NCBI RefSeq assembly: GCF_011734195.1
Contig: NZ_JAANTH010000003.1
Location: forward strand, 62,001 to 126,000
Source of the DNA: Halobacterium sp. R2-5
GTDB lineage: Archaea; Halobacteriota; Halobacteria; Halobacteriales; Halobacteriaceae
Reading direction: 5' to 3'
Length of the DNA stretch: 64,000 nucleotides
Under the pieces are notes generated by a model that was not told the origin of the DNA, made no database searches, and saw only the letters and a program-made list of their open reading frames with translations. Below are positions 1 through 64,000 of this stretch, in pieces; the stretch's first letter is position 1, and each line of letters opens with the position of its first letter. The translations under genes were made by a program, and so were the position numbers.

Positions 1-27
1 GACTCCCCTTCAGACGGGACTAGTCGT

Positions 28-1002
28 ATGGAAATCGTCGTTCTCAGTACGGGCGGCACAATCGCGAGCACGTCCGGCGAAGACGGGGCGACACCAGCGA
101 AATCGGGGGAGCAACTCGTTTCAGCCGTTCCCGAAGTCACGGGGTACGCGAACGTCACCGTCAAACAGGTCGAACGAACGCTGAGCTTCGAGATGGACGT
201 CACGACGCTCGAATCTATCGCCGAACGAGTGGCAGATCTCGACGACGACCCGGAAGTGGACGCAGTGGTGCTCACGCACGGTACAGACACGCTCGAAGAG
301 ACCGCCTTCTATCTCGACGCCGCTGTCGCGCCGGGGACGCCGGTGTTCCTGACCGGAGCGCAGCGCCGACCGGACGAGCTGAGTCCCGACGGTCCCGCGA
401 ACCTCCGCACGGCGTTTCGGGCTGCACGCGAGTTCGCTGACCGGGACTGCGGCGGCGTGTTCGTCGCCTTCAACGAGGAAATCCACGCAGCCCGCTACGT
501 GACGAAAGCGCACACGTCGAAGCTCGAGGCGTTCGGATCGCCCGGTGCGGGCCCCGTTGGGACCGTCGAACGCGACACCGTCCGCGTCATCAGGGAGCCG
601 ACGAGCGAAACGCCAACGGTCCCCGCGAGGTCCCTCGCAGCAGATGTCTACGTGGTGCAGAGCGGCACCGCGGTCAGCGCCGACCTGCTGGACGCCGCAC
701 TGCAGCGAGACGCCGACGGCGTAGTCATCGAGGGAACTGGATTGGGGAACGTCACGGCGAGCCTCGGCGACACTATCGCGGACGCCACCGAGCACGTACC
801 CGTGGTTGTCACCTCACGCTGTTTCGACGGGTCTGTTGCACCAGTATACGGCGGCGACGGCGGCGGCGAGACGCTCCGCCGGCACGGCGCTATCTTCGCG
901 TCGAATCTGCCCGCACACAAGGCACGACTCGCTCTACAGCTGGCGCTATCGGCGTACGACGACCACGGGGAAATCCGGGAGTTATTCGCGGCGTTCGGCT
1001 AG
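28..1002 (+). CDS. ansA: L-asparaginase (type I/II family)
   Basis: Hydrolyses L-asparagine to aspartate and ammonia, probably in the cytoplasm because no signal peptide is present. The N-terminus begins at once with the family signature STGGTIAST (residues 7-15), which contains the nucleophilic threonine. The second catalytic motif, THGTDTLEETAF, lies near residue 83. At 324 aa it has the normal length of a stand-alone asparaginase. GatD, the amidotransferase relative, normally has an extra N-terminal domain that is absent here. The TAG stop overlaps the TAG stop of the convergent deacetylase gene, so the two genes end on top of each other. Ordinary chromosomal gene; identification is firm, substrate specificity is inferred from the family. 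Confidence 0.9.
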   Translation: MEIVVLSTGGTIASTSGEDGATPAKSGEQLVSAVPEVTGYANVTVKQVERTLSFEMDVTTLESIAERVADLDDDPEVDAVVLTHGTDTLEETAFYLDAAVAPGTPVFLTGAQRRPDELSPDGPANLRTAFRAAREFADRDCGGVFVAFNEEIHAARYVTKAHTSKLEAFGSPGAGPVGTVERDTVRVIREPTSETPTVPARSLAADVYVVQSGTAVSADLLDAALQRDADGVVIEGTGLGNVTASLGDTIADATEHVPVVVTSRCFDGSVAPVYGGDGGGETLRRHGAIFASNLPAHKARLALQLALSAYDDHGEIRELFAAFG

Positions 1003-1898
1003 ACGTAGTCGGTTTCGCTCTCGTAGACCGAGGGGTCGTCGTTGTACTTCCGTGCGATAGTTTCGAGGGTCTGGAACTCCGCGCCGTCCTTGCTCTTGAC
1101 GTACTGGATGAACTCCTCGAAGAGGGGAATCATGTGCGGGAGGCCGTGGAGGTCCGGGTGGATGGTGAACGTGTAGACGCCCGCGCCGCGGCGGTCGTAG
1201 AGGAAGTCGAACTGGCGCTTGTAGTACTGCTCGTACATCATTTCGGGGTCCTTGTACCCGGCGTGGTAGTTCGGCTGCTTGATGAACAGCATCGGCGGGA
1301 TATCGTCGCGGTACCAGCTGATGGGGATCTCCACGATGTCCGTCTCTTCGCCCTCCCGATACGGTTCCATCCACGTCTCGGCGGCCTCCTCGTATTGGAT
1401 TTTCTCCCACTCGTCGCCTGTCCGCATCCAGTGTGGCTCGAACTCGCTCTCCATCAGGCTGCTGTCGTAGAGGAAGCCGTACTCCTCGACCAAGTCCGGC
1501 GTGTTCTCGCTGAACTCCCACCAGCTAGCCCGGTGGCCGACGGGCTCGGAGCCGGTGACGTCCTCCACGAGGTCGATGGACGCCTCCATGATGGTCTTCT
1601 CCTGTTCGCGGGAGAGGTCCGTCGGGTTCTCGTGGGAGTAGCCGTGGATGCCGATTTCGTGGCCAGCGGCCGCGACGGCCTCGATCTCGTCGCGGAACGT
1701 CTCGATGGTGTGGCCGGGAACGTACCACGAGCTCGTGACGTCCTGGTCTTCGAGTAACTGGAGGAGCCGCGGGATTCCCTCCTTGCCCGCCGACAGCCCA
1801 CGGGAGAGGTCCGCGGGCGAGTCCTCGCCGCCGTACGACCCGAGCCATCCCGCGACGCAGTCCGCGTCGATACCGATCGCTACGTCGATGTCGCCCAT
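999..1898 (-). CDS. Polysaccharide deacetylase (NodB-fold) family protein
   Basis: A NodB-fold carbohydrate esterase or peptidoglycan-deacetylase-like hydrolase of about 299 aa. GIDADCVAGW near the start carries the metal-binding Asp pair, GHEIGIHGYSHEN has the H-x3-H metal ligands, and a later FTIHPDLHG supplies a further His motif. I chose the ATG at 1898 (MGDIDVAIGID) because upstream codons in the open frame are Cys/Arg-rich and unlike the family. The long FIKQPNYHAGYKDP region and overall length resemble the PuuE/allantoinase-like branch, so the substrate may be a small amide and not a polysaccharide. No signal peptide. Stops overlap with the asparaginase gene. Confidence 0.8.
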   Translation of the reverse strand: MGDIDVAIGIDADCVAGWLGSYGGEDSPADLSRGLSAGKEGIPRLLQLLEDQDVTSSWYVPGHTIETFRDEIEAVAAAGHEIGIHGYSHENPTDLSREQEKTIMEASIDLVEDVTGSEPVGHRASWWEFSENTPDLVEEYGFLYDSSLMESEFEPHWMRTGDEWEKIQYEEAAETWMEPYREGEETDIVEIPISWYRDDIPPMLFIKQPNYHAGYKDPEMMYEQYYKRQFDFLYDRRGAGVYTFTIHPDLHGLPHMIPLFEEFIQYVKSKDGAEFQTLETIARKYNDDPSVYESETDYV

Positions 1899-2106
1899 TG
1901 ATAACACCTGACACAGCGAACAGCTTCCGGGCGGAAGATTCTGCTGCTGGCGGGTGCAGACACGTCTTTGACGGCTCGGCGCCGGCGCGTGGAAGATAGC
2001 AGTCGACGTGAGACGAGTGGCGCGCTTGATGAGTGCCACAGGGATTCACCCGACGAGACCGGAACACCACGCGGGTAGCTAGTGTTTCCCGTGATTAGCC
2101 ATGTCG

Positions 2107-2439
2107 TCACAGGTCGCAAGTAGTATCGATGTCGGCGACGACGCCGCGGTCGTCGGATTCGATGAGTGCGCTGCCTTCGCTGTTCACCAGTACGGGGCGA
2201 CCGCCGACGTCGCCGGCCACGTTACGCAACGCGTCGAAGTGCTCGTGGTCGAGGCGGACCGGGTTGCCGCGTTCCCCGTCGTAGGCGGCCGCGAGCGCGA
2301 TGCCGAACCCTGCTCGGTACGCGTCGACGAGTCGATCAACAGTCGCGGCGTCGAGGAGCGTCCGCATCGCCAGCCTGACGAGCGTGTAGTGGAGCCGTCG
2401 CCAACGCCCCCAGTAGCTGTTCCGCCACACCATTGCCAT
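2107..2439 (-). pseudogene. C-terminal remnant of a MocA/MobA-like nucleotidyltransferase
   Basis: The frame encodes the end of a molybdenum-cofactor-type NTP transferase: a GNPVRLDHEHFDALR stretch, a GDVGGRPVL stretch and a terminal VVADIDTTCDL, all typical of the MocA/CoxM-like branch. The N-terminal nucleotide-binding half (GxGxSxRxG) is missing. The first 25 residues are Trp/Arg-rich and do not fit the family. The frame ends upstream exactly where an IS-end-like sequence begins (about 2433-2460). I read this as a gene cut by a mobile element or island boundary; the 5' half is not in the window. Confidence 0.6.
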
Positions 2440-2462
2440 CCTCCCCGCCCTGAAGGACGAAC
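2433..2462. mobile_element. IS200/IS605-like terminal sequence (relic)
   Basis: The bases around 2438-2457 (catcctccccgccctgaagg) look like the conserved subterminal sequence that many haloarchaeal IS200/IS605/IS1341-type elements carry at one end. No transposase is attached here. It sits exactly at the broken end of the MocA-like remnant and opens the accessory segment that closes with a TnpB relic near 8.9-9.3 kb. Recognition is from memory of the motif style, not from alignment. Confidence 0.4.
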
Positions 2463-2498
2463 TTTGATAACAGCTCCACGCCGACGGCTACCCAACCT

Positions 2499-3218
2499 GT
2501 GACCGACGCTGCGCCACCGTTCCGTATCCAGCTTCGGAAAGTCGACCGCGACGAATTCACTGCCTATCGCTGGGGCGAGCTCAAGGATGGTGAAATCGTC
2601 AAGCGATACGACCGGGGAGAAGACCATTTCGGCCCGTTTGAGGATATCGTCGAGCACTCGAAGGAGCTGTTCGCTGATCAGGCAGATCCAGCCGACCCGA
2701 TACCCTGGCTGCGGCTGTGGCACAACTACGGTAGCCAAGCCCACCACCCACGCGCGGACGTCGTCCACCCGTACTTGGACCGGCATCTCTGGGGTGAAAC
2801 CGGCATCGTCCTGACCGGAACGCTGCACGGGCTCGTCGCCCCGAGCTCGTACGTCGAGACCGTTGACGCCCTCCACATTGGCGCGTACGGCGAACCAACA
2901 ACGGACACTCCACTCACCGTCCGCTATCGCATCGGTGACCTCGATGGCCACGATCTCCGCAACGAATCCGCAATCGCGGAGGTCGTCCACCCGACCGTCC
3001 GCAACATCGTCCAGGAGACGCTCGAGACGTACCACGGACTCTACGTCGAGGATTACGTCGATTTCGACCGGTTTGTCGTCGTCGCTATGTACGAGAATCT
3101 GCCGCACTGCCGTGTCGAGCTCACCTACGAAACCGCCCGTAGGCATGACTGGGCGGCCATCGAACCGGAGCAGATTCCGGAACTCGCCGACCAGTACTAC
3201 AACACCAGCGCCAACTAG
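2499..3218 (+). CDS. Hypothetical protein
   Basis: 239 aa, acidic and soluble, with no signal peptide or membrane segment. The start is a GTG at 2499 (MTDAAPPFRIQLRKVDRDEF); no in-frame ATG lies close upstream. It is rich in aromatic residues and His (for example a RLWHNYGSQAHHPRADVVHPY segment) but shows no motif I recognise. Composition is normal haloarchaeal, so it is probably a real gene. It opens the accessory segment and is followed by another orphan on the same strand. Function unknown. Confidence 0.6.
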   Translation: MTDAAPPFRIQLRKVDRDEFTAYRWGELKDGEIVKRYDRGEDHFGPFEDIVEHSKELFADQADPADPIPWLRLWHNYGSQAHHPRADVVHPYLDRHLWGETGIVLTGTLHGLVAPSSYVETVDALHIGAYGEPTTDTPLTVRYRIGDLDGHDLRNESAIAEVVHPTVRNIVQETLETYHGLYVEDYVDFDRFVVVAMYENLPHCRVELTYETARRHDWAAIEPEQIPELADQYYNTSAN

Positions 3219-3380
3219 ACTCGGTCACCGGACGCTACTACAGCGCCTCACGTCCGCCCCCAAGTGCTAAAGAGCGGACGAGCAGCGACGTTCTGTCCAG
3301 GAGCTCGTGTCATCTGGTTCTGTCACCGCCTTCCGGGTAGTCGAAACGGGTATTGTGGTTCCCCGAGATGGGTGGCGGTA

Positions 3381-3998
3381 ATGGCCAGGATCCCGCTGCC
3401 GGACTCCGCGAACGAGAACGAGTGGGTGCGGTCGGTCGCCCACGCGATGGATGTCGACGAGCAGTCGCTTCGTGCGACCGTGAGCGCGTATCACGACGCG
3501 TTCCAGCCACTGGATTCCGAGAAGCAGGCCGCATTGAAGAACGTCGTCACAGACGCCTACTACAAGACGAGCGAGACCCCCTACGATAACGCCCCCGAAG
3601 GCCACGTCCAGGTGCAGTTCCCGATTGACGGCGAGCTGGGACCGCACTACGAATACTACTGTCACAACCCCGCCCATCCAGCCCCATCCCATCTCACCAC
3701 CACGAACGGCCGCAACTGGACGTACGTCACCCACACTGTCACTCACGTCACGGACCACCTCCGAACGGTCATGCGGGACATTGACCATGTCCAAACACCC
3801 GAGCCACACACATCGCTTGACTCGGAGTTCAACGACGACGAAATCACCATCGCACGTGTCGTTCCCGGTCCTGATTTCCGCACCACCAAACGCATCCTCA
3901 CCGACGGCTACGAACTCGACTTCCCTGACATCTACGATGCCGGGGGAGTCTTCCACAGCGAATGGCATGACACCCGACTCTACTGGAACGAACAGTAA
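3381..3998 (+). CDS. Hypothetical protein
   Basis: About 205 aa from the ATG at 3381 (MARIPLPDSANENEW). The longer open frame starting at 3264 adds a Cys/Arg-rich leader that does not look coding. The protein is acidic, His- and Tyr-rich, with no predicted membrane segment and no recognised domain. It lies about 160 bp after the previous orphan on the same strand. The C-terminus (HSEWHDTRLYWNEQ) is aromatic. Function unknown; likely accessory. Confidence 0.55.
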   Translation: MARIPLPDSANENEWVRSVAHAMDVDEQSLRATVSAYHDAFQPLDSEKQAALKNVVTDAYYKTSETPYDNAPEGHVQVQFPIDGELGPHYEYYCHNPAHPAPSHLTTTNGRNWTYVTHTVTHVTDHLRTVMRDIDHVQTPEPHTSLDSEFNDDEITIARVVPGPDFRTTKRILTDGYELDFPDIYDAGGVFHSEWHDTRLYWNEQ

Positions 3999-4108
3999 CG
4001 ACACGCCCCTGCGGAACGCAATTGTAGATTGTTCCGCGTGCTGGCCGAAACCAGGCTCCTTGCCGCCTACGGCGTGACCACCGCGCGACAGGCCAGACGC
4101 GCGTCACT

Positions 4109-4885
4109 TCATTCTGCGAAGTACCGGTTACAGAGTTTCGCTCGGGTGATCCAGGCACCACTATCGCTTGCTGTCAGCCGCGTCTGTAGCAAGGACTGCA
4201 ACTCGTCAGCGAGCATGACGGCGACCTCACGCGGAGTGAACTGGTCCGGGTCCAGTAAATCAGCCGTGATTGACGAGTCCAGCCGCTCTAGCTGGTCCCA
4301 GAGGTCCATGACCGCCGATTCAGACGGGGAGTTGTCCGCCACCGACTGTGCGTCCTCGTAGATGGATTGGAGGCATTGATAGCGATCTTGCAGGGAACCA
4401 CAGGACTCCCGCGTGAGTTCGACACCCCCTGGCTGCGCCACATTGAACGCGTGAATCGGATGGCCGTCGAGGCGGTGGTACTCGCGGAACTCCTCGAGGC
4501 TACTGCAGTCGTAGGCATCCCGGCGCGTGATCCAGCCGCCGAACCGATACCGCCGCCAGCACTTCACCCCCGCGATGTACACCGGATTTTCGCCATGATC
4601 CGGCTCAAGATGAATGACGCTATCATCCGTTTCTGGCCGTTCGCTCGGCGGATACCCCTCCCACGGTTCTGAGCCCTCTTCGTTCACTGCGAGCGCGTCA
4701 CACTCCTTACACACCGGGTTCGCATACCGGACCGGCAGCCCAATCGCGTCACTCTGCGGCGTCCCACAAATCGCACATCGAGCCTCTCTATCGGGTTCCG
4801 TCGAGTGATCGCCCGCGATAACAACGTCACGGGGGGCAACTGTGCTTTCGACGAGCCGTTCCGTGTTGAGATTCTCAAAACTCAT
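4109..4885 (-). CDS. Hypothetical zinc-ribbon protein
   Basis: 258 aa. Residues near 37-63 hold two CxxC knuckles (CAICG and CKECD), about 20 residues apart, a probable zinc ribbon of the treble-clef or HNH-like kind. The remainder is acidic with a WRRYRFGGWITRRDAYDC patch that could contact nucleic acid. There is no signal peptide. It is divergent from the cyclase cassette that starts at 5103, with a 217-bp gap between the two genes. I do not recognise the family; a role in nucleic-acid binding is only suggested by the zinc knuckles. Confidence 0.55.
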   Translation of the reverse strand: MSFENLNTERLVESTVAPRDVVIAGDHSTEPDREARCAICGTPQSDAIGLPVRYANPVCKECDALAVNEEGSEPWEGYPPSERPETDDSVIHLEPDHGENPVYIAGVKCWRRYRFGGWITRRDAYDCSSLEEFREYHRLDGHPIHAFNVAQPGGVELTRESCGSLQDRYQCLQSIYEDAQSVADNSPSESAVMDLWDQLERLDSSITADLLDPDQFTPREVAVMLADELQSLLQTRLTASDSGAWITRAKLCNRYFAE

Positions 4886-5072
4886 GCTCGCTGAGATGGT
4901 TGTTCGCTTCCGATTGTCGCCCTCTTTGTAATTCTACTTGTGCCCAGACGACACGGACCCAGAGAATGCCTGCGTTTCCAGTCTATCAGGTAGCCGTATG
5001 CTGAATCGTTGCTGACCACCCGGCTGGTTCTCTCGGCACCCAAACTCAGGTACTGGCATTTTCTCGGCGGGA

Positions 5073-5078
5073 TTTATT
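5073..5078 (+). promoter_or_regulatory. TATA-like box for the cyclase-cassette effector gene
   Basis: A tttatt element sits about 28 nt before the ATG at 5103, the usual spacing for a leaderless haloarchaeal transcript. It would drive the 3-TM protein and the overlapping phosphoesterase gene together. Confidence 0.4.
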
Positions 5079-5102
5079 GGGGTGTGATCACCAGCCGTTC
5101 GT

Positions 5103-5723
5103 ATGGCGGCCGACGACAAGTTGGTGGACATTGCCGAGGACGAAATCGGGGATACGTTCAACTCCATCACGGACCTCGATAACATCAGCGACACAACCGT
5201 CCTGGCAATCACGTTCCTCCTCAGCGCACAGGTCTCACTCTCCACACTCGTTCTCCAATCAACCGCCCTCGTGACCGGGCCGACCCGAAGCATCTTCATC
5301 GTCCTGGGGGTGACCACGATGGGCTTGATCTTCATGAGCATCAACGCGATCGTCAAATCGCTCCTCCCCGTTGGCTACTATTCGGAGGGTGTAGCCGAAC
5401 CATTGCTTGCGGATGCTTGGTCGCCGTGGGCTGGCGACTCCGCACCCCAGTTTGAAACCCTCAACGACCGTCTCAACTCGCAACCCGACGACGAGACGCA
5501 ACCGACATACCAGAATTTCGCCGCTGAGTTCGTCGACGACTATGGGAGTGAAGACTCTGTCGACGACTACAGCGACTACCAGTTCGCAAAACTCTACCAC
5601 TACAAGCAAGTCGGAAAACGGAAAGCCCACTACTCGGGGACTGGGTTAGCCTGGCTGCGATTAGCAATCCTCGGATTCGTCCTACAGTTCGGCATTGCGT
5701 TCGTCACCCTCCTCATCCCATGA
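5103..5723 (+). CDS. 3-TM membrane protein, candidate Pycsar-type (PycTM-like) effector
   Basis: 206 aa. Hydrophobic segments lie at about residues 32-54 (TVLAITFLLSAQVSLSTLVL), 63-86 (SIFIVLGVTTMGLIFMSINA) and 182-204, with a 95-residue acidic soluble stretch between TM2 and TM3. Two N-terminal helices, a cytosolic linker and a C-terminal helix is the layout of DUF5706/PycTM effectors that respond to a cyclic nucleotide. The gene overlaps the downstream phosphoesterase by ATGA, and a class III cyclase lies beyond it on the opposite strand. Family membership is inferred from topology and context; I see no diagnostic motif. Alternatively it is an unrelated membrane partner of the phosphoesterase. 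Confidence 0.55.
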   Translation: MAADDKLVDIAEDEIGDTFNSITDLDNISDTTVLAITFLLSAQVSLSTLVLQSTALVTGPTRSIFIVLGVTTMGLIFMSINAIVKSLLPVGYYSEGVAEPLLADAWSPWAGDSAPQFETLNDRLNSQPDDETQPTYQNFAAEFVDDYGSEDSVDDYSDYQFAKLYHYKQVGKRKAHYSGTGLAWLRLAILGFVLQFGIAFVTLLIP

Positions 5724-6514
5724 CCCGCCTCGCACTCCTCTCGGACATCCACTACCAGGCACGCACCCGAGACCCTCTCATCCCCCGCCTCGAAAGCATC
5801 GTCGAAACATTCAACACTCAAATCTCGCCGGACCAGGTAGTGGTTCTCGGCGACATCATCCACGAAACGACAACAGCGGCAACCGACCGAGAACATGCTG
5901 CGACCGTTCGAGAGACGCTTGCTGGGCTCACCGCCCCAGTCCGGTATCTCCCGGGCAACCACGACACCAAGCACCTCTCGGTGAGAGAGGACTGGCCACG
6001 ACTGTTCGACCACGACGCGTGGACGATCGACACGGATGCCTCACTCGTGTTCCTCGATTCGACAGCACCTCACTTGCAAGGCGGTCAAGGCGAGGTCAGT
6101 ACAGAACAGCGCCAAGCACTACGAGATTCGCTCCCAGCGCTCTCGAATGCCCTCGTCTTCTCCCACCACCCCCTCTACGACGTGGACGTCAGCGAAAACC
6201 GCTGGTTCCAAGATCGACCGATCGAAGCCACCTGCAAGAACTACGACCGTGTCCGAACGCAGTTAGCGGACGCTGGGACCGTTGCGGCGACGTTCAATGG
6301 CCACTTACACGAACCCTGGCACCGCCGACAAGACGGACTGGATCACTTCACCGTCGACGCGTTCAACAACCAGCTTGAACCCTCGTCCTCGTCCGGTTCG
6401 TTTGCGGTCGTCGATCGCAGAGACACACTTCAGGTACGCCTCTACCGTGGCGACGGAACGGTGACCCACTCAGTCAAACGGCAATTGAAACCGAGTCCGA
6501 GCGACGACGGTTAA
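5720..6514 (+). CDS. Calcineurin-like metallophosphoesterase (CpdA/class III phosphodiesterase-like)
   Basis: 264 aa with the complete dinuclear metal set in order: SDIHY (D-x-H), VVLGDIIHE (GD), LPGNHDTKH (GNHD), FSHHPLYDV (H) and FNGHLHEPW (GHxH). This is the CpdA-like class III cyclic-nucleotide phosphodiesterase arrangement. It is cytoplasmic, with no signal peptide. The start codon overlaps the stop of the TM gene (ATGA) and its TAA overlaps the TAA of the convergent cyclase gene. In context its likely job is to destroy the nucleotide made by the cyclase and so hold the membrane effector off. The substrate is inferred; another phosphoester is possible. Confidence 0.75.
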   Translation: MTRLALLSDIHYQARTRDPLIPRLESIVETFNTQISPDQVVVLGDIIHETTTAATDREHAATVRETLAGLTAPVRYLPGNHDTKHLSVREDWPRLFDHDAWTIDTDASLVFLDSTAPHLQGGQGEVSTEQRQALRDSLPALSNALVFSHHPLYDVDVSENRWFQDRPIEATCKNYDRVRTQLADAGTVAATFNGHLHEPWHRRQDGLDHFTVDAFNNQLEPSSSSGSFAVVDRRDTLQVRLYRGDGTVTHSVKRQLKPSPSDDG

Positions 6515-8775
6515 CAGGGTTGTGCCGTCACGAGGAACACAGCCTCCTCGAGATCACTTCCGACCCGTTTGGCGGCCGCCCTGAACTCGGATTTGAACTT
6601 CTGTTCCTCGACTGCATTCGAGAAGCGGTCGAGATACGGCCGTAACCCGGTTGTCGTGAAATCCTGAATACGGGCCCGCACATCGCTATCGATTTCAACT
6701 TGTTCGACGGTCGCGTCCCAGTCCCGGCTGTCGTGTACGTCACGAATCTCCTCGGCGCCGAAGAAGTCAATCGGATGCGTGAACCGCTCAAACAGCGATT
6801 CATACCCCATGATGACCGCTGCTTCCTCAGCGCTCTCCCGCAGTTTCTGATTGAATCCCGGCGGTGTTTGCTGCGTCAGGAGCCGTCCGTCATCTGCCAC
6901 GAGCTCTCGCACCTGATCAAGCACCTCAAGGTACGATTCGCCCGAATACAGCGGCGAATTCAAATACACCACATCGAATGCATCCTCTGGAACCAGCCGT
7001 CCAGGCGACGTCCGCCGGAACTCGACGTGCGGTTCGTCTGATTCGGTGGCCGTCTCGATCGCATCCGGTGACGTATCGACACCAACGAACTCAGCCCCCG
7101 GACACTCACTGGCAATCTCCAACAGGAGATCCCCCTCCTCACAGCCAACCTCAAGCACCCGTGGGGTATCCGTAGCACAGTCACTGATCGCGCGTTCTAC
7201 CGCATCTTTCAGCGGGCGTGACCGCTGGCGTTGCGTTTCCGTAAACGTGTACAACCCCCGATCGCCAGGCGACTCACCTGCTCCCTGCTCGAACCGGTCG
7301 AAACACTCCACAGCTAACCGCTGGACAATCGTCTGATTGTACGGATGCGCGCGGTCACCGTACATCGACGCGAAGAACTCCAACGCCTCTGCGTAAAATC
7401 CCGCGTCAAGGTCTGCGGCCGCTTGATTGAACTGATCAATCTCAACCTGCTCGATATCGTGCTGATTTGGATGGATGAACACGTCCTGGGGTTCGTTCAC
7501 GCCTTGTAACTCCCGGTTCGGAAGGCGATACAGCGGCACCTCCTGCAGCGCGTTCGATGTCTGCTCGTCCACAATCAGGTCCGCATCAAATCGCTTGCAC
7601 AACCCCTCCAGTCGTGCCGCCAGGTTGACGTTCTCCCCGAAGACGGTCCGATCGACATCTGCAATATCGACCCGTCGCAGTTCTCCAGACGCAACGCCGA
7701 ACCCCATCTCCAGTTCAAACGGCGCCTCACTCCGAACCTCGGGCAGATCACTCTCCAGGATATCGACTGCACAGGCAACTGCATTCTGTCGCGGAGTCTC
7801 CCCCGACCAGACCGCCATAATCCCGTCACCGAGTAGTTTGTCGACTTCACCACCGTGTTGCTCCACGACCCGCTGCTCCACGCGCTCGAATAACTCGTTG
7901 ACAACCCCATACGCCCCCTCGTACAACTGCACGATACTCGTAAAATTACGAATATCACCGAACAGTACAGCAGCCTCTTCGAGACGCTCCTCATCCGCCG
8001 CGACAGACACTTCCTCGGAGATCGATTCCCCGGGTGCTGCCGACGGGGGCCCTCGCACCTGCTCCAAGTCAAGAAATTGCCCGGGGGCAACACCGTCGTA
8101 CGTAATCTGACTCTCCCCATCCGGGTCCGGTAACCCCGATAACTCTGGATGCTCTCGCAGCACATCCACGAACGTGTCCCGATGTGCACGCAGCGTCACG
8201 GCAGTCGTATCGAACACATCTGCCGTGTCCCTTTGCGTCGGTTCCACCGCCTCAGCATCGTTAATCCCGATTGCTAAGTAAACGGCTGCTGACGCTGCGC
8301 CATTCGCTGCCACCGCCCCTACTGCAGCCGGATTAACTGCACGGACTGCTCCAAGCAAATTCTCGGCAACCACCTGGGTCCGCTCGGACAGCCCAAGTTC
8401 AGCCTCGGCCCGCTCGACAAGCGCTTCCGGCTGTGTTGGCTGCGTCTCAATTTCGAGTGCCCGTCCGATATGGTTGAATGCCCGTCCAACCGACGAATGA
8501 CTGAACTCCTCGCCGCTATTGCCACCGACATCAACAGGTTCCCAAGCTTCGACCACTTCCGTCATCGTCACCGGCTCGTCGTGCTGCCGACAAGCCACCA
8601 ATAACGCCGCCGCACACACGTTATTCACCCCATGGGCATGTGTACTCACCTCCTTCGCAGCAGTCAGCAAAATCTCTGCCGCGCGCCCCGACGTTTCCAT
8701 CGAAACGTCAAGCTGTTTGTTTGCGGTTGCCATCACCGCGTCCTTCAACTCACGCGCAACGTCTTCGCTAACCAT
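6511..8775 (-). CDS. TFB-like cyclin fold + class III nucleotide cyclase + SAM-methyltransferase fusion
   Basis: 754 aa from the ATG at 8775; an adjacent TTG gives 755. Residues about 1-210 are two helical repeats resembling the cyclin-fold core of TFIIB/TFB, without the zinc ribbon. Residues about 265-415 are a class III cyclase. Metal aspartates are in LFGDIRNFT (D275) and KLLGDGIMAVW (D318). The base-contact Lys is K314, and VFGENVNLAARLEG gives T378, N385 and the transition-state Arg R389 (numbering from the TTG). All catalytic residues are present. Residues 440-500 are TPR-like, and 535-640 are a Rossmann methyltransferase (RVLEVGCEEGD, EFVGVDTS). The K/T pair would fit adenylate cyclase, but the base cannot be fixed from sequence. 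Convergent with the phosphoesterase gene; stops overlap. Confidence 0.8.
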   Translation of the reverse strand: MVSEDVARELKDAVMATANKQLDVSMETSGRAAEILLTAAKEVSTHAHGVNNVCAAALLVACRQHDEPVTMTEVVEAWEPVDVGGNSGEEFSHSSVGRAFNHIGRALEIETQPTQPEALVERAEAELGLSERTQVVAENLLGAVRAVNPAAVGAVAANGAASAAVYLAIGINDAEAVEPTQRDTADVFDTTAVTLRAHRDTFVDVLREHPELSGLPDPDGESQITYDGVAPGQFLDLEQVRGPPSAAPGESISEEVSVAADEERLEEAAVLFGDIRNFTSIVQLYEGAYGVVNELFERVEQRVVEQHGGEVDKLLGDGIMAVWSGETPRQNAVACAVDILESDLPEVRSEAPFELEMGFGVASGELRRVDIADVDRTVFGENVNLAARLEGLCKRFDADLIVDEQTSNALQEVPLYRLPNRELQGVNEPQDVFIHPNQHDIEQVEIDQFNQAAADLDAGFYAEALEFFASMYGDRAHPYNQTIVQRLAVECFDRFEQGAGESPGDRGLYTFTETQRQRSRPLKDAVERAISDCATDTPRVLEVGCEEGDLLLEIASECPGAEFVGVDTSPDAIETATESDEPHVEFRRTSPGRLVPEDAFDVVYLNSPLYSGESYLEVLDQVRELVADDGRLLTQQTPPGFNQKLRESAEEAAVIMGYESLFERFTHPIDFFGAEEIRDVHDSRDWDATVEQVEIDSDVRARIQDFTTTGLRPYLDRFSNAVEEQKFKSEFRAAAKRVGSDLEEAVFLVTAQPC

Positions 8776-8871
8776 CAATTACACTGACACGACACTACTC
8801 CCATATTTGTTACCGTTGCCTGCCACAGTGACCGCGACTCCACGCAACTCACGCACGCAACCCCCAGTTTT

Positions 8872-9283
8872 GGCATAGCGTAGTTGAGCTACCCACCGCT
8901 AAAGCGGTGGGATTCAGCGTGGACTCCCGTTCTGGCCACTAGCAGTGGCAGGAGAATACCTCCGTTCACGTTCAGCATCCCGCTGTTCAAGCGCACGCCC
9001 AAGGGTGCGCCTCCGCCGCCCCCAGTTTGGTTGCGACGGAGATACCGCAAGCCGATGTTCTTCGCGGCGTTGTAGTCCGCGTGATTCTCGTACCCACACT
9101 TCAGGCACTCGAAGTCCTCACTATCACGATTGTCCGGATGCGTGAACCCACATTCAGAGCACCGCTGTGACGTGTTCTCCGGGGCAACCTGTTCTCTTTG
9201 GCGCACACACTGATGAGTAACACGCTGGGCTTTCAGCAGCAGTACCGGTTCGTCAGGAGAGAGAATCCCGGAGGTTCCGGGAT
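8872..9283 (-). mobile_element. Internally deleted IS200/IS605-type element (TnpB relic, PATE-like)
   Basis: About 0.4 kb on the minus strand. It contains only the last part of a tnpB gene, then a perfect 9-bp stem hairpin (8892-8911) and a terminal actacgctatgcc (8872-8884 on plus as ggcatagcgtagt). The same 13-mer recurs at 24965-24977, which supports an element terminus. No tnpA is present. A second hairpin near 9264-9284 may be the other end, or may instead belong to the neighbouring oxidase gene. A non-autonomous or dead derivative is the simplest reading. Confidence 0.6.
8889..9206 (-). pseudogene. tnpB: tnpB C-terminal fragment (RNA-guided nuclease of IS200/IS605)
   Basis: The frame encodes the TnpB zinc ribbon, with CSECG and CLKCG knuckles separated by about 15 residues. 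It is followed by [19 protein letters not shown], which carries the last RuvC aspartate, and then the Gly-rich tail typical of haloarchaeal TnpB. The RuvC-I and RuvC-II regions and the whole N-terminus are missing, so no nuclease can be made. The 3' end, which in intact elements also encodes the guide RNA scaffold, is retained. Confidence 0.75.
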
Positions 9284-9284
9284 T
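9264..9284 (-). terminator. Hairpin at the 3' end of the multicopper oxidase gene
   Basis: aatcccgga / ggt / tccgggatt is a perfect 9-bp stem with a 3-nt loop, ending on the last base of the oxidase stop codon. In the minus direction it is followed by a pyrimidine tract (tctctctcc). It could act as a terminator for the oxidase operon, or be the terminal hairpin of the adjacent IS relic. Confidence 0.4.
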
Positions 9285-11059
9285 CAGGGGCTTCTACCCG
9301 GCGGATTGCCTTGACCGCTTCCGTCAGAGCCGTTGCCGTTACCGGGTCCTTGGCCGTTGTTCTGACCCTGTCCGGCGGAGTTACCAGCTACGACCTCGAA
9401 GTGGCGCATCATCGCCTGCTCTTCGTGTTCGAGGACGTGACAGTGCCAGGGATACCGGCCGGTGAAGTCACCGAACTTGGTGATGATCCGGACTGTTTCG
9501 TCGGGGTCGACGCGGACGACGTCCTTCGGGCCGCGTTCGTTGGGTGCGGGATCCTCGGTGCCGTCTGGGCCGCGCCCGGTTACGCGGAACTCGACGAGGT
9601 GGAGGTGGATCGGATGCGTGTGCATCGTGTTGTTTTCGAGTTCCCACACTTCGGTGGTGCCGAGCTGGGGCTTCGCATCGACGCCCCCGTCGCTGAACGT
9701 TTTCCCGTTCAGGACGTGCGTCTCGAGTCCGTCCTCCATTCGCATTCCCATCGTCATGTGGCGGGTCTCCTTGGCGGCCTGCTCGCTGTACCCCGGATGC
9801 GTCGGGAGCGATAGGTTGCGCGGATGTGCGCTGTCGTCGACGACCTTGTGGTCGGGGTCGGTGACCCGGAACTGCATGATTTCGCCGAGGTGGGTGTCGG
9901 AGTCGCCACCGCTGCCGTGGCTGCCATGGCCGCCGCCTCCATCCTGACCGCCCGAGAACGGGAATTCGGCGTCGTTCGTGACGGTGAACGTTTCGCCCTC
10001 GTGGCCAGAGAAGTCGACCACGACCTCAGCCCGCTCGAAGGGCCCCAGGACCAGGGACTCGAGGTCCTGGCCCGGGCCGATGGATACGACGTCGTTCAGT
10101 AACCCCTGGTCAGGCGCGAACTGGTAGAGAAGGGGCACGTCAGCGTCGTCCGAGTGCCCATCGTCGTCGTGACTGCCTTCAAGCGCGAGGCCGAACGTCC
10201 GGCCGTTCGACTGGTTGACGAGTCGGAACCGGTAGCGGCGGGGTTCGACCTCCATGTACGGCCACACTGCGCCGTTGACGAATGCGGTGTCGCCCGCGAA
10301 GTTCGCCACGAACGAACTTGGGTAGTGCAGCGAGCCGTCAGCTTCGAACGTCTTGTCCTGGAGCATCACCGGGACGTCGTACTCGCCGCTGGGCAGGTTC
10401 AGCCGCTGTTCGTGCGGGCTCTCGATGACGTAGAACCCGTTCAGGCCGGCGTAGTTGTTCAGCCGGCTGACGCCGAGTGCGTGGTCGTGGTAGGTCGCGG
10501 TCATCCTCGGCTGGCGGTTCGGGAGGTCGTGGACGTGCTTGACGAACCGGGGTCCGGTGGTGCCGTCCGGCGACTTCCAGGCAGTCGCCTGGCCGTCGCT
10601 TTCCGATTCGACGTTGAGCCCGTGCTGGTGGATCACAGTGCGGACCTCCGGAACGGGGCCGTCGTGGTCCGGGTAGTCCTCCGGTGAAGTACCGTGAACC
10701 CGGTCGTCGATGTCGAAGAGGTGGTCCGACGGCAGGTCGCTGTTGTCGAACCGGAGTTTGATCTGTTCGTTTCGCCGGGCTTTCACGACCGGCCCCGGGA
10801 CAGTGCCGTCGAACCCCCAGAACGTGGTCGGTGGGAGGTCCGGGTGGACCTGTTGTTCGAACTCACGAATCGGGATCTCGTAGTAGTCGGCGCCCTTCCG
10901 TTTCCCATCGGGCTCGCGGACCGACGGAATCGGGAGGGGCTGCACGAACTTCTCTAGTTCCGGCTCCGACTCCGCGGTCGCGTATCTGGGCACGGTACTG
11001 GCAGCACCGAGCGCGGCACATGCCTGTAGTAGCCGCCGTCTCGTCAGTTTCGAAGCCAT
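9284..11059 (-). CDS. Exported multicopper oxidase (CotA/bilirubin-oxidase-like)
   Basis: 591 aa. A twin-arginine signal ([16 protein letters not shown]) directs folded export. All four copper-ligand motifs are present: HQHGLN (144-149), TYHDHALG (189-196), [12 protein letters not shown] (480-491) and [16 protein letters not shown] (about 537-552), which provides type 1 and trinuclear copper ligands. The downstream Met suggests a CotA-like type 1 site. A His/Gly-rich insert ([11 protein letters not shown]) could bind metal. The C-terminus is a low-complexity Gly/Asn/Gln tail. It is the last gene of a four-gene minus-strand unit, 3 bp after an LVIVD-repeat gene. The substrate cannot be told from sequence (phenolics, metal ions or pigments are possible). 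The 3' end abuts the IS relic. Confidence 0.9.
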
Positions 11060-11062
11060 CGT

Positions 11063-12334
11063 CTACTGACCCTGATCGTGGTTCGGGACAGAATCGGCGC
11101 CGTCGAAGCCTGGTGCGCCCGGCTTGCCGCGGTCTTCGTGTAGGAACACGATCCCGCCGCCGATGTCGCTAACGACGACGAATCCGCGTGCACGCACCGC
11201 GGTCCAGAACGACGATCCGTCGGGATCGTACTCGTAGGTCTGTTCCGGGTTCGCGGGATCGGTGATGTCGTAGACGCGAGTTCCTGCGTTGTACCAGGAG
11301 GTATACAGCCGGTTCGACGTCACGTCGAAGTTGTGTGAGGTGTCCGCGAAGATGCCGTCGTTGCGGTCCTCGGCCTCGATCTCGGCGACCTGCTGGGGGT
11401 CGTCGAAGTCGGTGACGTCGAACACCCTGATGCCGCCGGACTCGCCGGCGTACGTCTCCGCGCCGACGTAGACGTGGTCACCGTCGGGCGATGGCTGGAC
11501 GTAGTGGGCGTTCCCCGGCGATGAATAGACTCGGTCCCACGGGTTGCCCTCGTCGCCCTTGTCGGCGTCCTCGGTTTCGCCGAAGGAGCTGACCTCGACC
11601 GGTTTGGCGGGGTCGCTGACGTCGAGCACGCGCGTCCCGGCGTCCCAGTACGCGAGGTAGGCGTAGTCGTCCTGCACGTAGACGTCGTGCACGAAGTTCG
11701 TCACCGAGTCGAGCTCGGAGTGGACGTCCTCGAGTACCCACCGCGACATCTCCGTGGGGTCGGTGGGGTCGCTGACGTCGACAATGATGAGCGCGCTCTC
11801 GTCGAACGGCGCCTCCTTCGCGACGTAGAGCGTGTCGTCGACGAGGTGGGCGTTATGGACGCCCGCCGGAAGCACCTGGAACGTGCTCAAGTACTTGGGG
11901 TCGGTTGGGTCACTGACGTCGTAGAGATGCGTGCCGATGTCCGCGTCCGGGTCTGGGTCGGGGTCCTCGCCCGGGCCGTGGTCGTGTTCACCGCCGCCCT
12001 GCGAACTAACCGCGAGGAGGTCGCCGTCGACTTTCACGTCGGCGATGCCCGTCCCGGGGGCGTGGAACGTCCCTACGCGCTCGGGCCGGTTCGGGTTCCG
12101 CCAGTCGACGACGGCGAATCCGTCGCCCGTGGCGACGTACGCCCACGTCTTCTGGGTGACCACCTCCTGGGCGCCGGAAACGGCCACCTCGCTGAACCGG
12201 CCGAGCGTGTCACCGTCCTTGTCACGGCCATTACCGGCCGGGCTACCGGCTGCGACGCCGGAGAGGCCGACAGCAGCGAGTAGGCCGGTCGTCTTCAGTG
12301 CTGTTCGCCGCGTGAATCGTCGGTCGTCATCCAT
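11063..12334 (-). CDS. Exported LVIVD-repeat beta-propeller protein
   Basis: 423 aa. The signal FTRRTALKTTGLLAAVGLSG is of twin-arginine type. The body is built from LVIVD-type repeats: blocks ending in LLAVS, LYVAK, AYLAY and LYTSW, each near a DVSDPTDP-like turn, which predict a beta-propeller. His/Asp-rich inserts (GGGEHDHGPGEDPDPDPDAD) may bind metal. It is 3 bp upstream of the multicopper oxidase gene and is probably cotranscribed. The two preceding genes are paralogues. No enzymatic motif is visible; the role is inferred to be a secreted or wall-bound scaffold or partner of the oxidase. Confidence 0.85.
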   Translation of the reverse strand: MDDDRRFTRRTALKTTGLLAAVGLSGVAAGSPAGNGRDKDGDTLGRFSEVAVSGAQEVVTQKTWAYVATGDGFAVVDWRNPNRPERVGTFHAPGTGIADVKVDGDLLAVSSQGGGEHDHGPGEDPDPDPDADIGTHLYDVSDPTDPKYLSTFQVLPAGVHNAHLVDDTLYVAKEAPFDESALIIVDVSDPTDPTEMSRWVLEDVHSELDSVTNFVHDVYVQDDYAYLAYWDAGTRVLDVSDPAKPVEVSSFGETEDADKGDEGNPWDRVYSSPGNAHYVQPSPDGDHVYVGAETYAGESGGIRVFDVTDFDDPQQVAEIEAEDRNDGIFADTSHNFDVTSNRLYTSWYNAGTRVYDITDPANPEQTYEYDPDGSSFWTAVRARGFVVVSDIGGGIVFLHEDRGKPGAPGFDGADSVPNHDQGQ

Positions 12335-12388
12335 TGGTGTCTTTGAAAGAGTGGTGGTCGTCGCACGATGCGTCTCGCGGGCACTCTG

Positions 12389-13645
12389 TCACTGCATGCC
12401 GGGTGAGTCGGGGCTGCCGCTGCCGTCGAAGCCGGGTGACTCACGCTTCCCCCGGTCGTTGTGGAGGACGGCGATGCCGCCGCCGATATCGCCGGCGAGG
12501 GTGAAGCTCCGGGTCGTCTTCGCGCCCCAGAACGACGTGTCATCGGTCCGGTAGCCGGCGAGCGTCTCGGGGTTCTCGGGGTCAGTGACGTCGTGGACAG
12601 TCACGCCACCGTCGTACCACGAGGCGTGCAGGCGGTTCGCCGTGACGTCGAAGTTGTGCGACGTGCGGAACCCGTCGGCGTTCGGTGGGTCGATACGCAC
12701 GAGCTCCTGGGGATCGGCCGTGTCGGAGACGTCGAAGATCTTGATGCCGCCGTAGTCGTCGTTGTCCGGATCGTCGACGAAGTTCCCGGGGAACGTCTCG
12801 GCGCCGACGTACACGAGGTCGCCGTCGGGCGACGGCTGGACGTAGTGGGCGTTCCCCGGCGGCGTCAGGTAGCGTTCCCCCGTGTATCCGTCACCGTCCG
12901 CGCCGGGGGCTTCGCCGAACTGGGTGACCAACTGTGGGTCCGTGGGGTCACTGACATCGGCGACGACCACGCCTGAATCCCAGAACGCCTGGTAGAGCAG
13001 ATCGTCCTGGACGTAGACATCGTGGCACGGACTTACGCCGCCCATCGCGAACTCTGGGAAGTCGTCTTTGAGTCGGTACTCGCCGACGACCGCCGCGTCC
13101 GATGGGTCGCGTACATCAACGACGACGGTGCGAGCCTCGCTGAACGCGGCGTCACCCGACTCGTTGACCGTGAGGTAGGCGTAGCCGTCGGCGAGGAAGT
13201 TGTTGTGAATGTGGTGGCCGACGTCCACGAACGAGATCTCCGTGGGGTCGCTGGGGTCGCTGACGTCGACCAGCGTGATGCCCGGCCCACCGTTGCTTGC
13301 CAGGCTGACGAGGTCGCCGTCGACCTTGGCGTCGAGGATACCCCCTGCCGGGTCTGAGGCCGTCATCGAACCGACTACCTCCGGCCGGGTCGGATTCCGG
13401 AGATCGACGACGGACAGGCCGTTGCCCGTCGCTACGTACGCGTAGTTCCCGTCCGTCGCGATTTCGTGAGTGCCGTCGACCGCCACCTCGCTGAACAGCC
13501 GCAGCGAGTCGTCAGTCCCGTTGCCGTTCCCGTTTCCGTTCCCGGGTGGGCTTGCGGCCGCGACGCCGGCGGTGCCGGTGAACGCGGCTAGACCAATCGT
13601 CTTGAGCGCTGTGCGTCGAGTCGTTCGCGGTATCCGGTCTGTCAT
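12389..13645 (-). CDS. Exported LVIVD-repeat beta-propeller protein
   Basis: 418 aa. Twin-arginine signal (TTRRTALKTIGLAAFTGTAG) followed by a GNGNGNG linker. Repeated units of the type GNYAYVATGNGLSVVDLRNP, with DVSDPSDP turns, identify an LVIVD-repeat propeller. It shares long stretches with the neighbour at 11063-12334 (for example GNAHYVQPSPDGD and SHNFDVT), so the two are recent tandem duplicates. It is the middle gene of the operon that ends in the multicopper oxidase. Function unknown beyond extracellular location. Confidence 0.85.
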   Translation of the reverse strand: MTDRIPRTTRRTALKTIGLAAFTGTAGVAAASPPGNGNGNGNGTDDSLRLFSEVAVDGTHEIATDGNYAYVATGNGLSVVDLRNPTRPEVVGSMTASDPAGGILDAKVDGDLVSLASNGGPGITLVDVSDPSDPTEISFVDVGHHIHNNFLADGYAYLTVNESGDAAFSEARTVVVDVRDPSDAAVVGEYRLKDDFPEFAMGGVSPCHDVYVQDDLLYQAFWDSGVVVADVSDPTDPQLVTQFGEAPGADGDGYTGERYLTPPGNAHYVQPSPDGDLVYVGAETFPGNFVDDPDNDDYGGIKIFDVSDTADPQELVRIDPPNADGFRTSHNFDVTANRLHASWYDGGVTVHDVTDPENPETLAGYRTDDTSFWGAKTTRSFTLAGDIGGGIAVLHNDRGKRESPGFDGSGSPDSPGMQ

Positions 13646-13690
13646 CGTGGAATAGCGTGGATTGTTGAGTAGCGAGCGGTTCGTTGACGG

Positions 13691-14983
13691 TTAGCGGCCC
13701 TTGCCGTTCCCGCCGCCCTTCGCGGCGGCGGGCGTGACCTTGAACACGTAGATGCCGGTCTGCATGTCGCTGGTCACGACGAGGTCGCGGGCCTCGTTGT
13801 AGTTCGCACCCCACGCCATCGGCGGTTCGCCGACGAAGCCGGCGCCGTCGGCCTGATCGGCCATATCGTCGGTGCGGTACTGGTCGGACGGCGTCGGGTC
13901 CGTCGGGTCCGAGATGTCGTAGACGACCGTCCCCTCGTGGTAGTCGCCGCTGACCAGCAACGAGTTCGACCCCTTCGAGATGACCTGGTGGTTGTGGGTC
14001 GTCCAGTCGAAGACCTCGCTGGACTCGTCCATCAGCTCGGCGTTGGGGGAGTACGTGAACCCGATGTGCTTGGGGTCGGAGACCGAGCCGTCACCCCAGC
14101 CGATGTCGAAGATGTGCTTGCCGCCGGGCGCACCGAACCCGATTTCGTCGCCGACGACGACGAGGTCTCGGTCGGGGTCGTGGCTCGCGTAGTGACAGCT
14201 ACTGAACCCGGGCTTGCCAGCGTTGAGTCGGTCTTCGGAGTAGTCCGGAAGCCCCTCGTAGCTGAATTTCCCGGCTACGGTTGGGGAGAGCGGGTCGCTG
14301 ATGTCCATGGCGACGTAGCCGTCGAATCCGCCGCCGATGAACGCGCAGTGCAGGAGGTCGCGCTCGGTATCGACGACGATGTCGTGGCAGTCCCCTGCCG
14401 GGTCGGGACTAACCACGTCGCCACCGGTGACGTCGGTCGGATCGCTCGTGTCCCAGACGCCGACGCCGTTGTGCTCGGTCGTGTAGAGCACGTCGCCCTC
14501 GGGATGGGGTTCGAGATTGTGCGTCCCTCCGGCCGGGATTCGCGACGCTTTCACCGGGTCTTCGAGTGTACCGTCGCTGTATCCGTAGTCGATGACGTCG
14601 ACGCCGTTCGGTGGCGCGTCGTCGCCGCCGCCCTCACGGCTCCGGAAGTAGAGGCCGTCGCGCCGGTCGAACTGGACGTCGCCATGCCAGACCGCATCAG
14701 ACGGTGTCGGAAATTCGTGTACCTCTGTCGGGTCTGTCGGGTCCGAGATGTCTACGAGGAATGACCCGCCCGGGCCAGTGTAACTGCCGAGCAACGCGTA
14801 CTGTCCATCGGACCGGACGTCCTCTTCGGAGTACCCACCGGCCGGGTCCGAGAGGAGGGAGTGCCCGAGCTTCTTGATCCGTCCCTTCTTCGGCTTGCTG
14901 CCCCGTGCCGCCGCGGTGCCAATACTCCCGATTGCTACCGTACTGCCCGTGATTTTGAGCAGCGTCCGTCGTGTTAACTTCAT
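13691..14983 (-). CDS. Exported LVIVD-repeat beta-propeller protein
   Basis: 430 aa. Twin-arginine signal (LTRRTLLKITGSTVAIGSIG). Repeats such as GQYALLGSYTGPGGSFLVDI and DVIDYGYSDGT, together with DISDPTDPTP turns, place it in the LVIVD family, but it is more distant from the other two than they are from each other. CHDIVV and CAFIGGG segments add cysteines not seen in the paralogues. The C-terminus is GGGNGKGR. It is the first gene of the four-gene unit, with an AT-rich promoter just upstream. No catalytic motif recognised. Confidence 0.85.
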   Translation of the reverse strand: MKLTRRTLLKITGSTVAIGSIGTAAARGSKPKKGRIKKLGHSLLSDPAGGYSEEDVRSDGQYALLGSYTGPGGSFLVDISDPTDPTEVHEFPTPSDAVWHGDVQFDRRDGLYFRSREGGGDDAPPNGVDVIDYGYSDGTLEDPVKASRIPAGGTHNLEPHPEGDVLYTTEHNGVGVWDTSDPTDVTGGDVVSPDPAGDCHDIVVDTERDLLHCAFIGGGFDGYVAMDISDPLSPTVAGKFSYEGLPDYSEDRLNAGKPGFSSCHYASHDPDRDLVVVGDEIGFGAPGGKHIFDIGWGDGSVSDPKHIGFTYSPNAELMDESSEVFDWTTHNHQVISKGSNSLLVSGDYHEGTVVYDISDPTDPTPSDQYRTDDMADQADGAGFVGEPPMAWGANYNEARDLVVTSDMQTGIYVFKVTPAAAKGGGNGKGR

Positions 14984-15453
14984 GTAACGACGAGTGAGTA
15001 TATTATGCTATAGACAATAAACATTTGGAATGTTAATTATAATTGAATGTCTGTTGTTGGTAAACAGTTCACTACAAAAGGTGGCCGAGCACCAGACCCC
15101 CGCCGTCCTGCAAAGCACCGGCCACTCTCGGCGTCCGCTCACGGCATAAACCGGCCCGCCGCGCCTCCAGCGACAGGGCCCTGTGACTCGTGACTACAGA
15201 GCGGCCAGATTCCCAACCCACGCTTCAGGAGAATACCCCGACATCGCGAAACCCAACGCGGAGACCGAGCTCGTATTCACGTGGACAGTGGCGTCGACGA
15301 CCAAACCCGAAAATCAGCCCACCAGTGCTTAGAAACCCGAAGTGTGGCTGCCGTTGCTCGTCACTGGACGAGAACGAACGATTGGTGCGAGACCGGCGTC
15401 TTGGCGACACCCGCCACACAGACTTTCCGTCTCCCACCCGAACTTCCACTCCC
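14984..15453. promoter_or_regulatory. Intergenic region with promoter of the LVIVD/oxidase operon
   Basis: 470 bp with no convincing gene. The 14999-15062 part is far more AT-rich than its surroundings. On the minus strand a taatata-like box lies about 25 nt before the ATG at 14983, consistent with a leaderless operon transcript. The half next to the DUF4112 gene has an open frame from 15190, but its Arg/Pro/Ser-rich translation does not look coding. Confidence 0.45.
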
Positions 15454-15915
15454 ATGCCCGCGGACTTCGAATCCCGCTTCGACGTCGACCTCGACGGTGA
15501 ACTCCCGGAGAACATCGACGAGGCCGCGCTCAAGCGAATGGAGACGGTCGCGTACATCCTCGACGAGAGCGTACGCGTCCCTGGCATCGGCGTCCGCATC
15601 GGTCTCGACCCGGTTCTGGGCGCACTCCCCGTCGCTGGCGACCTGGCGAGTGCCGCCTTCTCCCTGTACATCGTCGCCGAGTCGGCGTACCTCGGCGTCT
15701 CCTTCACGACGCTGGTAAAGATGCTCGCCAACATCACCATCGACGTGACCGGTGGGTCCATTCCCTACATCGGTACTGTCTTCGACGCCCTCTGGAAGGC
15801 GAACAAGCGCAACGTCGAGCTCGCACTGGACGACCTCGCCGAAGCGGCCGAAACGGACGGATCCGGCGACGAGCCAGACAGCGCCGTCGAGATCCCCGTC
15901 GAAACCAACGATTGA
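15454..15915 (+). CDS. DUF4112 family membrane protein
   Basis: 153 aa from the ATG at 15454 (MPADFESRFDVDL). The frame is open from 15190, but that extension is not protein-like. The conserved DUF4112 core is clear: RIGLDPVLGALPVAGDLASA, then a hydrophobic helix (AAFSLYIVAESAYLGVSF), then MLANITIDVTGGSIPYIGTV and FDALWKANKRNV. One or two membrane helices are expected. The family is widespread in bacteria and haloarchaea with no known biochemical role. It is monocistronic, divergent from the LVIVD operon. Confidence 0.8.
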   Translation: MPADFESRFDVDLDGELPENIDEAALKRMETVAYILDESVRVPGIGVRIGLDPVLGALPVAGDLASAAFSLYIVAESAYLGVSFTTLVKMLANITIDVTGGSIPYIGTVFDALWKANKRNVELALDDLAEAAETDGSGDEPDSAVEIPVETND

Positions 15916-16034
15916 GTGGAGCCACGGCGCTATACCACCCGCTCGGCCAGTGCTCCGACACCCTTCCGCGCTCCGCTTCGCGTCCACGTGCAGAGCGATC
16001 GTATTCCACGTCTCCAACGGATTCAACAGCGCAG

Positions 16035-17276
16035 TCAGAGGAACACGAACACCGGATAGGAGGCGGCGACCGCCAGCGATGGGGTCAGAACCCACATCGT
16101 CGCGATGCGTTTCGCCGCCGCTGGATTGAACAGACTGTTCTCGTCGAGGTCCGCTGGCCCCTCCGCGCCAACAGCCGGGACGTCTGGGATTCCGTCGCGC
16201 CGCTCTGGCGGTGCTTCGGTTCTGGCGATATCCCCGATCGTCGGGCTGGCGGGCGCCTCTTCGGTGCGTGAGGTGACTAACGCCCCCGTCGCCACCTCGA
16301 AGTCCGGACGCTCGGACGTCGGTGTGAGTAACTCTGACAGTGTCGCTGCACGGCTCGCCCGCCCCCACCCGAGCCCGATGATCATCGATGTCGTACTGAC
16401 AGCGAGACTCGCGGGGATGCCGAAGTAAGAGAGGACTGTGATGACTGTCGCACCGACGACCGAGACGATCAGCGACGCGAGAATCGGGAGCTCTGTGATC
16501 TCATCGCCGACCGTCTCCAGCGTCCGCCGGGCGATGGTGAAACCGCCCAGACCGAACGCAAACACCGCGACTAGAACCCCTTGACTGACCGAGAGTGGGC
16601 CGCCTGCGCCGACGAGGGGTGCCACGGCGTTCGCGGCGTTCGACGCGCCCGCCGAGAACGCCATGTAGCAGGCGATGACCACCACCAAGAGTGAGCCCAC
16701 GATGTCCTGGGGACTTGCGTTCGGATTCACGTAGGGGCGTGGGATTGTCCCCGAGCGGTCGAGCTGAAGGAAGTGGAGGCTGAACGTCGTAAACGCGACG
16801 TAGCGGTCGAGATACGGGTAGATGTAGCGCCCGACGCCGACCCCGACCCCGAGGCACAACAGCGGAGCCACGATCCACGCGGACACGATGACGAACATGA
16901 GCGCCCGATTGAGCGTCCCCGACGCGAGTCCCAAGCCAACGATCGCGCCGACAGCCGTCATCGAGGTCGACGCTGGAACGCCGTAGAGATTCGAAATCAG
17001 TAGTGACGCACCCGTGAAAAACAGGACGACCACGCTCGCAACGGGCGTGAACTGGATTGCGGGGACGATACTGCTGCTCATCGTGGCAATGACGTTTCGA
17101 CCGACGGTCCACGCACCGAGGAAGCCGAACACGAGGAACAGGGTCGCCGCCGTCGGCTTCCGCACGAGCCGTGACCCGACCGCCGGACCGAACGCGACGC
17201 CCGTCGAGGACCCACCGATGTTGAACCCAACAAACACGGCGACAGCAACACCCAGAATGGTTAATAGTGCGACCAT
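16035..17276 (-). CDS. PiT-family inorganic phosphate (or sulfate) permease
   Basis: About 413 aa from the ATG at 17276 (MVALLTILGVAVAVFVGFN). The frame stays open to 17348, and an ATG at 17315 is an alternative. Ten or more hydrophobic segments are visible. The two inverted PiT signatures are GFNIGGSSTGVAFGPAVGSR in the N-half and FSAGASNAANAVAPLVGAGG in the C-half. GVPASTSMTAVGAIVG and GIPASLAVSTTSMIIGLGWG are the repeated pore helices. A soluble loop rich in Glu/Arg/Pro lies near residues 320-380. The N-half signature lacks the usual NDxAN residues, as in many haloarchaeal paralogues. Likely Na+- or H+-coupled anion uptake; substrate inferred. Confidence 0.85.
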   Translation of the reverse strand: MVALLTILGVAVAVFVGFNIGGSSTGVAFGPAVGSRLVRKPTAATLFLVFGFLGAWTVGRNVIATMSSSIVPAIQFTPVASVVVLFFTGASLLISNLYGVPASTSMTAVGAIVGLGLASGTLNRALMFVIVSAWIVAPLLCLGVGVGVGRYIYPYLDRYVAFTTFSLHFLQLDRSGTIPRPYVNPNASPQDIVGSLLVVVIACYMAFSAGASNAANAVAPLVGAGGPLSVSQGVLVAVFAFGLGGFTIARRTLETVGDEITELPILASLIVSVVGATVITVLSYFGIPASLAVSTTSMIIGLGWGRASRAATLSELLTPTSERPDFEVATGALVTSRTEEAPASPTIGDIARTEAPPERRDGIPDVPAVGAEGPADLDENSLFNPAAAKRIATMWVLTPSLAVAASYPVFVFL

Positions 17277-17325
17277 CTTCTCGTAAGTGATGGTGTGACT
17301 TGTCCCCTCGAACATAATTTCTGGG

Positions 17326-17970
17326 TTATGACTTCTGAACGGGTACATCGAACGAGTCCCAGACCGCTGCTGCTACCGGCGGCACAGCAGCGATACGACG
17401 CCGACTCCGCCGTAGATACGCACCGTCTGAATCTGGAGACTCCTCATCGACAGCCGTTGGAATCCGTCCGAGTTCTCCACCACACGCATCGTCGACCGGT
17501 GGGCGGTACGCAAGGGCGACGGGAACGGGTGTGTCCTCAATCTCGAAGACGTAGTCAACGGTGCCGCTGCAGCCGCGCCAGAACTACACCAACGGGTCGA
17601 CCGAGTTGCCTTGGGCGGCGTTGATACCGTACGCGAACCGCATGGTGTGGTCGAACCCGGCCACGCGTGCAAGGCCGGCCTCGCGGTCGAAGCCACCGAG
17701 GACGCGGTCGGCGTCGCCGTCCGCGAGTGCTGTCAGGAGGCCGGTGTCACGCAGCTAGAGTTGGACCGAGCGCGGACGTACGTTGTCGTATTCGGTGACT
17801 GCGGTCAGGATGTAGAGGTCGGCAAGTGCGGAGAGGTAGCTGTCGGCGCGACGTCGAAGAGGTCGACGAGGTGCTGGTACCGAACGGGTCGGCACTGCGT
17901 TACAAATCGCCGGCACCAACCCGTGCGTTGCGTGCCGGACGCGGAAATACAGCCGGTGCGGAAGCGCCAC
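17326..17970 (-). pseudogene. Decayed DUF4143-type archaeal ATPase (C-terminal part)
   Basis: One minus-strand frame reads coherently through at least two internal stop codons. An YLSALADLYILTAVTEYDNV stretch is followed, after a TAG, by LRDTGLLTALADGDADRVLG. Later come GTVDYVFEIEDTPVPVALAY and WDSFDVPVQKS. DTGL, then an EVDFV-like motif, then PVALAY, is the ending of DUF4143 ATP-binding proteins. The P-loop half is absent. The last codons overlap the upstream region of the phosphate permease. The in-frame stops and loss of the N-terminus show it is dead. Not previously obvious, because the longest open frames here are on other frames. Confidence 0.55.
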
Positions 17971-17987
17971 CTCGAAGAGAGACGCTG

Positions 17988-18489
17988 TTAGTCTTTCTTC
18001 GAAGGTGAAGCGGTTACCTTACCGGAGGGAATCGCAATCTGGGGCATCTCCGCAGTCTCTACACAGCGCCTCATCGTCTTCGTTCTCGACCCACAACCCC
18101 CAAGTGCGTGCCCACATTCAACGCAGTTCTCCGGAATCGGCGGGAACCGGTATGCCTCGAGGAGCTCGTATATCCACAGTGCCTCCCCAATTTTTTCAGT
18201 CGCCGTTTCTTTGGCCGCGTTGAACTCGGCGAGACTCTCGAACCCAATGGTGCTCATCACGTTATACTCTTCAGCGACCTCGTCCGAGACGTGCGGGATG
18301 TTGTGAATGTGATCGAAGACAGAACGCACGAGCTTCTCGTTCGGTCGCGTGAGGCGTCGCTGCGAGCGCCTCAATCAATTCGGGTTTCTTCGGGTACCGC
18401 TCTCGTTGGGACACCTCATCGGTCGTTTTGCTGTTACTGAACCGTTGCAAGGTCGATTCAACCGTTGGATGCGGATCGTTGTCTACCAT
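17988..18489 (-). pseudogene. Frameshifted small zinc-knuckle protein
   Basis: Two overlapping minus frames make one protein if joined near 18340. The first (from the ATG at 18489, MVDNDPHPTVESTLQRF) ends in PELIEALAATPHATERE. The second continues with EKLVRSVFDHIHNIPHVS and ends with a CVECGHALGG knuckle and a Lys-rich tail. The join region is gaacgagaagctcgtgcg. The total would be about 160 aa. The family is unknown to me. The frameshift is inferred from frame continuity of acidic, haloarchaeal-like sequence. Confidence 0.45.
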
Positions 18490-18921
18490 TGTTTGCTGGA
18501 TTGCTGGTTGCGGCCGCTATACCATCGACTGAGCAATGGGGGCCGGACACTCCCCCGAAAATACTACGGATGCACAGATTCCGCATCCACTCTGTTGGCG
18601 ACGTCCGGTGGTGCTTTCACCGTCAACCAGCTGATTCTAATTATATGCTTTCCCCCGGTAGTCCTCCCACCCGAGCGTTCCCCTCCTCGAAACAAACACG
18701 ACGTCACCATTGACACGTCCGCCGGATCGGTTCCAGCAACCGCGCTATGCGAGGCCTCGACCACCTCAATGCACCTTGTACCCGCCGTCACCACAGAAGC
18801 GCCCCAAGACGAACCCCATGCCGTCCCCAATGGTCCTAACGCACCCAGGAACGGCTGCGCACTCCCGATACAGGTTCACCACCTCGGGAATTTAACACGA
18901 TTGCTCTTGTGGGGGCATAGT
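18490..18921. other. Intergenic, no convincing gene
   Basis: 432 bp. Long frames exist on both strands, but their translations have poor composition and no motif. Just before 18922 a tttaaca element lies about 27 nt before the start codon and probably serves the next gene as a leaderless promoter. Confidence 0.4.
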
Positions 18922-19353
18922 ATGGACAAGGACGCTGAGGTCGATTCCGACATCGTCCACGAGATTGTCGTCGAAGAGGAGCGGATGGGGAATCCCTACA
19001 CAGAGGTGCCAACATTGGTCGAGAAGCTCCAGAAATTGAAGCCGTATCTTATCGGCATTGCCCAGCAGGACGGTGCGACCACAACCTATGGGGCAACTCG
19101 GCAGGCAACTGGCATCTTCTCGGCTCGCCAATCCCGTGTTCTTGGTACACTGGGTCTCCACGAGGATGAACTAGAACAGCCGCTCTTGCCTGCATTAGTC
19201 GTACAAGACACGTCAAATCCGATGCCGGGAGACAAGTACTTCAACATGGTGAACGCGACGAAAAACCGGAACGACCCGGCTCCTGAGACTGAGGAACGAC
19301 AAATCTGGGAAGACCACGTCCAAGAGGTTCGAGATTTCTGGGACGACTCGTAG
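18922..19353 (+). CDS. Hypothetical protein paired with a nuclease-like gene
   Basis: 143 aa from the ATG at 18922 (MDKDAEVDSDIVHEIVVEEE). The frame is open from 18349, but the upstream part is antisense-like. Acidic N-terminus, a central TYGATRQATGIFSARQSRVL segment that could contact nucleic acid, and an acidic C-terminus. No recognised domain. A TATA-like box lies 27 nt upstream. The next gene, 126 bp downstream on the same strand, encodes a PD-(D/E)XK-type protein, so the pair may be a small restriction or toxin unit. Confidence 0.55.
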   Translation: MDKDAEVDSDIVHEIVVEEERMGNPYTEVPTLVEKLQKLKPYLIGIAQQDGATTTYGATRQATGIFSARQSRVLGTLGLHEDELEQPLLPALVVQDTSNPMPGDKYFNMVNATKNRNDPAPETEERQIWEDHVQEVRDFWDDS

Positions 19354-19478
19354 CGAAGACACCAACCCGTTAGTGGGAATTCCTGCTATTGTATGCCCGA
19401 TTAGTAGAATCTCCAGTTCCTATAGAAATTCCATCGCTCCGCCAAAAGTATAGAAGGGCCCCCTTCTCACGGTGCTCT

Positions 19479-20024
19479 ATGGTCGAAGTTGTGGAAGAGG
19501 GGCTCCTGAGTCGGGATATCCGAGACCAATCGAAATATCGTGAGTTTCCTGAAGAGGAGTACGACTGGATTCTTAACGCGGTTCAAGACGCTTCAGACAG
19601 TGTATTTGATGGCCACGGTGAGGATTTAGACGGACACATCGCTGAGATTTTGTCTGACTATGCGTTTGAGCACGACGGTGATTCTGGACGCGACCAAGCA
19701 TGCAAGCTCTGGGCACCGAAATTCAACCATACGGTTGACTTCTACCACCCGGAGAAGCGCATCGCCATTGAGGTTGAGAAGACCCAACAGAAACGGGTGA
19801 GCGATGATATTCTGAAGTTCATCAAAGGTGGGAAGACGCAACATCAATACCGACAAAAAATTGAATTCGGGTGTTTAGTTGTCCCAGTGAATTACGGGAT
19901 ACGTAGCGATCGCTCCAGTACTGACAATCTATTCAAGGAGGCCATGCAGAACATGGAGTTCGTTCGGAGTGTACTGCACGTGGAGGATATTGCGGTAATC
20001 GGGTACAGAATCCCCGCCGAGTAG
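19479..20024 (+). CDS. PD-(D/E)XK-type restriction-endonuclease-like protein
   Basis: 181 aa from the ATG at 19479 (MVEVVEEGLLSRDIRDQ); the longer frame from 19389 adds a basic leader. Residues about 85-115 read HTVDFYHPEKRIAIEVEKTQ, a D-x(n)-E-x-E-x-T/K arrangement on predicted beta strands, as in restriction-endonuclease-fold proteins. It is followed by an amphipathic helix (DDILKFIKGGKTQHQYRQK) and a hydrophobic strand (GCLVVPVNYGI). The catalytic Lys is not in the textbook ExK position, so activity is uncertain. AT content is higher than in the permease and oxidase genes, suggesting transfer. Confidence 0.55.
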   Translation: MVEVVEEGLLSRDIRDQSKYREFPEEEYDWILNAVQDASDSVFDGHGEDLDGHIAEILSDYAFEHDGDSGRDQACKLWAPKFNHTVDFYHPEKRIAIEVEKTQQKRVSDDILKFIKGGKTQHQYRQKIEFGCLVVPVNYGIRSDRSSTDNLFKEAMQNMEFVRSVLHVEDIAVIGYRIPAE

Positions 20025-20051
20025 CTGGTTTCTCAGAAAAGAGTAGTATAT

Positions 20052-20679
20052 TCAAGGGGTTAGACTTGCAGCCCGTGAGTGGAGTGGATAGACTGTTCGT
20101 GTACAGGAGATCTCCTGTGCTATCCGCAGTAGTGCTCTTTGTGGGGACCGTCGTGGTTTACCGAATACCACCTCCAGGTGATAGTGAGTCCCGCAGTTCT
20201 GGCACTCGTATTCTCGGTCGTGGAAAACCAGCCAATGTCTAGACTCTCGCTGACCCCTGGCACGGAATCCAAACGTTCCCTGGCCGGTCAATCCGCTGAT
20301 TAGCCGCAGAGACGGCGTCGACGTGAACTAGAACCTCAAGATGGGAGACGACGCGGAATCGAACGGTAGTGCCACAGGTAGTGCAGTGTGGGGCGTCAAA
20401 CCTCTTCACTTCCCCCGAACTTTTCATCGAGGTTTTTCCGCTCGCTTCGTTCCGGGACACCACGCTGCCCAACTCAGTGACTTTGCCAGTGCCTGCTGTT
20501 ATCGGAATCGCGAGCCACGGATTCCCAGTTAGAATTGCTGTTACAATGAGTGCCATAGCCGCTGCACCAGCCGATATTTTGCTCTCAGTAGCATCAGTGA
20601 GTTCCCTGCCTGTTTTGCTTTCCAGAAGGAGTAATCCACGACGGTTACTGCAGTCTCGGTCATCTTCTTCCGATACCAC
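20052..20679 (-). pseudogene. Frameshifted membrane/zinc-ribbon protein
   Basis: The frame from 20679 encodes a soluble start, a hydrophobic pair of segments (AGAAAMALIVTAILTGNPWL and AIPITAGTGKV) and a CTTCG knuckle. It is interrupted near 20285. The overlapping frame 20052-20291 continues with ESRHWLVFHDREYECQNCGT, which would supply the second CxxC of a zinc ribbon. Joined, they form a protein of about 200 aa with TM helices and a split CxxC pair. The frameshift is inferred; the family is not recognised. Confidence 0.45.
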
Positions 20680-20878
20680 TCACCGTCATCCCACCAGCCG
20701 GTCGTGTAGATCCTCCGCTGGTGTACTCTCGTCCTCGAGTATCGGATATACAGGACATTTACGAGTATTCGACGTACAGGTGGCTCAGCTACCGGCTAGA
20801 ATAGGACACTGATGACCCCCCTCTCCGGAATCCACATTCCTATAAGCGGAACTCTCTTCGTCTTCATATGTACTGAGA

Positions 20879-22087
20879 ATGGAGGGGGAGTCGCCTTCTG
20901 ACACCAATAGGTCGCAGATTCCGTGGCACTCTGCCGTATTCTATGTCATCATCTCAAGCTCATTGATAGGTGTCATGGGTGTTTCACTTATTAGCCCACT
21001 ACTTCCAGCACTTCGTCCCGTTTTCGGTGTCACAGATACAGCAGTCGGCCTCTTTATCACCGCCTATTCTATCCCTGGAATCTTCATCACTCCCTTCATT
21101 GGATACGTCGCCGACCGAATCGGACGTAAGTGGGTGCTGGTTCCATTACTCTTCACGTTCGGCATCGCAGGTGCCGGAATCGCCTTCACGACGAACTTTC
21201 TCATCGCCTTGGGGCTGCGATTCCTCCAAGGCATCGGTGCCACCGCGCTCGTGATGCTTGCTGTCACCCTGATCGGTGATATCTACGAGGGAAACCGTCG
21301 CGACACGCTCATCGGGATGAATGGCAGTATGATCGGCGTTGGTGCCGCCTTCTACCCGCTACTCGGTGGCGCACTGGCAACGGTACGATGGAGCGTTCCA
21401 TTCCTCTTTTTCGGGGTTGCGATCCCCGTCGGACTTCTCGCATTGCTAGCATTAGATGGGTCAACAGGCGCGTCAGACATCCAGCTCTCTACATATACTA
21501 ACCGGATTTATGAAGTAGTCCAGCTTCCAGAAGCACTCGCGCTCTTTGCTGCAATGTTCTTGGCGGTATTTATCTACTATGGCGCCGTGGTCACAGCGTT
21601 GCCGCTGCTGTTGAGTGACGAGTTCGGATTAACCTCATCAAAAATCGGGTTGATTCTGGCGGTCGCAGCCTTGGCAAATGCCGTCACTTCATCACTGTAT
21701 GGGCGGATTTCCAGGCGACGAACCGCACCAGAATTGATTTCGTTAGGCTTTGTCGCCTTTGGAATCGGCTTACTTCTCATCTGGATTTCGTCTACGACAG
21801 TACTGATAGCTGTCGCGCTCCTTGGATTCGGGATCGGTCTTGGACTTGCCCTGCCATCTATCGATATGAAGGTGATCACGCTTGTTTCAGAGGATCTCCG
21901 CGCTGGGATGATGGGGATGCGAACTAGTATGCTTCGCCTTGGGCAAACAATTGGTGCTGTTGGATTCACGTTCGCCGCTGAGACGTTCTTCGTTAGTACG
22001 GTTCAGGGATACCGGTCACTGATGCTTCTTGCAGGGGTTATCGTAATCGGTACAAGCAGTCTCCTATACGTCTTATTCCGCCACTAA
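20879..22087 (+). CDS. Major facilitator superfamily exporter
   Basis: 402 aa with about 12 hydrophobic segments. The MFS signature between TM2 and TM3 is clear (FIGYVADRIGRKWVLVPLLF). The Pro/Gly-rich GIGAAFYPLLGGALATVRW segment in TM5 resembles the antiporter motif of drug-efflux (DHA1-type) exporters, and the cytoplasmic loop after TM6 is short. Proton-driven export of small molecules is the family role; the substrate is unknown. A cctataagc element lies about 36 nt upstream of the ATG. Monocistronic, with no linked regulator on the same strand. Confidence 0.85.
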   Translation: MEGESPSDTNRSQIPWHSAVFYVIISSSLIGVMGVSLISPLLPALRPVFGVTDTAVGLFITAYSIPGIFITPFIGYVADRIGRKWVLVPLLFTFGIAGAGIAFTTNFLIALGLRFLQGIGATALVMLAVTLIGDIYEGNRRDTLIGMNGSMIGVGAAFYPLLGGALATVRWSVPFLFFGVAIPVGLLALLALDGSTGASDIQLSTYTNRIYEVVQLPEALALFAAMFLAVFIYYGAVVTALPLLLSDEFGLTSSKIGLILAVAALANAVTSSLYGRISRRRTAPELISLGFVAFGIGLLLIWISSTTVLIAVALLGFGIGLGLALPSIDMKVITLVSEDLRAGMMGMRTSMLRLGQTIGAVGFTFAAETFFVSTVQGYRSLMLLAGVIVIGTSSLLYVLFRH

Positions 22088-22229
22088 ATATACTCTGCCC
22101 CCAACGCACAGTGAGAATAATATTCCACCCAGATACTCATTTCCAGGTCAGTTGTCGTTCAGGGAAAGCACTTAGCAGGCCTTGATCTGAACAGAGATTC
22201 ACTTATCGGAGCAGCCAGCGTATCGTCTA

Positions 22230-22358
22230 TTACGCCTGAAGAAACGCTGCTAATGACCCCTTGGCATCACACGCACCGCGTCCCCGAACGACATCACCTT
22301 CTTGCTCGAAGGGGATGTGCGGTGGCACCGTATCGAGGTGCGTGTTCAACACCAGATG
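22230..22358 (-). pseudogene. M20-family peptidase (ArgE/DapE) fragment
   Basis: About 42 codons in one minus frame read HLVLNTHLDTVPPHIPFEQE and then VRGRGACDAKGSLAAFLQA before a stop. LNTHLDTVP holds the metal-binding His-Asp of acetylornithine/succinyldiaminopimelate deacylases, and GRGACDAKGS holds the second metal Asp. The rest of the gene is absent. A gene shard left by rearrangement. Confidence 0.6.
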
Positions 22359-22386
22359 CAGCCCGTTTGAATCAGCTCATCGTCCA

Positions 22387-22641
22387 TCAGGTCGATAATC
22401 TGTTCAGGGTGCCTTCAGATTCAACGACAACCGTGAATCCGCGTGACGTGAGCGTTTGGTAGACGTGGTCGAACTCAGAAACGACACTCACCGCGAGATC
22501 GATATCATCGGTTTGGTCTTTCAACCCCCGGACCGTCATCGCAGACTCGCCGAGGAGATACACCGTCACAGACTCCGACAGCCAAGTATCGAACTCTTCG
22601 AGGAACGCTTTGATCGCTTCGCCGTCCGTGAAGACAGTCAT
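22387..22641 (-). CDS. Nucleotidyltransferase-fold protein, truncated (DUF6036/AbiEii-like)
   Basis: 84 aa. VYLLGESAMTVRGLKDQTDD followed by IDLAVS gives the G-S and D-x-D-like signature of MNT/AbiEii-type nucleotidyltransferases. The fold needs roughly twice this length; the frame ends in GTLNRLST beside the M20 fragment, so the C-terminal half has been lost. The start overlaps the stop of the upstream regulator by ATGA. In haloarchaea such regulator/nucleotidyltransferase pairs look like toxin-antitoxin units. Here the enzyme is probably inactive. Confidence 0.55.
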   Translation of the reverse strand: MTVFTDGEAIKAFLEEFDTWLSESVTVYLLGESAMTVRGLKDQTDDIDLAVSVVSEFDHVYQTLTSRGFTVVVESEGTLNRLST

Positions 22642-23588
22642 GCGACTCCGTACTGCTCTTTGAGCGCCCGAAATTCTGCTTCACTTGGGAGGACGACAGG
22701 GCTCTCGTCCGAGTCGGTAACTCCGTCCTGCAGTGCCTGGTACATCGCCGCGACTGTGGCTTCCAGATCGTACCACGTTGCTGTGTCTGTGAGCGCCTCC
22801 TGGTTGATGTCTAACGCCTCGATTAACAGCATCGCATAGCTAACCCGGCGAGACCCGCGATCGAGAACGAGCGTGTGACACACGACTTCGGCCGGCGTGA
22901 GTTCCTCGTCGGGCGCATACCAGAACGCGGGCTCACCTGCAAGGAAGAACTGCAGCCCGTACTCCTCGAATCGACCGAGCGCGGTTACCTGCCAATCAGG
23001 TGCGTCTAGTAGGGCGTCTGTATCCTCGGTGGTCTGCACACGGACGAGTGCGCGTTTCGGGTCGCACCACTCAACCGTCGCACTCGGCGCGAGCTCCCGT
23101 GCTCGTGATCGGTGCTCGTGAGTTACGATGGCCTGTGCGAACGCTAGCAGCGGCGCGAGGTCCTTGCTCGCCGCGTACTCGGGGCCGGATGCGGACAGCA
23201 TCGCTCGATGTTTGAGCGGTGACAGCGCCTTGTGAACGCTTTGTCGAGAGATCTTGAGTCGCTCTGCAATCTCGGATACTCGCCGGGGGTCGTCGAGAAA
23301 CCAGCACACGTTGAGGGTGGCAGGCGAGAGCAAGGTAGCCCAGTCTACGTGGCTGAGCTCTGAGTGTAGCGTCCGGTACGCTTCATTAACCGGGTGGGCC
23401 GCGACACGGACTTGCCGCTGGTTGTTGGGCCCACGGCGTTCGACCAAGAGCCCCGCATCCAGCAAGTCATCGAGGACCTCGTAGATGTGTGCCTGTGAAT
23501 ATCCGGTTTCAGTTGCGAGATTGCTGGGCGTCGCTTCGCGGCCGGTACTCAGTGCGTCGATCACAGCGAGCCCAGCCTTTGAAATCAT
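22638..23588 (-). CDS. Tandem winged-helix transcriptional regulator
   Basis: 316 aa. The first wHTH is at about residues 5-55 (NLATETGYSQAHIYEVLDDL, then LLVERRG). The second is at about 95-150 (RRVSEIAERLKISRQSVHKA). The C-terminal 150 residues are acidic, with FFLAGEPAFWYAPDEELTPA, and resemble the sensor or antitoxin half of AbiEi-like proteins. A TATA-like box lies 30 nt upstream of the ATG. The protein probably autoregulates itself and the overlapping nucleotidyltransferase gene. Complete, unlike its partner. Confidence 0.7.
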   Translation of the reverse strand: MISKAGLAVIDALSTGREATPSNLATETGYSQAHIYEVLDDLLDAGLLVERRGPNNQRQVRVAAHPVNEAYRTLHSELSHVDWATLLSPATLNVCWFLDDPRRVSEIAERLKISRQSVHKALSPLKHRAMLSASGPEYAASKDLAPLLAFAQAIVTHEHRSRARELAPSATVEWCDPKRALVRVQTTEDTDALLDAPDWQVTALGRFEEYGLQFFLAGEPAFWYAPDEELTPAEVVCHTLVLDRGSRRVSYAMLLIEALDINQEALTDTATWYDLEATVAAMYQALQDGVTDSDESPVVLPSEAEFRALKEQYGVA

Positions 23589-23613
23589 CTATGTATACTC
23601 TAACACCCAAACA

Positions 23614-23621
23614 CATAAATA
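23614..23621 (-). promoter_or_regulatory. TATA-like box of the wHTH regulator
   Basis: On the minus strand tatttatg is centred about 30 nt before the ATG at 23588, consistent with a leaderless transcript for the regulator/nucleotidyltransferase pair. Confidence 0.45.
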
Positions 23622-23691
23622 CGTTTCTGGATTTAGGTTGACGAACGTCTTGTCGACGTGATTCACGACCCACCGAGTGCTTACTGGCTGG

Positions 23692-23985
23692 CTAGAAGAG
23701 GAGTGCATGGAGTTGGATACGTTGAACCGGGAGGTACGGGAGTTTTGCGAGGTCTTCGAACCCATGTGATGTGAGTGCAGCAACGACCCCTTCCCCTGCA
23801 TCCGTGTCTGTCGTTACAACACAGACAAGTGCTGCCTCCCCTTGTCGCAAGCATTCAACGGGCGAGATAAGTCCGTTCAGCCCGTAGTAATGAGTACCGT
23901 TCCTCCGGCTAAGAGGTGCGCAGGACTTGGTCACTTTGCTCCGCCTCCCAACTCTGGTAATGGTTACTAGAAAGTCCGCGGTCAA
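23692..23985 (-). CDS. Doubtful ORF, possible gene remnant
   Basis: 97 codons overlapping the stop of the glycosylase-like gene by 4 nt. The second half (LISPVECLRQGEAALVCVVT, then ALTSHGFEDLAKLPYLPVQR) has acidic, protein-like composition, while the first 30 residues are basic and poor. It may be the tail of a lost gene or a small cotranscribed protein. No family recognised. Confidence 0.3.
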   Translation of the reverse strand: MTADFLVTITRVGRRSKVTKSCAPLSRRNGTHYYGLNGLISPVECLRQGEAALVCVVTTDTDAGEGVVAALTSHGFEDLAKLPYLPVQRIQLHALLF

Positions 23986-24887
23986 TCCAACTCCTGGTTC
24001 AGGGTCTGTAGGTTCTCTCGGAGACGCTGGGTCTTTACCCAGTAACTGGCGTGCCAGGTCGTCACAACCCAGAGGTCTTCAGACGGAATTCGGTACAACC
24101 CACTGTACGCCCCTTTCTCCAACTTTGAGTGGTAACTGGACGTAACAGGCGACTTTTCGGAATACGCTTCTATCAGCTCCATGGGGTCACCCTGTTCAGC
24201 GACGTGGTCATAGATCGCTTTCCAGCCTTCTTTGCCAACGCAAACCAGCACTTTCGGCTGGACTATGTCTAGGACTTCGCGAACAAACTGTTCTCGAGCA
24301 AAGGATCTGCCAGGGCTACCAAGTTCCGGTATTCTACCTTTGTCATTGGTAGCGAATTTGTACGTCCAGGTGTAGCAGATCTCACCGAATAAGCCGTCTA
24401 ATAGATCGTCTTCTGGAGGCTCCACGTAATCCTCATAATCCGGTTTATCATCGAGAAAGTCTAATTCGTCACGAAGACACTCTATCAGATCATCAAATCG
24501 GTTGTCAGAACTGGTAAGGAATCCGTTTAGATGTCTTGCTACTGCACTTGCAGTTTTGCTAACATCGGTTCCTGCGCGGTTGTGGCGGCCGTACTCGCCA
24601 CCGTCTTCAAATGTGGAGGCGCTAATTGTATTCTGCATCCCCGGATTCAGAGTGGTAATCATCACGTCCTGCCCGACTGCAGGAGCAACCCGGAAGAAAC
24701 TCTCCAAAATCACGTCACCAAGATTTGACCGCAGCTCAGGAGACTGCTCAATTTGGTTGGCAAATCCACCAGCCAACTCGAAGTACTCGGCCGCCGTTTC
24801 TACGCCACCCTCGGATTGGAGCTTCGAAATGTACGATTCCTGCAGGTCACTGTAGAACTGTTTGGCATCGTTATCAAGTACAGACAC
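23982..24887 (-). CDS. Uracil-DNA-glycosylase-superfamily-like protein
   Basis: About 301 aa from a GTG at 24887 (MSVLDNDAKQFYSDLQESYI). The frame is open to an ATG at 25148, but that part overlaps an IS remnant. A caatattg box lies about 28 nt before the GTG, supporting the shorter start. Three features fit the UDG fold: DVMITTLNPGMQNTI (motif 1 like xxGxNPG), KVLVCVGKEGWKAI (central strand-helix) and a late VVTTWHASYWV (like HPS). The catalytic identity is uncertain because neither motif is canonical. A base-excising glycosylase acting on modified or foreign DNA is a reasonable guess in this nuclease-rich setting. Confidence 0.5.
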   Translation of the reverse strand: MSVLDNDAKQFYSDLQESYISKLQSEGGVETAAEYFELAGGFANQIEQSPELRSNLGDVILESFFRVAPAVGQDVMITTLNPGMQNTISASTFEDGGEYGRHNRAGTDVSKTASAVARHLNGFLTSSDNRFDDLIECLRDELDFLDDKPDYEDYVEPPEDDLLDGLFGEICYTWTYKFATNDKGRIPELGSPGRSFAREQFVREVLDIVQPKVLVCVGKEGWKAIYDHVAEQGDPMELIEAYSEKSPVTSSYHSKLEKGAYSGLYRIPSEDLWVVTTWHASYWVKTQRLRENLQTLNQELD

Positions 24888-24964
24888 AGTAGCAGAGATA
24901 TCGTCGACGACAATATTGTTTTCCCCGGGACACAGGCAATAAAGATAAACTGGCGGACGGCTTA

Positions 24965-25180
24965 GGCATAGCGTAGTAAAAACCGTGCCGCCTCTTGGCC
25001 GATGAAATGGCTTGAATCCCCGAGGCGAATCCTTCGAGAGGGTTCCCCAGTGGTAGACCTCGTTCGATGCCAATCCTGTATCCGGCGTCTTCACGTCTCG
25101 CAGGACATCCAGTCCCGTTTCGCCGAATGCTAGATTCGGGCGAAACAAGATAGGATACAGCCGCTGCGAGCGAAGTTAGG
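24965..25180 (-). mobile_element. IS200/IS605-type right-end remnant
   Basis: The segment ends with the same 13 bases (ggcatagcgtagt on plus) found at the terminus of the TnpB relic near 8.87 kb. Upstream on the minus strand the sequence reads like the guide-RNA-encoding tail of a haloarchaeal tnpB (a ...ccactggggaaccctctcga... stretch, then a G/C-rich inverted region). No zinc ribbon remains. It explains the odd N-terminal extension of the glycosylase-like frame. Confidence 0.4.
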
Positions 25181-25470
25181 GTAACTCCGAGCTGGAAGCG
25201 ATAATCGAGAGTAAACCATTCCACAGTAGGAGCGAAAATCGTAACGGCAGGGTGCGAACCCCAGCGTTGCCCCGAACGTGCGACAAGACGACATCGGATG
25301 CACGGTACGGCACGGGTCACAAAGGACCAGTACGCGAAAGGATGATGGGAAGTTTCAAGGGGAGATAAACTCTCCTTGGGGAGCCTCTGTCTCGTCCTCG
25401 CGCTCAACCAGACCAATGCCAAGCGCGACTCAGACGTCAACCCCGTACCTGCGTGCCGAGTACCTCGAAT

Positions 25471-25980
25471 TTAGTTGAAATCTCTGCCGATGATTTTCGT
25501 ATTGACGTCGAATGTCTCTGGAAGGTCGTCGATAGTGACGCCGATTACGGTTGGGAAGACATTGTTTGGTGTTTTCGCTATTGCACGAGCGACTTCCAGC
25601 TGGTCTCGCTCTAGTCTTGCATGCGGTCCGGTCTTCACATCTACTGGGAACACGGCTTCTGTGTCGTGATACGCGAACTCGTGGTCTACTTCTTGTTGTG
25701 CTTTTTGTGAGGTCCACTCGATAGTGATTCGCCCATCAGCCTGCCAGATCATCTTCTCCCCGTCCTCATCAGTAGCATTGAAGTAGACATCTCGCCGGAC
25801 CCGTGCAGTAGGTCTCGGATTTTCCCCGACATCGTCCAGCTCGGACAGAAATCCGAAGAGCTCGTCGACGATTGGTTCAGGGGGTGCCCGGTTACCAAGA
25901 ACTAGCGACTCCCCGATTGCTCCCTTCGTATTCGCGCCTACCTCGATTCGGGTCATACCCCACCGAGAAATGGTAGTCAA
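25471..25980 (-). CDS. PD-(D/E)XK nuclease-like protein
   Basis: 169 aa; a later ATG at 25956 (MTRIEVGANTKGAIGES) is an equally good start. Motifs in order: TKGAIGESLVLG (helical N-motif with Glu), EVDHEFAYHD, AVFPVDVKTGPHA (D-x-K, the core of the fold) and RDQLEVARAIA (helix with Gln). This matches Mrr/Holliday-resolvase-type nucleases. Last gene of a minus-strand operon of four, its start overlapping the stop of the small membrane ORF. Likely a DNase of an accessory defence unit; substrate unknown. Confidence 0.55.
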   Translation of the reverse strand: MTTISRWGMTRIEVGANTKGAIGESLVLGNRAPPEPIVDELFGFLSELDDVGENPRPTARVRRDVYFNATDEDGEKMIWQADGRITIEWTSQKAQQEVDHEFAYHDTEAVFPVDVKTGPHARLERDQLEVARAIAKTPNNVFPTVIGVTIDDLPETFDVNTKIIGRDFN

Positions 25981-26226
25981 AATAGTTCTGTGTAATGTTC
26001 CTCCCGCCTGAACACGAGTGCTACGTGTACTGCACTTACGAGGAGTTCGTGGGGGTCTGGTGAGAGGGTCTCGTGGTCAGCACCACCAAATGGAACCGAA
26101 CGGTTCTGATGGGGCAGGACACAGAGCGTGAGATGCATCTGCGAATGCACCAAGAACCGTCCCAAGTGTCCCAGTGAGTGCGAGCAATCCAACCAACGCC
26201 AAAAGCGGCCAAAGTTCGTCTGCCAT
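25977..26226 (-). pseudogene. Small membrane protein, possibly frameshifted
   Basis: An ATG at 26226, 1 bp after the previous gene, opens a 49-codon frame: a membrane helix (LWPLLALVGLLALTGTLGTV), then ending in SIWWC. A second frame covers the same DNA and ends in HELLVSAVHVALVFRREEHY before a stop that overlaps the next start (ATGA). Joining the two by a single frameshift near 26130 would give about 83 aa and keep the tight operon spacing on both sides. Either one frameshifted gene or a genuine 49-aa peptide. Confidence 0.35.
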
Positions 26227-26227
26227 T

Positions 26228-26674
26228 TTAGTCTCGTAGGTGGGATGGTGCTATGAAGTCTAACCGGAGTTCAGGGTGCGCCTCCGCCGTGACTTCCAGG
26301 TCTTCGAGCGTAACGAGGGGAATCTCTTCCTCGCGTTCGTTCCATCCCGGGAGGTTTTCCTCGAGCTCGAGTAGTGGCGACACGACCACCACGTCATCCG
26401 TTTCCCGGCATTCAGGGTTCTTGTCTGCGAGTGATTCCCCGTCGACTTCCCACTGGTCTGCCTTGACAGCAGGCAAGTTGACCACGACCAAATCCTCTGG
26501 TTCCTCTGCTTTCTCGTCGTGCACTATATCGCCGTACACGAACCCGTCTTCGTCGTCGAAGTCCTCCTCGTCGAATCGGTCGAGTGACCCAGAGATTGGG
26601 TCTCCGTTTGCACCAAGAACTAGTTCTTGCTCACTATCCGGCTCGGTTTGTCCACGTCCTCCTTTTCGGGGCAT
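26228..26674 (-). CDS. Acidic hypothetical protein
   Basis: 148 aa, about one third Asp/Glu (DRFDEEDFDDEDGFVYGDIV), with no recognised domain and a basic N-terminal hexapeptide (MPRKGG). It is 2 bp downstream of the 26677-27465 gene and 1 bp upstream of the small membrane ORF, so it is surely cotranscribed. Highly acidic small proteins in nuclease operons can act as DNA mimics or antitoxins; here that is speculation. Confidence 0.6.
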   Translation of the reverse strand: MPRKGGRGQTEPDSEQELVLGANGDPISGSLDRFDEEDFDDEDGFVYGDIVHDEKAEEPEDLVVVNLPAVKADQWEVDGESLADKNPECRETDDVVVVSPLLELEENLPGWNEREEEIPLVTLEDLEVTAEAHPELRLDFIAPSHLRD

Positions 26675-26676
26675 GA

Positions 26677-27465
26677 TTAACTGGTAGCGGTGTTGAACTG
26701 CCGAAGGTCTGTCTGGGGGTCGTTGAACGCTTTGACCCGACGCTCGATACTCTGGGTAAGGAGATCGCGACTGTACTCCTCGTCTCCGACACGAACTTCG
26801 TTGATGAGTTCTGCTTTGGCGGAGAACGCCTTGACCTCGCTTGGGAATAACTCCAAGTACGTTGGTCCGCCACGACCACTGACATACACTCCCTCAAGAC
26901 CGAGGGTGTCGATAGCGTTGTTAACGTCTATCGAGTACGTGTTCTTGGAGTTGTATCCGGTTGCATCGAACCCGACGAGGTCGTTCCCGAAGTCCTCAAT
27001 TAGATCTCGTTGCCGCTCCAAGTGCCACGTTTTCCAACCGAGTACCATCGGGTTAAACTCGAAGTCCACGCCGAACTGCTTGAACCGTTCTCCGAGCTCT
27101 CGTTGTAGCCCTACAGACCGCTTGATTTGATTCCGATTCTTCCGGGGGCTACTGGTCTCGTACGTCCACCGATCGCCAAGGTAGACGTAATCTAAGTGCT
27201 CTTCCAGTTTGAGACAGCGACGAACGATATCATCTGGCTCCCGACCGATGAGTTTCTCGCCATCCTCCCAATCCACTAGAATGAGCTTCTGGTCCGGACT
27301 GACGAGATTCTCTACGTGGTTGTCCCCGTCCAGTAGCCAGTGTGAATTGCTGTATTTGATTTGGACGTATCCGACCCTCTCGTGACCTCGGAAGAGTTCA
27401 CGCTCGTTCGAGTTGAATGGGTCAACCTTTGCTACAAATCCGTGTATTGGTGAGGCGTCCTGCAT
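26677..27465 (-). CDS. Hypothetical protein heading a nuclease operon
   Basis: 262 aa from the ATG at 27465 (MQDASPIHGFVAKVDPF); an upstream TTG at 27528 extends the frame but is less likely. The second half (FNPMVLGWKTWHLERQRDLI, VGFDATGYNSKNTYSIDVNN, LEGVYVSGRGG) alternates predicted strands and helices and faintly recalls TIM-barrel enzymes such as TGT, but no catalytic motif is certain. First gene of a four-gene operon ending in a PD-(D/E)XK protein. Function unknown. Confidence 0.55.
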   Translation of the reverse strand: MQDASPIHGFVAKVDPFNSNERELFRGHERVGYVQIKYSNSHWLLDGDNHVENLVSPDQKLILVDWEDGEKLIGREPDDIVRRCLKLEEHLDYVYLGDRWTYETSSPRKNRNQIKRSVGLQRELGERFKQFGVDFEFNPMVLGWKTWHLERQRDLIEDFGNDLVGFDATGYNSKNTYSIDVNNAIDTLGLEGVYVSGRGGPTYLELFPSEVKAFSAKAELINEVRVGDEEYSRDLLTQSIERRVKAFNDPQTDLRQFNTATS

Positions 27466-27666
27466 GGCTGTGTTCGGGTATACTTGTGTTCCATGATACC
27501 CGTCTGCACATTGGGAGTCCGCGAGCAAAAGTCTTCCCCCGAATTTTTAATCACACCTAGATTCTGCAGATGATTCGTTTGCAGAGTCTTCCGAGTTAGG
27601 GCTTCTCGGAAATACCAGACCAGTAGTGTCGAAGGACTTTACACGGTCGCTAAACGAGTGACGAGC

Positions 27667-28602
27667 ATGACCGAACACGTCCACTTTATTCCCGTAGGAT
27701 TCGACTTTGAACGTCTAATACAACCAATCTCGAAAGGCGAGCTTGAAGCGGACAGGGTTATTCTGGTCACTCACGACGGGGAGCCTGATGATAGCTCGGG
27801 TCAGGCTGCTGAACTCGCGTCGAATATGGCTAACCAACTACGGAGAACCTTCGATCTGCTGGATGTCGAGGTGGATTCCAAGGGGTTGAAAGTCGAAGAA
27901 CTGTACGATTACGAGAAAATCTACCAGCTGGCCTACGACCAACTGCTGAAAGAATTGGGTGAGGGAAACGAGGTCTACGTCAATATCTCCTCCATGCCGA
28001 GGACAGCTGCATTTGCATATGCCACTGCTGCCGACTCAATAATCACAGAATTCCAGCAAGACGGACGGTTGGAGGAGGTGCGGAAGCGACTCCACACATA
28101 CTACGTAGCTCCCGAAGAGTATCTCGTCCTTCGGATGATTGAACTCCTCGAAGACACCGAAGAAACCCTCAGTAACGCAAAATCTGAGTATGAAGATATT
28201 CGATTCCATGGACTTCATGATGAAATACAGAATCTGTTGGGTACCATCTACGAGAGTGGTGTGACGAGAGGTGCTCGTGTTCTTGATGAGGAAACTGGAC
28301 GGATGTATGTAGAATTCCCCTCGCCCCCTGGAAGTGATGTTGAAGGGTTCGAGAAACGGATTCTTGAGTTCCTTGATGACCGCGGATCGAGTGAATCGAC
28401 ATCTACGCTCGCGAAGGATTTAGCTGAAGAGATGGACGAAGAGTACGGTAACTCCTTCCGCAGTAAGGTGCAGTACAACGTTTCGAACTTGGAGGAGAAA
28501 GGCTACGTTGACCGTGAGAAGAAGGGCAATCGACTCGAGACGCAGCTCTCGACGATGGGGCGGATGTGGGTGAAAAATCGTGGGTCTGTGAGGTCGTTGT
28601 AG
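27667..28602 (+). CDS. DUF6293-type CARF-like sensor with C-terminal wHTH
   Basis: 311 aa from the ATG at 27667 (MTEHVHFIPVGFDFERLIQP); a GTG at 27658 is possible. The N-terminal Rossmann-like domain has the CARF features VILVTHDGEPD and EVYVNISSMPRTAAFAYATA, the latter like the Gly/Ser ligand-binding turn of Csa3/Csx1 proteins. The C-terminal 70 residues form a winged helix (STLAKDLAEEMDEEY, YNVSNLEEKGYVDRE). The ligand is expected to be a cyclic oligoadenylate or similar dinucleotide, from known CARF biology. No CRISPR genes are in the window. The next gene encodes a small membrane protein, 53 bp downstream. Confidence 0.7.
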   Translation: MTEHVHFIPVGFDFERLIQPISKGELEADRVILVTHDGEPDDSSGQAAELASNMANQLRRTFDLLDVEVDSKGLKVEELYDYEKIYQLAYDQLLKELGEGNEVYVNISSMPRTAAFAYATAADSIITEFQQDGRLEEVRKRLHTYYVAPEEYLVLRMIELLEDTEETLSNAKSEYEDIRFHGLHDEIQNLLGTIYESGVTRGARVLDEETGRMYVEFPSPPGSDVEGFEKRILEFLDDRGSSESTSTLAKDLAEEMDEEYGNSFRSKVQYNVSNLEEKGYVDREKKGNRLETQLSTMGRMWVKNRGSVRSL

Positions 28603-28655
28603 TCTGAGATAGAGCCGGGAGAAAACACAGAATCCCGGAGTCTAATCGTCGGGTA

Positions 28656-29063
28656 ATGTTTGACGACTCTCAGGAGACGCTACGGAAAATGCGAGGTGAT
28701 AGCTCCGCGAATAGCAAGACGTCCATGAGGACTGGGCGGAACGTCGTCCAGCGAAATGTCGGCCTCGTCTATTTGATGTTCATGTTGCTGATGATGGGTG
28801 GTGCTCTGAAGTTCCATGATGCTATTCTTCTGGCAATCTACGGTGCTCTCCCGTTCCTATTGGATTCTGTGTTGTTCATGGACACTGTGCCGCTTCTTGG
28901 TCGCTTCCTGCCCCGTGCAACACTGCTGATAGAGCTTGGCCTAGAAATGGGTGCGCTAGGTGTCGGACTCTCTCTTAGTGCTATCTATGCCATCTACCGG
29001 TACATCGGAGTCCTCAGAATGGGAATTCCGTACTACCTGTCCAAGAAGGACTGGCTCAACTAA
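28656..29063 (+). CDS. Small 3-TM membrane protein next to CARF regulator
   Basis: 135 aa. A polar, basic N-terminus of about 35 residues is followed by hydrophobic segments at about 37-52 (VGLVYLMFMLLMMGGAL), 56-72 (AILLAIYGALPFLLDSV) and 88-115 (ATLLIELGLEMGALGVGLSL). The C-terminus is short and basic. Same strand as the DUF6293 gene and probably controlled by it. Could be a membrane effector in a CARF-controlled module, by analogy with CRISPR-associated TM proteins. Speculative. Confidence 0.55.
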   Translation: MFDDSQETLRKMRGDSSANSKTSMRTGRNVVQRNVGLVYLMFMLLMMGGALKFHDAILLAIYGALPFLLDSVLFMDTVPLLGRFLPRATLLIELGLEMGALGVGLSLSAIYAIYRYIGVLRMGIPYYLSKKDWLN

Positions 29064-29377
29064 CCCGGATGCAGGTGAGTTCAACGTAGTCTTGACAGCT
29101 CGTATAGGATAAATCGGTCAATTGATTACTGGCATCAGTACACGTAACTCACTCAGCGTCAGTCAGCCTTCTACTGTATTGACTGACCGTTTTACCGCTA
29201 TTCTGGATACAGAAACGGTGTCCACAACGCCTGCTCGGCTTCGTGGTTGCAACCGTGGTGTCGTCAACCTGACTCAGCCGTCTCGTATTCGCGGAGCGTA
29301 TGATTCTCGTTGGTTGGTCGCTTGCTGAGGACAATGTAGCGGTAAGTAGCGATATCGCGCGTTGTTGTAGCGGCGAG

Positions 29378-29581
29378 TTAGCTGATTGTCTCTGTGGGGA
29401 GTTCGTCAATGGTGATGACGGTGAGTGGCATCTGGGCGAGATGGTATCCGGTTGCCATACTGACTGGTGCGATAGCGAGAATCTCGTCGTCGACAGCTTC
29501 GAGATGTCCGAGGGCCTGTTCGTGGGTTGTGACGGCCGCTGCGGGGAGGTAGTTGAGTGGGCGGAGTGCGTCGGCCTCGTC
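29378..29581 (-). pseudogene. Gene remnant of unknown family
   Basis: Within the roughly 690-bp gap between 29064 and 29756, one minus frame gives a 67-residue protein-like tail (ALRPLNYLPAAAVTTHEQAL, VSMATGYHLAQMPLTVITID) ending in TAA. It has an in-frame TAG just upstream and no start. It reads like the C-terminus of a lost enzyme. The rest of the gap shows nothing recognisable. Confidence 0.3.
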
Positions 29582-29756
29582 CTAGGAGATCGACTCATAC
29601 ACCACAGAGGGATTCCTACTACGCATTATACAGAACTATAAAATACGCTAAGGTAATTCATCCTGGGCGAGTATGGTCCGTTGAACTCCGACTAATTCAA
29701 TTCCTCTCCTACTGAAACAGCCGTTAGATCGGTGCACATATTTATCGCCGAGGACT

Positions 29757-30965
29757 CTACTCGAGTATCTCAGCTACAGTTTCTTGAGCCTTGGATACAG
29801 TAGATTCCCAGTCCCCGAAGGTTTCGCGGCACTGCTGATGAAACTCGGGCTGATGTGTAGCCATCTCTTCAGCGCTAGGAATATCGCCTGTATAATTCAG
29901 AAACCAGATTACATACCATACGAGTGATTCTTCGCTATCTGCGTCAGAGGGCGTATCAGACGAAGGGATCCCTGCCACATTTCGGATATTTTCTATCGAC
30001 GAAAAATGGCGATAATAAGCGCTAATAGAGTACTTGCTGAACTCTTGAATGTCTCCGTATCGTGGAGTCCCTTGCAAACGAGTTGAAACAGCTCTAAGGT
30101 CGGAAATGAGTTCCTCATCTCCTATAGATCTACCATCACTGGGGGCTTCCCCAGTTGCCTCGTGTAAAGCCTCATTCCACGTCCCGAAGCGCGTTAATAT
30201 AGTTTGAAAACTAAATCTGCCAAATTCCCGATAATCATTAGATGTGGGAGGCTGCTCCACAGATTCTCTGACTTCCGCAATATCTCCTAACAACTCACCA
30301 TCTGAGATTTCCGTCGGTGGCCTCTCAGGTTGGTTTTCAAAGCCCGCCAAAGCCGTCGCTATTGAGACTGATTCATAGTTGCGTACATAGGTGTCGGGAT
30401 CATGGGGACTTCTCCGTTTCAAATCACTCGAGTTAGGGACCTCCCCTACCTTTTCCCCTAACTTTTGGAGTGCAATCAGCAAATCATCGCCCTTCATTCC
30501 ATGGCCGACCCGGCCAATAAATTTGTTCTCCAAACCGGCCTCAACAAGAGCCGCGTACCAGTTCTCGAACTCAGAACGGTAATTTGAGTATCTATACTCT
30601 GAATATTCCGGGATATCTGCAACCCTCGGAACTCGACTTACCTCGGTGAAAATATCACGGAGACTTGCAATCAAGTCGTCTCTGGTTGGCACGTCTCGTT
30701 CAAGTTGAGCTGGAACGTTATACCCAGCTTCGTCTAATGCCGCTTCGAACGCCCTGAATTCACTCGTATATTCCTCATATTGGTGGTTCCCATGGTTCTG
30801 AATATCCTTCTTATCAGGAGGTCTACGAACGATATCGCCCACCTGTCGCAGATCGTTAACTAGAGTTTCGGTGGTAGGACTACAATCGTCCTCGGTCATC
30901 CGTTCTCTCCCGATAACCCTCGTACTCCCGTTGATTTCGACTGACTCCACATACCGCGTCATCAT
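29757..30965 (-). CDS. Multi-copy homing-endonuclease-associated-repeat protein
   Basis: 402 aa. About five copies of a 60-70-residue unit follow the pattern: helix, 'G(x)xP...DI..../YS...Y...F..W..AL.EAG'. Examples are SRVPRVADIPEYSEYRYSNY then FENWYAALVEAGL, and EQPPTSNDYREFGRFSFQTI then FGTWNEALHEATG. This is the HNH/homing-endonuclease-associated repeat, a small helical DNA-binding domain. No nuclease domain is attached here, so the protein may be a DNA-binding factor. The gene at the right end of the window encodes the same repeat. ATG at 30965, with ATG also at 30962. Confidence 0.7.
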   Translation of the reverse strand: MMTRYVESVEINGSTRVIGRERMTEDDCSPTTETLVNDLRQVGDIVRRPPDKKDIQNHGNHQYEEYTSEFRAFEAALDEAGYNVPAQLERDVPTRDDLIASLRDIFTEVSRVPRVADIPEYSEYRYSNYRSEFENWYAALVEAGLENKFIGRVGHGMKGDDLLIALQKLGEKVGEVPNSSDLKRRSPHDPDTYVRNYESVSIATALAGFENQPERPPTEISDGELLGDIAEVRESVEQPPTSNDYREFGRFSFQTILTRFGTWNEALHEATGEAPSDGRSIGDEELISDLRAVSTRLQGTPRYGDIQEFSKYSISAYYRHFSSIENIRNVAGIPSSDTPSDADSEESLVWYVIWFLNYTGDIPSAEEMATHQPEFHQQCRETFGDWESTVSKAQETVAEILE

Positions 30966-31041
30966 CTATTGGGGTGCCTTGTTGTGTGTTCCCCTATCTG
31001 CGTAGAGTGTCCACCATTGGACATCCGTAGAAGTTGAATTA

Positions 31042-31725
31042 CTACCTGATGCGCTTGGTAGGGTTTGGGGAATTAGCCGATATCGAGTCTACCTCTGATA
31101 GTTGCAGTTGCTTTGTGAGGCCGTTTGAACTGGTCAGCTGTAATGTGGTGTGCCCCTGTATTTTCTCGGCATAGAGCGTCTCCAGTTCGTCTTCAGAATC
31201 GACTTTAATCTGGAATGGGCAACCTTGTGCTCTCGCACTCCACTGTCGATTTGTGTACGCATCCCAGCATTCTGTACAGACAGTACGATCCGCGTTTTCG
31301 TAGAGGTCCCCCTCAAACGTCACTGTCTCAAACGGAATGAGATTCTCGATAGCATCGGAAAGACAAAGCAAGTTTGCAACCAATATTCTCCCTTCATCGT
31401 TTCGCCTGAGTCCAACGAGATGGCTGTCATATACCGCGTATTCTTCGTACTGTGAGTTATCGTGGGAAGCGTTCTGACATTGCTCGCAGTGAACCTCTTG
31501 GAATTCTGGATCCTGGAGTTCGAAGTCCTCCCCTTCGATGGGAACGGAGAATCCCGGCTCACACAGCGTTTGATATCCGAACGCTGTCTCAGTTACACTC
31601 AGCCAATGCTCTGTCAAAAGATGTATGATTCCCTCTCCGTCTGTTGCATAGCGGTTCAACAAGCTGGTACAATCAAGCAGCTCAAGAGTTGAAAAGCCCC
31701 GTGTATGGGAACCCAGCACATACAC
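31042..31725 (-). CDS. Hypothetical protein with two CxxC knuckles
   Basis: 227 aa. CEQCQ (near residue 79) and CTECW (near 154) are far apart but could pair in a zinc ribbon, with a long insertion between them. The N-terminus (RYATDGEGIIHLLTEHWLSV) is helical. No catalytic motif or membrane segment. It lies 75 bp upstream of the repeat protein on the same strand. Higher AT content than core genes. Function unknown. Confidence 0.5.
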   Translation of the reverse strand: MYVLGSHTRGFSTLELLDCTSLLNRYATDGEGIIHLLTEHWLSVTETAFGYQTLCEPGFSVPIEGEDFELQDPEFQEVHCEQCQNASHDNSQYEEYAVYDSHLVGLRRNDEGRILVANLLCLSDAIENLIPFETVTFEGDLYENADRTVCTECWDAYTNRQWSARAQGCPFQIKVDSEDELETLYAEKIQGHTTLQLTSSNGLTKQLQLSEVDSISANSPNPTKRIR

Positions 31726-31883
31726 CCGCTGTCGTCAGCAATAAAGTCGCTGTCAGAGAAGACTGGACTCGGCGGCTACCGATTGTCGGACTTCCCACGA
31801 TTGTTCGACGGGATTCTGTCCCAAAATGTCCGGTAAGCAGAGTTGCCAATGGTTCGTATCGTTCCCGTGGAGGGAGACCACTA

Positions 31884-32921
31884 TCAAGGTCGAAGGGGTA
31901 GTCGATACCGCTCAAGCGTACCGCCAGTTATCTGTAGCAGCCACGCAGCAGGTTCGTATCCTTCCGAGTTCCGCGCGATGCTCGTGGTTGCGCCGGCGTA
32001 GAACGCGCGAAACCGTTCCCCGCTGGCCTTGTAGACATCACCTATGTAGGCTCGCTTGTTCTTGTGCAGGTCGCCGAGGGCAAGTGCATCCAATTTGACT
32101 TCGCTTGCCTCCACCAGCTGCCCAATTGAAATTCCATCTCTGGCAATGGGATCGACAGCCTCATGCCACGCCAATATCTGGTAAGCGTTCCGTGGCGCGT
32201 CACCGGCAGGGGCCACTTCTAAGAGTCCGTCCGCAGATGCATCGGCGTCCATCCCGTAGAGGGCAAGCGTACCCTCACCGAGCAACTGGGGCTCGTTCGA
32301 GAGATGTATCATTCGGCCTGCCTTGGTCTGTGACCGAAGGAATGCGTCTCCACGGTCGCACCCGTGGTGGCCCCGAACGTAGTACACCAGAATGCCAGCG
32401 TCGGCCAACAGCTCGACGTGTTCTTCGACAATCTGTATGGTCGCTTCATCGATGTCGTCGTCGAAGATATCGCCAGTGAGGAGGATCGCATCCACCCGAG
32501 ATGTGACCGCGAGATTGATTGCATCAAGAAATCGCTCCAACTGATTTGCATTCCCCATATGTTCCTTATCGGTCAGAGGACGACCGAGGTGGGTGTCACT
32601 CACGTGGAGAAGACTCACCTCCGGAGTCTGGGGATGTCCGACTCTCGAGATTTGGGTATTCGCAGCGGTTTCGTGTCGGGCCTTGTTGGCCTCGACAGGA
32701 TTCCGCTTGACCCCTTCTAACTCATACGTCGAGCCGACTCGCCACTCGACCTGTCCGTGGTGCTTGCTCCACACCCGAAGGTCAGAAAGGCGTTCGTCGG
32801 CGTCTTCAACGGGGATTTCGTGATTGCCGTGTCGATCAAATTTGGGCGGCCCCAGCACTCGTACAGTGATGTCCGTTGTCTCTACCTTCTCCACTCTCTC
32901 TGGAGAACCACGAAGGGGCAA
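31884..32921 (-). CDS. Mre11/SbcD-like metallophosphoesterase with altered metal ligands
   Basis: 345 aa. After about 100 residues without homology I can name, the phosphoesterase core begins. SLLHVSDTHLG supplies D-x-H and AILLTGDIFDD supplies GD. The GNHD/E motif is replaced by VRGHHGCD. LAWHE follows, and the final GHxH is replaced by LALGDLHKN. So one Asn and one His ligand are substituted in an otherwise exonuclease-like frame. It may be a catalytically altered or dead relative, or use a rearranged site. The N-terminal region (KVETTDITVRVLGPPKFD) could be a nucleic-acid-binding OB-like fold. No SbcC/Rad50 partner is adjacent. Standing between a repeat protein and a GmrSD gene, it fits a defence setting. 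Confidence 0.65.
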   Translation of the reverse strand: MPLRGSPERVEKVETTDITVRVLGPPKFDRHGNHEIPVEDADERLSDLRVWSKHHGQVEWRVGSTYELEGVKRNPVEANKARHETAANTQISRVGHPQTPEVSLLHVSDTHLGRPLTDKEHMGNANQLERFLDAINLAVTSRVDAILLTGDIFDDDIDEATIQIVEEHVELLADAGILVYYVRGHHGCDRGDAFLRSQTKAGRMIHLSNEPQLLGEGTLALYGMDADASADGLLEVAPAGDAPRNAYQILAWHEAVDPIARDGISIGQLVEASEVKLDALALGDLHKNKRAYIGDVYKASGERFRAFYAGATTSIARNSEGYEPAAWLLQITGGTLERYRLPLRP

Positions 32922-33080
32922 TGAGTCTTCTCACTGCAGCGTGTCCAAACAACTCCCAAACGACAGAACGTAGCGCTACATAGAGAACCTGTACTTGGCA
33001 TCTCCTTCCTAGGATTTGTTTGCAGTTGAGGAGTCCAACAGCGCCACTATGTTTTCCATACTTTACGAGAACACCACGGC

Positions 33081-33346
33081 ATGCCCGACGCCACCAACTG
33101 TACGGCCGGCACCATCGCCACCCCGAATCCCGCCCATCGAACACCCACAGACACCGCTGGCGACACCAAAGCCTGCTTCGAGACCAACGACTACGACTCC
33201 CACCCGTCTACGCCGACAACACCCCCGTCGGCTACATCACTATCGACACCCTCCACGCCCGCCACGACGAAACCGCCCACGCCGACGTCGCCCTCAATCC
33301 CATCCACTATGCCCACTTCTCCACGTCACCACCATCATCACCACCC
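33081..33346 (+). pseudogene. Decayed small Cys-containing protein
   Basis: The frame from 33081 starts MPDATNCTAGTIATPNPAHR and shifts after FETNDYDS. The next frame continues with VYADNTPVGYITIDTLHARH and NPIHYAHF. C-ending codons dominate both halves, typical of haloarchaeal genes. Reads as one frameshifted gene of about 85 codons; family unknown. Confidence 0.35.
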
Positions 33347-33397
33347 ACGAAGCATGCTGGGACGCACCCGGCTACACCAACCACCACACCGCAAGCC

Positions 33398-33535
33398 GCC
33401 GACGAACTCATGAAAAACACCTACCGCACACTCATGAGTCGCGGCATGAAAGGCTGCTACATCTACTGCTGCGACAACCAACTCCACGACTACCTCAACA
33501 AACGCATCTCCAGCGTTGCCACCGGCAACGAATAG
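33398..33535 (+). pseudogene. C-terminal remnant of a DUF2075-type helicase/ATPase
   Basis: About 45 codons (ADELMKNTYRTLMSRGMKGC, YIYCCDNQLHDYLNKR) match the ending of DUF2075 DNA/RNA helicases, where KNTYRVLMTRGMKGC is the motif VI region with the arginine finger. Everything upstream, including the P-loop, is missing. A gene shard next to another decayed gene. Confidence 0.6.
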
Positions 33536-33752
33536 CCACACAAGCAGCCACCAGTTGTTGCTACCACTGCTCCTGTAGGCGGGAAAGCGCTCTAATGAAC
33601 GCCCATCTCCTCAAAGTCTTTCTCAGCATTTGGCCACCCCACACTGCGTTTCTACTAGTATGGCGCAATCTCCTCTGAACAGATCTATCGCTAAGTACAA
33701 AGGGTATTCTCGCTGATGTAGATGCGTACTATTCATCCATTACCATGAACGG

Positions 33753-34167
33753 CTATGTAATACCCGCAGTACGCGGAAGCCGTAAGGTTGCCTCCGCCGT
33801 TTCTTCCACGCTGTTTGAAACCTGTTCGGTTTCATTGTACTCAGCCATAGTGCCCCTGAGGGAGTTGGGGTAAAACAGCCCAGCGCAAAACGCGCCGCCC
33901 CTTCTGCACCCGCGCCCACGACACTACCGGCTGCGTAGCTGCCGGACACGCGCTCTACACAGGGACCAGTACTGGACAACACTCCGGCCGGGTACCCTGC
34001 CGGACCCCCTTAGATACCCATGCGAGTGTGGCTAAGGCCACAATTCCGAAACACCCCGAACCACTACTCGCTCCACCGATAGCCGAAAGGGCCACCGAGC
34101 AATGGTCCAGAGACTTGACTACCAGAGGGTTTCGAAGAGCGTTGCCAGGGTAAGCGGAGGTCGTCAA
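33753..34167 (-). other. Decayed Gly/Ala/Ser-rich peptide region
   Basis: Minus frames give an LDHCSVALSAIGGASSGSGC-type hydrophobic stretch and, in a shifted frame, a GSYAAGSVVGAGAEGAARF stretch with Cys and Phe. Downstream, an intact 31-codon acidic ORF (33753-33848, starting MAEYNETEQVSNSVEE) begins with ATG. The composition recalls secreted bacteriocin-like peptides, but no homology is claimed. Probably a broken small-protein locus. Confidence 0.25.
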
Positions 34168-34204
34168 AATCGGCTGCCAACCGACTACTGTTCGGCGGTG
34201 CCAA

Positions 34205-37200
34205 CTACGCAGTTCGTCGCAAGTCTAAGCGCCGATCAATATCCTCTCTCACGAGCTGCTCAACGTCGTCGTCAAACTCGTCGGGGGATCCTTCAATCGT
34301 GACTGACTCGAGCAGTTTCTCGATGATGTGCGTCTTACGTTTAATCATTGTCTCATAATTCCACTTCTCATTGTACTCGTCCACAGTCGGACCAATCGAA
34401 GATGTTTCGTCTACTTTCTTGAATGACATTAACTTCGAGACGGAGTTCTTGACTTTTCCCTCGTACTCGGTTGGCTCTAGGTCACTTTCTGGAATACCCC
34501 GATCCAATTCAGTAGTAATCGTCGAGATGGCTGCGCCTCCACGAGAGTTGATGAGTAGTCCCAGAACCCCCGCTAGTTCCTCGTCGGACAGCCCAGCCTC
34601 ATCCGCAAGCTCTTCGGTAATGTTCACTATATCATCCATTCTAAATTCGTGCTCTAGCAGATACTCCTCGGCGTGTTCCAAGTCATCTCGGCAGACCAGA
34701 TAGTAGAAACACGCTTTCTTGGCGAAGAGTTTGTTCTTCACCGTCGAATTATCGCTCCGAATGAGCAGGAGCATATTCCCGATGTCCTTCACGAAGAGGT
34801 CTGTGATGTCATCTTCATCTGCTTCGGAAAGTTCTGGGTCATTCGGATCGAGATTATCTATTTTCTGCATGATGGTTTTCGCGCTGTCAACACCATCGAA
34901 GAAGTGTTCTAACCAGGCACTCTTCGCGTCAACATCGGTGTTAATGACGTACGTTTGAGGGAAGATATGTTCGACTGTGAGGTCGGCTTCAGGATTGACC
35001 CAGAAGTGCCCCGATGTATAGGTGCCCCGAGTATCGGTTTCTAGAAGCTCGTCCTCAAGGAGCTTCAAGTACAGCGTTTCCACCTTCTTAGCCGTCCATC
35101 CTTCCTTGCGTACGAGTTGATTAATTACGGAATCGCCTTCGAGTCCGTTTGGCAAGTGCCGCTTCAGCATTTTCCGAACTTCCTCCGGAGCGTACTTGTC
35201 GAGATTTCCTGAGTTGTATTTCTGGCAGGCCGTCGGGAATAGGTCCGAGATGATGGTGGATGCAATGTCTTGGCCAAAGAATGAGTAGCGATAGATAATC
35301 CGTTCAACGGTGCGTAGGATCTCGACCATTGACTCTCCTTGATTCGTCTCGTCGGAGAAATTCTTGTAAACAGATAGAACAAAGGGTTCCCAAACGTTCC
35401 CGACTCTATTGAGGTGCTTAAACACCACTTCGCACTCATCTTTCAGGCTTTGATCTCTGTCATCGTCAATGTGGAGACCGTTGATTTCATCAGTATCATC
35501 GGGTAGTTGAGCCTCCTTGATATCGTGATATCGCTCAGAGTAGTCGTTCAGCGTCTGTAGGCTTGAGTCTGGGTTTCCTAACAGTATAGATTCAATCTCC
35601 GGATTCCCAACTTTTCGTAGACTAAAGAGTGACTTCACGTCTTCCTCACTCGGGTTCTCAATCCCCTGTTCAGCAATCAAGTAGTTTTTCAAGAACTGAA
35701 TGACGGTATCGTCATCGTCGCTAAATCGCTTGACAATCTCGTTCCAATCGCCTGGATTGGATGCATCTGAGGCAATAACACGTGCTCGGATGATGTCCGA
35801 GACATCCAGATCCTTGCCACGATCATTAAGCGATTGGAAAATCTCAATTTTATACTCGTCGTCTGAGAGAGAAAATTCTGCGTAGACTACCCGCATTGCG
35901 TGCAGTAACATCAGGAAGATGTTGATCAGTAGTGTTGGACGATGATTGGGGTCCGAGCACAATTGCTCCAGAATTGGTTCGTCCTTCTGTAAGTCGTCAA
36001 CCTCGTCGAATGAGACACTTATACTCAGTACTTCGAGCGTATAGGAACCGTCGTCCTCGTCAGGCTCGTCCTCCGATTCGTCATCCACAGCATCGTCGAC
36101 TTCCGGAATGCTGAACTCAACAATTCCGTCATCGTCCGTCGACTTTTCTAACTCATTAATCGAAACATCTGTGTTATTGGCCGGGTCTCCATTGTGAAAT
36201 ATCTGGAGTCGAATCTCCTCACTGTCGGAGTAGCAATCCATGACTTCGTACTGATCAGTCTTAGAGACCAGGCTCGAGGCGTCCGAAAAAGAGAACACTC
36301 GGCTTGTGTCGTGCTTCCGTGCGATGAGCTTGCTGGCGTCCGGGAAGCTTGAGAGATCAATTGTTTCTCTCCCCACCTCATCTGTTTGCGTACGGTGGAC
36401 GATGTCATCGCCGTCAGTGACGACGAGGTCAACATTCATCGCGGGGTATCCTTCAGTCGTACATTTTATCGTGACCTCGTCGCCATCTACCTGCTCAATC
36501 GACGCGTCTAGGGTATTGTCGATGCACCCGTTGACGACTCCTAGCACTTTGCCAATCTCTTCTCGGTACGTGTGGTTCGCATGCAGAAGCCGCTCGTGGG
36601 ACTTACTATAGTAAATAGTCCCGGGCTCAGAAGAGGAGAGGTGATCGTTGATGTCCTTCGGGTCAATGCCAAGATGTTTGTCTAACACCGTCTCGAGACC
36701 AATTCGTCGTCCATCGGATTCAATATCAATCCCTTCGGCGTGGGATACAGTACGTGAGGCGTCTTCCTGAAATAGCAGCTCGAGATAAGGCTGGTCGATG
36801 TCACTCGGACTCAACACTGGTTGTCTGCCATCGTAGAGCATATCCTTGAGGCATTCGGGACCAATAATGAACTCGACTAAGTCCCAGACATCGTCTCGGG
36901 AAGTCGGATCTGTGTTTTCCTCTAACGCAGTAAGATACCGGCGAATGTTCAACAAGACCAGAAGCAGTGTGGTTAAGCGCTGTTGGCCATCAATAATCTC
37001 GAGTGTATTCCGTTCATCAGCGACGTACATTGACCCCATGTAGAATTCTGGGATGTCACTTCCGCCGACGTTGCTCAGAGCGTCTCGAATACTGTGCCAG
37101 AACTGCCGATTCTGTTTTTTGTCCCACGAGTAGTTCCGCTGATAATCGGGGATTTCGAATTTGGAATAGCTCCCATTAAGAACAGCTCCCAGGAGCAGCC

Positions 37201-37408
37201 CCTCGGTATAGAGATCGCGGCGAGTGAGTGATGTGAAGTAATCGGAGAAGTCGTCAGTCTCTACACTACTGTCCCGAATCTCTTCGTCGAGCAGTTCCAG
37301 AATTCCGGGTGCATCGATGTCTTTATTGTCGAATTCGCGGTCGTACTGTCGCTCCCCGTATCTCAGGACTTTCTGGACTGCTAACGACACATCTGATCTA
37401 GAACTCAT
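34205..37408 (-). CDS. GmrSD-type restriction protein (DUF262 + DUF1524)
   Basis: 1067 aa. The N-terminal DUF262 domain is clear from FEIPDYQRNYSW (about residue 84) and IIDGQQRLTTLLLVLLN (about 139), the nucleotide-hydrolysing half. The C-terminal DUF1524 HNH-like nuclease has TVEHIFPQTY followed by DIGNMLLLIRSDNSTVKNKL. Between them is a several-hundred-residue acidic insertion (about 260-470) with DESEDEPDEDDGSYTLEV, not usual in compact GmrSD proteins and perhaps a sensor. Type IV enzymes of this family cut DNA with modified bases using NTP. Monocistronic. It lies 1.1 kb from the DNA 7-deazaguanine-like module, so its target may relate to that chemistry. Confidence 0.8.
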   Translation of the reverse strand: MSSRSDVSLAVQKVLRYGERQYDREFDNKDIDAPGILELLDEEIRDSSVETDDFSDYFTSLTRRDLYTEGLLLGAVLNGSYSKFEIPDYQRNYSWDKKQNRQFWHSIRDALSNVGGSDIPEFYMGSMYVADERNTLEIIDGQQRLTTLLLVLLNIRRYLTALEENTDPTSRDDVWDLVEFIIGPECLKDMLYDGRQPVLSPSDIDQPYLELLFQEDASRTVSHAEGIDIESDGRRIGLETVLDKHLGIDPKDINDHLSSSEPGTIYYSKSHERLLHANHTYREEIGKVLGVVNGCIDNTLDASIEQVDGDEVTIKCTTEGYPAMNVDLVVTDGDDIVHRTQTDEVGRETIDLSSFPDASKLIARKHDTSRVFSFSDASSLVSKTDQYEVMDCYSDSEEIRLQIFHNGDPANNTDVSINELEKSTDDDGIVEFSIPEVDDAVDDESEDEPDEDDGSYTLEVLSISVSFDEVDDLQKDEPILEQLCSDPNHRPTLLINIFLMLLHAMRVVYAEFSLSDDEYKIEIFQSLNDRGKDLDVSDIIRARVIASDASNPGDWNEIVKRFSDDDDTVIQFLKNYLIAEQGIENPSEEDVKSLFSLRKVGNPEIESILLGNPDSSLQTLNDYSERYHDIKEAQLPDDTDEINGLHIDDDRDQSLKDECEVVFKHLNRVGNVWEPFVLSVYKNFSDETNQGESMVEILRTVERIIYRYSFFGQDIASTIISDLFPTACQKYNSGNLDKYAPEEVRKMLKRHLPNGLEGDSVINQLVRKEGWTAKKVETLYLKLLEDELLETDTRGTYTSGHFWVNPEADLTVEHIFPQTYVINTDVDAKSAWLEHFFDGVDSAKTIMQKIDNLDPNDPELSEADEDDITDLFVKDIGNMLLLIRSDNSTVKNKLFAKKACFYYLVCRDDLEHAEEYLLEHEFRMDDIVNITEELADEAGLSDEELAGVLGLLINSRGGAAISTITTELDRGIPESDLEPTEYEGKVKNSVSKLMSFKKVDETSSIGPTVDEYNEKWNYETMIKRKTHIIEKLLESVTIEGSPDEFDDDVEQLVREDIDRRLDLRRTA

Positions 37409-37590
37409 GACTAAGTTCCGTCACTGCGCCCACATAAAACTGCGTTATAGGATCCGATAAGGTGTGGTCCACATAGCATCATCATCGATGTGGACGTAGT
37501 ACTTCGCAGAAGCATCCACTGTATGGAGGAGTAGATCTTCTCCGCTAACTCCACGAGGTTGTGCGTCCGAGGATGCGATTTCCCTGATAT

Positions 37591-37618
37591 GCACACGAGC
37601 TCGCCTTCGCTCGTGTGC
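37591..37618. repeat. Perfect 10-bp inverted repeat
   Basis: gcacacgagc and gctcgtgtgc flank an 8-nt loop. It lies in a gene-poor gap upstream of the GmrSD gene; a transcription terminator or regulator site is possible. Confidence 0.35.
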
Positions 37619-37739
37619 GAGGTTGCCGTGCCCGAGGCCCCCTGTCCAAGTCAACTAAGCCGTATCGTCATTGCGTTCAACTAAAACGTCACTCCCTCAA
37701 CTGCTAATTCTGATTTCTCTTCCATCCCCGCCCACTCAT

Positions 37740-38222
37740 CACTTGTATGAAATTATAATCATGCAGGACGTCGCCCACTCTGCTTCACCATCCAAAACAC
37801 AAGTCGTAGTCTCATCGAAACCGGCCGCACCATCACCGACCTCTAAGAACACCACCATATCCAAACTCTCCTCAACAACTAACCCAACCAAGCTATCCGA
37901 AGCGATGACGGCAACCTCAAACAGCGCTTACTCCGATTTACTCCAACACCGAACGACACCACCATTCTCACCCGCCTCAATCTCACACACGAAGCACTCA
38001 CCCACAGAATACATGATAAACCGATCTTCCTCAATATTCTCTACTTGGGCCGCCCCTTCAACCTCCCAATTAACGTCCTCACTCCCCTCCCACGTGTAGT
38101 ACTCACTTTCCCCCTCCACAGCAAATTCTAGCACACCCGTGCCACTCCCGACAATATGTTGTACGCAGTCAAGACGGGCTGGAGGCGAGACTCGGACCAC
38201 ACCTCGTAATGAGCGCCATAGT
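37740..38222. other. Gene-poor region with conflicting strand signals
   Basis: The minus strand has an acidic 90-codon frame (37928-38200, for example EGESEYYTWEGSEDVNWEVE) that continues in frame beyond its stop. The opposite plus frame shows the C-ending codon bias of real haloarchaeal genes but contains several stops (a stretch RFTPTPNDTTILTRLNLTHE is coherent). I read it as a decayed plus-strand gene whose antisense looks acidic. The 37409-38506 gap holds no other candidate except a hairpin near 37.6 kb. Confidence 0.3.
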
Positions 38223-38506
38223 ATTTAATCCAGCTGGAGCAGCACAACCACCCTCCTACGATACCAAATTAGGGTAGGCTAACAACAGGTGCAGTACCAT
38301 CAACTACTTCAGATTCACTACTCAGAGAAAGGTTCCCATGTGAGCAAACATGAAGATAATCCGACGAAAGGAGTTGTCGACCACTTCGACGACGAACACA
38401 GCCTGCAGCCGACCTATTATTCTATCTTCTTTCAAAGATAGCGCCCCCGAACAACAGGAAGAGCGAAGGGACTTTCCGCACTGCTGCAGTATTCAGCGCT
38501 GATTCG

Positions 38507-40513
38507 ATGGCATCGTTCCGCGTGAAGACTGTTGGTGACGATGGTTACGGGCGCCTCGGTGAACTCGAGGTCACGAACGGCCCCGTCGAAACACCGGCGT
38601 TGTTCCCCGTCGTCAATATGATCGGCGGTACTACTGAGAAGTCCGGTGGCGTTTGGCGGCGGATGCGTGACCACCTCATTAAGAAGGACCATCTTCAGGG
38701 GATTATGTTCCAGGCGATGAGCTTCACCGACTACGGTGTCTCCCCGGAAAATCTCAACGACTTCTGGCGCCCACAAACATTCCAGGAACGGTTCGACGAC
38801 CTGAATGCGCCGATCTTCATCGACTCCGGCGGATTCAAACTGATGAACTCTAACACGTTTGGTGAAGCACCAGAAAAAGGTGGTGTACCAAACGAATGGG
38901 GGCTGTATACTGACCCTAAGAGTATTCTTGGACTACAGCTCGACTTCGGAGCAGACATCGTTGCGACTCTCGATTACCCTATTCCACCGAATCTGAAGGA
39001 TGAAGAGAAGACTGAGCGGATGAAGCGCAGTATCGAGAGTGCGGTCGAGTGCCTCCAGATCATGGACGACCCCGGGCTCTTGGAGGAAAACTTCGATATC
39101 AACTCGCGCGCCGCCGACCGGCTCAGGGAACGGAAAGCGGCTGGAGAGGAACCAAGCGTCTACATCGCCCTCCACGGTCACGATTACGAGACGATCAACT
39201 GGTACGTTGCTCGCTTCCTTCAGCGGGTCGAAGACCTCTCCGTGGAGAGTTCCTTCGAGGGATTCGCTATCGGCTCGCTCGTCCCTCTCCGGGACAGCAT
39301 GGACATTCTGGTCGACATCGTACAGGGCGCCAAAGATGCGATTCCCGAGTCTCGAGCCGACGAACTCGGCTTGCACGTGTTCGGTGTGGGTGGCAAACAA
39401 GTTGGCCTCCTCTCCCTCCTTGGTGTCGACACCTTCGACTGCTCGACACACATGCAGACGGCGCGGTACAAGAAGTATCTCCACCCAGAAACCTGGGCGC
39501 ACCACAAACTTGAGGATCTCCGCAACCATCTGAATGACGATGGCAGTTTCCCGTGCGACCTTCCGAACTGCCGACTCTGTAACAGCGACGACGTCGATTA
39601 CGAACTCCTCCTCGAAGAGCTCAACACCGACCTGACGTACGAAGAGCGCCAGGAACGCAAAGACAACGACGAATGGATCAAGAGTGACTACTACGCGGCG
39701 CTGGCTCGCCACAACTTCGAAGTCTACAACCAAGAGCTCACACGCGTTCGCGACGCCATCCGCGACGGGCGACTGCTCGAATACGTCATCTCGTTCGCCC
39801 GAGAGCACGAGGACATCAAACGAGGGCTGAAAGAGGCACAGCTGCGCAACAAAGAGCTTCGAGCAGAGATCGAGTCCCGTGGCGCCTACGACTTGCTTCC
39901 TGGGTCTACGCTGACCAGCGACCAGTCGAAGCTCTCCCGGTGGGACGCCGGTGTTGACGCGAGTAGCGACTCTCAACAGATCTCACTGAAACATACACCC
40001 AACGACTTCAACATTCTCGCACAGTCATACTCACCACCCGCTGACAAAAACATCCTCCTGCTGGTTCCATGCAGCCAAAAGAAGCCGTACTCGAAGTCAC
40101 GCACTCACTCCGTACTCTACGACAAACTAGCAGGTCATACGGAAGACATCTACAAGGTCACAATCTCAGGGATGTACGGCCCGGTTCCCGAGGAGTACGA
40201 ACGTGAGGATCCCATTCTGGAGTACGATTACGTGCTCGCTAAAGAGGACGAGGAACAGATTGAGTTGATCACGGACCGAGTCCGACAGTATCTCGAAGTG
40301 TACGGTAGTCAGTTTGATGAAATAATCGGGTACGTCACGAGCAAGACTTATCGGACTGTTATCGAGAACGCCTTCGAAGCATATGGCCGAGGAAACGTCT
40401 ATCCGGAGGACCCGCAGGCGATGCAGCTTACTGAGTTCTTCAGGAATACAAACATCCAAGAACTCATCGACCACCTAGAACGACAGAAGATCGACGCCGA
40501 GGCCGAACAGTAA
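38507..40513 (+). CDS. TGT/DpdA-like transglycosylase fused to an ArcS-type (DUF5591-like) domain
   Basis: 668 aa. Residues 1-410 form a tRNA-guanine-transglycosylase-type barrel: RLGELEVTNGPVETPALFPV at the start, catalytic Asp in FIDSGGFKLM (D106), nucleophile region GVDTFDCSTHMQTA (D311), and zinc ligands C350, C355, C358 and H402. A helical linker spans 410-500. Residues 515-655 carry PCSQKKPYSKSRTH (521-534), an exact match to the archaeosine-synthase signature PCx3KPYx2Sx2H. Ordinary ArcS proteins have a degenerate TGT half, and ordinary arcTGT lacks this motif. Here both appear active. DSGGFK in place of DSGGFQ resembles DNA-acting DpdA more than tRNA TGT. Likely inserts preQ0 into a polymer and converts it in one protein; DNA as substrate is inferred from context. 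Confidence 0.8.
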   Translation: MASFRVKTVGDDGYGRLGELEVTNGPVETPALFPVVNMIGGTTEKSGGVWRRMRDHLIKKDHLQGIMFQAMSFTDYGVSPENLNDFWRPQTFQERFDDLNAPIFIDSGGFKLMNSNTFGEAPEKGGVPNEWGLYTDPKSILGLQLDFGADIVATLDYPIPPNLKDEEKTERMKRSIESAVECLQIMDDPGLLEENFDINSRAADRLRERKAAGEEPSVYIALHGHDYETINWYVARFLQRVEDLSVESSFEGFAIGSLVPLRDSMDILVDIVQGAKDAIPESRADELGLHVFGVGGKQVGLLSLLGVDTFDCSTHMQTARYKKYLHPETWAHHKLEDLRNHLNDDGSFPCDLPNCRLCNSDDVDYELLLEELNTDLTYEERQERKDNDEWIKSDYYAALARHNFEVYNQELTRVRDAIRDGRLLEYVISFAREHEDIKRGLKEAQLRNKELRAEIESRGAYDLLPGSTLTSDQSKLSRWDAGVDASSDSQQISLKHTPNDFNILAQSYSPPADKNILLLVPCSQKKPYSKSRTHSVLYDKLAGHTEDIYKVTISGMYGPVPEEYEREDPILEYDYVLAKEDEEQIELITDRVRQYLEVYGSQFDEIIGYVTSKTYRTVIENAFEAYGRGNVYPEDPQAMQLTEFFRNTNIQELIDHLERQKIDAEAEQ

Positions 40514-40529
40514 ATCTTATTTCGGACAG

Positions 40530-42086
40530 TTAGTCGTCTGCGGCTGCGAGTGTCTTTTGCTTGATGAGGGACTCCACCTCGATGATGTCGATGTGGTGTG
40601 TAGAGTTACCGTGGTACGTGAGGGTGTTCTCGTCGAAGTCGAATTCGAGATTGGCACCATAGTATCCCTGTCGCTCGTGTTCTTGTAACTCGGTCGGATC
40701 ACCGCGTGTCCAGCAAATCGCAACCTCTGTATTCTCGAGTGGAACGTCTTCCTCGAATAATTCAGTGAGTTCTGGATGAACGACCGCGTTTCGAAGCTTA
40801 CCGTCCTGCCGGACAATTGCGTGAATGTCTGCAGTCGGATCGAAGTCCTCGACTCTGAGGGGTGACGACTGAGTTTGTTGCGTCGCCCGTTCCATGGCGA
40901 GAAGGACTTCCGTTTGGTTGTCCGGACTGAACCCGTTGGCCCGAACCTGATCTCGGCGTTCTGAAATCGATGAACGTTGGTTGACCGAGCGGCGCCGGTG
41001 TTGCCCCTCTTTGCGTGTCTGGAGGTAGTCTTTGAACCAGGGATCCTGCGTGACCTTGGAGATGTAGTACTCGACTTCGTCCCGGAGTGCTCGGTAAACT
41101 GGACTGGCTTTGTTTCGTATCGTTTCGCGGTTCGCAGAGAGTTCGATGTCCTGGCAGTTCGCCACGAAGAAGAAATGGATGAATTCGTTGTCGTGAGAGA
41201 TGGCCTCGTTCAATCGTTCGACTTTGATGTGATCTTTCGCGAACCAGATGCCGAACTGAGCCGAGTGTCGGCCGTACGTAGGCAACTCGTTTCGAGCTTC
41301 TTTCCCACCAACCATTCCCGTGATTTGTAGCGTCGTCTCACCACCTTCGTACTCGATATCGATTTCCTCCGACGGGTAGTGTTTACACATCCGAGCAGCA
41401 GGATACATGTCGTCGTCCGGTTCGTGTTGTTCGTCCGGGAACTCCAGCCGATTCGTCGTCGTTAACTGATCTCGAGTATCATCGATCTCCTCATCGAGAT
41501 CGACGGTAATCTCCATTTCGCGCTGGCTGTCACCGAAGTGGTGCGCAGTAGAACCGGCGATTGTCTTCCACTTGAGATAGTGGTGAATCTTGTTGTACGT
41601 CAGCTCCTCTGCGGCGAACCCCTGGCCCGATCGGAAGTTCGTGATTTTGATTTTCGTTCCAGGGTTACCCGGACGGACCTCGTTTTTCGTCAGGTCGTAT
41701 TCGGGGAGCTCCTTTCGGTTCAGTTTTTCCCACGGCTTGTCCATCACCGCGCGGTAACTAGTTCCCTCGTGGATGGTTGTGACCTCGATGCGGTCGCTCT
41801 TGTAGAAGATCTTGGTACCATGGCCCTTGTACCCGATTGAGTCGGTCTTCCTTGAATTCCCCAGGTCGAAGAATGACTCGAGGTCACGCTCGTTCATTCC
41901 CTGTCCGTCGTCCTCGATGATAATGTCGGAGCCGTTCGGCCGGTTTTGGATTGTTATCTCGACTTCGGTTGCGTGAGCGTCATATGCATTCGAAAGCGAT
42001 TCGCGAATGACTTCGAGCGGGTCCTCGAAGTCGCTCGCAATCTCGAGAAATTCGTTTACTTCGTTGACTTTTGGCGACTTTTTCAT
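40530..42086 (-). CDS. GHKL (Hsp90/MORC-like) ATPase
   Basis: 518 aa. The Bergerat nucleotide site is complete: ESLSNAYDAHATEVEITI (N-box), IIIEDDGQGM (G1, DxGxG) and SIGYKGHGTKIFYKS (G2). The rest is a transducer-like domain and an acidic C-terminus. The fold is used by Hsp90, MutL, MORC and type IIB topoisomerases. No membrane or kinase features are present. It is translationally coupled (1-nt stop/start overlap) to the upstream TGT-like gene and convergent with the TGT-ArcS fusion. In bacterial Dpd systems an ATPase (DpdB) assists base insertion; this protein could take that part. That role is inference. Confidence 0.75.
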   Translation of the reverse strand: MKKSPKVNEVNEFLEIASDFEDPLEVIRESLSNAYDAHATEVEITIQNRPNGSDIIIEDDGQGMNERDLESFFDLGNSRKTDSIGYKGHGTKIFYKSDRIEVTTIHEGTSYRAVMDKPWEKLNRKELPEYDLTKNEVRPGNPGTKIKITNFRSGQGFAAEELTYNKIHHYLKWKTIAGSTAHHFGDSQREMEITVDLDEEIDDTRDQLTTTNRLEFPDEQHEPDDDMYPAARMCKHYPSEEIDIEYEGGETTLQITGMVGGKEARNELPTYGRHSAQFGIWFAKDHIKVERLNEAISHDNEFIHFFFVANCQDIELSANRETIRNKASPVYRALRDEVEYYISKVTQDPWFKDYLQTRKEGQHRRRSVNQRSSISERRDQVRANGFSPDNQTEVLLAMERATQQTQSSPLRVEDFDPTADIHAIVRQDGKLRNAVVHPELTELFEEDVPLENTEVAICWTRGDPTELQEHERQGYYGANLEFDFDENTLTYHGNSTHHIDIIEVESLIKQKTLAAADD

Positions 42087-43330
42087 TAGAAGTACCCTCC
42101 GAGGGATTCGTTGACGACCTGGTGAGCGAATCGGCGCATTGTTTTGTCTCGACTGAACGTGTCTTCTAAGTATTCGATGAGGGCATCGTTCCCGTCCTGG
42201 TGAATGCTGTTCCGGATGGTCTCCAGTTCCTGCTTCTGAATAATGAGGTTGTGCATCGCAACGGGGCCGAGAATATCCTTCTGGTACTCGGCATTCCCGT
42301 TCATGCGATCGACCAGATGATCAGACTGACAGACAGGGCAGGAACACTGACTGAAATCGGCCTCCTCAATGGATACCTGATCCATCAGAGTTCGGTTGTA
42401 CTTGCCGTTTATCGCATTGTGGAGGTGGGTGCTAGAGTCGAAGGTGTCTGCACCGAGCGCGGCCAGGATTGGGATGGAACGACTTGCAATCCCGAGGACG
42501 TGGAGCGGCCAGTCCGAGATCCCCCATTCGTCCATGACCTCCCGGCAATCAGTGACAGCCTGAATAAGGTCGCCTCGGTTGTCTTTCTTTGGGACGAGAC
42601 TACCGAGTGCGACGCCGTCGAACCCTTCGCGGAGCACGCCCATCGGGACTGAGTCGGTGATTACGTCGAGGAATTCGTTCATCATCGAATAGTTGTATCC
42701 GTGCAGTGTCAGATACTGAGCTCCCTCGAAGTCCCGAGTGAGTGTGAGAAACTCGTGAATGTTTTCCGCTGTCTTCTCGGCTTTTCGGATCCGTTCGTCG
42801 TGAGAGTCGTCCGGAGCAATCGGATGATCGAGGTTGACGATGATGTCGCTTCCAATAGCTTCCTGGATTTCATAGACAGTCTCCTGATTCATCTCGACCT
42901 CGAAGTCGCTACCGTCAATCTCGGCGTTGTTGAGGAATTTGAACCCGCCGGAATCTGCGAAGATCAGGCCGTTATACGGCTCGAATAACTCCCGTTGCTT
43001 GATCGGCATCTCCAGGTACTGCTCGAAACGGTCTCTGGTGAGATTGTAGTCCGTGAGCGAAGAGACGGACATCATCGAAGCGTCGAAGTAGCGGTCCAGA
43101 GGCTCGAGGCCGACACGGTCGGCGCCGATCATGAATTCCTTCAGCGTTCGATGGATCCCTCCGCCGTAAACACTCCGTTCCGAACCTCCCGCGTAAAAAT
43201 TCATCACCGGGAACAGATTAGGGGTTTCGAGCGTTGTACCGTTTATATGCAACGAGCCTGCACGGGCGTCACCGGATGTCGAGCTGATGTCGAAGTTGAA
43301 AGACCGGGTAGATTTTGCGTGAGGCATCAC
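42086..43330 (-). CDS. TGT/DpdA-like transglycosylase
   Basis: 414 aa. The TGT barrel has its two key acids in LIFADSGGFKFL (D126) and GADTFDSSTHLHNA (D298), and a textbook zinc site CSCPVC (C329, C331, C334) with H360. TLETPNLFPVMNF is the substrate-pocket strand. It lacks the PUA and other C-terminal extensions of archaeal tRNA enzymes, and its length is that of DpdA. DSGGFK is shared with the fusion protein at 38507-40513. It overlaps the DUF6884 gene by ATGA upstream and the GHKL gene by 1 nt downstream. A second DNA-directed transglycosylase is the most likely reading. Confidence 0.75.
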   Translation of the reverse strand: MMPHAKSTRSFNFDISSTSGDARAGSLHINGTTLETPNLFPVMNFYAGGSERSVYGGGIHRTLKEFMIGADRVGLEPLDRYFDASMMSVSSLTDYNLTRDRFEQYLEMPIKQRELFEPYNGLIFADSGGFKFLNNAEIDGSDFEVEMNQETVYEIQEAIGSDIIVNLDHPIAPDDSHDERIRKAEKTAENIHEFLTLTRDFEGAQYLTLHGYNYSMMNEFLDVITDSVPMGVLREGFDGVALGSLVPKKDNRGDLIQAVTDCREVMDEWGISDWPLHVLGIASRSIPILAALGADTFDSSTHLHNAINGKYNRTLMDQVSIEEADFSQCSCPVCQSDHLVDRMNGNAEYQKDILGPVAMHNLIIQKQELETIRNSIHQDGNDALIEYLEDTFSRDKTMRRFAHQVVNESLGGYF

Positions 43331-43803
43331 TGGACAGGTGCTATGGTCCGCGTATTCGTCTCCAACGCCTCGAGATCGCCCCTGACCAACTGCTTTAGGA
43401 TGCTTCCCTTGTACCCGATACCATCCCCTTCGATGAAGTAAACCGGAACATCGAGTACCGACTCGACACCCTCTAACGCGCGGTTATAGTCCCCGCCGAC
43501 GTTCACGATTATCCTTTCGTAGTCGTCCGCGCGCTCAACAATCCTCTTCTTCACTTCCGGTGCGAGGTCCGCGGCGCGGTTCGCATCCATCCGACGGTCG
43601 TACCACGATATCTCATCGTCCGGATCAATCAGGCCGTGTTCAGCAGAGAGGATACAGAGATCGATGTCTTCGTCGAACTCCTCCTCACGTTTCGCCTTCT
43701 TGATGATTTTGAAGAAGAACCCGCTATACAAATCCAGAGCCGGCACCGGTTCGCCCGGCTCGTTCTTGGACTTAGAGCAACCCTGTACCAGTAAGGACGA
43801 CAT
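43327..43803 (-). CDS. DUF6884/YaaA-like protein
   Basis: 158 aa from the ATG at 43803 (MSSLLVQGCSKSKNEPGEPV); a longer open frame to 43992 adds a basic, Cys-rich leader that is not family-like. GCSKSK, DLYSGFFFK, LCILSAEHGLIDPDDEI and the pattern YDRRM are the DUF6884 hallmarks, related to the YaaA (DUF328) fold. Such domains are found beside or fused to TGT-like enzymes. First gene of the three-gene operon with the TGT-like and GHKL genes. Possible DNA binding by analogy with YaaA. Confidence 0.75.
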   Translation of the reverse strand: MSSLLVQGCSKSKNEPGEPVPALDLYSGFFFKIIKKAKREEEFDEDIDLCILSAEHGLIDPDDEISWYDRRMDANRAADLAPEVKKRIVERADDYERIIVNVGGDYNRALEGVESVLDVPVYFIEGDGIGYKGSILKQLVRGDLEALETNTRTIAPVQ

Positions 43804-44029
43804 ACTCTGTTGTTGCGACCACCGATGCTTGAATGTTGCCCCCTTGAATGACTTCGAACGTCGTGTGGCTGTGATATTGGATTCGTCAGGCGCCACATCC
43901 TTAGCTCCCTTCGGTTTGCTTTCGCCGCCACGAGCTGACAGAGAACGTCTCTGGTGGCACTCGCAGTCTGACTGTCTTATAAACCAACACACTCGTCGCT
44001 TCGCGCCTGCTCCCGAAAAATCAATTATT

Positions 44030-45016
44030 CTATATTTCTCCGGCGCCAGAAACTACTGATTCGACGTCCTGGGCGTGCCGCGAGATTGTGACAGTGGACA
44101 CGTCTGCGGCGTCCGCAGCGGCCGCCTGCGTCAGGTTGCGTCCGGCTTCACTGGCAGCGACGTATACGATTGTCGCGGCGACTGCAGCGGGATGCTTGCC
44201 GACGTGAATCCCCTCCGCGGTGACCCGTTCGAGGTACTGTGCGGCGACGCGCTCCACCGATGGACCGAGATCGAGACGCGACACGACCTGCGCAAGGAAG
44301 TCCCGCGGATGAGCGGGCGGGACTGTGACCTCGAGTTCCGTTTTAACGACCTGGACGTGGTGGCGGACAGGCGAAGCCGCTACCGGGGAGTAGGCTGCGA
44401 CGCAGTCCACCGTCGCCGGATAGTGACGCTCCCGAGCGGCGAGAAAGACGCAGGCCGCCGCGAACGCCTCAATGGATCGACCGACGAGGAGGTCGTTGCC
44501 CGCACACTGTCGGTAGAGGTACGCTGCCCGTTCCCGCATCGGCTTTGGCAGCTCGACACCCGAAGAGACGCTTCGGACCTCGCGGAGGCCGCGGACAACC
44601 GACCGCTCGCTGTTTGTGAGTCTGTCATCGTACCTCGTGAACCGCTCCGTCGCCTCTGCGCCCGCCTGTCCAATCTCGGATCCGGTGTCAAGCCACTGAA
44701 TACTCTGACTCGGGCCGAGCCGCCGGTCTGCGCGGTCCCGCCACCGCGGTTCGCTCCGCTCTAGGAGCCCCTCGGATAGTACGACACCGCAGTCGCCGCA
44801 GTACACACTGCCACTGTCGGTGACGGGCTTGGCCGCTCCACACTCCGAACATTCCTGGGACCGTTGGCGCGTCGACGTGCGTTCGTTCGACCCGCAGAAT
44901 GCCGGGGCGCTATCCGTAACGGATGTCGTCGGTGTTTGCGACTCGGTACCGACACCGGTGGTTTCGCTGCGATTCTGCGGGCGGGTTCGAAGCGGGTCAG
45001 TGGTCGGTGCCAACAA
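44030..45016 (-). CDS. Transcription initiation factor B (TFB) paralogue
   Basis: About 328 aa. A zinc ribbon (CSECGAAKPV then VYCGDCGVVL) near residues 55-82 is followed by two cyclin-fold repeats (from about 130 and about 230). EGIHVGKHPAAVAATIVYVA is the typical second-repeat segment. The start is unclear: the open frame begins at a TTG (45016), with a tatttag box about 40 nt upstream. The B-reader region is short and Pro/Thr-rich. Haloarchaea carry many TFBs that switch gene sets; one inside this island could direct its transcription. Confidence 0.85.
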   Translation of the reverse strand: MLAPTTDPLRTRPQNRSETTGVGTESQTPTTSVTDSAPAFCGSNERTSTRQRSQECSECGAAKPVTDSGSVYCGDCGVVLSEGLLERSEPRWRDRADRRLGPSQSIQWLDTGSEIGQAGAEATERFTRYDDRLTNSERSVVRGLREVRSVSSGVELPKPMRERAAYLYRQCAGNDLLVGRSIEAFAAACVFLAARERHYPATVDCVAAYSPVAASPVRHHVQVVKTELEVTVPPAHPRDFLAQVVSRLDLGPSVERVAAQYLERVTAEGIHVGKHPAAVAATIVYVAASEAGRNLTQAAAADAADVSTVTISRHAQDVESVVSGAGEI

Positions 45017-45191
45017 GCCGGAGCTGCCGTCGCAGCAGCGCGTCGTGGTCGTACTATTTAGTTGGGAGCGTTATGTAACTTTCTCTGGTCGGTTCGAGAG
45101 CGGAGGAAGGAGGGCTATGTCAGAGGCACGGTGAACCCCCCCACCCCCATTCACCCGAGGTCAGCGCTTGCACTTAAACTGAAAGAACGGA

Positions 45192-45875
45192 TCACACACG
45201 GTCAGTGTCGTTGCTCGTCTGGACGAGCGCGAAGCCGTCTCGATCATGCGACGTTGTCACCGCCTTTTCGAGCGCTAGCAGGTGTGCGTCGACTTCGTCG
45301 ACGGTGTCGGCGGGCAGCGACGAGACGTACGACCCGAACCGGAACAGCGCCTGCTCGTACTTCCGACCGTTGACGGAGTCCGGGAGTGTCTTCTGGAAGA
45401 ACTCGCTGAACTCCCCGAACCGATCGGCCGACGCTGTAGCACTCGCGGGTAGCGACTCGTCGCCAGTCCGATCGCCCGAGAGGTACGCGAATGCAACCCA
45501 GCAGCGAGCATCGAAGATGGGGAATCGTGGAGAGTACGCGTGCGGACCGCTATCCGCGAGGTGCAGGAGGAAGGCGGGGGTAACCACCGTCCGATTGGCC
45601 AGTGCGCCGCGATCTACGAGCCGGTCACTTAGGGTGGCGACGGCGTCGCTGGGGTCGCGTTCGGTCAGCGCCGCCAGCTCGTCGTTGGACACGACGGTTG
45701 TCACTGCCTCGACGTCGACCCCGCGGCTGAGGTCCTTCCAGTCCCAGAGGGCGCGAGCGCGCTCGAGTGGTGCTGAGTGCGACTGCATCGCCGCCTCGTA
45801 GGTCGATTCGTCGTCCTCTCGGGCCGAGTACTGCAGCGACCAGTACTCGACGTTGATCGGCACGGAACGAGCCAT
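45192..45875 (-). CDS. Hypothetical protein
   Basis: 227 aa, soluble and acidic. Starts MARSVPINVEYWSLQYSARE. Central segments ALWDWKDLSRGVD and SPRFPIFDARCWVAFAYLSG recall helical proteins of unknown function found near restriction genes, but no family is certain. Normal GC-rich codon use. It lies 175 bp upstream of the TFB gene on the same strand, with a 278-bp gap to the Panacea-like gene on the other side that shows nothing else. Confidence 0.55.
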   Translation of the reverse strand: MARSVPINVEYWSLQYSAREDDESTYEAAMQSHSAPLERARALWDWKDLSRGVDVEAVTTVVSNDELAALTERDPSDAVATLSDRLVDRGALANRTVVTPAFLLHLADSGPHAYSPRFPIFDARCWVAFAYLSGDRTGDESLPASATASADRFGEFSEFFQKTLPDSVNGRKYEQALFRFGSYVSSLPADTVDEVDAHLLALEKAVTTSHDRDGFALVQTSNDTDRV

Positions 45876-46153
45876 TAGTGTAACCCTCGATACACAGCCC
45901 CGAAAACCGCTGCGTTCCGATCGTCCGACCTGCGCTTCGATTTATATGCCGAGACAGACCTGTGGATAGCGAACGACCAGATGGATACCCGACATCCACC
46001 GATCGAGTCACCGGAACGTGACCACGTGGTCGACTGCGCTCCCCACGGTGTCGAAACTGGCCGTCGTGGGTACCAGCGACAGTCGGCTCGTCCAAAGAGA
46101 TTTACCGGTAAGCGACCTCTCCACAATCACTGATAGCCGCGTCCAGTAGACCG

Positions 46154-47230
46154 ATGGTCAAACTCACAGACACCGAAGCTGCGCTCGTCGACCAGCTGCT
46201 CGACGCCGTCGAAACGGTACTCGTCGAGCTCCCCGACGTCGACCCGTCGTACGCGAACAAGACCAAGCTGCAGAAGCTGCTGTACCTCGCGATCGACGAG
46301 TTCGAAATTCCGGTCACGTACAGCTGGTATCTCGCCGGCGCCGTCGTCCCCGACCGCGACATCGGGCCGGACGCCGTGACGGGCGGACCATCCGGCCCAA
46401 CCGGGCCAGACGCGCTTTCCCATGCAGCGGCCCAGCCGTCGACGACGAACGAGGTGGACGACGCAAGCCCTGAGGGACCCAGCGTTGATCCAATTCTGTT
46501 CACTGGGGACGCTGACGGCGGAGCCGACGATGCACCGGCGGACGTCACGACGTACGTGACTCGCGAGGAGTTGCACTCGTTTTACCGGCGAGAGGTTCCG
46601 GACGTGTGGCACCAGGAGACGATGCGGTTCCTCCAGAACTTCTACCAAGAGATGGCACCCGAAGCGTACCGACTACTGTACATCGAGAGCACGCACCTGC
46701 GCGCGAACCTCTCGGAGTTGGCCGACGCCGTGGCCTGCCACGTCCGCGGCGACGAGCCGGCGCGGTCGATCACAGCGATACGCGAGTCGATCGAGCTGTC
46801 CATCTCGGACCTGCACTACCACCTCCGGCGGGACGACCGGCTCGCCCAGACGTTCGACGTGGTCGTCGACGGAACGGACCTCGTCGAAGACGTGCTCGTA
46901 ATGGTCGACCAGCGGCCGCGGGACGAACTGACCGAAGGTCACGTCTCGTTGCTCGATGACCTCCAGGACTTCTTCTACTTCTACGTCTGGAAGTACCCCT
47001 GTTTGCTCGTCTCGCAGGAAACGGCTACCGGGCCGCGTGCGGACGCCCTCCGCTCGGAGCGGGCTCGCGAATTCGAATCCTTCGAGGAACGGGTCAGGGA
47101 TAGACAGCGCGATCTGGCGGCGGAGTTCGATTCGGCCGGCCTGCTCCCCGGCCCGGACGACTACGAGCCGGTGACCGATCCGGAGTTGTCCCAGAGACTA
47201 AGTGATTTATCCTCACAGTATCTCGAGTGA
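46154..47230 (+). CDS. Panacea (DUF4065)-like protein, candidate antitoxin
   Basis: 358 aa. The N-terminus NKTKLQKLLYLAIDEFEIPV (about 36-55), followed by TYSWYLAGAVVPD, matches the opening of SocA/Panacea (DUF4065) domains, which neutralise diverse toxins. The middle is acidic and Pro-rich, and the C-terminal half is helical with many charged residues. It is longer than usual Panacea antitoxins. It sits 6 bp upstream of a PIN-domain gene on the same strand, the classic spacing of a toxin-antitoxin pair. Confidence 0.6.
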   Translation: MVKLTDTEAALVDQLLDAVETVLVELPDVDPSYANKTKLQKLLYLAIDEFEIPVTYSWYLAGAVVPDRDIGPDAVTGGPSGPTGPDALSHAAAQPSTTNEVDDASPEGPSVDPILFTGDADGGADDAPADVTTYVTREELHSFYRREVPDVWHQETMRFLQNFYQEMAPEAYRLLYIESTHLRANLSELADAVACHVRGDEPARSITAIRESIELSISDLHYHLRRDDRLAQTFDVVVDGTDLVEDVLVMVDQRPRDELTEGHVSLLDDLQDFFYFYVWKYPCLLVSQETATGPRADALRSERAREFESFEERVRDRQRDLAAEFDSAGLLPGPDDYEPVTDPELSQRLSDLSSQYLE

Positions 47231-47236
47231 GGACGT

Positions 47237-47944
47237 ATGGGTTCTGAGGACGCCGCCGAGTCCGAGGGTGGAAACTCGAGTCCGTCGACCGTCTTCGTCG
47301 ATACGAGCGTCCTCCTGAACTACGTGCAGCAAGACGTCGAACGCGATAGAGCGTCCGCGATCATGGACGTTGACGAGGTCGGCATCGTGGTCGGTGTCAC
47401 CGTCGCGGAAGAACTCGAGGCGGTCCGCGACCGGCGCGCGGATATCTACGAGGACTTTGTCGACTTCCTCCTCGAAGAGGACGGTGAAGTTGGCGGCTAC
47501 ACGCCCGTCTCTCGACGACCGTACTTCCAGGCGAACGACGAACAACACGTTCGAAACATCCAGATGCGGTTGTCGAAGATCGACGATCGGGCGGCGGTTC
47601 AGCGGGAACTGCGTCGGGTCACTCGCGCGGCGAAACGCCGTCTCGAATACCTCACAGAGGAAGTCCTGCCCGACGTGACGTTCGACCAACAGCCCGGGCT
47701 CACGGTGATGTTCGCACTCGGGGAAATAGTCGGCAACGACAACGACCGCCGCGTCGTCGGTGACGCTGCCCTCTGGTCAGCGGAGGGCGAGGATAGTTCC
47801 GGTGTGTTCGTCACGATGGACAAAGCTGACCTCGTGGACGCGGCCGAAGAAATCAACGCCGCGCTCAGGGACGCGAAAGACGAACGGTGGGAATTGAAGG
47901 TTGTGTTCCCGTCACAGCTCTCCATCACGGGCGGCACTGACTGA
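47237..47944 (+). CDS. PIN-domain RNase, candidate toxin
   Basis: 235 aa. The PIN acidic residues are in STVFVDTSVLLNYV (Asp), GVTVAEELEAV (Glu) and RRVVGDAALWSAE (Asp), followed by VFVTMDKAD on the last strand. An insertion of about 90 residues (LEEDGEVGGYTPVSRRPYFQ onward) between the second and third motifs makes it longer than VapC toxins. Cotranscribed with the Panacea-like gene. Ends 36 bp before the convergent PLD-like gene. Confidence 0.65.
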   Translation: MGSEDAAESEGGNSSPSTVFVDTSVLLNYVQQDVERDRASAIMDVDEVGIVVGVTVAEELEAVRDRRADIYEDFVDFLLEEDGEVGGYTPVSRRPYFQANDEQHVRNIQMRLSKIDDRAAVQRELRRVTRAAKRRLEYLTEEVLPDVTFDQQPGLTVMFALGEIVGNDNDRRVVGDAALWSAEGEDSSGVFVTMDKADLVDAAEEINAALRDAKDERWELKVVFPSQLSITGGTD

Positions 47945-47979
47945 CAGTTTGGAGATGAGGTGTCCCCACTCGGAGCCGG

Positions 47980-48435
47980 CTAGTCTGCCGATTCGACCTC
48001 TAGCCCCAAATTCTCCCGAACGTAGGCTCGTGCCGATTCGTGGTCGTTTTCCAGGATTTCGCAGAGCTCGCGGTTGAGCGTCAGCCCACCGTGCGTGATG
48101 TTTGCCGACCCCATGTACACGAACTCGTCGCAGACCACTGCCTTCGCGTGCAGGTCGTCAACTTCGTGAAGCGCCACGTGGTCGGGGAGGCGGTTTTTGA
48201 CGTACTCGTTGTGCTGCTCGCCGGTTCGGACGAACAGCTCGACGTCTTTCTCCGGCAATTTCTCGAGCGCCTCGAGCAGTCGGACGTCCCGTTCCGAGAA
48301 TCGGTCGTTGACAGGGAAGTTGAGAGTGACGTCACTCAGCCACGGCGACACGATGACCGTCCGGTCGCTGTGGAGGAGCGCGAACCCCACGAAGTACGAG
48401 AGGCTCTCAGAAGTCAAGGAAAACGCTCGTGTCAT
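47980..48435 (-). CDS. Phospholipase-D-fold protein (DpdK/DrmC-like)
   Basis: 151 aa from the ATG at 48435 (MTRAFSLTSESLSYFV); 48444 is an alternative. It has a single HxK motif: DDLHAKAVVCDEFVYMGSAN, with IT following, as in PLD-fold nucleases. VIVSPWLSDVTLNF begins the domain. One HKD unit implies a dimeric active site. The start lies inside the 3' end of the helicase gene (29-bp overlap), so it is translationally coupled. PLD-fold proteins close both Dpd (DpdK) and DISARM (DrmC) operons. The final gene of the long minus operon. Confidence 0.7.
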   Translation of the reverse strand: MTRAFSLTSESLSYFVGFALLHSDRTVIVSPWLSDVTLNFPVNDRFSERDVRLLEALEKLPEKDVELFVRTGEQHNEYVKNRLPDHVALHEVDDLHAKAVVCDEFVYMGSANITHGGLTLNRELCEILENDHESARAYVRENLGLEVESAD

Positions 48436-51400
48436 TGAATTCACCTGCTGGGATGAGCTGTCTGTCGAACATTTCGTCGCTCGTCTCGTCGGACGGAACG
48501 GTGTGGACGACCTCCTCCCGGAGCGCCTCCAAGTGGACGTAGCTCAGCGAGTCACTTTGCTCGTTTGTCGCGATGCACTCGCTGAGGTGGAGATTCTCGA
48601 CGCATCCGTCGATGTCCGGCGAGAAGAACACAGTCTCGGCGCGGTCGGCGTCGGAGATATCGACGTCGAGTCCGGCGACTGCGTCCGTCGGGAACTCCTC
48701 GGCGCCAGCGACCTGCTCACTGGCGATCGCGCGCTTCACCCTGTACGCCTCCTCGAGTTCCACACCCTCGTCGGCTGCGAACTGGTAGGCCTTGTCGACG
48801 CTCGAGAAGACTTCCTGCACCACGCTGTCGACGACCGACTCGTACGGAATGTCGAGCACGTCACTGACGAGCGCCTCGATCGCGTCCTCGTCTTCGGGCG
48901 AGTCCGGGAGCCGGTCCACGAACGCGTGGTCGGCCCAGAGCCGCTCGTTGATAACCTGAGGGTTGTACGCGGTCCGATTGACTGCTTCCAGTACCGTTGC
49001 CGGGTCACTCTCGAGTTCGTCGTACACGAGATCGACGATTCCCTGTCCCCCTTCCGTTCGTTCGAAGACGTAGACCTCACTCTGTTCCCGGTCGAACCCG
49101 TAGAACAGCATCGTCGTGTTGACCGCGCTGACGTCTGAGACGAGCTGCAGGAAGAAGTGCGCCGCCGTGTGGTAGGCGACGTACTCGTAGTCGAACTCCT
49201 CGAAGTCGTTGTACCGTTCGGCGATCTCTCGGACCTCCTCACTGTTCACTCGTTCGAGGAACGAATCCATGTCGAAAATGAGGCCACGCGTGTCCAGCTG
49301 GAAGCCGATAGTTTCCTCGGGCGTGTCGATATCAACCTCGAAGGGATCGCCAGCCCCGAAGCTCACCTCTGCCCCCCACGACTGGGCAGGCCGAATGTTG
49401 AGGGTCACGCCCTCGAGGGCGACTTCGGACGTGATGTCCGCCAGTGAAATTGTGCCCGTCGTATCGATCTGCGTCTCGTCTCTGATCCGGGTACTCACGT
49501 GCGCATCAGAGTGAATCTTGCCCAGCTTACTCTTTCCGTGTCGCAAACAGTTATCCAGGTCAGAGAGGATCTGGTAGCAGTCGGGACAGTACCGGACGAT
49601 ATTCAGCGCTGCCTCGCCACTCAGGTCAGTCATCGAGTCCAGTTCGATCGAGTCCGGGACGAGGATACCGTCGCGGACTTCCCCGCTCACGTTCCGGGAG
49701 AAGTCGAACTGGACCCCATCCTCAGTCACCTCAGTGTGGGGGAGAAACGCCTGCATTTCGTTCGTCTCGGACTGATATTCCGAGCGGTACGGCGCGTACG
49801 TGGACACGAGCTTGTCGATGGACTCGTCGGAGCTACTGGTCGAGTCAGGTTGGAAGACGCTAAAGAAGCGTCCAGAGTCACCGTAGTAGTTCGGCGGGAC
49901 GTACCACACTTCGCCAAGTGACCGGTCGTCGACCTGTAGAAACCGGTCGAGGTAGTACCCACCACGCAGCAGGTGCCGGACAGCGTACAAACTGAGGTAC
50001 GGACGACCGAAGCTCACGTATTCCTCCAGTTCGTCGAGTACTTCCTGCAGGTAGTACACCTGCTTCTGGGTCCGGTAGAAGTCCTTGATGCGGTCGTCGT
50101 CACTGAGCGCACTCAGTTGGGTCACTGCCTCCTGCACCTCGTTCAGCCGATCCGTGCGGACCGACGGAATCGGTTCGTCAGAGGCTCGATTGACCTGACT
50201 CTGGAGCTTGATTAGATCGCCACTCAGCCCGAAAAGGTCACCCAACAGTCCCTCGAAATGCTGGACTTTCGTCTGGGTGTCACCGTCCGGAATCCGTGAC
50301 GCCCGTTCGCGTAACCGCTCGAGCTCCGATTCCAGTTCGGCAACATCAGCCTCGTACCCAGAAGCGCCCAGTGCGTGGAGCTCGTTCTCGTACCCAGACA
50401 CTTGGCCGAACAGCGAGTTCACCAGCTTCAGTACCTGGTCTTGGACGCGGTGTACGTAGTTGTCGACGGCGTCCTCGCCCCTGACCACGTCACCGTCGTC
50501 CAGCCCGAAGAACGACTCGATGTCCTCGAACTCGCTTTGCCTCTCGTCGAGGTACGTCTCCAGTGCTGCATACGCCTCCTCGACGAGCGCTTCGGAGAGC
50601 AGTGGTTCGGGCGCGACATCGACGCCTAGCTCCTCGTCGAAGAATTCCGATGGCGATAGCAAGAGCCGGCGGTAGGCGTCGAAGCCCAAGCGGTCGTCGA
50701 GGTACTCCTCAACGAACACCTCATGTGGGTCTTCCAACCGGAAGTTGCGCTGTTCGACGTCGCTGGCTACCTCGTAGTACTCGCGGAACCGTCCGTGAAT
50801 CCACTCCACCACGTCGTTGTCCGTTTTCAACGGCGTACGGATGTCCGAGTCCAAGAACCGGTCGGCTCGGTAGAACATGTTCGCGTCCCCGGTGAGTCCT
50901 GACAGCATCACCGCGATATGAGCGTCCATGCCCTCCTCGCGTGCAGCGCGGCCGGCGCGCTGCTTGAACGACGACAGGTCCCAGGGCGTCCGGTACTGGG
51001 TGATCGTCTTAATCTCCCCCACGTCGATCCCGACTTCTAAGAACGACGTCGACAGCAGGACGTCGCTGTTTCCGACGTCAGCGGAGTCGAACCCGCGGTC
51101 GGAGTACACCGGCAGAAAGCTCAGATGTTGGTCGAGGAAGTTGTGGTTCATCTCCCGCGCAACTTCGGTCCAGTCCTCGACATCGTCGCCGCCAAGGTGG
51201 TACCGCCACAGCTCGCGGTTGTGGTCGGCGTCGACTAGCTGCGTGTACTTCTGATTGACCTGTGAGATGCTATCGATAAACGCGAGCATCTTCCCGCGTT
51301 CACCATTCGCATCCTCGAGAAGGCTGTGCCCCAGCAGGAGGTGTTGCTGGATGGACATCGAGGACGCCCCCGGCCCGTCCTGTGACGCGAGCATGAAGTA

Positions 51401-52480
51401 GTAGTGCTCGTGGTCGTCGTGGTCGTCGTCGAAGTCGGACTCCGGCGGCTCCACCGTCCGGATGTGGTTGCTGGAGACGCCGAACAGCTGCTTCCCGAAC
51501 CGCGCCGCGTCGTCGATGGTCGCACTAGATCCCAGCCAGAGAACCGGCTGTTCGGTGATGTCGTTGATGTTCTGGATGATTTTCGCGGCATGTGCACCCC
51601 GCAGCTGCGTGTTCAGGTGCACCTCGTCGAGCACGATGGTGTCGATGTTGTCGATTAGGGGGTAGTTCGGCTTGAGCGCGAACCCCTCGAGGGACTCCAG
51701 CGTCGTCAGCAGAATGTCCGGCTGGTTGTGGAACACCATGTCCTTCCGGGAGAGGACCAGCTCCTGGTCCGTGAACGAGTGTTCCGGGTGCTGCTCGCAC
51801 TGCAGCGTGTACGACCGAGAGGTGCCGTGATACTCGAAGGCGTTCGGCGACCCCTCTTTGCCACACCAGCAGTTTGCCAGCCTAAACCGGGGGCGCCCGC
51901 CACCGGCATCGAAAAACGTCGAGTTCGTCTCCACGTCGCTCATCTCGTAGGGCATCCGACCGACGTACACGCCGACCGACAGCTGGTCTCCGGTCTGAGA
52001 CTTTATTTCGTGGACGTGCTCGAGCACGCGTCCGAGCTGGTCCTGAAGGAGTGCGCGGCTCGGGTACACGATCGCTGTCGACTCCTGGCGCCCCTCGCGG
52101 AGGAGCTGGTATAGCGGCCCGAGGAATGCCTCTGTCTTCCCGAAACCCGTCGGCGCAGAGAACACCGCCGCCCTGTTCTCCCCGGTCTCACGGCGCTCAC
52201 GGTGGAGCTCCTCGACGGTCTGCCAGCTCTCGACCTGGAAGTCCAACGGGTCGAACCCGAAGAAATCGATAATCTCCTGAACGAATTCGTCGGAGCCGTC
52301 GTATGGACTCGTCTGCCGGCGCTGTTGTTTCTCGCTCCGGTACTTCACCGCCTCCGTGACGAACGGCGGGTCGTCTTGGTCCGCGTCGAAAATGCGTCTG
52401 TTGTTGAGAATTCCATCGATGAGCGGTCGAACGTCCCGATTGATGCGAGCGGCGTTGGTGTGCCGGTCAATAAATTGCAT
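48407..52480 (-). CDS. Large DEVH-box helicase (DpdJ-like)
   Basis: 1357 aa. SF2 helicase: VFSAPTGFGKTEAFLGPL (Walker A, 109-116), AIVYPSRALLQDQLG (Ia), IDTIVLDEVHLNTQLRG (Walker B, DEVH), LWLGSSATI (III). In the second lobe come DVLLSTSFLEVGIDVGEI (V) and SSFKQRAGRAAREEG (VI, arginine fingers). A cysteine cluster (CWCGKEG to CEQHPEH) lies between motifs Ia and II. The long C-terminus includes CPDCYQILSDLDNCLRHGKS and an ERTEGGQGIVDLVYDEL stretch like DUF1998. Size, motif set and place before a PLD gene suit DpdJ; a DISARM DrmA-type helicase is the main alternative. Probable DNA translocase of a restriction complex. Confidence 0.7.
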   Translation of the reverse strand: MQFIDRHTNAARINRDVRPLIDGILNNRRIFDADQDDPPFVTEAVKYRSEKQQRRQTSPYDGSDEFVQEIIDFFGFDPLDFQVESWQTVEELHRERRETGENRAAVFSAPTGFGKTEAFLGPLYQLLREGRQESTAIVYPSRALLQDQLGRVLEHVHEIKSQTGDQLSVGVYVGRMPYEMSDVETNSTFFDAGGGRPRFRLANCWCGKEGSPNAFEYHGTSRSYTLQCEQHPEHSFTDQELVLSRKDMVFHNQPDILLTTLESLEGFALKPNYPLIDNIDTIVLDEVHLNTQLRGAHAAKIIQNINDITEQPVLWLGSSATIDDAARFGKQLFGVSSNHIRTVEPPESDFDDDHDDHEHYYFMLASQDGPGASSMSIQQHLLLGHSLLEDANGERGKMLAFIDSISQVNQKYTQLVDADHNRELWRYHLGGDDVEDWTEVAREMNHNFLDQHLSFLPVYSDRGFDSADVGNSDVLLSTSFLEVGIDVGEIKTITQYRTPWDLSSFKQRAGRAAREEGMDAHIAVMLSGLTGDANMFYRADRFLDSDIRTPLKTDNDVVEWIHGRFREYYEVASDVEQRNFRLEDPHEVFVEEYLDDRLGFDAYRRLLLSPSEFFDEELGVDVAPEPLLSEALVEEAYAALETYLDERQSEFEDIESFFGLDDGDVVRGEDAVDNYVHRVQDQVLKLVNSLFGQVSGYENELHALGASGYEADVAELESELERLRERASRIPDGDTQTKVQHFEGLLGDLFGLSGDLIKLQSQVNRASDEPIPSVRTDRLNEVQEAVTQLSALSDDDRIKDFYRTQKQVYYLQEVLDELEEYVSFGRPYLSLYAVRHLLRGGYYLDRFLQVDDRSLGEVWYVPPNYYGDSGRFFSVFQPDSTSSSDESIDKLVSTYAPYRSEYQSETNEMQAFLPHTEVTEDGVQFDFSRNVSGEVRDGILVPDSIELDSMTDLSGEAALNIVRYCPDCYQILSDLDNCLRHGKSKLGKIHSDAHVSTRIRDETQIDTTGTISLADITSEVALEGVTLNIRPAQSWGAEVSFGAGDPFEVDIDTPEETIGFQLDTRGLIFDMDSFLERVNSEEVREIAERYNDFEEFDYEYVAYHTAAHFFLQLVSDVSAVNTTMLFYGFDREQSEVYVFERTEGGQGIVDLVYDELESDPATVLEAVNRTAYNPQVINERLWADHAFVDRLPDSPEDEDAIEALVSDVLDIPYESVVDSVVQEVFSSVDKAYQFAADEGVELEEAYRVKRAIASEQVAGAEEFPTDAVAGLDVDISDADRAETVFFSPDIDGCVENLHLSECIATNEQSDSLSYVHLEALREEVVHTVPSDETSDEMFDRQLIPAGEFNDTSVFLDF

Positions 52481-52587
52481 AGGGGGTGAGACAGTGCGTG
52501 TTCCTCCGATTCGGCTCCCAGTTCTTCAACGTTGCTCACACGAAGCCGAGACGCGATACCCCCGAACATCGGGCGCCGCGCGTCGCG

Positions 52588-53268
52588 TTACGACAGTGTG
52601 AGCTCGATGTACTCACCGATGTCCGACTCGGCGAGCTGGCGTCGCTGCGTCTCGCTCAGGTCGGCATACGACAGCCGTTCGTCCTCGATCATCCGGTAGA
52701 TCAGATTCCGTATCTCCTCGGGGTAGACGCCGAACATCTCGTCTTTGAGATCGTCGAACGCCGTTCTCATCTCCTCGCCGTACTCGCGTGCGTTCGCCTC
52801 CAGTTCGTCGAGTGACGCGTCTCCGCTCAGGTAGACGTGTTCCTTCCACCGCCAGTCGTCGAGCAGGCCCTCCAGGGCTTCGAGACGTACCTCGCTGACG
52901 CGGTCGACCCGGTCGTTCAGCCGCCGCATCGCGGCGACCGTCGAGTTGTGCTTCAGTCGGAGCTCCTGAATGCGGTTCTCGACGGTCGTCGCCGCCGACT
53001 CGACGTCCGTTTCGAGGTCGTCGATTTCGGCCTCGACGGTCCCGTAGTCGCCGCGGTCGAGGTGCGTCATGACAGTCTCGACGCGCTCTCTGGCCTCGGC
53101 GTCGATCTGCACAGACTCCTCGAAGAACGCCTTCGCGAGGACTCGCTGGAGAATCGTCTCCTCCATCGTCTCCGCGATGTCGTCCAGCTCGTCGGAAAGG
53201 TGGCGACGGCGGTACTCTTCCTGGACTGCTTCGAGACGCGTCTGCAGCGGCTGCGAGTTACTCGACAT
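52588..53268 (-). CDS. Coiled-coil protein of the Dpd-like operon (DpdI position)
   Basis: 226 aa from the ATG at 53268 (MSSNSQPLQTRLEAVQEEYR). The open frame reaches 53358 but overlaps the upstream ATPase gene in poor sequence. It is nearly all helical with heptads (VEAEIDDLETDVESAATTVE, NRIQELRLKHNSTVAAMRRL). No catalytic motif. It overlaps the end of the ATPase gene by 11 bp and precedes the helicase. Probably a structural bridge between those two; matches DpdI only by position and size. Confidence 0.55.
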   Translation of the reverse strand: MSSNSQPLQTRLEAVQEEYRRRHLSDELDDIAETMEETILQRVLAKAFFEESVQIDAEARERVETVMTHLDRGDYGTVEAEIDDLETDVESAATTVENRIQELRLKHNSTVAAMRRLNDRVDRVSEVRLEALEGLLDDWRWKEHVYLSGDASLDELEANAREYGEEMRTAFDDLKDEMFGVYPEEIRNLIYRMIEDERLSYADLSETQRRQLAESDIGEYIELTLS

Positions 53269-56170
53269 AGTGATCACCCACGCGTTTGAACTCGGTCGCG
53301 AACCCAGACACCGTCCCGCCGCCCACGATCGTGATGTCATCATAGCGCTGGTAGACATCGGATGCGACGAGCTTCATGCTGACGAGTACGGCGTGCAGCC
53401 GGTCCTGATCGGACCCGTGGCGAAGCGAGGACGCGAGCTCCGCGGCCGCGACCGCATCGTCGATGTCCGTCTGGTCGAGCGCGACGAACTTGCTCAGCGA
53501 CTCGATCATCTCGGCGTCCGCGCTGTCGTAGGTGCGAAGCGTCGTGACGATGTCTTCGATCTCCGTGAGTGAGACGGCGTCGAGTTCATCGGTGAACACG
53601 CTCACAGTGTCGGCGCGGTACTCGCTTTCAACTTCCTCGAGCGCCGCCTGTGCGTCGTACGCTCCGTCCGCGATGTCCCGAATCTTGCTGTCCGTGTCAA
53701 ACCGGACGCGCGGCGAGATCCGCTGGATCTGTCCGCGTCCGAGCCCGGCAAGCACCTCGTACGGCGGATTCTCGGCGATCCGGTCGCGGACCGCCGCAAG
53801 ATCAAGTGTGTTCGCGTTGGCGCCGTAGAACCCCTCAACCAGGTCCTCGAACCACTGGCCGTTGTCGACGAATGCTCTGAGGTCTTCGAACTCGTCCGGC
53901 GGTAGCTCTGCCTGGAGTTCGGCGCGGAGGTCCGAGTCCATCGTGTACGATGTCCCGTCAGAGAACCGCTCACTGAGCGTCTCCGCGGACAGCCCCTCGA
54001 ACGGTGAGTCCAGCAGGGCGACCAGCGCGTAGCCGGCCAGCGCGAAGTCCTCGAACTCGTAATCCGCGGACTTCTTGAAGAACCGCGTCTCCGACCGGAG
54101 ATTCGCCTCGATGACCTTTGTGCGCCAGCGGCGAGCGTACCCCGTCAAGTGGGTCCCCATCTCGCGCAGGAGCTCCGCGTAGTCCGCGCCCGACTTGTCC
54201 TCCTCGCGGTAGACACCGAACTCGAGGAGCTTTTTCAGGTCCGAGATGCGGAACGCCTCGGGATCGACTACGATCTGGTCCTCGTCGGGCGCCCGCGCCA
54301 TCGACCGGAACACGAACGGGTCCTTCTGGCTGCTCAGGTTGTAGCGCAAGGTCGTCCCGTCGAACAGCTGGTAGTCGTTCGTCAGCCGTTCGATGGCGTC
54401 ACGAAGCCCGACGCGCAAGTACCGGCTTATCTCCGGGAAGTCGCCCGGGTTCTGCTGCCACGGCTGGACGTTCGGGCGGTGTTCTTCGATCAGCCGTTGC
54501 GCCTTGGACTTCCGCTCCACCGTCGTTCCCGACGTTCCGATATCGTTGCCGGTGCCACCACCGGTCGTGCCTCCGTTGGTTGGCGGTACATCCACGTCGT
54601 TATCCGTCGGAACGAGGACGCTGCCGCCGGACTCCTCGACTCCATCCAGGGCGGCGACCGTATCCTGGAGTCCAAATACGTCCACGAACCGGCAGTCGAC
54701 TTCGATTCCGTCCTCGGTCGGAACGCCGTACCAGCGTGCGAGGTTCGCGACCGAATCCGCCTGCTCGTAGATCTCGGTGGCGGGGTCGACACTGTTCGTC
54801 AGCGTGGACAGCCGCTCGGCGTCGGATGGCGCGTCCACGTACCCGTCGTAGTAGTCGCGGAGCACGTCGAAGACGGCCATCACGTACTCGCGGGGCGACT
54901 GTTCATCCTCGCGAAGGCCGCGGTAGACGCGCTCGAGGAACGGCTCGTTGAACGGGAACAGGTCGCGGAAGGGCTCGTCGCAGAACCCGCAGTCCGCGCA
55001 GGTCGAATCTGCGGGCGCAGGCTCCAGTTCGATCTCCAGGCCCTCTCCGCTGCGGTCGTACCGGACGCTGCCGTCGAACGACTTGAAGTATCCGAGGTAC
55101 GGGCGGATGAAGTCGACCGCGGAGTCCTCGTCGAGGAACAGCACGCTGTTCGAGTTCTGCCGGTTCGTCCGGTAGAACTCGAAGCGGTCCTCGGCGGTCT
55201 GCGTGTGCAGGACCTGCGTGGAGTCGCGTGTGCCCGCAACGACGAAGTCCCAGTTGTCGCTGCTCTTGTCCCGCTCCATGTAGTTGCGGAGCCGCTGCCC
55301 TTCCATGGCTGTAATCGCGAAGTCCTCGAAGACGATTACAGGCCGCGTGTCGGTGAACCGGTCGCCGACCCGCTCGAGGACGTCGTCGAGGGAAGCCGTC
55401 TGGTAACGGTCCCGGATTTCCCGCCACAGCTCCTCGTTGAACGCTGTTACCGCCTCCGACTCGTCGACACTGTCCGCGACGATCTGGAGGAAGTCGTTCC
55501 GGCGGTAGGCCTGCTCGGTGACGAACTTGATCTCCTTGGCGTACTCGCCTTTCTCCACGAGCAGCGACAGCTGGTCCTGGACGAACTCCTTGATCTTCTC
55601 CTCATCGTCGTCCCCGACGTCGATGTCGTACCCACGCGCGCTGAGGTTCAGGATGGCGCCCGACGTCGCGTTGTTCGCCACGACGCTCCCGTTCTGCTCG
55701 AGGTCTTCCCGGAGCTGCTTGAAGTTCGACGCGCCCGGCAGCTCTTCGCCGAACTGCCCCTCGTAGAACTCTGGGATGCGCTCGGAGAGCAGCGTCATCA
55801 GGTCGTCGTCCTTGTCGACGTGGAGGATCGGTCGCTCGTCTTCCTCCAGCCGGTGCGCGAGGTACGCGCACAGCTCTGACTTCCCCGTGCCGACTTCGCC
55901 CTCGATGACGACAGTGAAGTTCCCGACGCGTTCGTCCGAGAACTCCCGATACACCTGCTCCTCGCTGACGACTTCTTCCTCCGTCTGGGTCCCCTGCGGC
56001 GACCGGAACACTTGGATCGGCCGGTGGGTGAAGTCGAACAGCTCCTTGTCGTCAGACCGCACTGCCGCCACTTTCGAGAACAGCCGGCGGAGCGTCTCCT
56101 CGTCCACGTTCTGGAAGTGTGGACAGTAGAGGCCTGAATCGTCGGTCTGTTGTTCTTGTTCCGTGCTCAT
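53258..56170 (-). CDS. Large P-loop ATPase (DpdH-like)
   Basis: 970 aa from the ATG at 56170 (MSTEQEQQTDDSGLYCPHFQ); the longer frame to 56254 is basic and not coding. Walker A: FTVVIEGEVGTGKSELCAYL (91-98 core). Walker B: RPVIVFEDFAITAME (278-283). A zinc-like CADCGFCDEPF follows near residue 405. A Gly/Thr-rich linker (NGGTTGGGTGNDIGTSGTT) separates the ATPase from a C-terminal helical half. No nuclease motif. The ATPase plus large uncharacterised C-half and the neighbouring genes resemble DpdH. It starts 1 bp after the wHTH gene ends. A regulator or loader for the helicases is likely. Confidence 0.65.
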   Translation of the reverse strand: MSTEQEQQTDDSGLYCPHFQNVDEETLRRLFSKVAAVRSDDKELFDFTHRPIQVFRSPQGTQTEEEVVSEEQVYREFSDERVGNFTVVIEGEVGTGKSELCAYLAHRLEEDERPILHVDKDDDLMTLLSERIPEFYEGQFGEELPGASNFKQLREDLEQNGSVVANNATSGAILNLSARGYDIDVGDDDEEKIKEFVQDQLSLLVEKGEYAKEIKFVTEQAYRRNDFLQIVADSVDESEAVTAFNEELWREIRDRYQTASLDDVLERVGDRFTDTRPVIVFEDFAITAMEGQRLRNYMERDKSSDNWDFVVAGTRDSTQVLHTQTAEDRFEFYRTNRQNSNSVLFLDEDSAVDFIRPYLGYFKSFDGSVRYDRSGEGLEIELEPAPADSTCADCGFCDEPFRDLFPFNEPFLERVYRGLREDEQSPREYVMAVFDVLRDYYDGYVDAPSDAERLSTLTNSVDPATEIYEQADSVANLARWYGVPTEDGIEVDCRFVDVFGLQDTVAALDGVEESGGSVLVPTDNDVDVPPTNGGTTGGGTGNDIGTSGTTVERKSKAQRLIEEHRPNVQPWQQNPGDFPEISRYLRVGLRDAIERLTNDYQLFDGTTLRYNLSSQKDPFVFRSMARAPDEDQIVVDPEAFRISDLKKLLEFGVYREEDKSGADYAELLREMGTHLTGYARRWRTKVIEANLRSETRFFKKSADYEFEDFALAGYALVALLDSPFEGLSAETLSERFSDGTSYTMDSDLRAELQAELPPDEFEDLRAFVDNGQWFEDLVEGFYGANANTLDLAAVRDRIAENPPYEVLAGLGRGQIQRISPRVRFDTDSKIRDIADGAYDAQAALEEVESEYRADTVSVFTDELDAVSLTEIEDIVTTLRTYDSADAEMIESLSKFVALDQTDIDDAVAAAELASSLRHGSDQDRLHAVLVSMKLVASDVYQRYDDITIVGGGTVSGFATEFKRVGDHYVE

Positions 56171-56171
56171 G

Positions 56172-57011
56172 TTAGACCAGCTTGATCGTGTTCGCTTCGT
56201 TGTCGATGCCGTCGTACGGCGGGACACCGCCGAGGCCGATCGCGCCCGCGTCACCGTACTCGACGACTTCGATCTCGTTGTCCCGCACGAGTTCGAAGAG
56301 GACTCGCGCCAGCCCCTCCGGGACCTGTCCGTCCGACGTCGTCGTGACGTACAGGAGGTTCCCGCGGAGCCAGCGGAGGTACTGTTCGATTTCGATGCCG
56401 GGCGCGCCGTCGACGTCGATGCCGCGGTCGTCGACTGCCAGTTCGAGTGACGTCCGGACCAGATCAGGGTCTGGGTAGACCGTGTGCTCCCGGCCGCGGA
56501 CCTTGTGCACGAGCCCGAGGAAGTGCATCAGGCGCGTCCAGTTGGCGAACTTGTTGTCGTTGTGCGTAATCCGCCCCTGCTGGGACTGGGGCTGGTAGCC
56601 GATCGACGAGAACCAGTCGTCGATCGCGTCGTAGAGCGGTTCCTCGTTGTTCTCGAAGTACTGGACGTCTTCCTCGAGGAGGTAGCCGTAGTTCAGCAGG
56701 GCGACAGCCTGCTTTCCCCACTCGCCTTCGTCGCACTCCTGGGCGAGGTTGTGCAGCGCGGTGAGTTTGAAGTCGCGCTCGTCGCTGCCGGTGTCCCACT
56801 TGTAGTCGCTCGTGTAGTACTCGCCGTCCTCCCTGCCGACAAGCCGGAGGAGGCGCAGGCCGTCGAGGGTTGCGTCGAGGTTGGAGTCGATCCCGGCGTC
56901 CGCCTTGATGGCCTCCTTGGTCCGCTGACCGCTCGCGACGGATTTGTAGACTGGGTAGAGCGGCCCGGGCGTCTGTACCGCGTTCAGAATGTATCCTTCG
57001 GCACTACTCAT
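56172..57011 (-). CDS. Winged-helix protein of the Dpd-like operon (DpdG position)
   Basis: 279 aa. The N-terminus (YPVYKSVASGQRTKEAIKAD then LDATLDGLRLLRLVGREDGE) is a winged helix. The middle (FANWTRLMHFLGLVHKVRGR) looks like a second helical DNA-binding unit, and the C-terminus is an acidic, Gly-rich domain. Its start overlaps the stop of the 310-aa gene by ATGA. Size, predicted wHTH and position directly before the large ATPase match DpdG. May recognise DNA or regulate the operon. Confidence 0.55.
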   Translation of the reverse strand: MSSAEGYILNAVQTPGPLYPVYKSVASGQRTKEAIKADAGIDSNLDATLDGLRLLRLVGREDGEYYTSDYKWDTGSDERDFKLTALHNLAQECDEGEWGKQAVALLNYGYLLEEDVQYFENNEEPLYDAIDDWFSSIGYQPQSQQGRITHNDNKFANWTRLMHFLGLVHKVRGREHTVYPDPDLVRTSLELAVDDRGIDVDGAPGIEIEQYLRWLRGNLLYVTTTSDGQVPEGLARVLFELVRDNEIEVVEYGDAGAIGLGGVPPYDGIDNEANTIKLV

Positions 57012-57940
57012 GGTTTGTTCCGTTGTAACCAGGTCTGGTATCTGTTATGAATTGATGACTCATTGGCGTCTAGTTCCTTGCCTGCTTCAATCGCGTCCCG
57101 CACTTTCGGGCTCCGCGCCGCGTACGACGGGTCGAACGTGCGGCCGTCCTCGCCGACTGCTTTGTTCAGCGCTTCCGCGACGTCCGTCGCGGTGCCGCGG
57201 TCCCACTCGACGCGGCGGCGGAGCCAGCGCTGGAGGCCGGTCACGTCGTCTTCGTCCAGCGGGACCGTCCCGTACTCGTCCGGTCGAGAGAAGATGTCGC
57301 CGAACACGTCGTACAGTGGGAGGTAGGGCGCGTCTGGGAGGACGTCGAACAGCTCCGTCGTCGTCTCGACTGTATCGCCGCTCACGAACTGGTAGAGGTT
57401 CGCGTTGTCGTGCAAGAACAGGTTCTTGGTGTCGATCAGCGGAAGTCCCCAGCCGGCGTCCTCGTAGTACGTTTCGAAGGCCACGTAGAGTCGCTGGTAG
57501 GACCCGACGCGCTCCACGAACTGCTCCTGGTAGAGTGGACGTTGGCCGCCCCGAGGCGTAAATCGCGGCGAGTCTGTCACTACGAGCAGCGTCTCCGGAC
57601 TCGAGGAGTACCGGCTGATGAGGTGATCGATCGAGTACTGGGTTTCCGACTCGTAGTACTCGTTGGTGACCACGACCAGGTCGTCGCCGAACGCCTCGTC
57701 CTCCAGTTCGCCGAGCACTTTGTAATCGTACTCGAGGTAGTCGTACTGGTCCGTGTACGACTGGAACTGGCCGCCCGTGTTGAGCGTTCGCCACGACGTC
57801 GGATACGTGAACGTCGAGTAGCCGAGGTAGTGGATGGCGGGCATTGATCGGAGTAGCCACCAGTACGTCTCGTCGACATCGTCGTGGACAACTGCAACGT
57901 CGGCGTCTCGAAGCCGTTTGAATGTGGCTGGCTCCTGCAT
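57008..57940 (-). CDS. Hypothetical protein of the Dpd-like operon
   Basis: 310 aa from the ATG at 57940 (MQEPATFKRLRDADVAVVHD), which overlaps the helicase stop (TGATG). The open frame runs further up, but that part is the antisense-like Arg-rich shadow of the helicase gene. Segments VAVVHDDVDETYWWLLRSM and ETLLVVTDSPRFTPRGGQR suggest a Rossmann-like or PglZ-like alpha/beta fold (Asp/His in VVHDDVDE, TDSPR). It has YLPLYDVFGDIF and a basic C-terminus. I am not sure of any family; a diverged PglZ-type phosphoesterase is one possibility to test. Confidence 0.5.
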   Translation of the reverse strand: MQEPATFKRLRDADVAVVHDDVDETYWWLLRSMPAIHYLGYSTFTYPTSWRTLNTGGQFQSYTDQYDYLEYDYKVLGELEDEAFGDDLVVVTNEYYESETQYSIDHLISRYSSSPETLLVVTDSPRFTPRGGQRPLYQEQFVERVGSYQRLYVAFETYYEDAGWGLPLIDTKNLFLHDNANLYQFVSGDTVETTTELFDVLPDAPYLPLYDVFGDIFSRPDEYGTVPLDEDDVTGLQRWLRRRVEWDRGTATDVAEALNKAVGEDGRTFDPSYAARSPKVRDAIEAGKELDANESSIHNRYQTWLQRNKP

Positions 57941-60900
57941 CAATTTCCTCCGCTGCCGGTGACGGCAGCGAGCGTTCGGTTGTTCAGGAGATCGTTTTCG
58001 AGGTAGTACGCCGGCGTGCGCGACAACAGCAGGCACTCGTCGCAGTAGTCGTTGCACCGCTCGCAGTCCGCGACTTCGGCGACGCGCCGCTCGACGTCGG
58101 CCAGCTCCTCCCAGACTTGCCACGAGATACCGTTACCACCCTGCCGGCTGTCGATGACGTATACGACGACCTCGCCGCCAGTACGGTCCGCCTGGACTCG
58201 GAAGTCCGACCGGTCGCACTGCGCGACGACGGCGATGGCTTTGTCGAGCGATTGTTCGAGGCTGACTAGGGCCTGCGGCCAGGAGGCCGTCTCCGACTCG
58301 ACGCTTTCTACCCGTTCCTGGATGTCATCAGCGTCGAACCGGAGCGTGATTCCCTGCGTGTGATACTGCTGACCGACCGGGGCGTACTCCTCAGTATCTG
58401 CTTCCTCTAGGCGTTCCTCCCAGGACTGCCCCGCTGTTGACGCACTTGAGTCGCCCTCAATGACGGCCTCAGATCGAAGGACTTCCTTGTCCGGGCTCGC
58501 GGAGTGCCGCCGTTCGAAGGCGTACACGAAGTCCGTGACGTCGAGCTCTCCGTACGTCGCCTCGCACGATAGGCCGAAGACGTCCCGTGTGGTCGACGTT
58601 CTGACGGACTGTGAGCCGTCTGAGGTGATTGACGTGGTCATCAGCCCGTGCGTGTTGTACATTTTCTGACCGCCCCGAGCGGGCTTACACTCGACGGAGC
58701 TAACGCCGTGCACGTTCGTCTCGATGAGGTCATCTCCGCAGTACGGGCAGTGCTCGACACTGCGGTCGTATCCCTCGAATGGGCGGTCACACTCCTCGTT
58801 GTCGCAGACGTGCAGGGTCGCCAGCGGCGTGGACGACCCATGGACGTCGTCGACGATATAATCAGTACCGTGAAGCGTGATAACGGCGCCAAGCTCGTTC
58901 TCCTCGCCGGGATACATGTCGTAGAGCCGGCCCGCCCCCTCGAACTCGATGCCTTCGCTGTACCCCTCGAACTTGACAGGGAACTGTTGGCCGAAGCTCC
59001 GGTAGTTCGCGAGGTAGCCCAGCCGCGACAGCCACCGATCGAGTCGATTGTTGTTCTCCGTGAACGCCTTATTCGTCTCCGCGGATCCAGACATCGACGT
59101 GATCCGAGAGAACGTCTTCTCGACCCGGCTCGACAGCGAGAGTGGACCGTCGCCCTCGAAGACGTGCGCGAACGTCTCCACGCCAGCGTCACCGAACACC
59201 GATTCCAGGTGGTCCTCGAGCGCCTCACGGCGTTCGGACAGCAGGAACTCGCCGAGGATGTCTAGGTTGTTCTCGACGTCAGCGACGAACGCGTCCAGAC
59301 TCTGGTTCACCTCGTTCAGCTGGTACATCCGCTCGAAGACGTTCGACGGGTGGGGGTTGCGCGCGAGGTACGCGAACGTTTCCGTGACGACGTGGCCGGC
59401 GAGTAGCTCTTCGAACTCGTAGGGGTTGGGGACGCGAACCGGTTCGAAGTCGTCGAGGAACGTATCCAGATTCGCGTAATAGTGTCCGTCGACGGGGTGT
59501 TCGCCTCGCACCGCGGTCATCACCAGCGACGAGCTACCGCGCGTCCGGCCAGTACGCCCGCTGCGCTGCACGTAGTTCGTGAGTGTTGGCGGGATACCGA
59601 CCTGAGCGACGGTTTCGAGCGTCCCGATGTCGACGCCGAGTTCCATCGTCGGCGTCGCGCTCACGATGTTGACGTCCGGGTCGTCTTTCCGGAACCCTTC
59701 CTCGATGGCGCCGCGGAGCGTGTGCGGGATGTTCCCCTTGTGGATGCCGACGGTGATGAATTCGGGCTCGGCACCGTCGCGGATCGGGTCAGTGACGTCG
59801 TGCGCCCAGTGGTCGACGGCGAACGGCCAACCGGAGTCGACGTCCGCGTAGCCCGGCGCCGCGACGAGATCACCGTCGTCGTCCTGCGTGAACCGACGGT
59901 AGATTTCTAGTGGTGACCCACACCCGGGACAGTCGCGGAGGCCACCGGCCTCGGTAACGGGGAACGACCGGTAACAGGACGAACAGAACGCTGCACGTTC
60001 GAGCAACGCCAGCGTGGAACTGTCGCGACGCGGAACCCGTGTAAGGATTCCGCTCTCGGAGTCTCCGAGTCCGGCGTTCTCGAACTCCGCTCGTGCATCT
60101 TCGAGGTAATCGAAGGTGTCTTCCTTTTTCTCGTCGCCGACTCTGGCGTTCGCGACGGTCTGCCGCACTTCCTCCCAGGACTGCTCGACGACGATCGACT
60201 CGGCAATCAGGCGCTCCAAAACGCCAGGGAGAACCTCTCGGACAGTCTCGTGGTCGAATCCGGACCGGCTCGCGACTCTGTCGACGATTTTCGGGATTGA
60301 GAGGCCCTCGATGCCGATTTTGTTCTTCTTGAAGCCGACACCGGGGTCTTTCACGAAGAGCTTGTAGGTCTCGTGGGCGATTACAAGCTCCGTCGGGTCG
60401 TTGATCTCTGTCAGCGCCTCTGCCGTGACTAGTGCGCTGTCGAGGAGGTTCTCGACGTTGTGCAACATCGCGTGCCCCTCAATGTCGTCGAGGAGCGTGC
60501 GCAAGAAGTTGTACGCGGTGCCATCCTCGTCAATCTCGTTCTGAATCAGCGGTTCCCAGTATTCCGCGCGGAGGCGGTCGGAGACGTCCCTGAACACGTC
60601 GTAGTTGTCCGCAGTCCCGCCGCGCTCAATCAGCTCCTGGACGTACAGCGTCTCCGCCATCAGCCCGTACTCCGTGCTGATTATACTGTCACCGACGGAC
60701 TCGGCGGCGCTGTGGGAGTCCGAGAACACGAGCGTCTTCTTCGACGGCGACGTCCGACAGACCTCAGTGAGCATGTACGAAAGCAGGCTCGAGGTGGGAA
60801 CGCCAACGTCAGTCAATTTCGGCCACTTACCGCAGTCTGGGCACTTCTCGACGGGACCGGCGTGGTCGTACGGTCGGAACGCCGTCTCGTCCGCGGACTC

Positions 60901-62676
60901 GCCGTCCGCGGACTTGACTTCGACGTACGGATAGTGACAGCGCTTGCAGAACTGGAGTTCGCTGTTCTTCCCGCCGCAGTCCGCACAGTGTTTGTCTCGG
61001 GTGACGGTCTGGCAGCTCTGGCAGAGGTACGCCCGGTGCGGCGGTTTCAGGAACACGTGGTACTTCTCGGTGACCATGCCCGCCAGCCGGCCGAACATCA
61101 TCACGGTCCGGAGGATGCCCTCTGTGTCGTCGACGCCTTCGTCGTCGAGTCGCGAGAGAAGGTCGTCGTAGTGCTTGAATCCGACTTCGCCGGTGGTGTC
61201 CTCGTCGAACCAGTGAGCGAACTCCGCTGCCTCCGGGACGGCGTCGACGACGTACTCGAACCACTCGCTGTAGAGCCCGCCCGCGTCCAGAAGGGCTTCG
61301 GACAGTCGGTCGCGAGCCTCCGGCGCGGCAGCGACATCCTCGTGATCGTCGTAGTCGTCGGTTTCAAGCAAGGACTCGACCTCGTCCGCAAGTGTGTCGC
61401 GGATCCAGGCCGCATCCTGCGTCAGAACGACGCCGCCGCCATCGGATCCGGCCACCAGCCCGACTTCTTCAGCCGTCTGGAGTGCGTCACCGAGCCCGTA
61501 CTCCTCGAACTCCTCGACCGACACCCGTTCGAGCCGTGCTAGCGCGAGCACGCCGGCGAGCTCCGCGGCAGAACACGGCGTGAACCGGTCGAAGTTCGGC
61601 GTTCCGGTGACGGGGAACTCGCGGCTCGTGAACCCTAAGGAGTTGATTTCGTCCTCCGGCGTGCCCGTCAAACTGTGGGCGAGCTCGGCTGGATTGTCCA
61701 CCGTCGCCGACACCATCGTAATCTGGGGGTCTCGTGACTCGTAGAAGTCCGTCAGGCGCTCCGACAACAGCCGGATCGACGCACCCGAGATACCGCTCCA
61801 GACGTGTGCCTCGTCGAAGACGATGTGCTCAACGGGATTTTCGCCCGGCGACTCCCCGAGGATTTGGCGCGTCTCTGGGTTGTCGCTGACGAACATGTGA
61901 TCCAGTGCCTCCGGGTTCGTCAGCAGTATGTCCGCACCGTTTCGGATCGCGTCTCGCGTGACACGAATCCATGAGTACTGGTTGTCTTCGGTGCCGACGG
62001 TGGTATCCCCGAGAATCCGGAGCTTCTCGCCGTCCTCGCGCGGACACTCGAGGCCGCGGATATAGGATCCCTCCTCAATTTCGTAGTCTCGGGTGCCGAC
62101 CCGGGTCGGTGTGTCGGAGTCCCAGATACCGATGGTGATGCGGTCCTCGGGGTCCCGATAACGGTTGATCTGGTCGAGGTACGAGATGAACCGATTGAGC
62201 TGGTCGACGCCGAGCGTCTTCATTGGATAGACGACCAGGGACTTCAAACCCGGCTCATCTGTAGAGAGGCAATGCTCGAGGACCGGGAGGAAGAACGCTT
62301 CCGTCTTCCCGGTCGCCGTGGGAACTGCGAGGATATTGTCGTTCGTATCGCCCTCGATGGCGTCGATCGTCTCTGCCTGGTGTTCGTACAGCGACCCGTT
62401 AGGGTCGCCGTCGAATAGCTCAGCGGTGACGGCGTCGATGAGTTCGTCACTGTAGCCCAGCGAGCCGAGGAACTCCGCTGCCGGCTGGTGGTGGAACTGC
62501 GGCGCATCGACAAACTCCACGTAGGGTCCTTTCTGCTCGACAACCTCGTTCTGGACGAACGAGGTCGCTTCCTCGTCGCTGACCACCTCGTTGAGGCGGG
62601 TCATCTGGCGGTTCCACCAGGTAATCTCTGCTGCGCGGTCTATGGCTTCGTCGAGCGTCTGTTGAGGCGAGTGCAT
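57940..62676 (-). CDS. Giant DEAH-box helicase with zinc fingers and C-terminal DUF1998
   Basis: 1578 aa. Walker A: ILAVPTATGKTEAFFLPV (119-125). Ia: LKSLVVYPMKTLGVDQLN. DEAH: VEHIVFDEAHVWSGISG. III: MVSATVDNPAEL. Second lobe: NIVSATPTMELGVDIGTL and YVQRSGRTGRTRGSS. Three or four CxxC knuckles lie between the lobes (CQSCQTVTRDKHCADCGGK, CKRCHYPY, CPDCGKW, FCSSCYRSF) and another pair follows (CDNEECDRPF, CPYCGD). The C-terminus is a DUF1998/MrfA-like region, RQGGNGISWQVWEEL, then CERCNDYCDECLL. Such proteins move along duplex DNA in Dpd, DISARM and MrfA repair. Second gene of the minus operon in the window. Dpd membership is inferred. Confidence 0.75.
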   Translation of the reverse strand: MHSPQQTLDEAIDRAAEITWWNRQMTRLNEVVSDEEATSFVQNEVVEQKGPYVEFVDAPQFHHQPAAEFLGSLGYSDELIDAVTAELFDGDPNGSLYEHQAETIDAIEGDTNDNILAVPTATGKTEAFFLPVLEHCLSTDEPGLKSLVVYPMKTLGVDQLNRFISYLDQINRYRDPEDRITIGIWDSDTPTRVGTRDYEIEEGSYIRGLECPREDGEKLRILGDTTVGTEDNQYSWIRVTRDAIRNGADILLTNPEALDHMFVSDNPETRQILGESPGENPVEHIVFDEAHVWSGISGASIRLLSERLTDFYESRDPQITMVSATVDNPAELAHSLTGTPEDEINSLGFTSREFPVTGTPNFDRFTPCSAAELAGVLALARLERVSVEEFEEYGLGDALQTAEEVGLVAGSDGGGVVLTQDAAWIRDTLADEVESLLETDDYDDHEDVAAAPEARDRLSEALLDAGGLYSEWFEYVVDAVPEAAEFAHWFDEDTTGEVGFKHYDDLLSRLDDEGVDDTEGILRTVMMFGRLAGMVTEKYHVFLKPPHRAYLCQSCQTVTRDKHCADCGGKNSELQFCKRCHYPYVEVKSADGESADETAFRPYDHAGPVEKCPDCGKWPKLTDVGVPTSSLLSYMLTEVCRTSPSKKTLVFSDSHSAAESVGDSIISTEYGLMAETLYVQELIERGGTADNYDVFRDVSDRLRAEYWEPLIQNEIDEDGTAYNFLRTLLDDIEGHAMLHNVENLLDSALVTAEALTEINDPTELVIAHETYKLFVKDPGVGFKKNKIGIEGLSIPKIVDRVASRSGFDHETVREVLPGVLERLIAESIVVEQSWEEVRQTVANARVGDEKKEDTFDYLEDARAEFENAGLGDSESGILTRVPRRDSSTLALLERAAFCSSCYRSFPVTEAGGLRDCPGCGSPLEIYRRFTQDDDGDLVAAPGYADVDSGWPFAVDHWAHDVTDPIRDGAEPEFITVGIHKGNIPHTLRGAIEEGFRKDDPDVNIVSATPTMELGVDIGTLETVAQVGIPPTLTNYVQRSGRTGRTRGSSSLVMTAVRGEHPVDGHYYANLDTFLDDFEPVRVPNPYEFEELLAGHVVTETFAYLARNPHPSNVFERMYQLNEVNQSLDAFVADVENNLDILGEFLLSERREALEDHLESVFGDAGVETFAHVFEGDGPLSLSSRVEKTFSRITSMSGSAETNKAFTENNNRLDRWLSRLGYLANYRSFGQQFPVKFEGYSEGIEFEGAGRLYDMYPGEENELGAVITLHGTDYIVDDVHGSSTPLATLHVCDNEECDRPFEGYDRSVEHCPYCGDDLIETNVHGVSSVECKPARGGQKMYNTHGLMTTSITSDGSQSVRTSTTRDVFGLSCEATYGELDVTDFVYAFERRHSASPDKEVLRSEAVIEGDSSASTAGQSWEERLEEADTEEYAPVGQQYHTQGITLRFDADDIQERVESVESETASWPQALVSLEQSLDKAIAVVAQCDRSDFRVQADRTGGEVVVYVIDSRQGGNGISWQVWEELADVERRVAEVADCERCNDYCDECLLLSRTPAYYLENDLLNNRTLAAVTGSGGN

Positions 62677-62740
62677 TTTCGTTGGCGTCCGTATGCGTGC
62701 TTGATCTGTCTTTTTGCTTTATCTCGGTGCCGTCGGCCGG

Positions 62741-64000
62741 TTAGTCGCTCACATTCAACTTGATTCGCAACGCGATCTGGCGCCCAATCGAATCAACTGC
62801 GGCCAGCTCGTCGATGGACGCGTCTTTGAGATCGTCGGGGCTCTTGTGACCCTCGGCGATGAGCGCCTCAGCAATTTCCTCGGTCACGCCGTTAACCTCG
62901 GTGAGGGAGTCTACGGCTGTGGTGGTATGTGAGGACGAACGACTCGTCGTCGAGACCGAAGTCTCTGTTCCATCTTCCGCCCCGGGCTCCGGATCAGTGT
63001 TCGCGCTGGCCGAGGCGGGGCGTTCCGGGAGACGTTCGAGCATCTGGACGGCACGGTCGAGCTCCGACTGCGACTCTACGACCACCGGGAGCCGGGCGCC
63101 GTTTTGTGAGTCGACCGGCAGGTAGAACTTGTCCGGGTCGCCGTCGATTATGTCCCCCAACAGTGACCGCACGGCCGCTGGCGGCCGCCTAGCTTCAGTC
63201 TCAGCGAACTCTGTGACACGGCCGTCTGTCCCGAACTTCTCCCGGTACTCCGCCATCGAAAACGGGTTCCGGTCCCGCTGCTGTACGCTGTACGCTGCTG
63301 CATCGCTAGATGTGTCCGCAGGGTACTTCCTGAGGCGCTTTACCCACATGTCTATCGGCCCGATCTTATTATCGTCATCAAGAACATCCCACCTAGCGTC
63401 CACGATAGCATCGCAAAGCACCCGTAGATTCCGGACCTGCTCGTACAGCTCGCTCAACTCATTTTGGATGACCTCGGACTCTGCGTCCGAGTTATCCTCC
63501 GAGTTCACCGACCGAATGTCGTCCAGAGCGTCGCCCCAGCTGTCCCAGTACTTGTAGACAACGTTGGCCGAGTACGGCGAATCCTCAGCAAAGTCGCTCA
63601 TCGTGGGTCGTCCGGCCGTGCTGGCGACGACGTCCGCGAGACACTCCCGGACGTGCGACTCTACGTCGAGACCCGCTTCCTCGAGAGCAGCGTTCACGCT
63701 ACCGAACTTGAGCTGGTAGGGGTACGAAGCATACTTGCCGTGTTCGTCAATGTGGGATTCGCGTGGTGGGAACCCCAGCTCGGACGCTAACCGGTCTAGT
63801 TCGGCGAGTAACTCCTTCCGGGACGGGATTCCTGCTTCCGACGCATCGAGCGCATCCTCCCACGAATCAAAGTGTGCGTACACCTCTCCCTTCGTGTAAA
63901 GTCCGTGTGACGCGTACTCCGCGAGCTTTGGAGAGTTTCCGAGTCTGTCGGCGACCCGTTCGATGTCCTCAAGGACGGCCTTGCGGCTCGGTTCGCTGCT
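62741..64000 (-). CDS. Homing-endonuclease-associated repeats with C-terminal HhH (5' end outside window)
   Basis: Partial: the frame stays open to the right window edge, so the true start lies beyond 64000. The GTG at 63883 is internal: in-frame codons upstream encode one more repeat (SRKAVLEDIERVADRLGNSP, then LYTKGEVYAHFDSWEDALDA). At least three repeats are visible (FPPRESHIDEHGKYASYPY, AGRPTMSDFAEDSPYSANVV), each ending in a FxxWxxAL-like motif. A central region with NGARLPVVVESQSELDRA follows, then an acidic low-complexity linker. The C-terminus is a helix-hairpin-helix (VNGVTEEIAEALIAEGHKSP, IDELAAVDSIGRQIALR). All elements are DNA-binding; no nuclease motif. It ends 65 bp before the giant helicase gene, so it probably heads the same operon. 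Confidence 0.75.
   Translation of the reverse strand, partial: SSEPSRKAVLEDIERVADRLGNSPKLAEYASHGLYTKGEVYAHFDSWEDALDASEAGIPSRKELLAELDRLASELGFPPRESHIDEHGKYASYPYQLKFGSVNAALEEAGLDVESHVRECLADVVASTAGRPTMSDFAEDSPYSANVVYKYWDSWGDALDDIRSVNSEDNSDAESEVIQNELSELYEQVRNLRVLCDAIVDARWDVLDDDNKIGPIDMWVKRLRKYPADTSSDAAAYSVQQRDRNPFSMAEYREKFGTDGRVTEFAETEARRPPAAVRSLLGDIIDGDPDKFYLPVDSQNGARLPVVVESQSELDRAVQMLERLPERPASASANTDPEPGAEDGTETSVSTTSRSSSHTTTAVDSLTEVNGVTEEIAEALIAEGHKSPDDLKDASIDELAAVDSIGRQIALRIKLNVSD

Follow-up and report, generated by a model that had tools for sequence, protein, structure and literature searches.

Several described systems come close to the one analysed here. The Dpd system (dpdA–K) is associated with dADG in bacteria, where DUF6884 is the domain given for dpdC (PMC11888242). 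Vibrio phage nt-1 encodes a DpdA and an ArcS homologue in one genome, and its DNA contains dPreQ0, dADG and traces of dG+ (PMC6884629), which is consistent with a DpdA/ArcS-type pair acting on DNA. In the tRNA pathway, ArcS (archaeosine synthase alpha) of T. kodakarensis performs only lysine transfer, giving preQ0-lysine from which RaSEA then makes archaeosine, and the free enzyme is inactive without RaSEA even for lysine transfer; the same work found that, in tRNA, arcTGT replaces preQ0-Lys with neither guanine nor preQ0 (PMC11298593). ArcS of M. jannaschii reportedly uses NH4+, Asn or Gln, as cited there. Finally, the main text of a preprint (Bell et al. 2025, PMC12458937) describes BRIGADE Type I, a haloarchaeal system with one Dpd-branch and one ARMADA/Druantia-like YprA helicase, a PLD nuclease and a predicted 7-deazaguanine cluster.

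We analysed a window of 64,000 nt from Halobacterium sp. R2-5 (GCF_011734195.1, contig NZ_JAANTH010000003.1, positions 62,001–126,000, forward strand) that encodes a transglycosylase (TGT) fused to an ArcS-type DUF5591 domain in a setting resembling both Dpd and BRIGADE Type I (Table 1). We consider it likely that this fusion is a DNA guanine transglycosylase joined to a nitrile-converting domain, and that it supplies the base modification in a Dpd-like self/non-self system of haloarchaea (BRIGADE Type I). Vibrio phage nt-1 carries its DpdA and ArcS homologues as separate viral proteins, whereas here the two kinds of domain lie on one chain in cellular genomes.

Table 1. Coordinates, in the window, of the fused gene, its parts and the surrounding island genes
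Feature	Position	Strand	Basis or remark
Fused transglycosylase–DUF5591 protein (668 aa)	38507..40513	+	translation without stop; 41 haloarchaeal and 29 other homologues
TGT half, residues 1–440	38507..39826	+	alignment; structure match to arcTGT 1j2b
D106 codon	38822–38824	+	TGT half
D311 codon	39437–39439	+	TGT half
ArcS-type DUF5591 domain, residues 505–632	40019..40402	+	PF17884 E 1e-19; 2q07 AF0587 E 1e-9
PCx3KPYx2Sx2H, exact, residues 521–534	40067–40108	+	followed by SGMYGPVP
GHKL-type ATPase, conserved partner	40530..42086	-	PF13589; in 34/40 haloarchaeal loci
Second DpdA-like transglycosylase, 414 aa	42086..43330	-	intact DSGGF, FDSSTH and zinc ligands; own clade 100/100
DUF6884, DpdC/YaaA-like	43327..43992	-	true start suggested at 43803 (~158 aa) by homologues
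DpdK-like phospholipase-D-type nuclease	47980..48444	-	NF041068 E 3e-16; PDLC02901 E 7e-15
DpdJ-like YprA-family helicase	48407..52480	-	NF041067 E 6e-49
DpdH-like ATPase	53258..56254	-	PADLOC DpdH E 9e-10
Conserved operon gene, no family found	56172..57011	-	equivalent position in Natrinema plasmid L005
Second YprA/DruE-like helicase, MZB domain	57940..62676	-	PADLOC DruE3 E 1e-40; PF09369
GmrSD-like (DUF262/DUF1524) restriction enzyme	34205..37408	-	possible, inconstant member: 3/40 loci

The fused protein and its relatives

Pfam places a TGT at residues 13–435 of the fused protein (E = 2e-28), and residues 1–461 of its AlphaFold model (mean pLDDT 85.6) match arcTGT (1j2b), the best solved relative, with a Z score of 36.5. 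D106 (DSGGF) and D311 (FDCSTH) pair with the aspartates that P. horikoshii arcTGT carries in its DSGSF and LFDSA, and C350, C355, C358 and H402 align with the zinc-ligand region of that enzyme. The fusion resembles arcTGT (TgtA) in fold, catalytic Asp pair and zinc site; it differs in having His rather than Gln at position 223, in the attached DUF5591 domain and in its defence context. In the second half, the motif PCx3KPYx2Sx2H would be expected from composition at about 4e-8 occurrences per protein of this length.

We compared 70 homologues, 41 from haloarchaea and 29 from other phyla, the latter nearly all bacterial. Invariant in all 70 were D106, S107, G108, G109, D156, H223, G256 and D311 in the TGT half and C522, K526, P527, Y528 and S531 in the DUF5591 half; H534 was kept in 64 and the four zinc-site residues in 67–70. 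Given this invariance and the improbability of the motif, the combination is neither chance nor relic, and the residue pattern of the family is that of two predicted working active sites. The initial annotation had read a seemingly active TGT half and an exact ArcS motif in one 668-residue chain, and that reading is borne out across the family.

The protein falls below the cut-offs of models for its characterized relatives, scoring 110.9 bits against the ArcS equivalog NF040592 (cut-off 440) and 106.6 bits against arcTGT TIGR00432 (cut-off 350). The ArcS match ends at profile position 404 of 575, before the PUA region (beyond ~440). DpdA models of PADLOC and NCBIfam do not reach it, and NF041059 (cut-off 200) gives no match at E 0.01; the 414-residue transglycosylase scores 29.5 bits against that same model, also under its cut-off of 200. 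His223 is common to the fusions, the 414-residue enzyme and the DpdA of phage 9g, but a Nostoc DpdA-like protein has Gln there, which, like the missing DpdA model match, counts against a DNA transglycosylase.

ArcS shares with the fusions a TGT-like half and DUF5591, its core domain, bearing PCx3KPYx2Sx2H. It differs in a second motif, which reads SG[LM]YGPVP in 69 of the 70 fusions, where it resembles the SGLYG of YaaA, and TSP[LI]GxVP in ArcS (14/14 haloarchaeal and 22/23 other archaeal proteins). Fusions and ArcS, whether from haloarchaea or from other archaea, separate in the DUF5591 tree with support of 100/100. The 14 haloarchaeal ArcS proteins have lost most of the TGT residues near the active site, and the fusions keep theirs intact. 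The outcome that the initial annotation had named as refuting its own reading, an ordinary ArcS whose TGT half is inactive, is thereby rejected. In the TGT-half tree each group is coherent, ArcS joins arcTGT (99/95) and the fusions lie outside both, but the deep branches are not firm: their order and the union of archaeal with bacterial fusions are unsupported (26/0), FastTree giving 0.995 for that union. Because long DpdA branches blur this tree, we make no claim on the root of the TGT half.

The fusion is sporadic in the class of the host, being found in 38 of 391 sampled genomes, with three more copies on two plasmid records. Among 84,980 species genomes scanned, full-length relatives outside haloarchaea were recovered at 28–36% identity in Cyanobacteria, Poribacteria and Chloroflexi and in MAGs of Deinococcales, Thermodesulfovibrio, Kuenenia and Thermococcaceae. 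Carriers include Haloplanus ruber, and Planktothrix paucivesiculata has the form without a second DpdA-like gene. A viral origin was considered and rejected: a pattern scan of IMG/VR found no relatives, and INPHARED gave a single weak match, to the TGT half only. On Haladaptatus plasmid L006 (20736–22700) two different fusion genes, 66% and 41% identical to the one in the window, lie in one island; in genomes G316 and G289 the fusion query found nothing.

The haloarchaeal island

Beside the fusion lies a module of three genes on the minus strand, encoding a GHKL ATPase, the 414-residue second TGT and a DUF6884 protein, which overlap by 1–4 nt (4 nt between the latter two). All four genes were found within 20 kb of one another in 34 of 40 haloarchaeal loci. 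The second TGT is present in the same genome or plasmid as the fusion in 39 of the 40; of the six loci without the full set inside 20 kb, five carry it at another site of that contig, plasmid or chromosome. The module also appears to be inherited together: distances co-vary (r 0.80–0.95), and for fusion and second TGT none of 2,000 permutations reached the observed value. A divergent gene for a TFIIB-like transcription factor (44030–45016) adjoins the module; TFB-like genes also border the L006, L047 and L115 loci and are perhaps island-specific regulators.

The DUF6884 protein matches PADLOC DpdC and aligns with the DUF5591 domain of the fusion (hhalign E 2e-5). A direct hhalign comparison of the fusion with an individual YaaA sequence gave no match. 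By fold, DUF6884 resembles YaaA at Z 10.6 and AF0587 at Z 9.7, against 7.3 for the best unrelated match. Taken with the assignment of this domain to dpdC in bacterial islands, these results suggest that DUF5591, DUF6884/DpdC and YaaA share one fold. The haloarchaeal island may thus contain two pairs for inserting and converting a base, one of them fused and the other encoded by separate genes.

The effector operon contains DpdJ-like and DpdK-like proteins, which are homologous to their namesakes but score under the NCBIfam equivalog cut-offs, and its genes are in the same order on Natrinema plasmid L005. The island shares with Dpd a TGT homologue, a DpdC-like DUF6884 protein, DpdJ, DpdK and DpdH-like proteins and preQ0 genes; it differs in that the TGT–DUF5591 fusion replaces or accompanies DpdA, and in that a GHKL ATPase is present while no DpdB (DndB-like) protein was seen among the annotated island genes, a scan covering part of the window's genes. 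Between module and operon (46154–47944) are genes for an uncharacterized 358-residue protein and a 235-residue PIN-like protein, a pair that flanks DpdK in Natrinema L005 too. A protein with five HNH-associated repeats is encoded at 29757–30965, and similar repeats occur in a 914-residue protein just beyond the effector operon.

A QueC–FolE–QueE–QueD operon, with the genome's only full-length QueC, lies 2.6 kb beyond the end of the window. QueC, QueD and QueE lie within 20 kb of the fusion in 12 of 40 haloarchaeal loci, and a second full-length QueC exists elsewhere in 5 of 13 genomes checked. Since the linked QueC is often the only full-length one in haloarchaea, its linkage to the fusion partly reflects the site of the sole preQ0 operon.

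The layout of the island fits BRIGADE Type I as set out in the main text of the preprint: placed by profile score, one YprA helicase is Dpd-branch and one ARMADA-like, and the nuclease and preQ0 genes of that type are represented by DpdK and, past the window, FolE, QueD, QueE and QueC. The system is thus already recognised, and what appears to be new here is the fusion, its companion pair and the bacterial solo form; the fusion family also extends, unlike BRIGADE Type I, outside haloarchaea. The words DpdA, ArcS, preQ0 and transglycosylase are absent from that main text, and its supplement may depict the fusion.

Bacterial loci

On a Deinococcales contig (L160), DpdJ, DpdK, an open reading frame, the fusion, QueD, QueE and QueC follow one another uninterrupted on one strand. 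In 12 bacterial genomes the fusion was the only strong DpdA-like match; QueC was present in all 12 and RaSEA over cut-off in none. Nor did tblastn find RaSEA in any neighbourhood of the fusion, so that a RaSEA partner inside the island is rejected. Certain further loci in bacteria, among them L163 and most of those in Poribacteria, had no clear Dpd genes within 9 kb, which counts against the proposed reading.

Two further settings were seen. In a Chloroflexi MAG (L165, 8890–16870) the fusion gene adjoins a DISARM DrmA helicase, and in cyanobacteria (L135, 10900–12638; L138) it is followed by a GmrSD_N (DUF262) gene and a HEPN gene, a different effector set.

Function and product of the fusion

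Antiviral genes and genes for the raw base lie in one island, so it is probable that the fusion labels the DNA of its host with an unusual base. Modification of DNA had been the initial proposal, and the Dpd/BRIGADE defence island with its preQ0 genes agrees with it; this context, the absent PUA match and H223 all argue for DNA as substrate. By homology, the FolE–QueD–QueE–QueC operon would supply preQ0. To judge from its residues and context, the TGT half, using D311 and D106, would exchange guanine for preQ0 in chromosomal DNA, and the tethered DUF5591 domain would then attack the preQ0 nitrile, probably through C522 and K526, adding an amine or water. By analogy with Dpd, the DpdJ-, DpdK- and DpdH-like proteins and the second YprA-type helicase would restrict unmarked DNA. 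Since arcTGT leaves preQ0-Lys in place in tRNA, conversion would lock the base in, and such a block to reversal is a plausible reason for tethering both domains. In haloarchaea the 414-residue TGT, DUF6884 and GHKL ATPase may work beside the fusion, either in a heteromer with it or as a separate branch of the dADG type; bacterial fusions appear to act without such partners.

Candidate products are dPreQ0-Lys, dG+ formed directly, and dADG. The initial annotation had proposed a one-protein route to archaeosine. Both halves are indeed on one chain, and a single protein doing both steps fits best in bacteria, where the 12 genomes had no other strong DpdA-like match; of the haloarchaeal loci, 34 of 40 also contain a second TGT and a DpdC-like gene. 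Archaeosine itself fares less well, as ArcS of T. kodakarensis needs RaSEA, and with none in the islands and none over cut-off in the bacterial genomes, archaeosine by the T. kodakarensis route is unlikely in bacteria. Lysine specificity is likewise unsupported, because the second motif differs from that of ArcS in nearly every member.

Among the possible chemistries, insertion of preQ0 followed by amidine formation in DNA, both by the fused protein and giving either dG+ (from ammonia or glutamine) or dPreQ0-lysine, is credible, if somewhat short of an even chance. The exact ArcS motif with its invariant C522, K526, P527, Y528 and S531 favours this chemistry, as do the 12 bacteria with the full fusion as sole DpdA-like gene and the substrates reported for M. 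jannaschii ArcS; it is weakened by the divergent second motif, by the dependence of T. kodakarensis ArcS on RaSEA, and by the fact that sequence alone does not fix the nucleophile. We put forward only tentatively that, in cellular DNA, a single polypeptide carries out both the replacement of guanine by preQ0 and the conversion of the inserted base to an amidine type (dPreQ0-lysine or dG+). If so, the self mark in the genomes of archaea and bacteria would be a deoxynucleoside that bears an amino acid or is of archaeosine type, and the bacteria would make it without RaSEA. A pathway of tRNA modification would have been turned into a defence enzyme that marks DNA, its insertion and locking steps united in a single chain, and 7-deazaguanine DNA modification would extend to haloarchaeal and several bacterial defence islands. 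The fusion predicts a specific, possibly new, deoxynucleoside detectable by LC-MS.

Alternatively, the DUF5591 half may be a DpdC-like hydrolase that turns dPreQ0 into dADG, the protein being a fused DpdA–DpdC. The kinship of DUF5591 with DUF6884, the YaaA- and AF0587-like fold of the latter, its identity as the dpdC domain and the YaaA-like second motif all speak for such a hydrolase, but the first motif is that of ArcS, and a separate DUF6884 gene in haloarchaeal islands would make a second hydrolase redundant; we consider this possible, though less likely than not.

TGTs act as dimers, and the tight co-occurrence and co-inheritance of the two TGTs would suit a heteromer with one true exchanger, in which DUF5591 is a DNA-binding module, as the related YaaA is annotated to be. 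This arrangement is unlikely, however, since both TGTs keep all catalytic residues, the second is absent in bacteria and the active-site residues of DUF5591 are invariant. Least probable is that the fusion is a tRNA-archaeosine paralogue with tRNA or some other RNA as its substrate. Although arcTGT is the best solved relative and reportedly does not require its PUA domain (Sabina and Soll 2006, cited in PMC11298593), the host already encodes an arcTGT, an ArcS and a RaSEA on a different contig, and the fusion is sporadic, sits in a defence island and occurs in 12 bacterial genomes where RaSEA stays under cut-off. Genome G014 gave no match for arcTGT and none over cut-off for ArcS, a possible loss of tRNA archaeosine.

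A third kind of DpdA-like TGT, of 344 residues, is encoded on Haloarcula plasmid pHsi139 (L173, 11992–13026), near QueE, QueD, an EVE-domain gene, a BREX-like ATPase and a PD-(D/E)XK nuclease.
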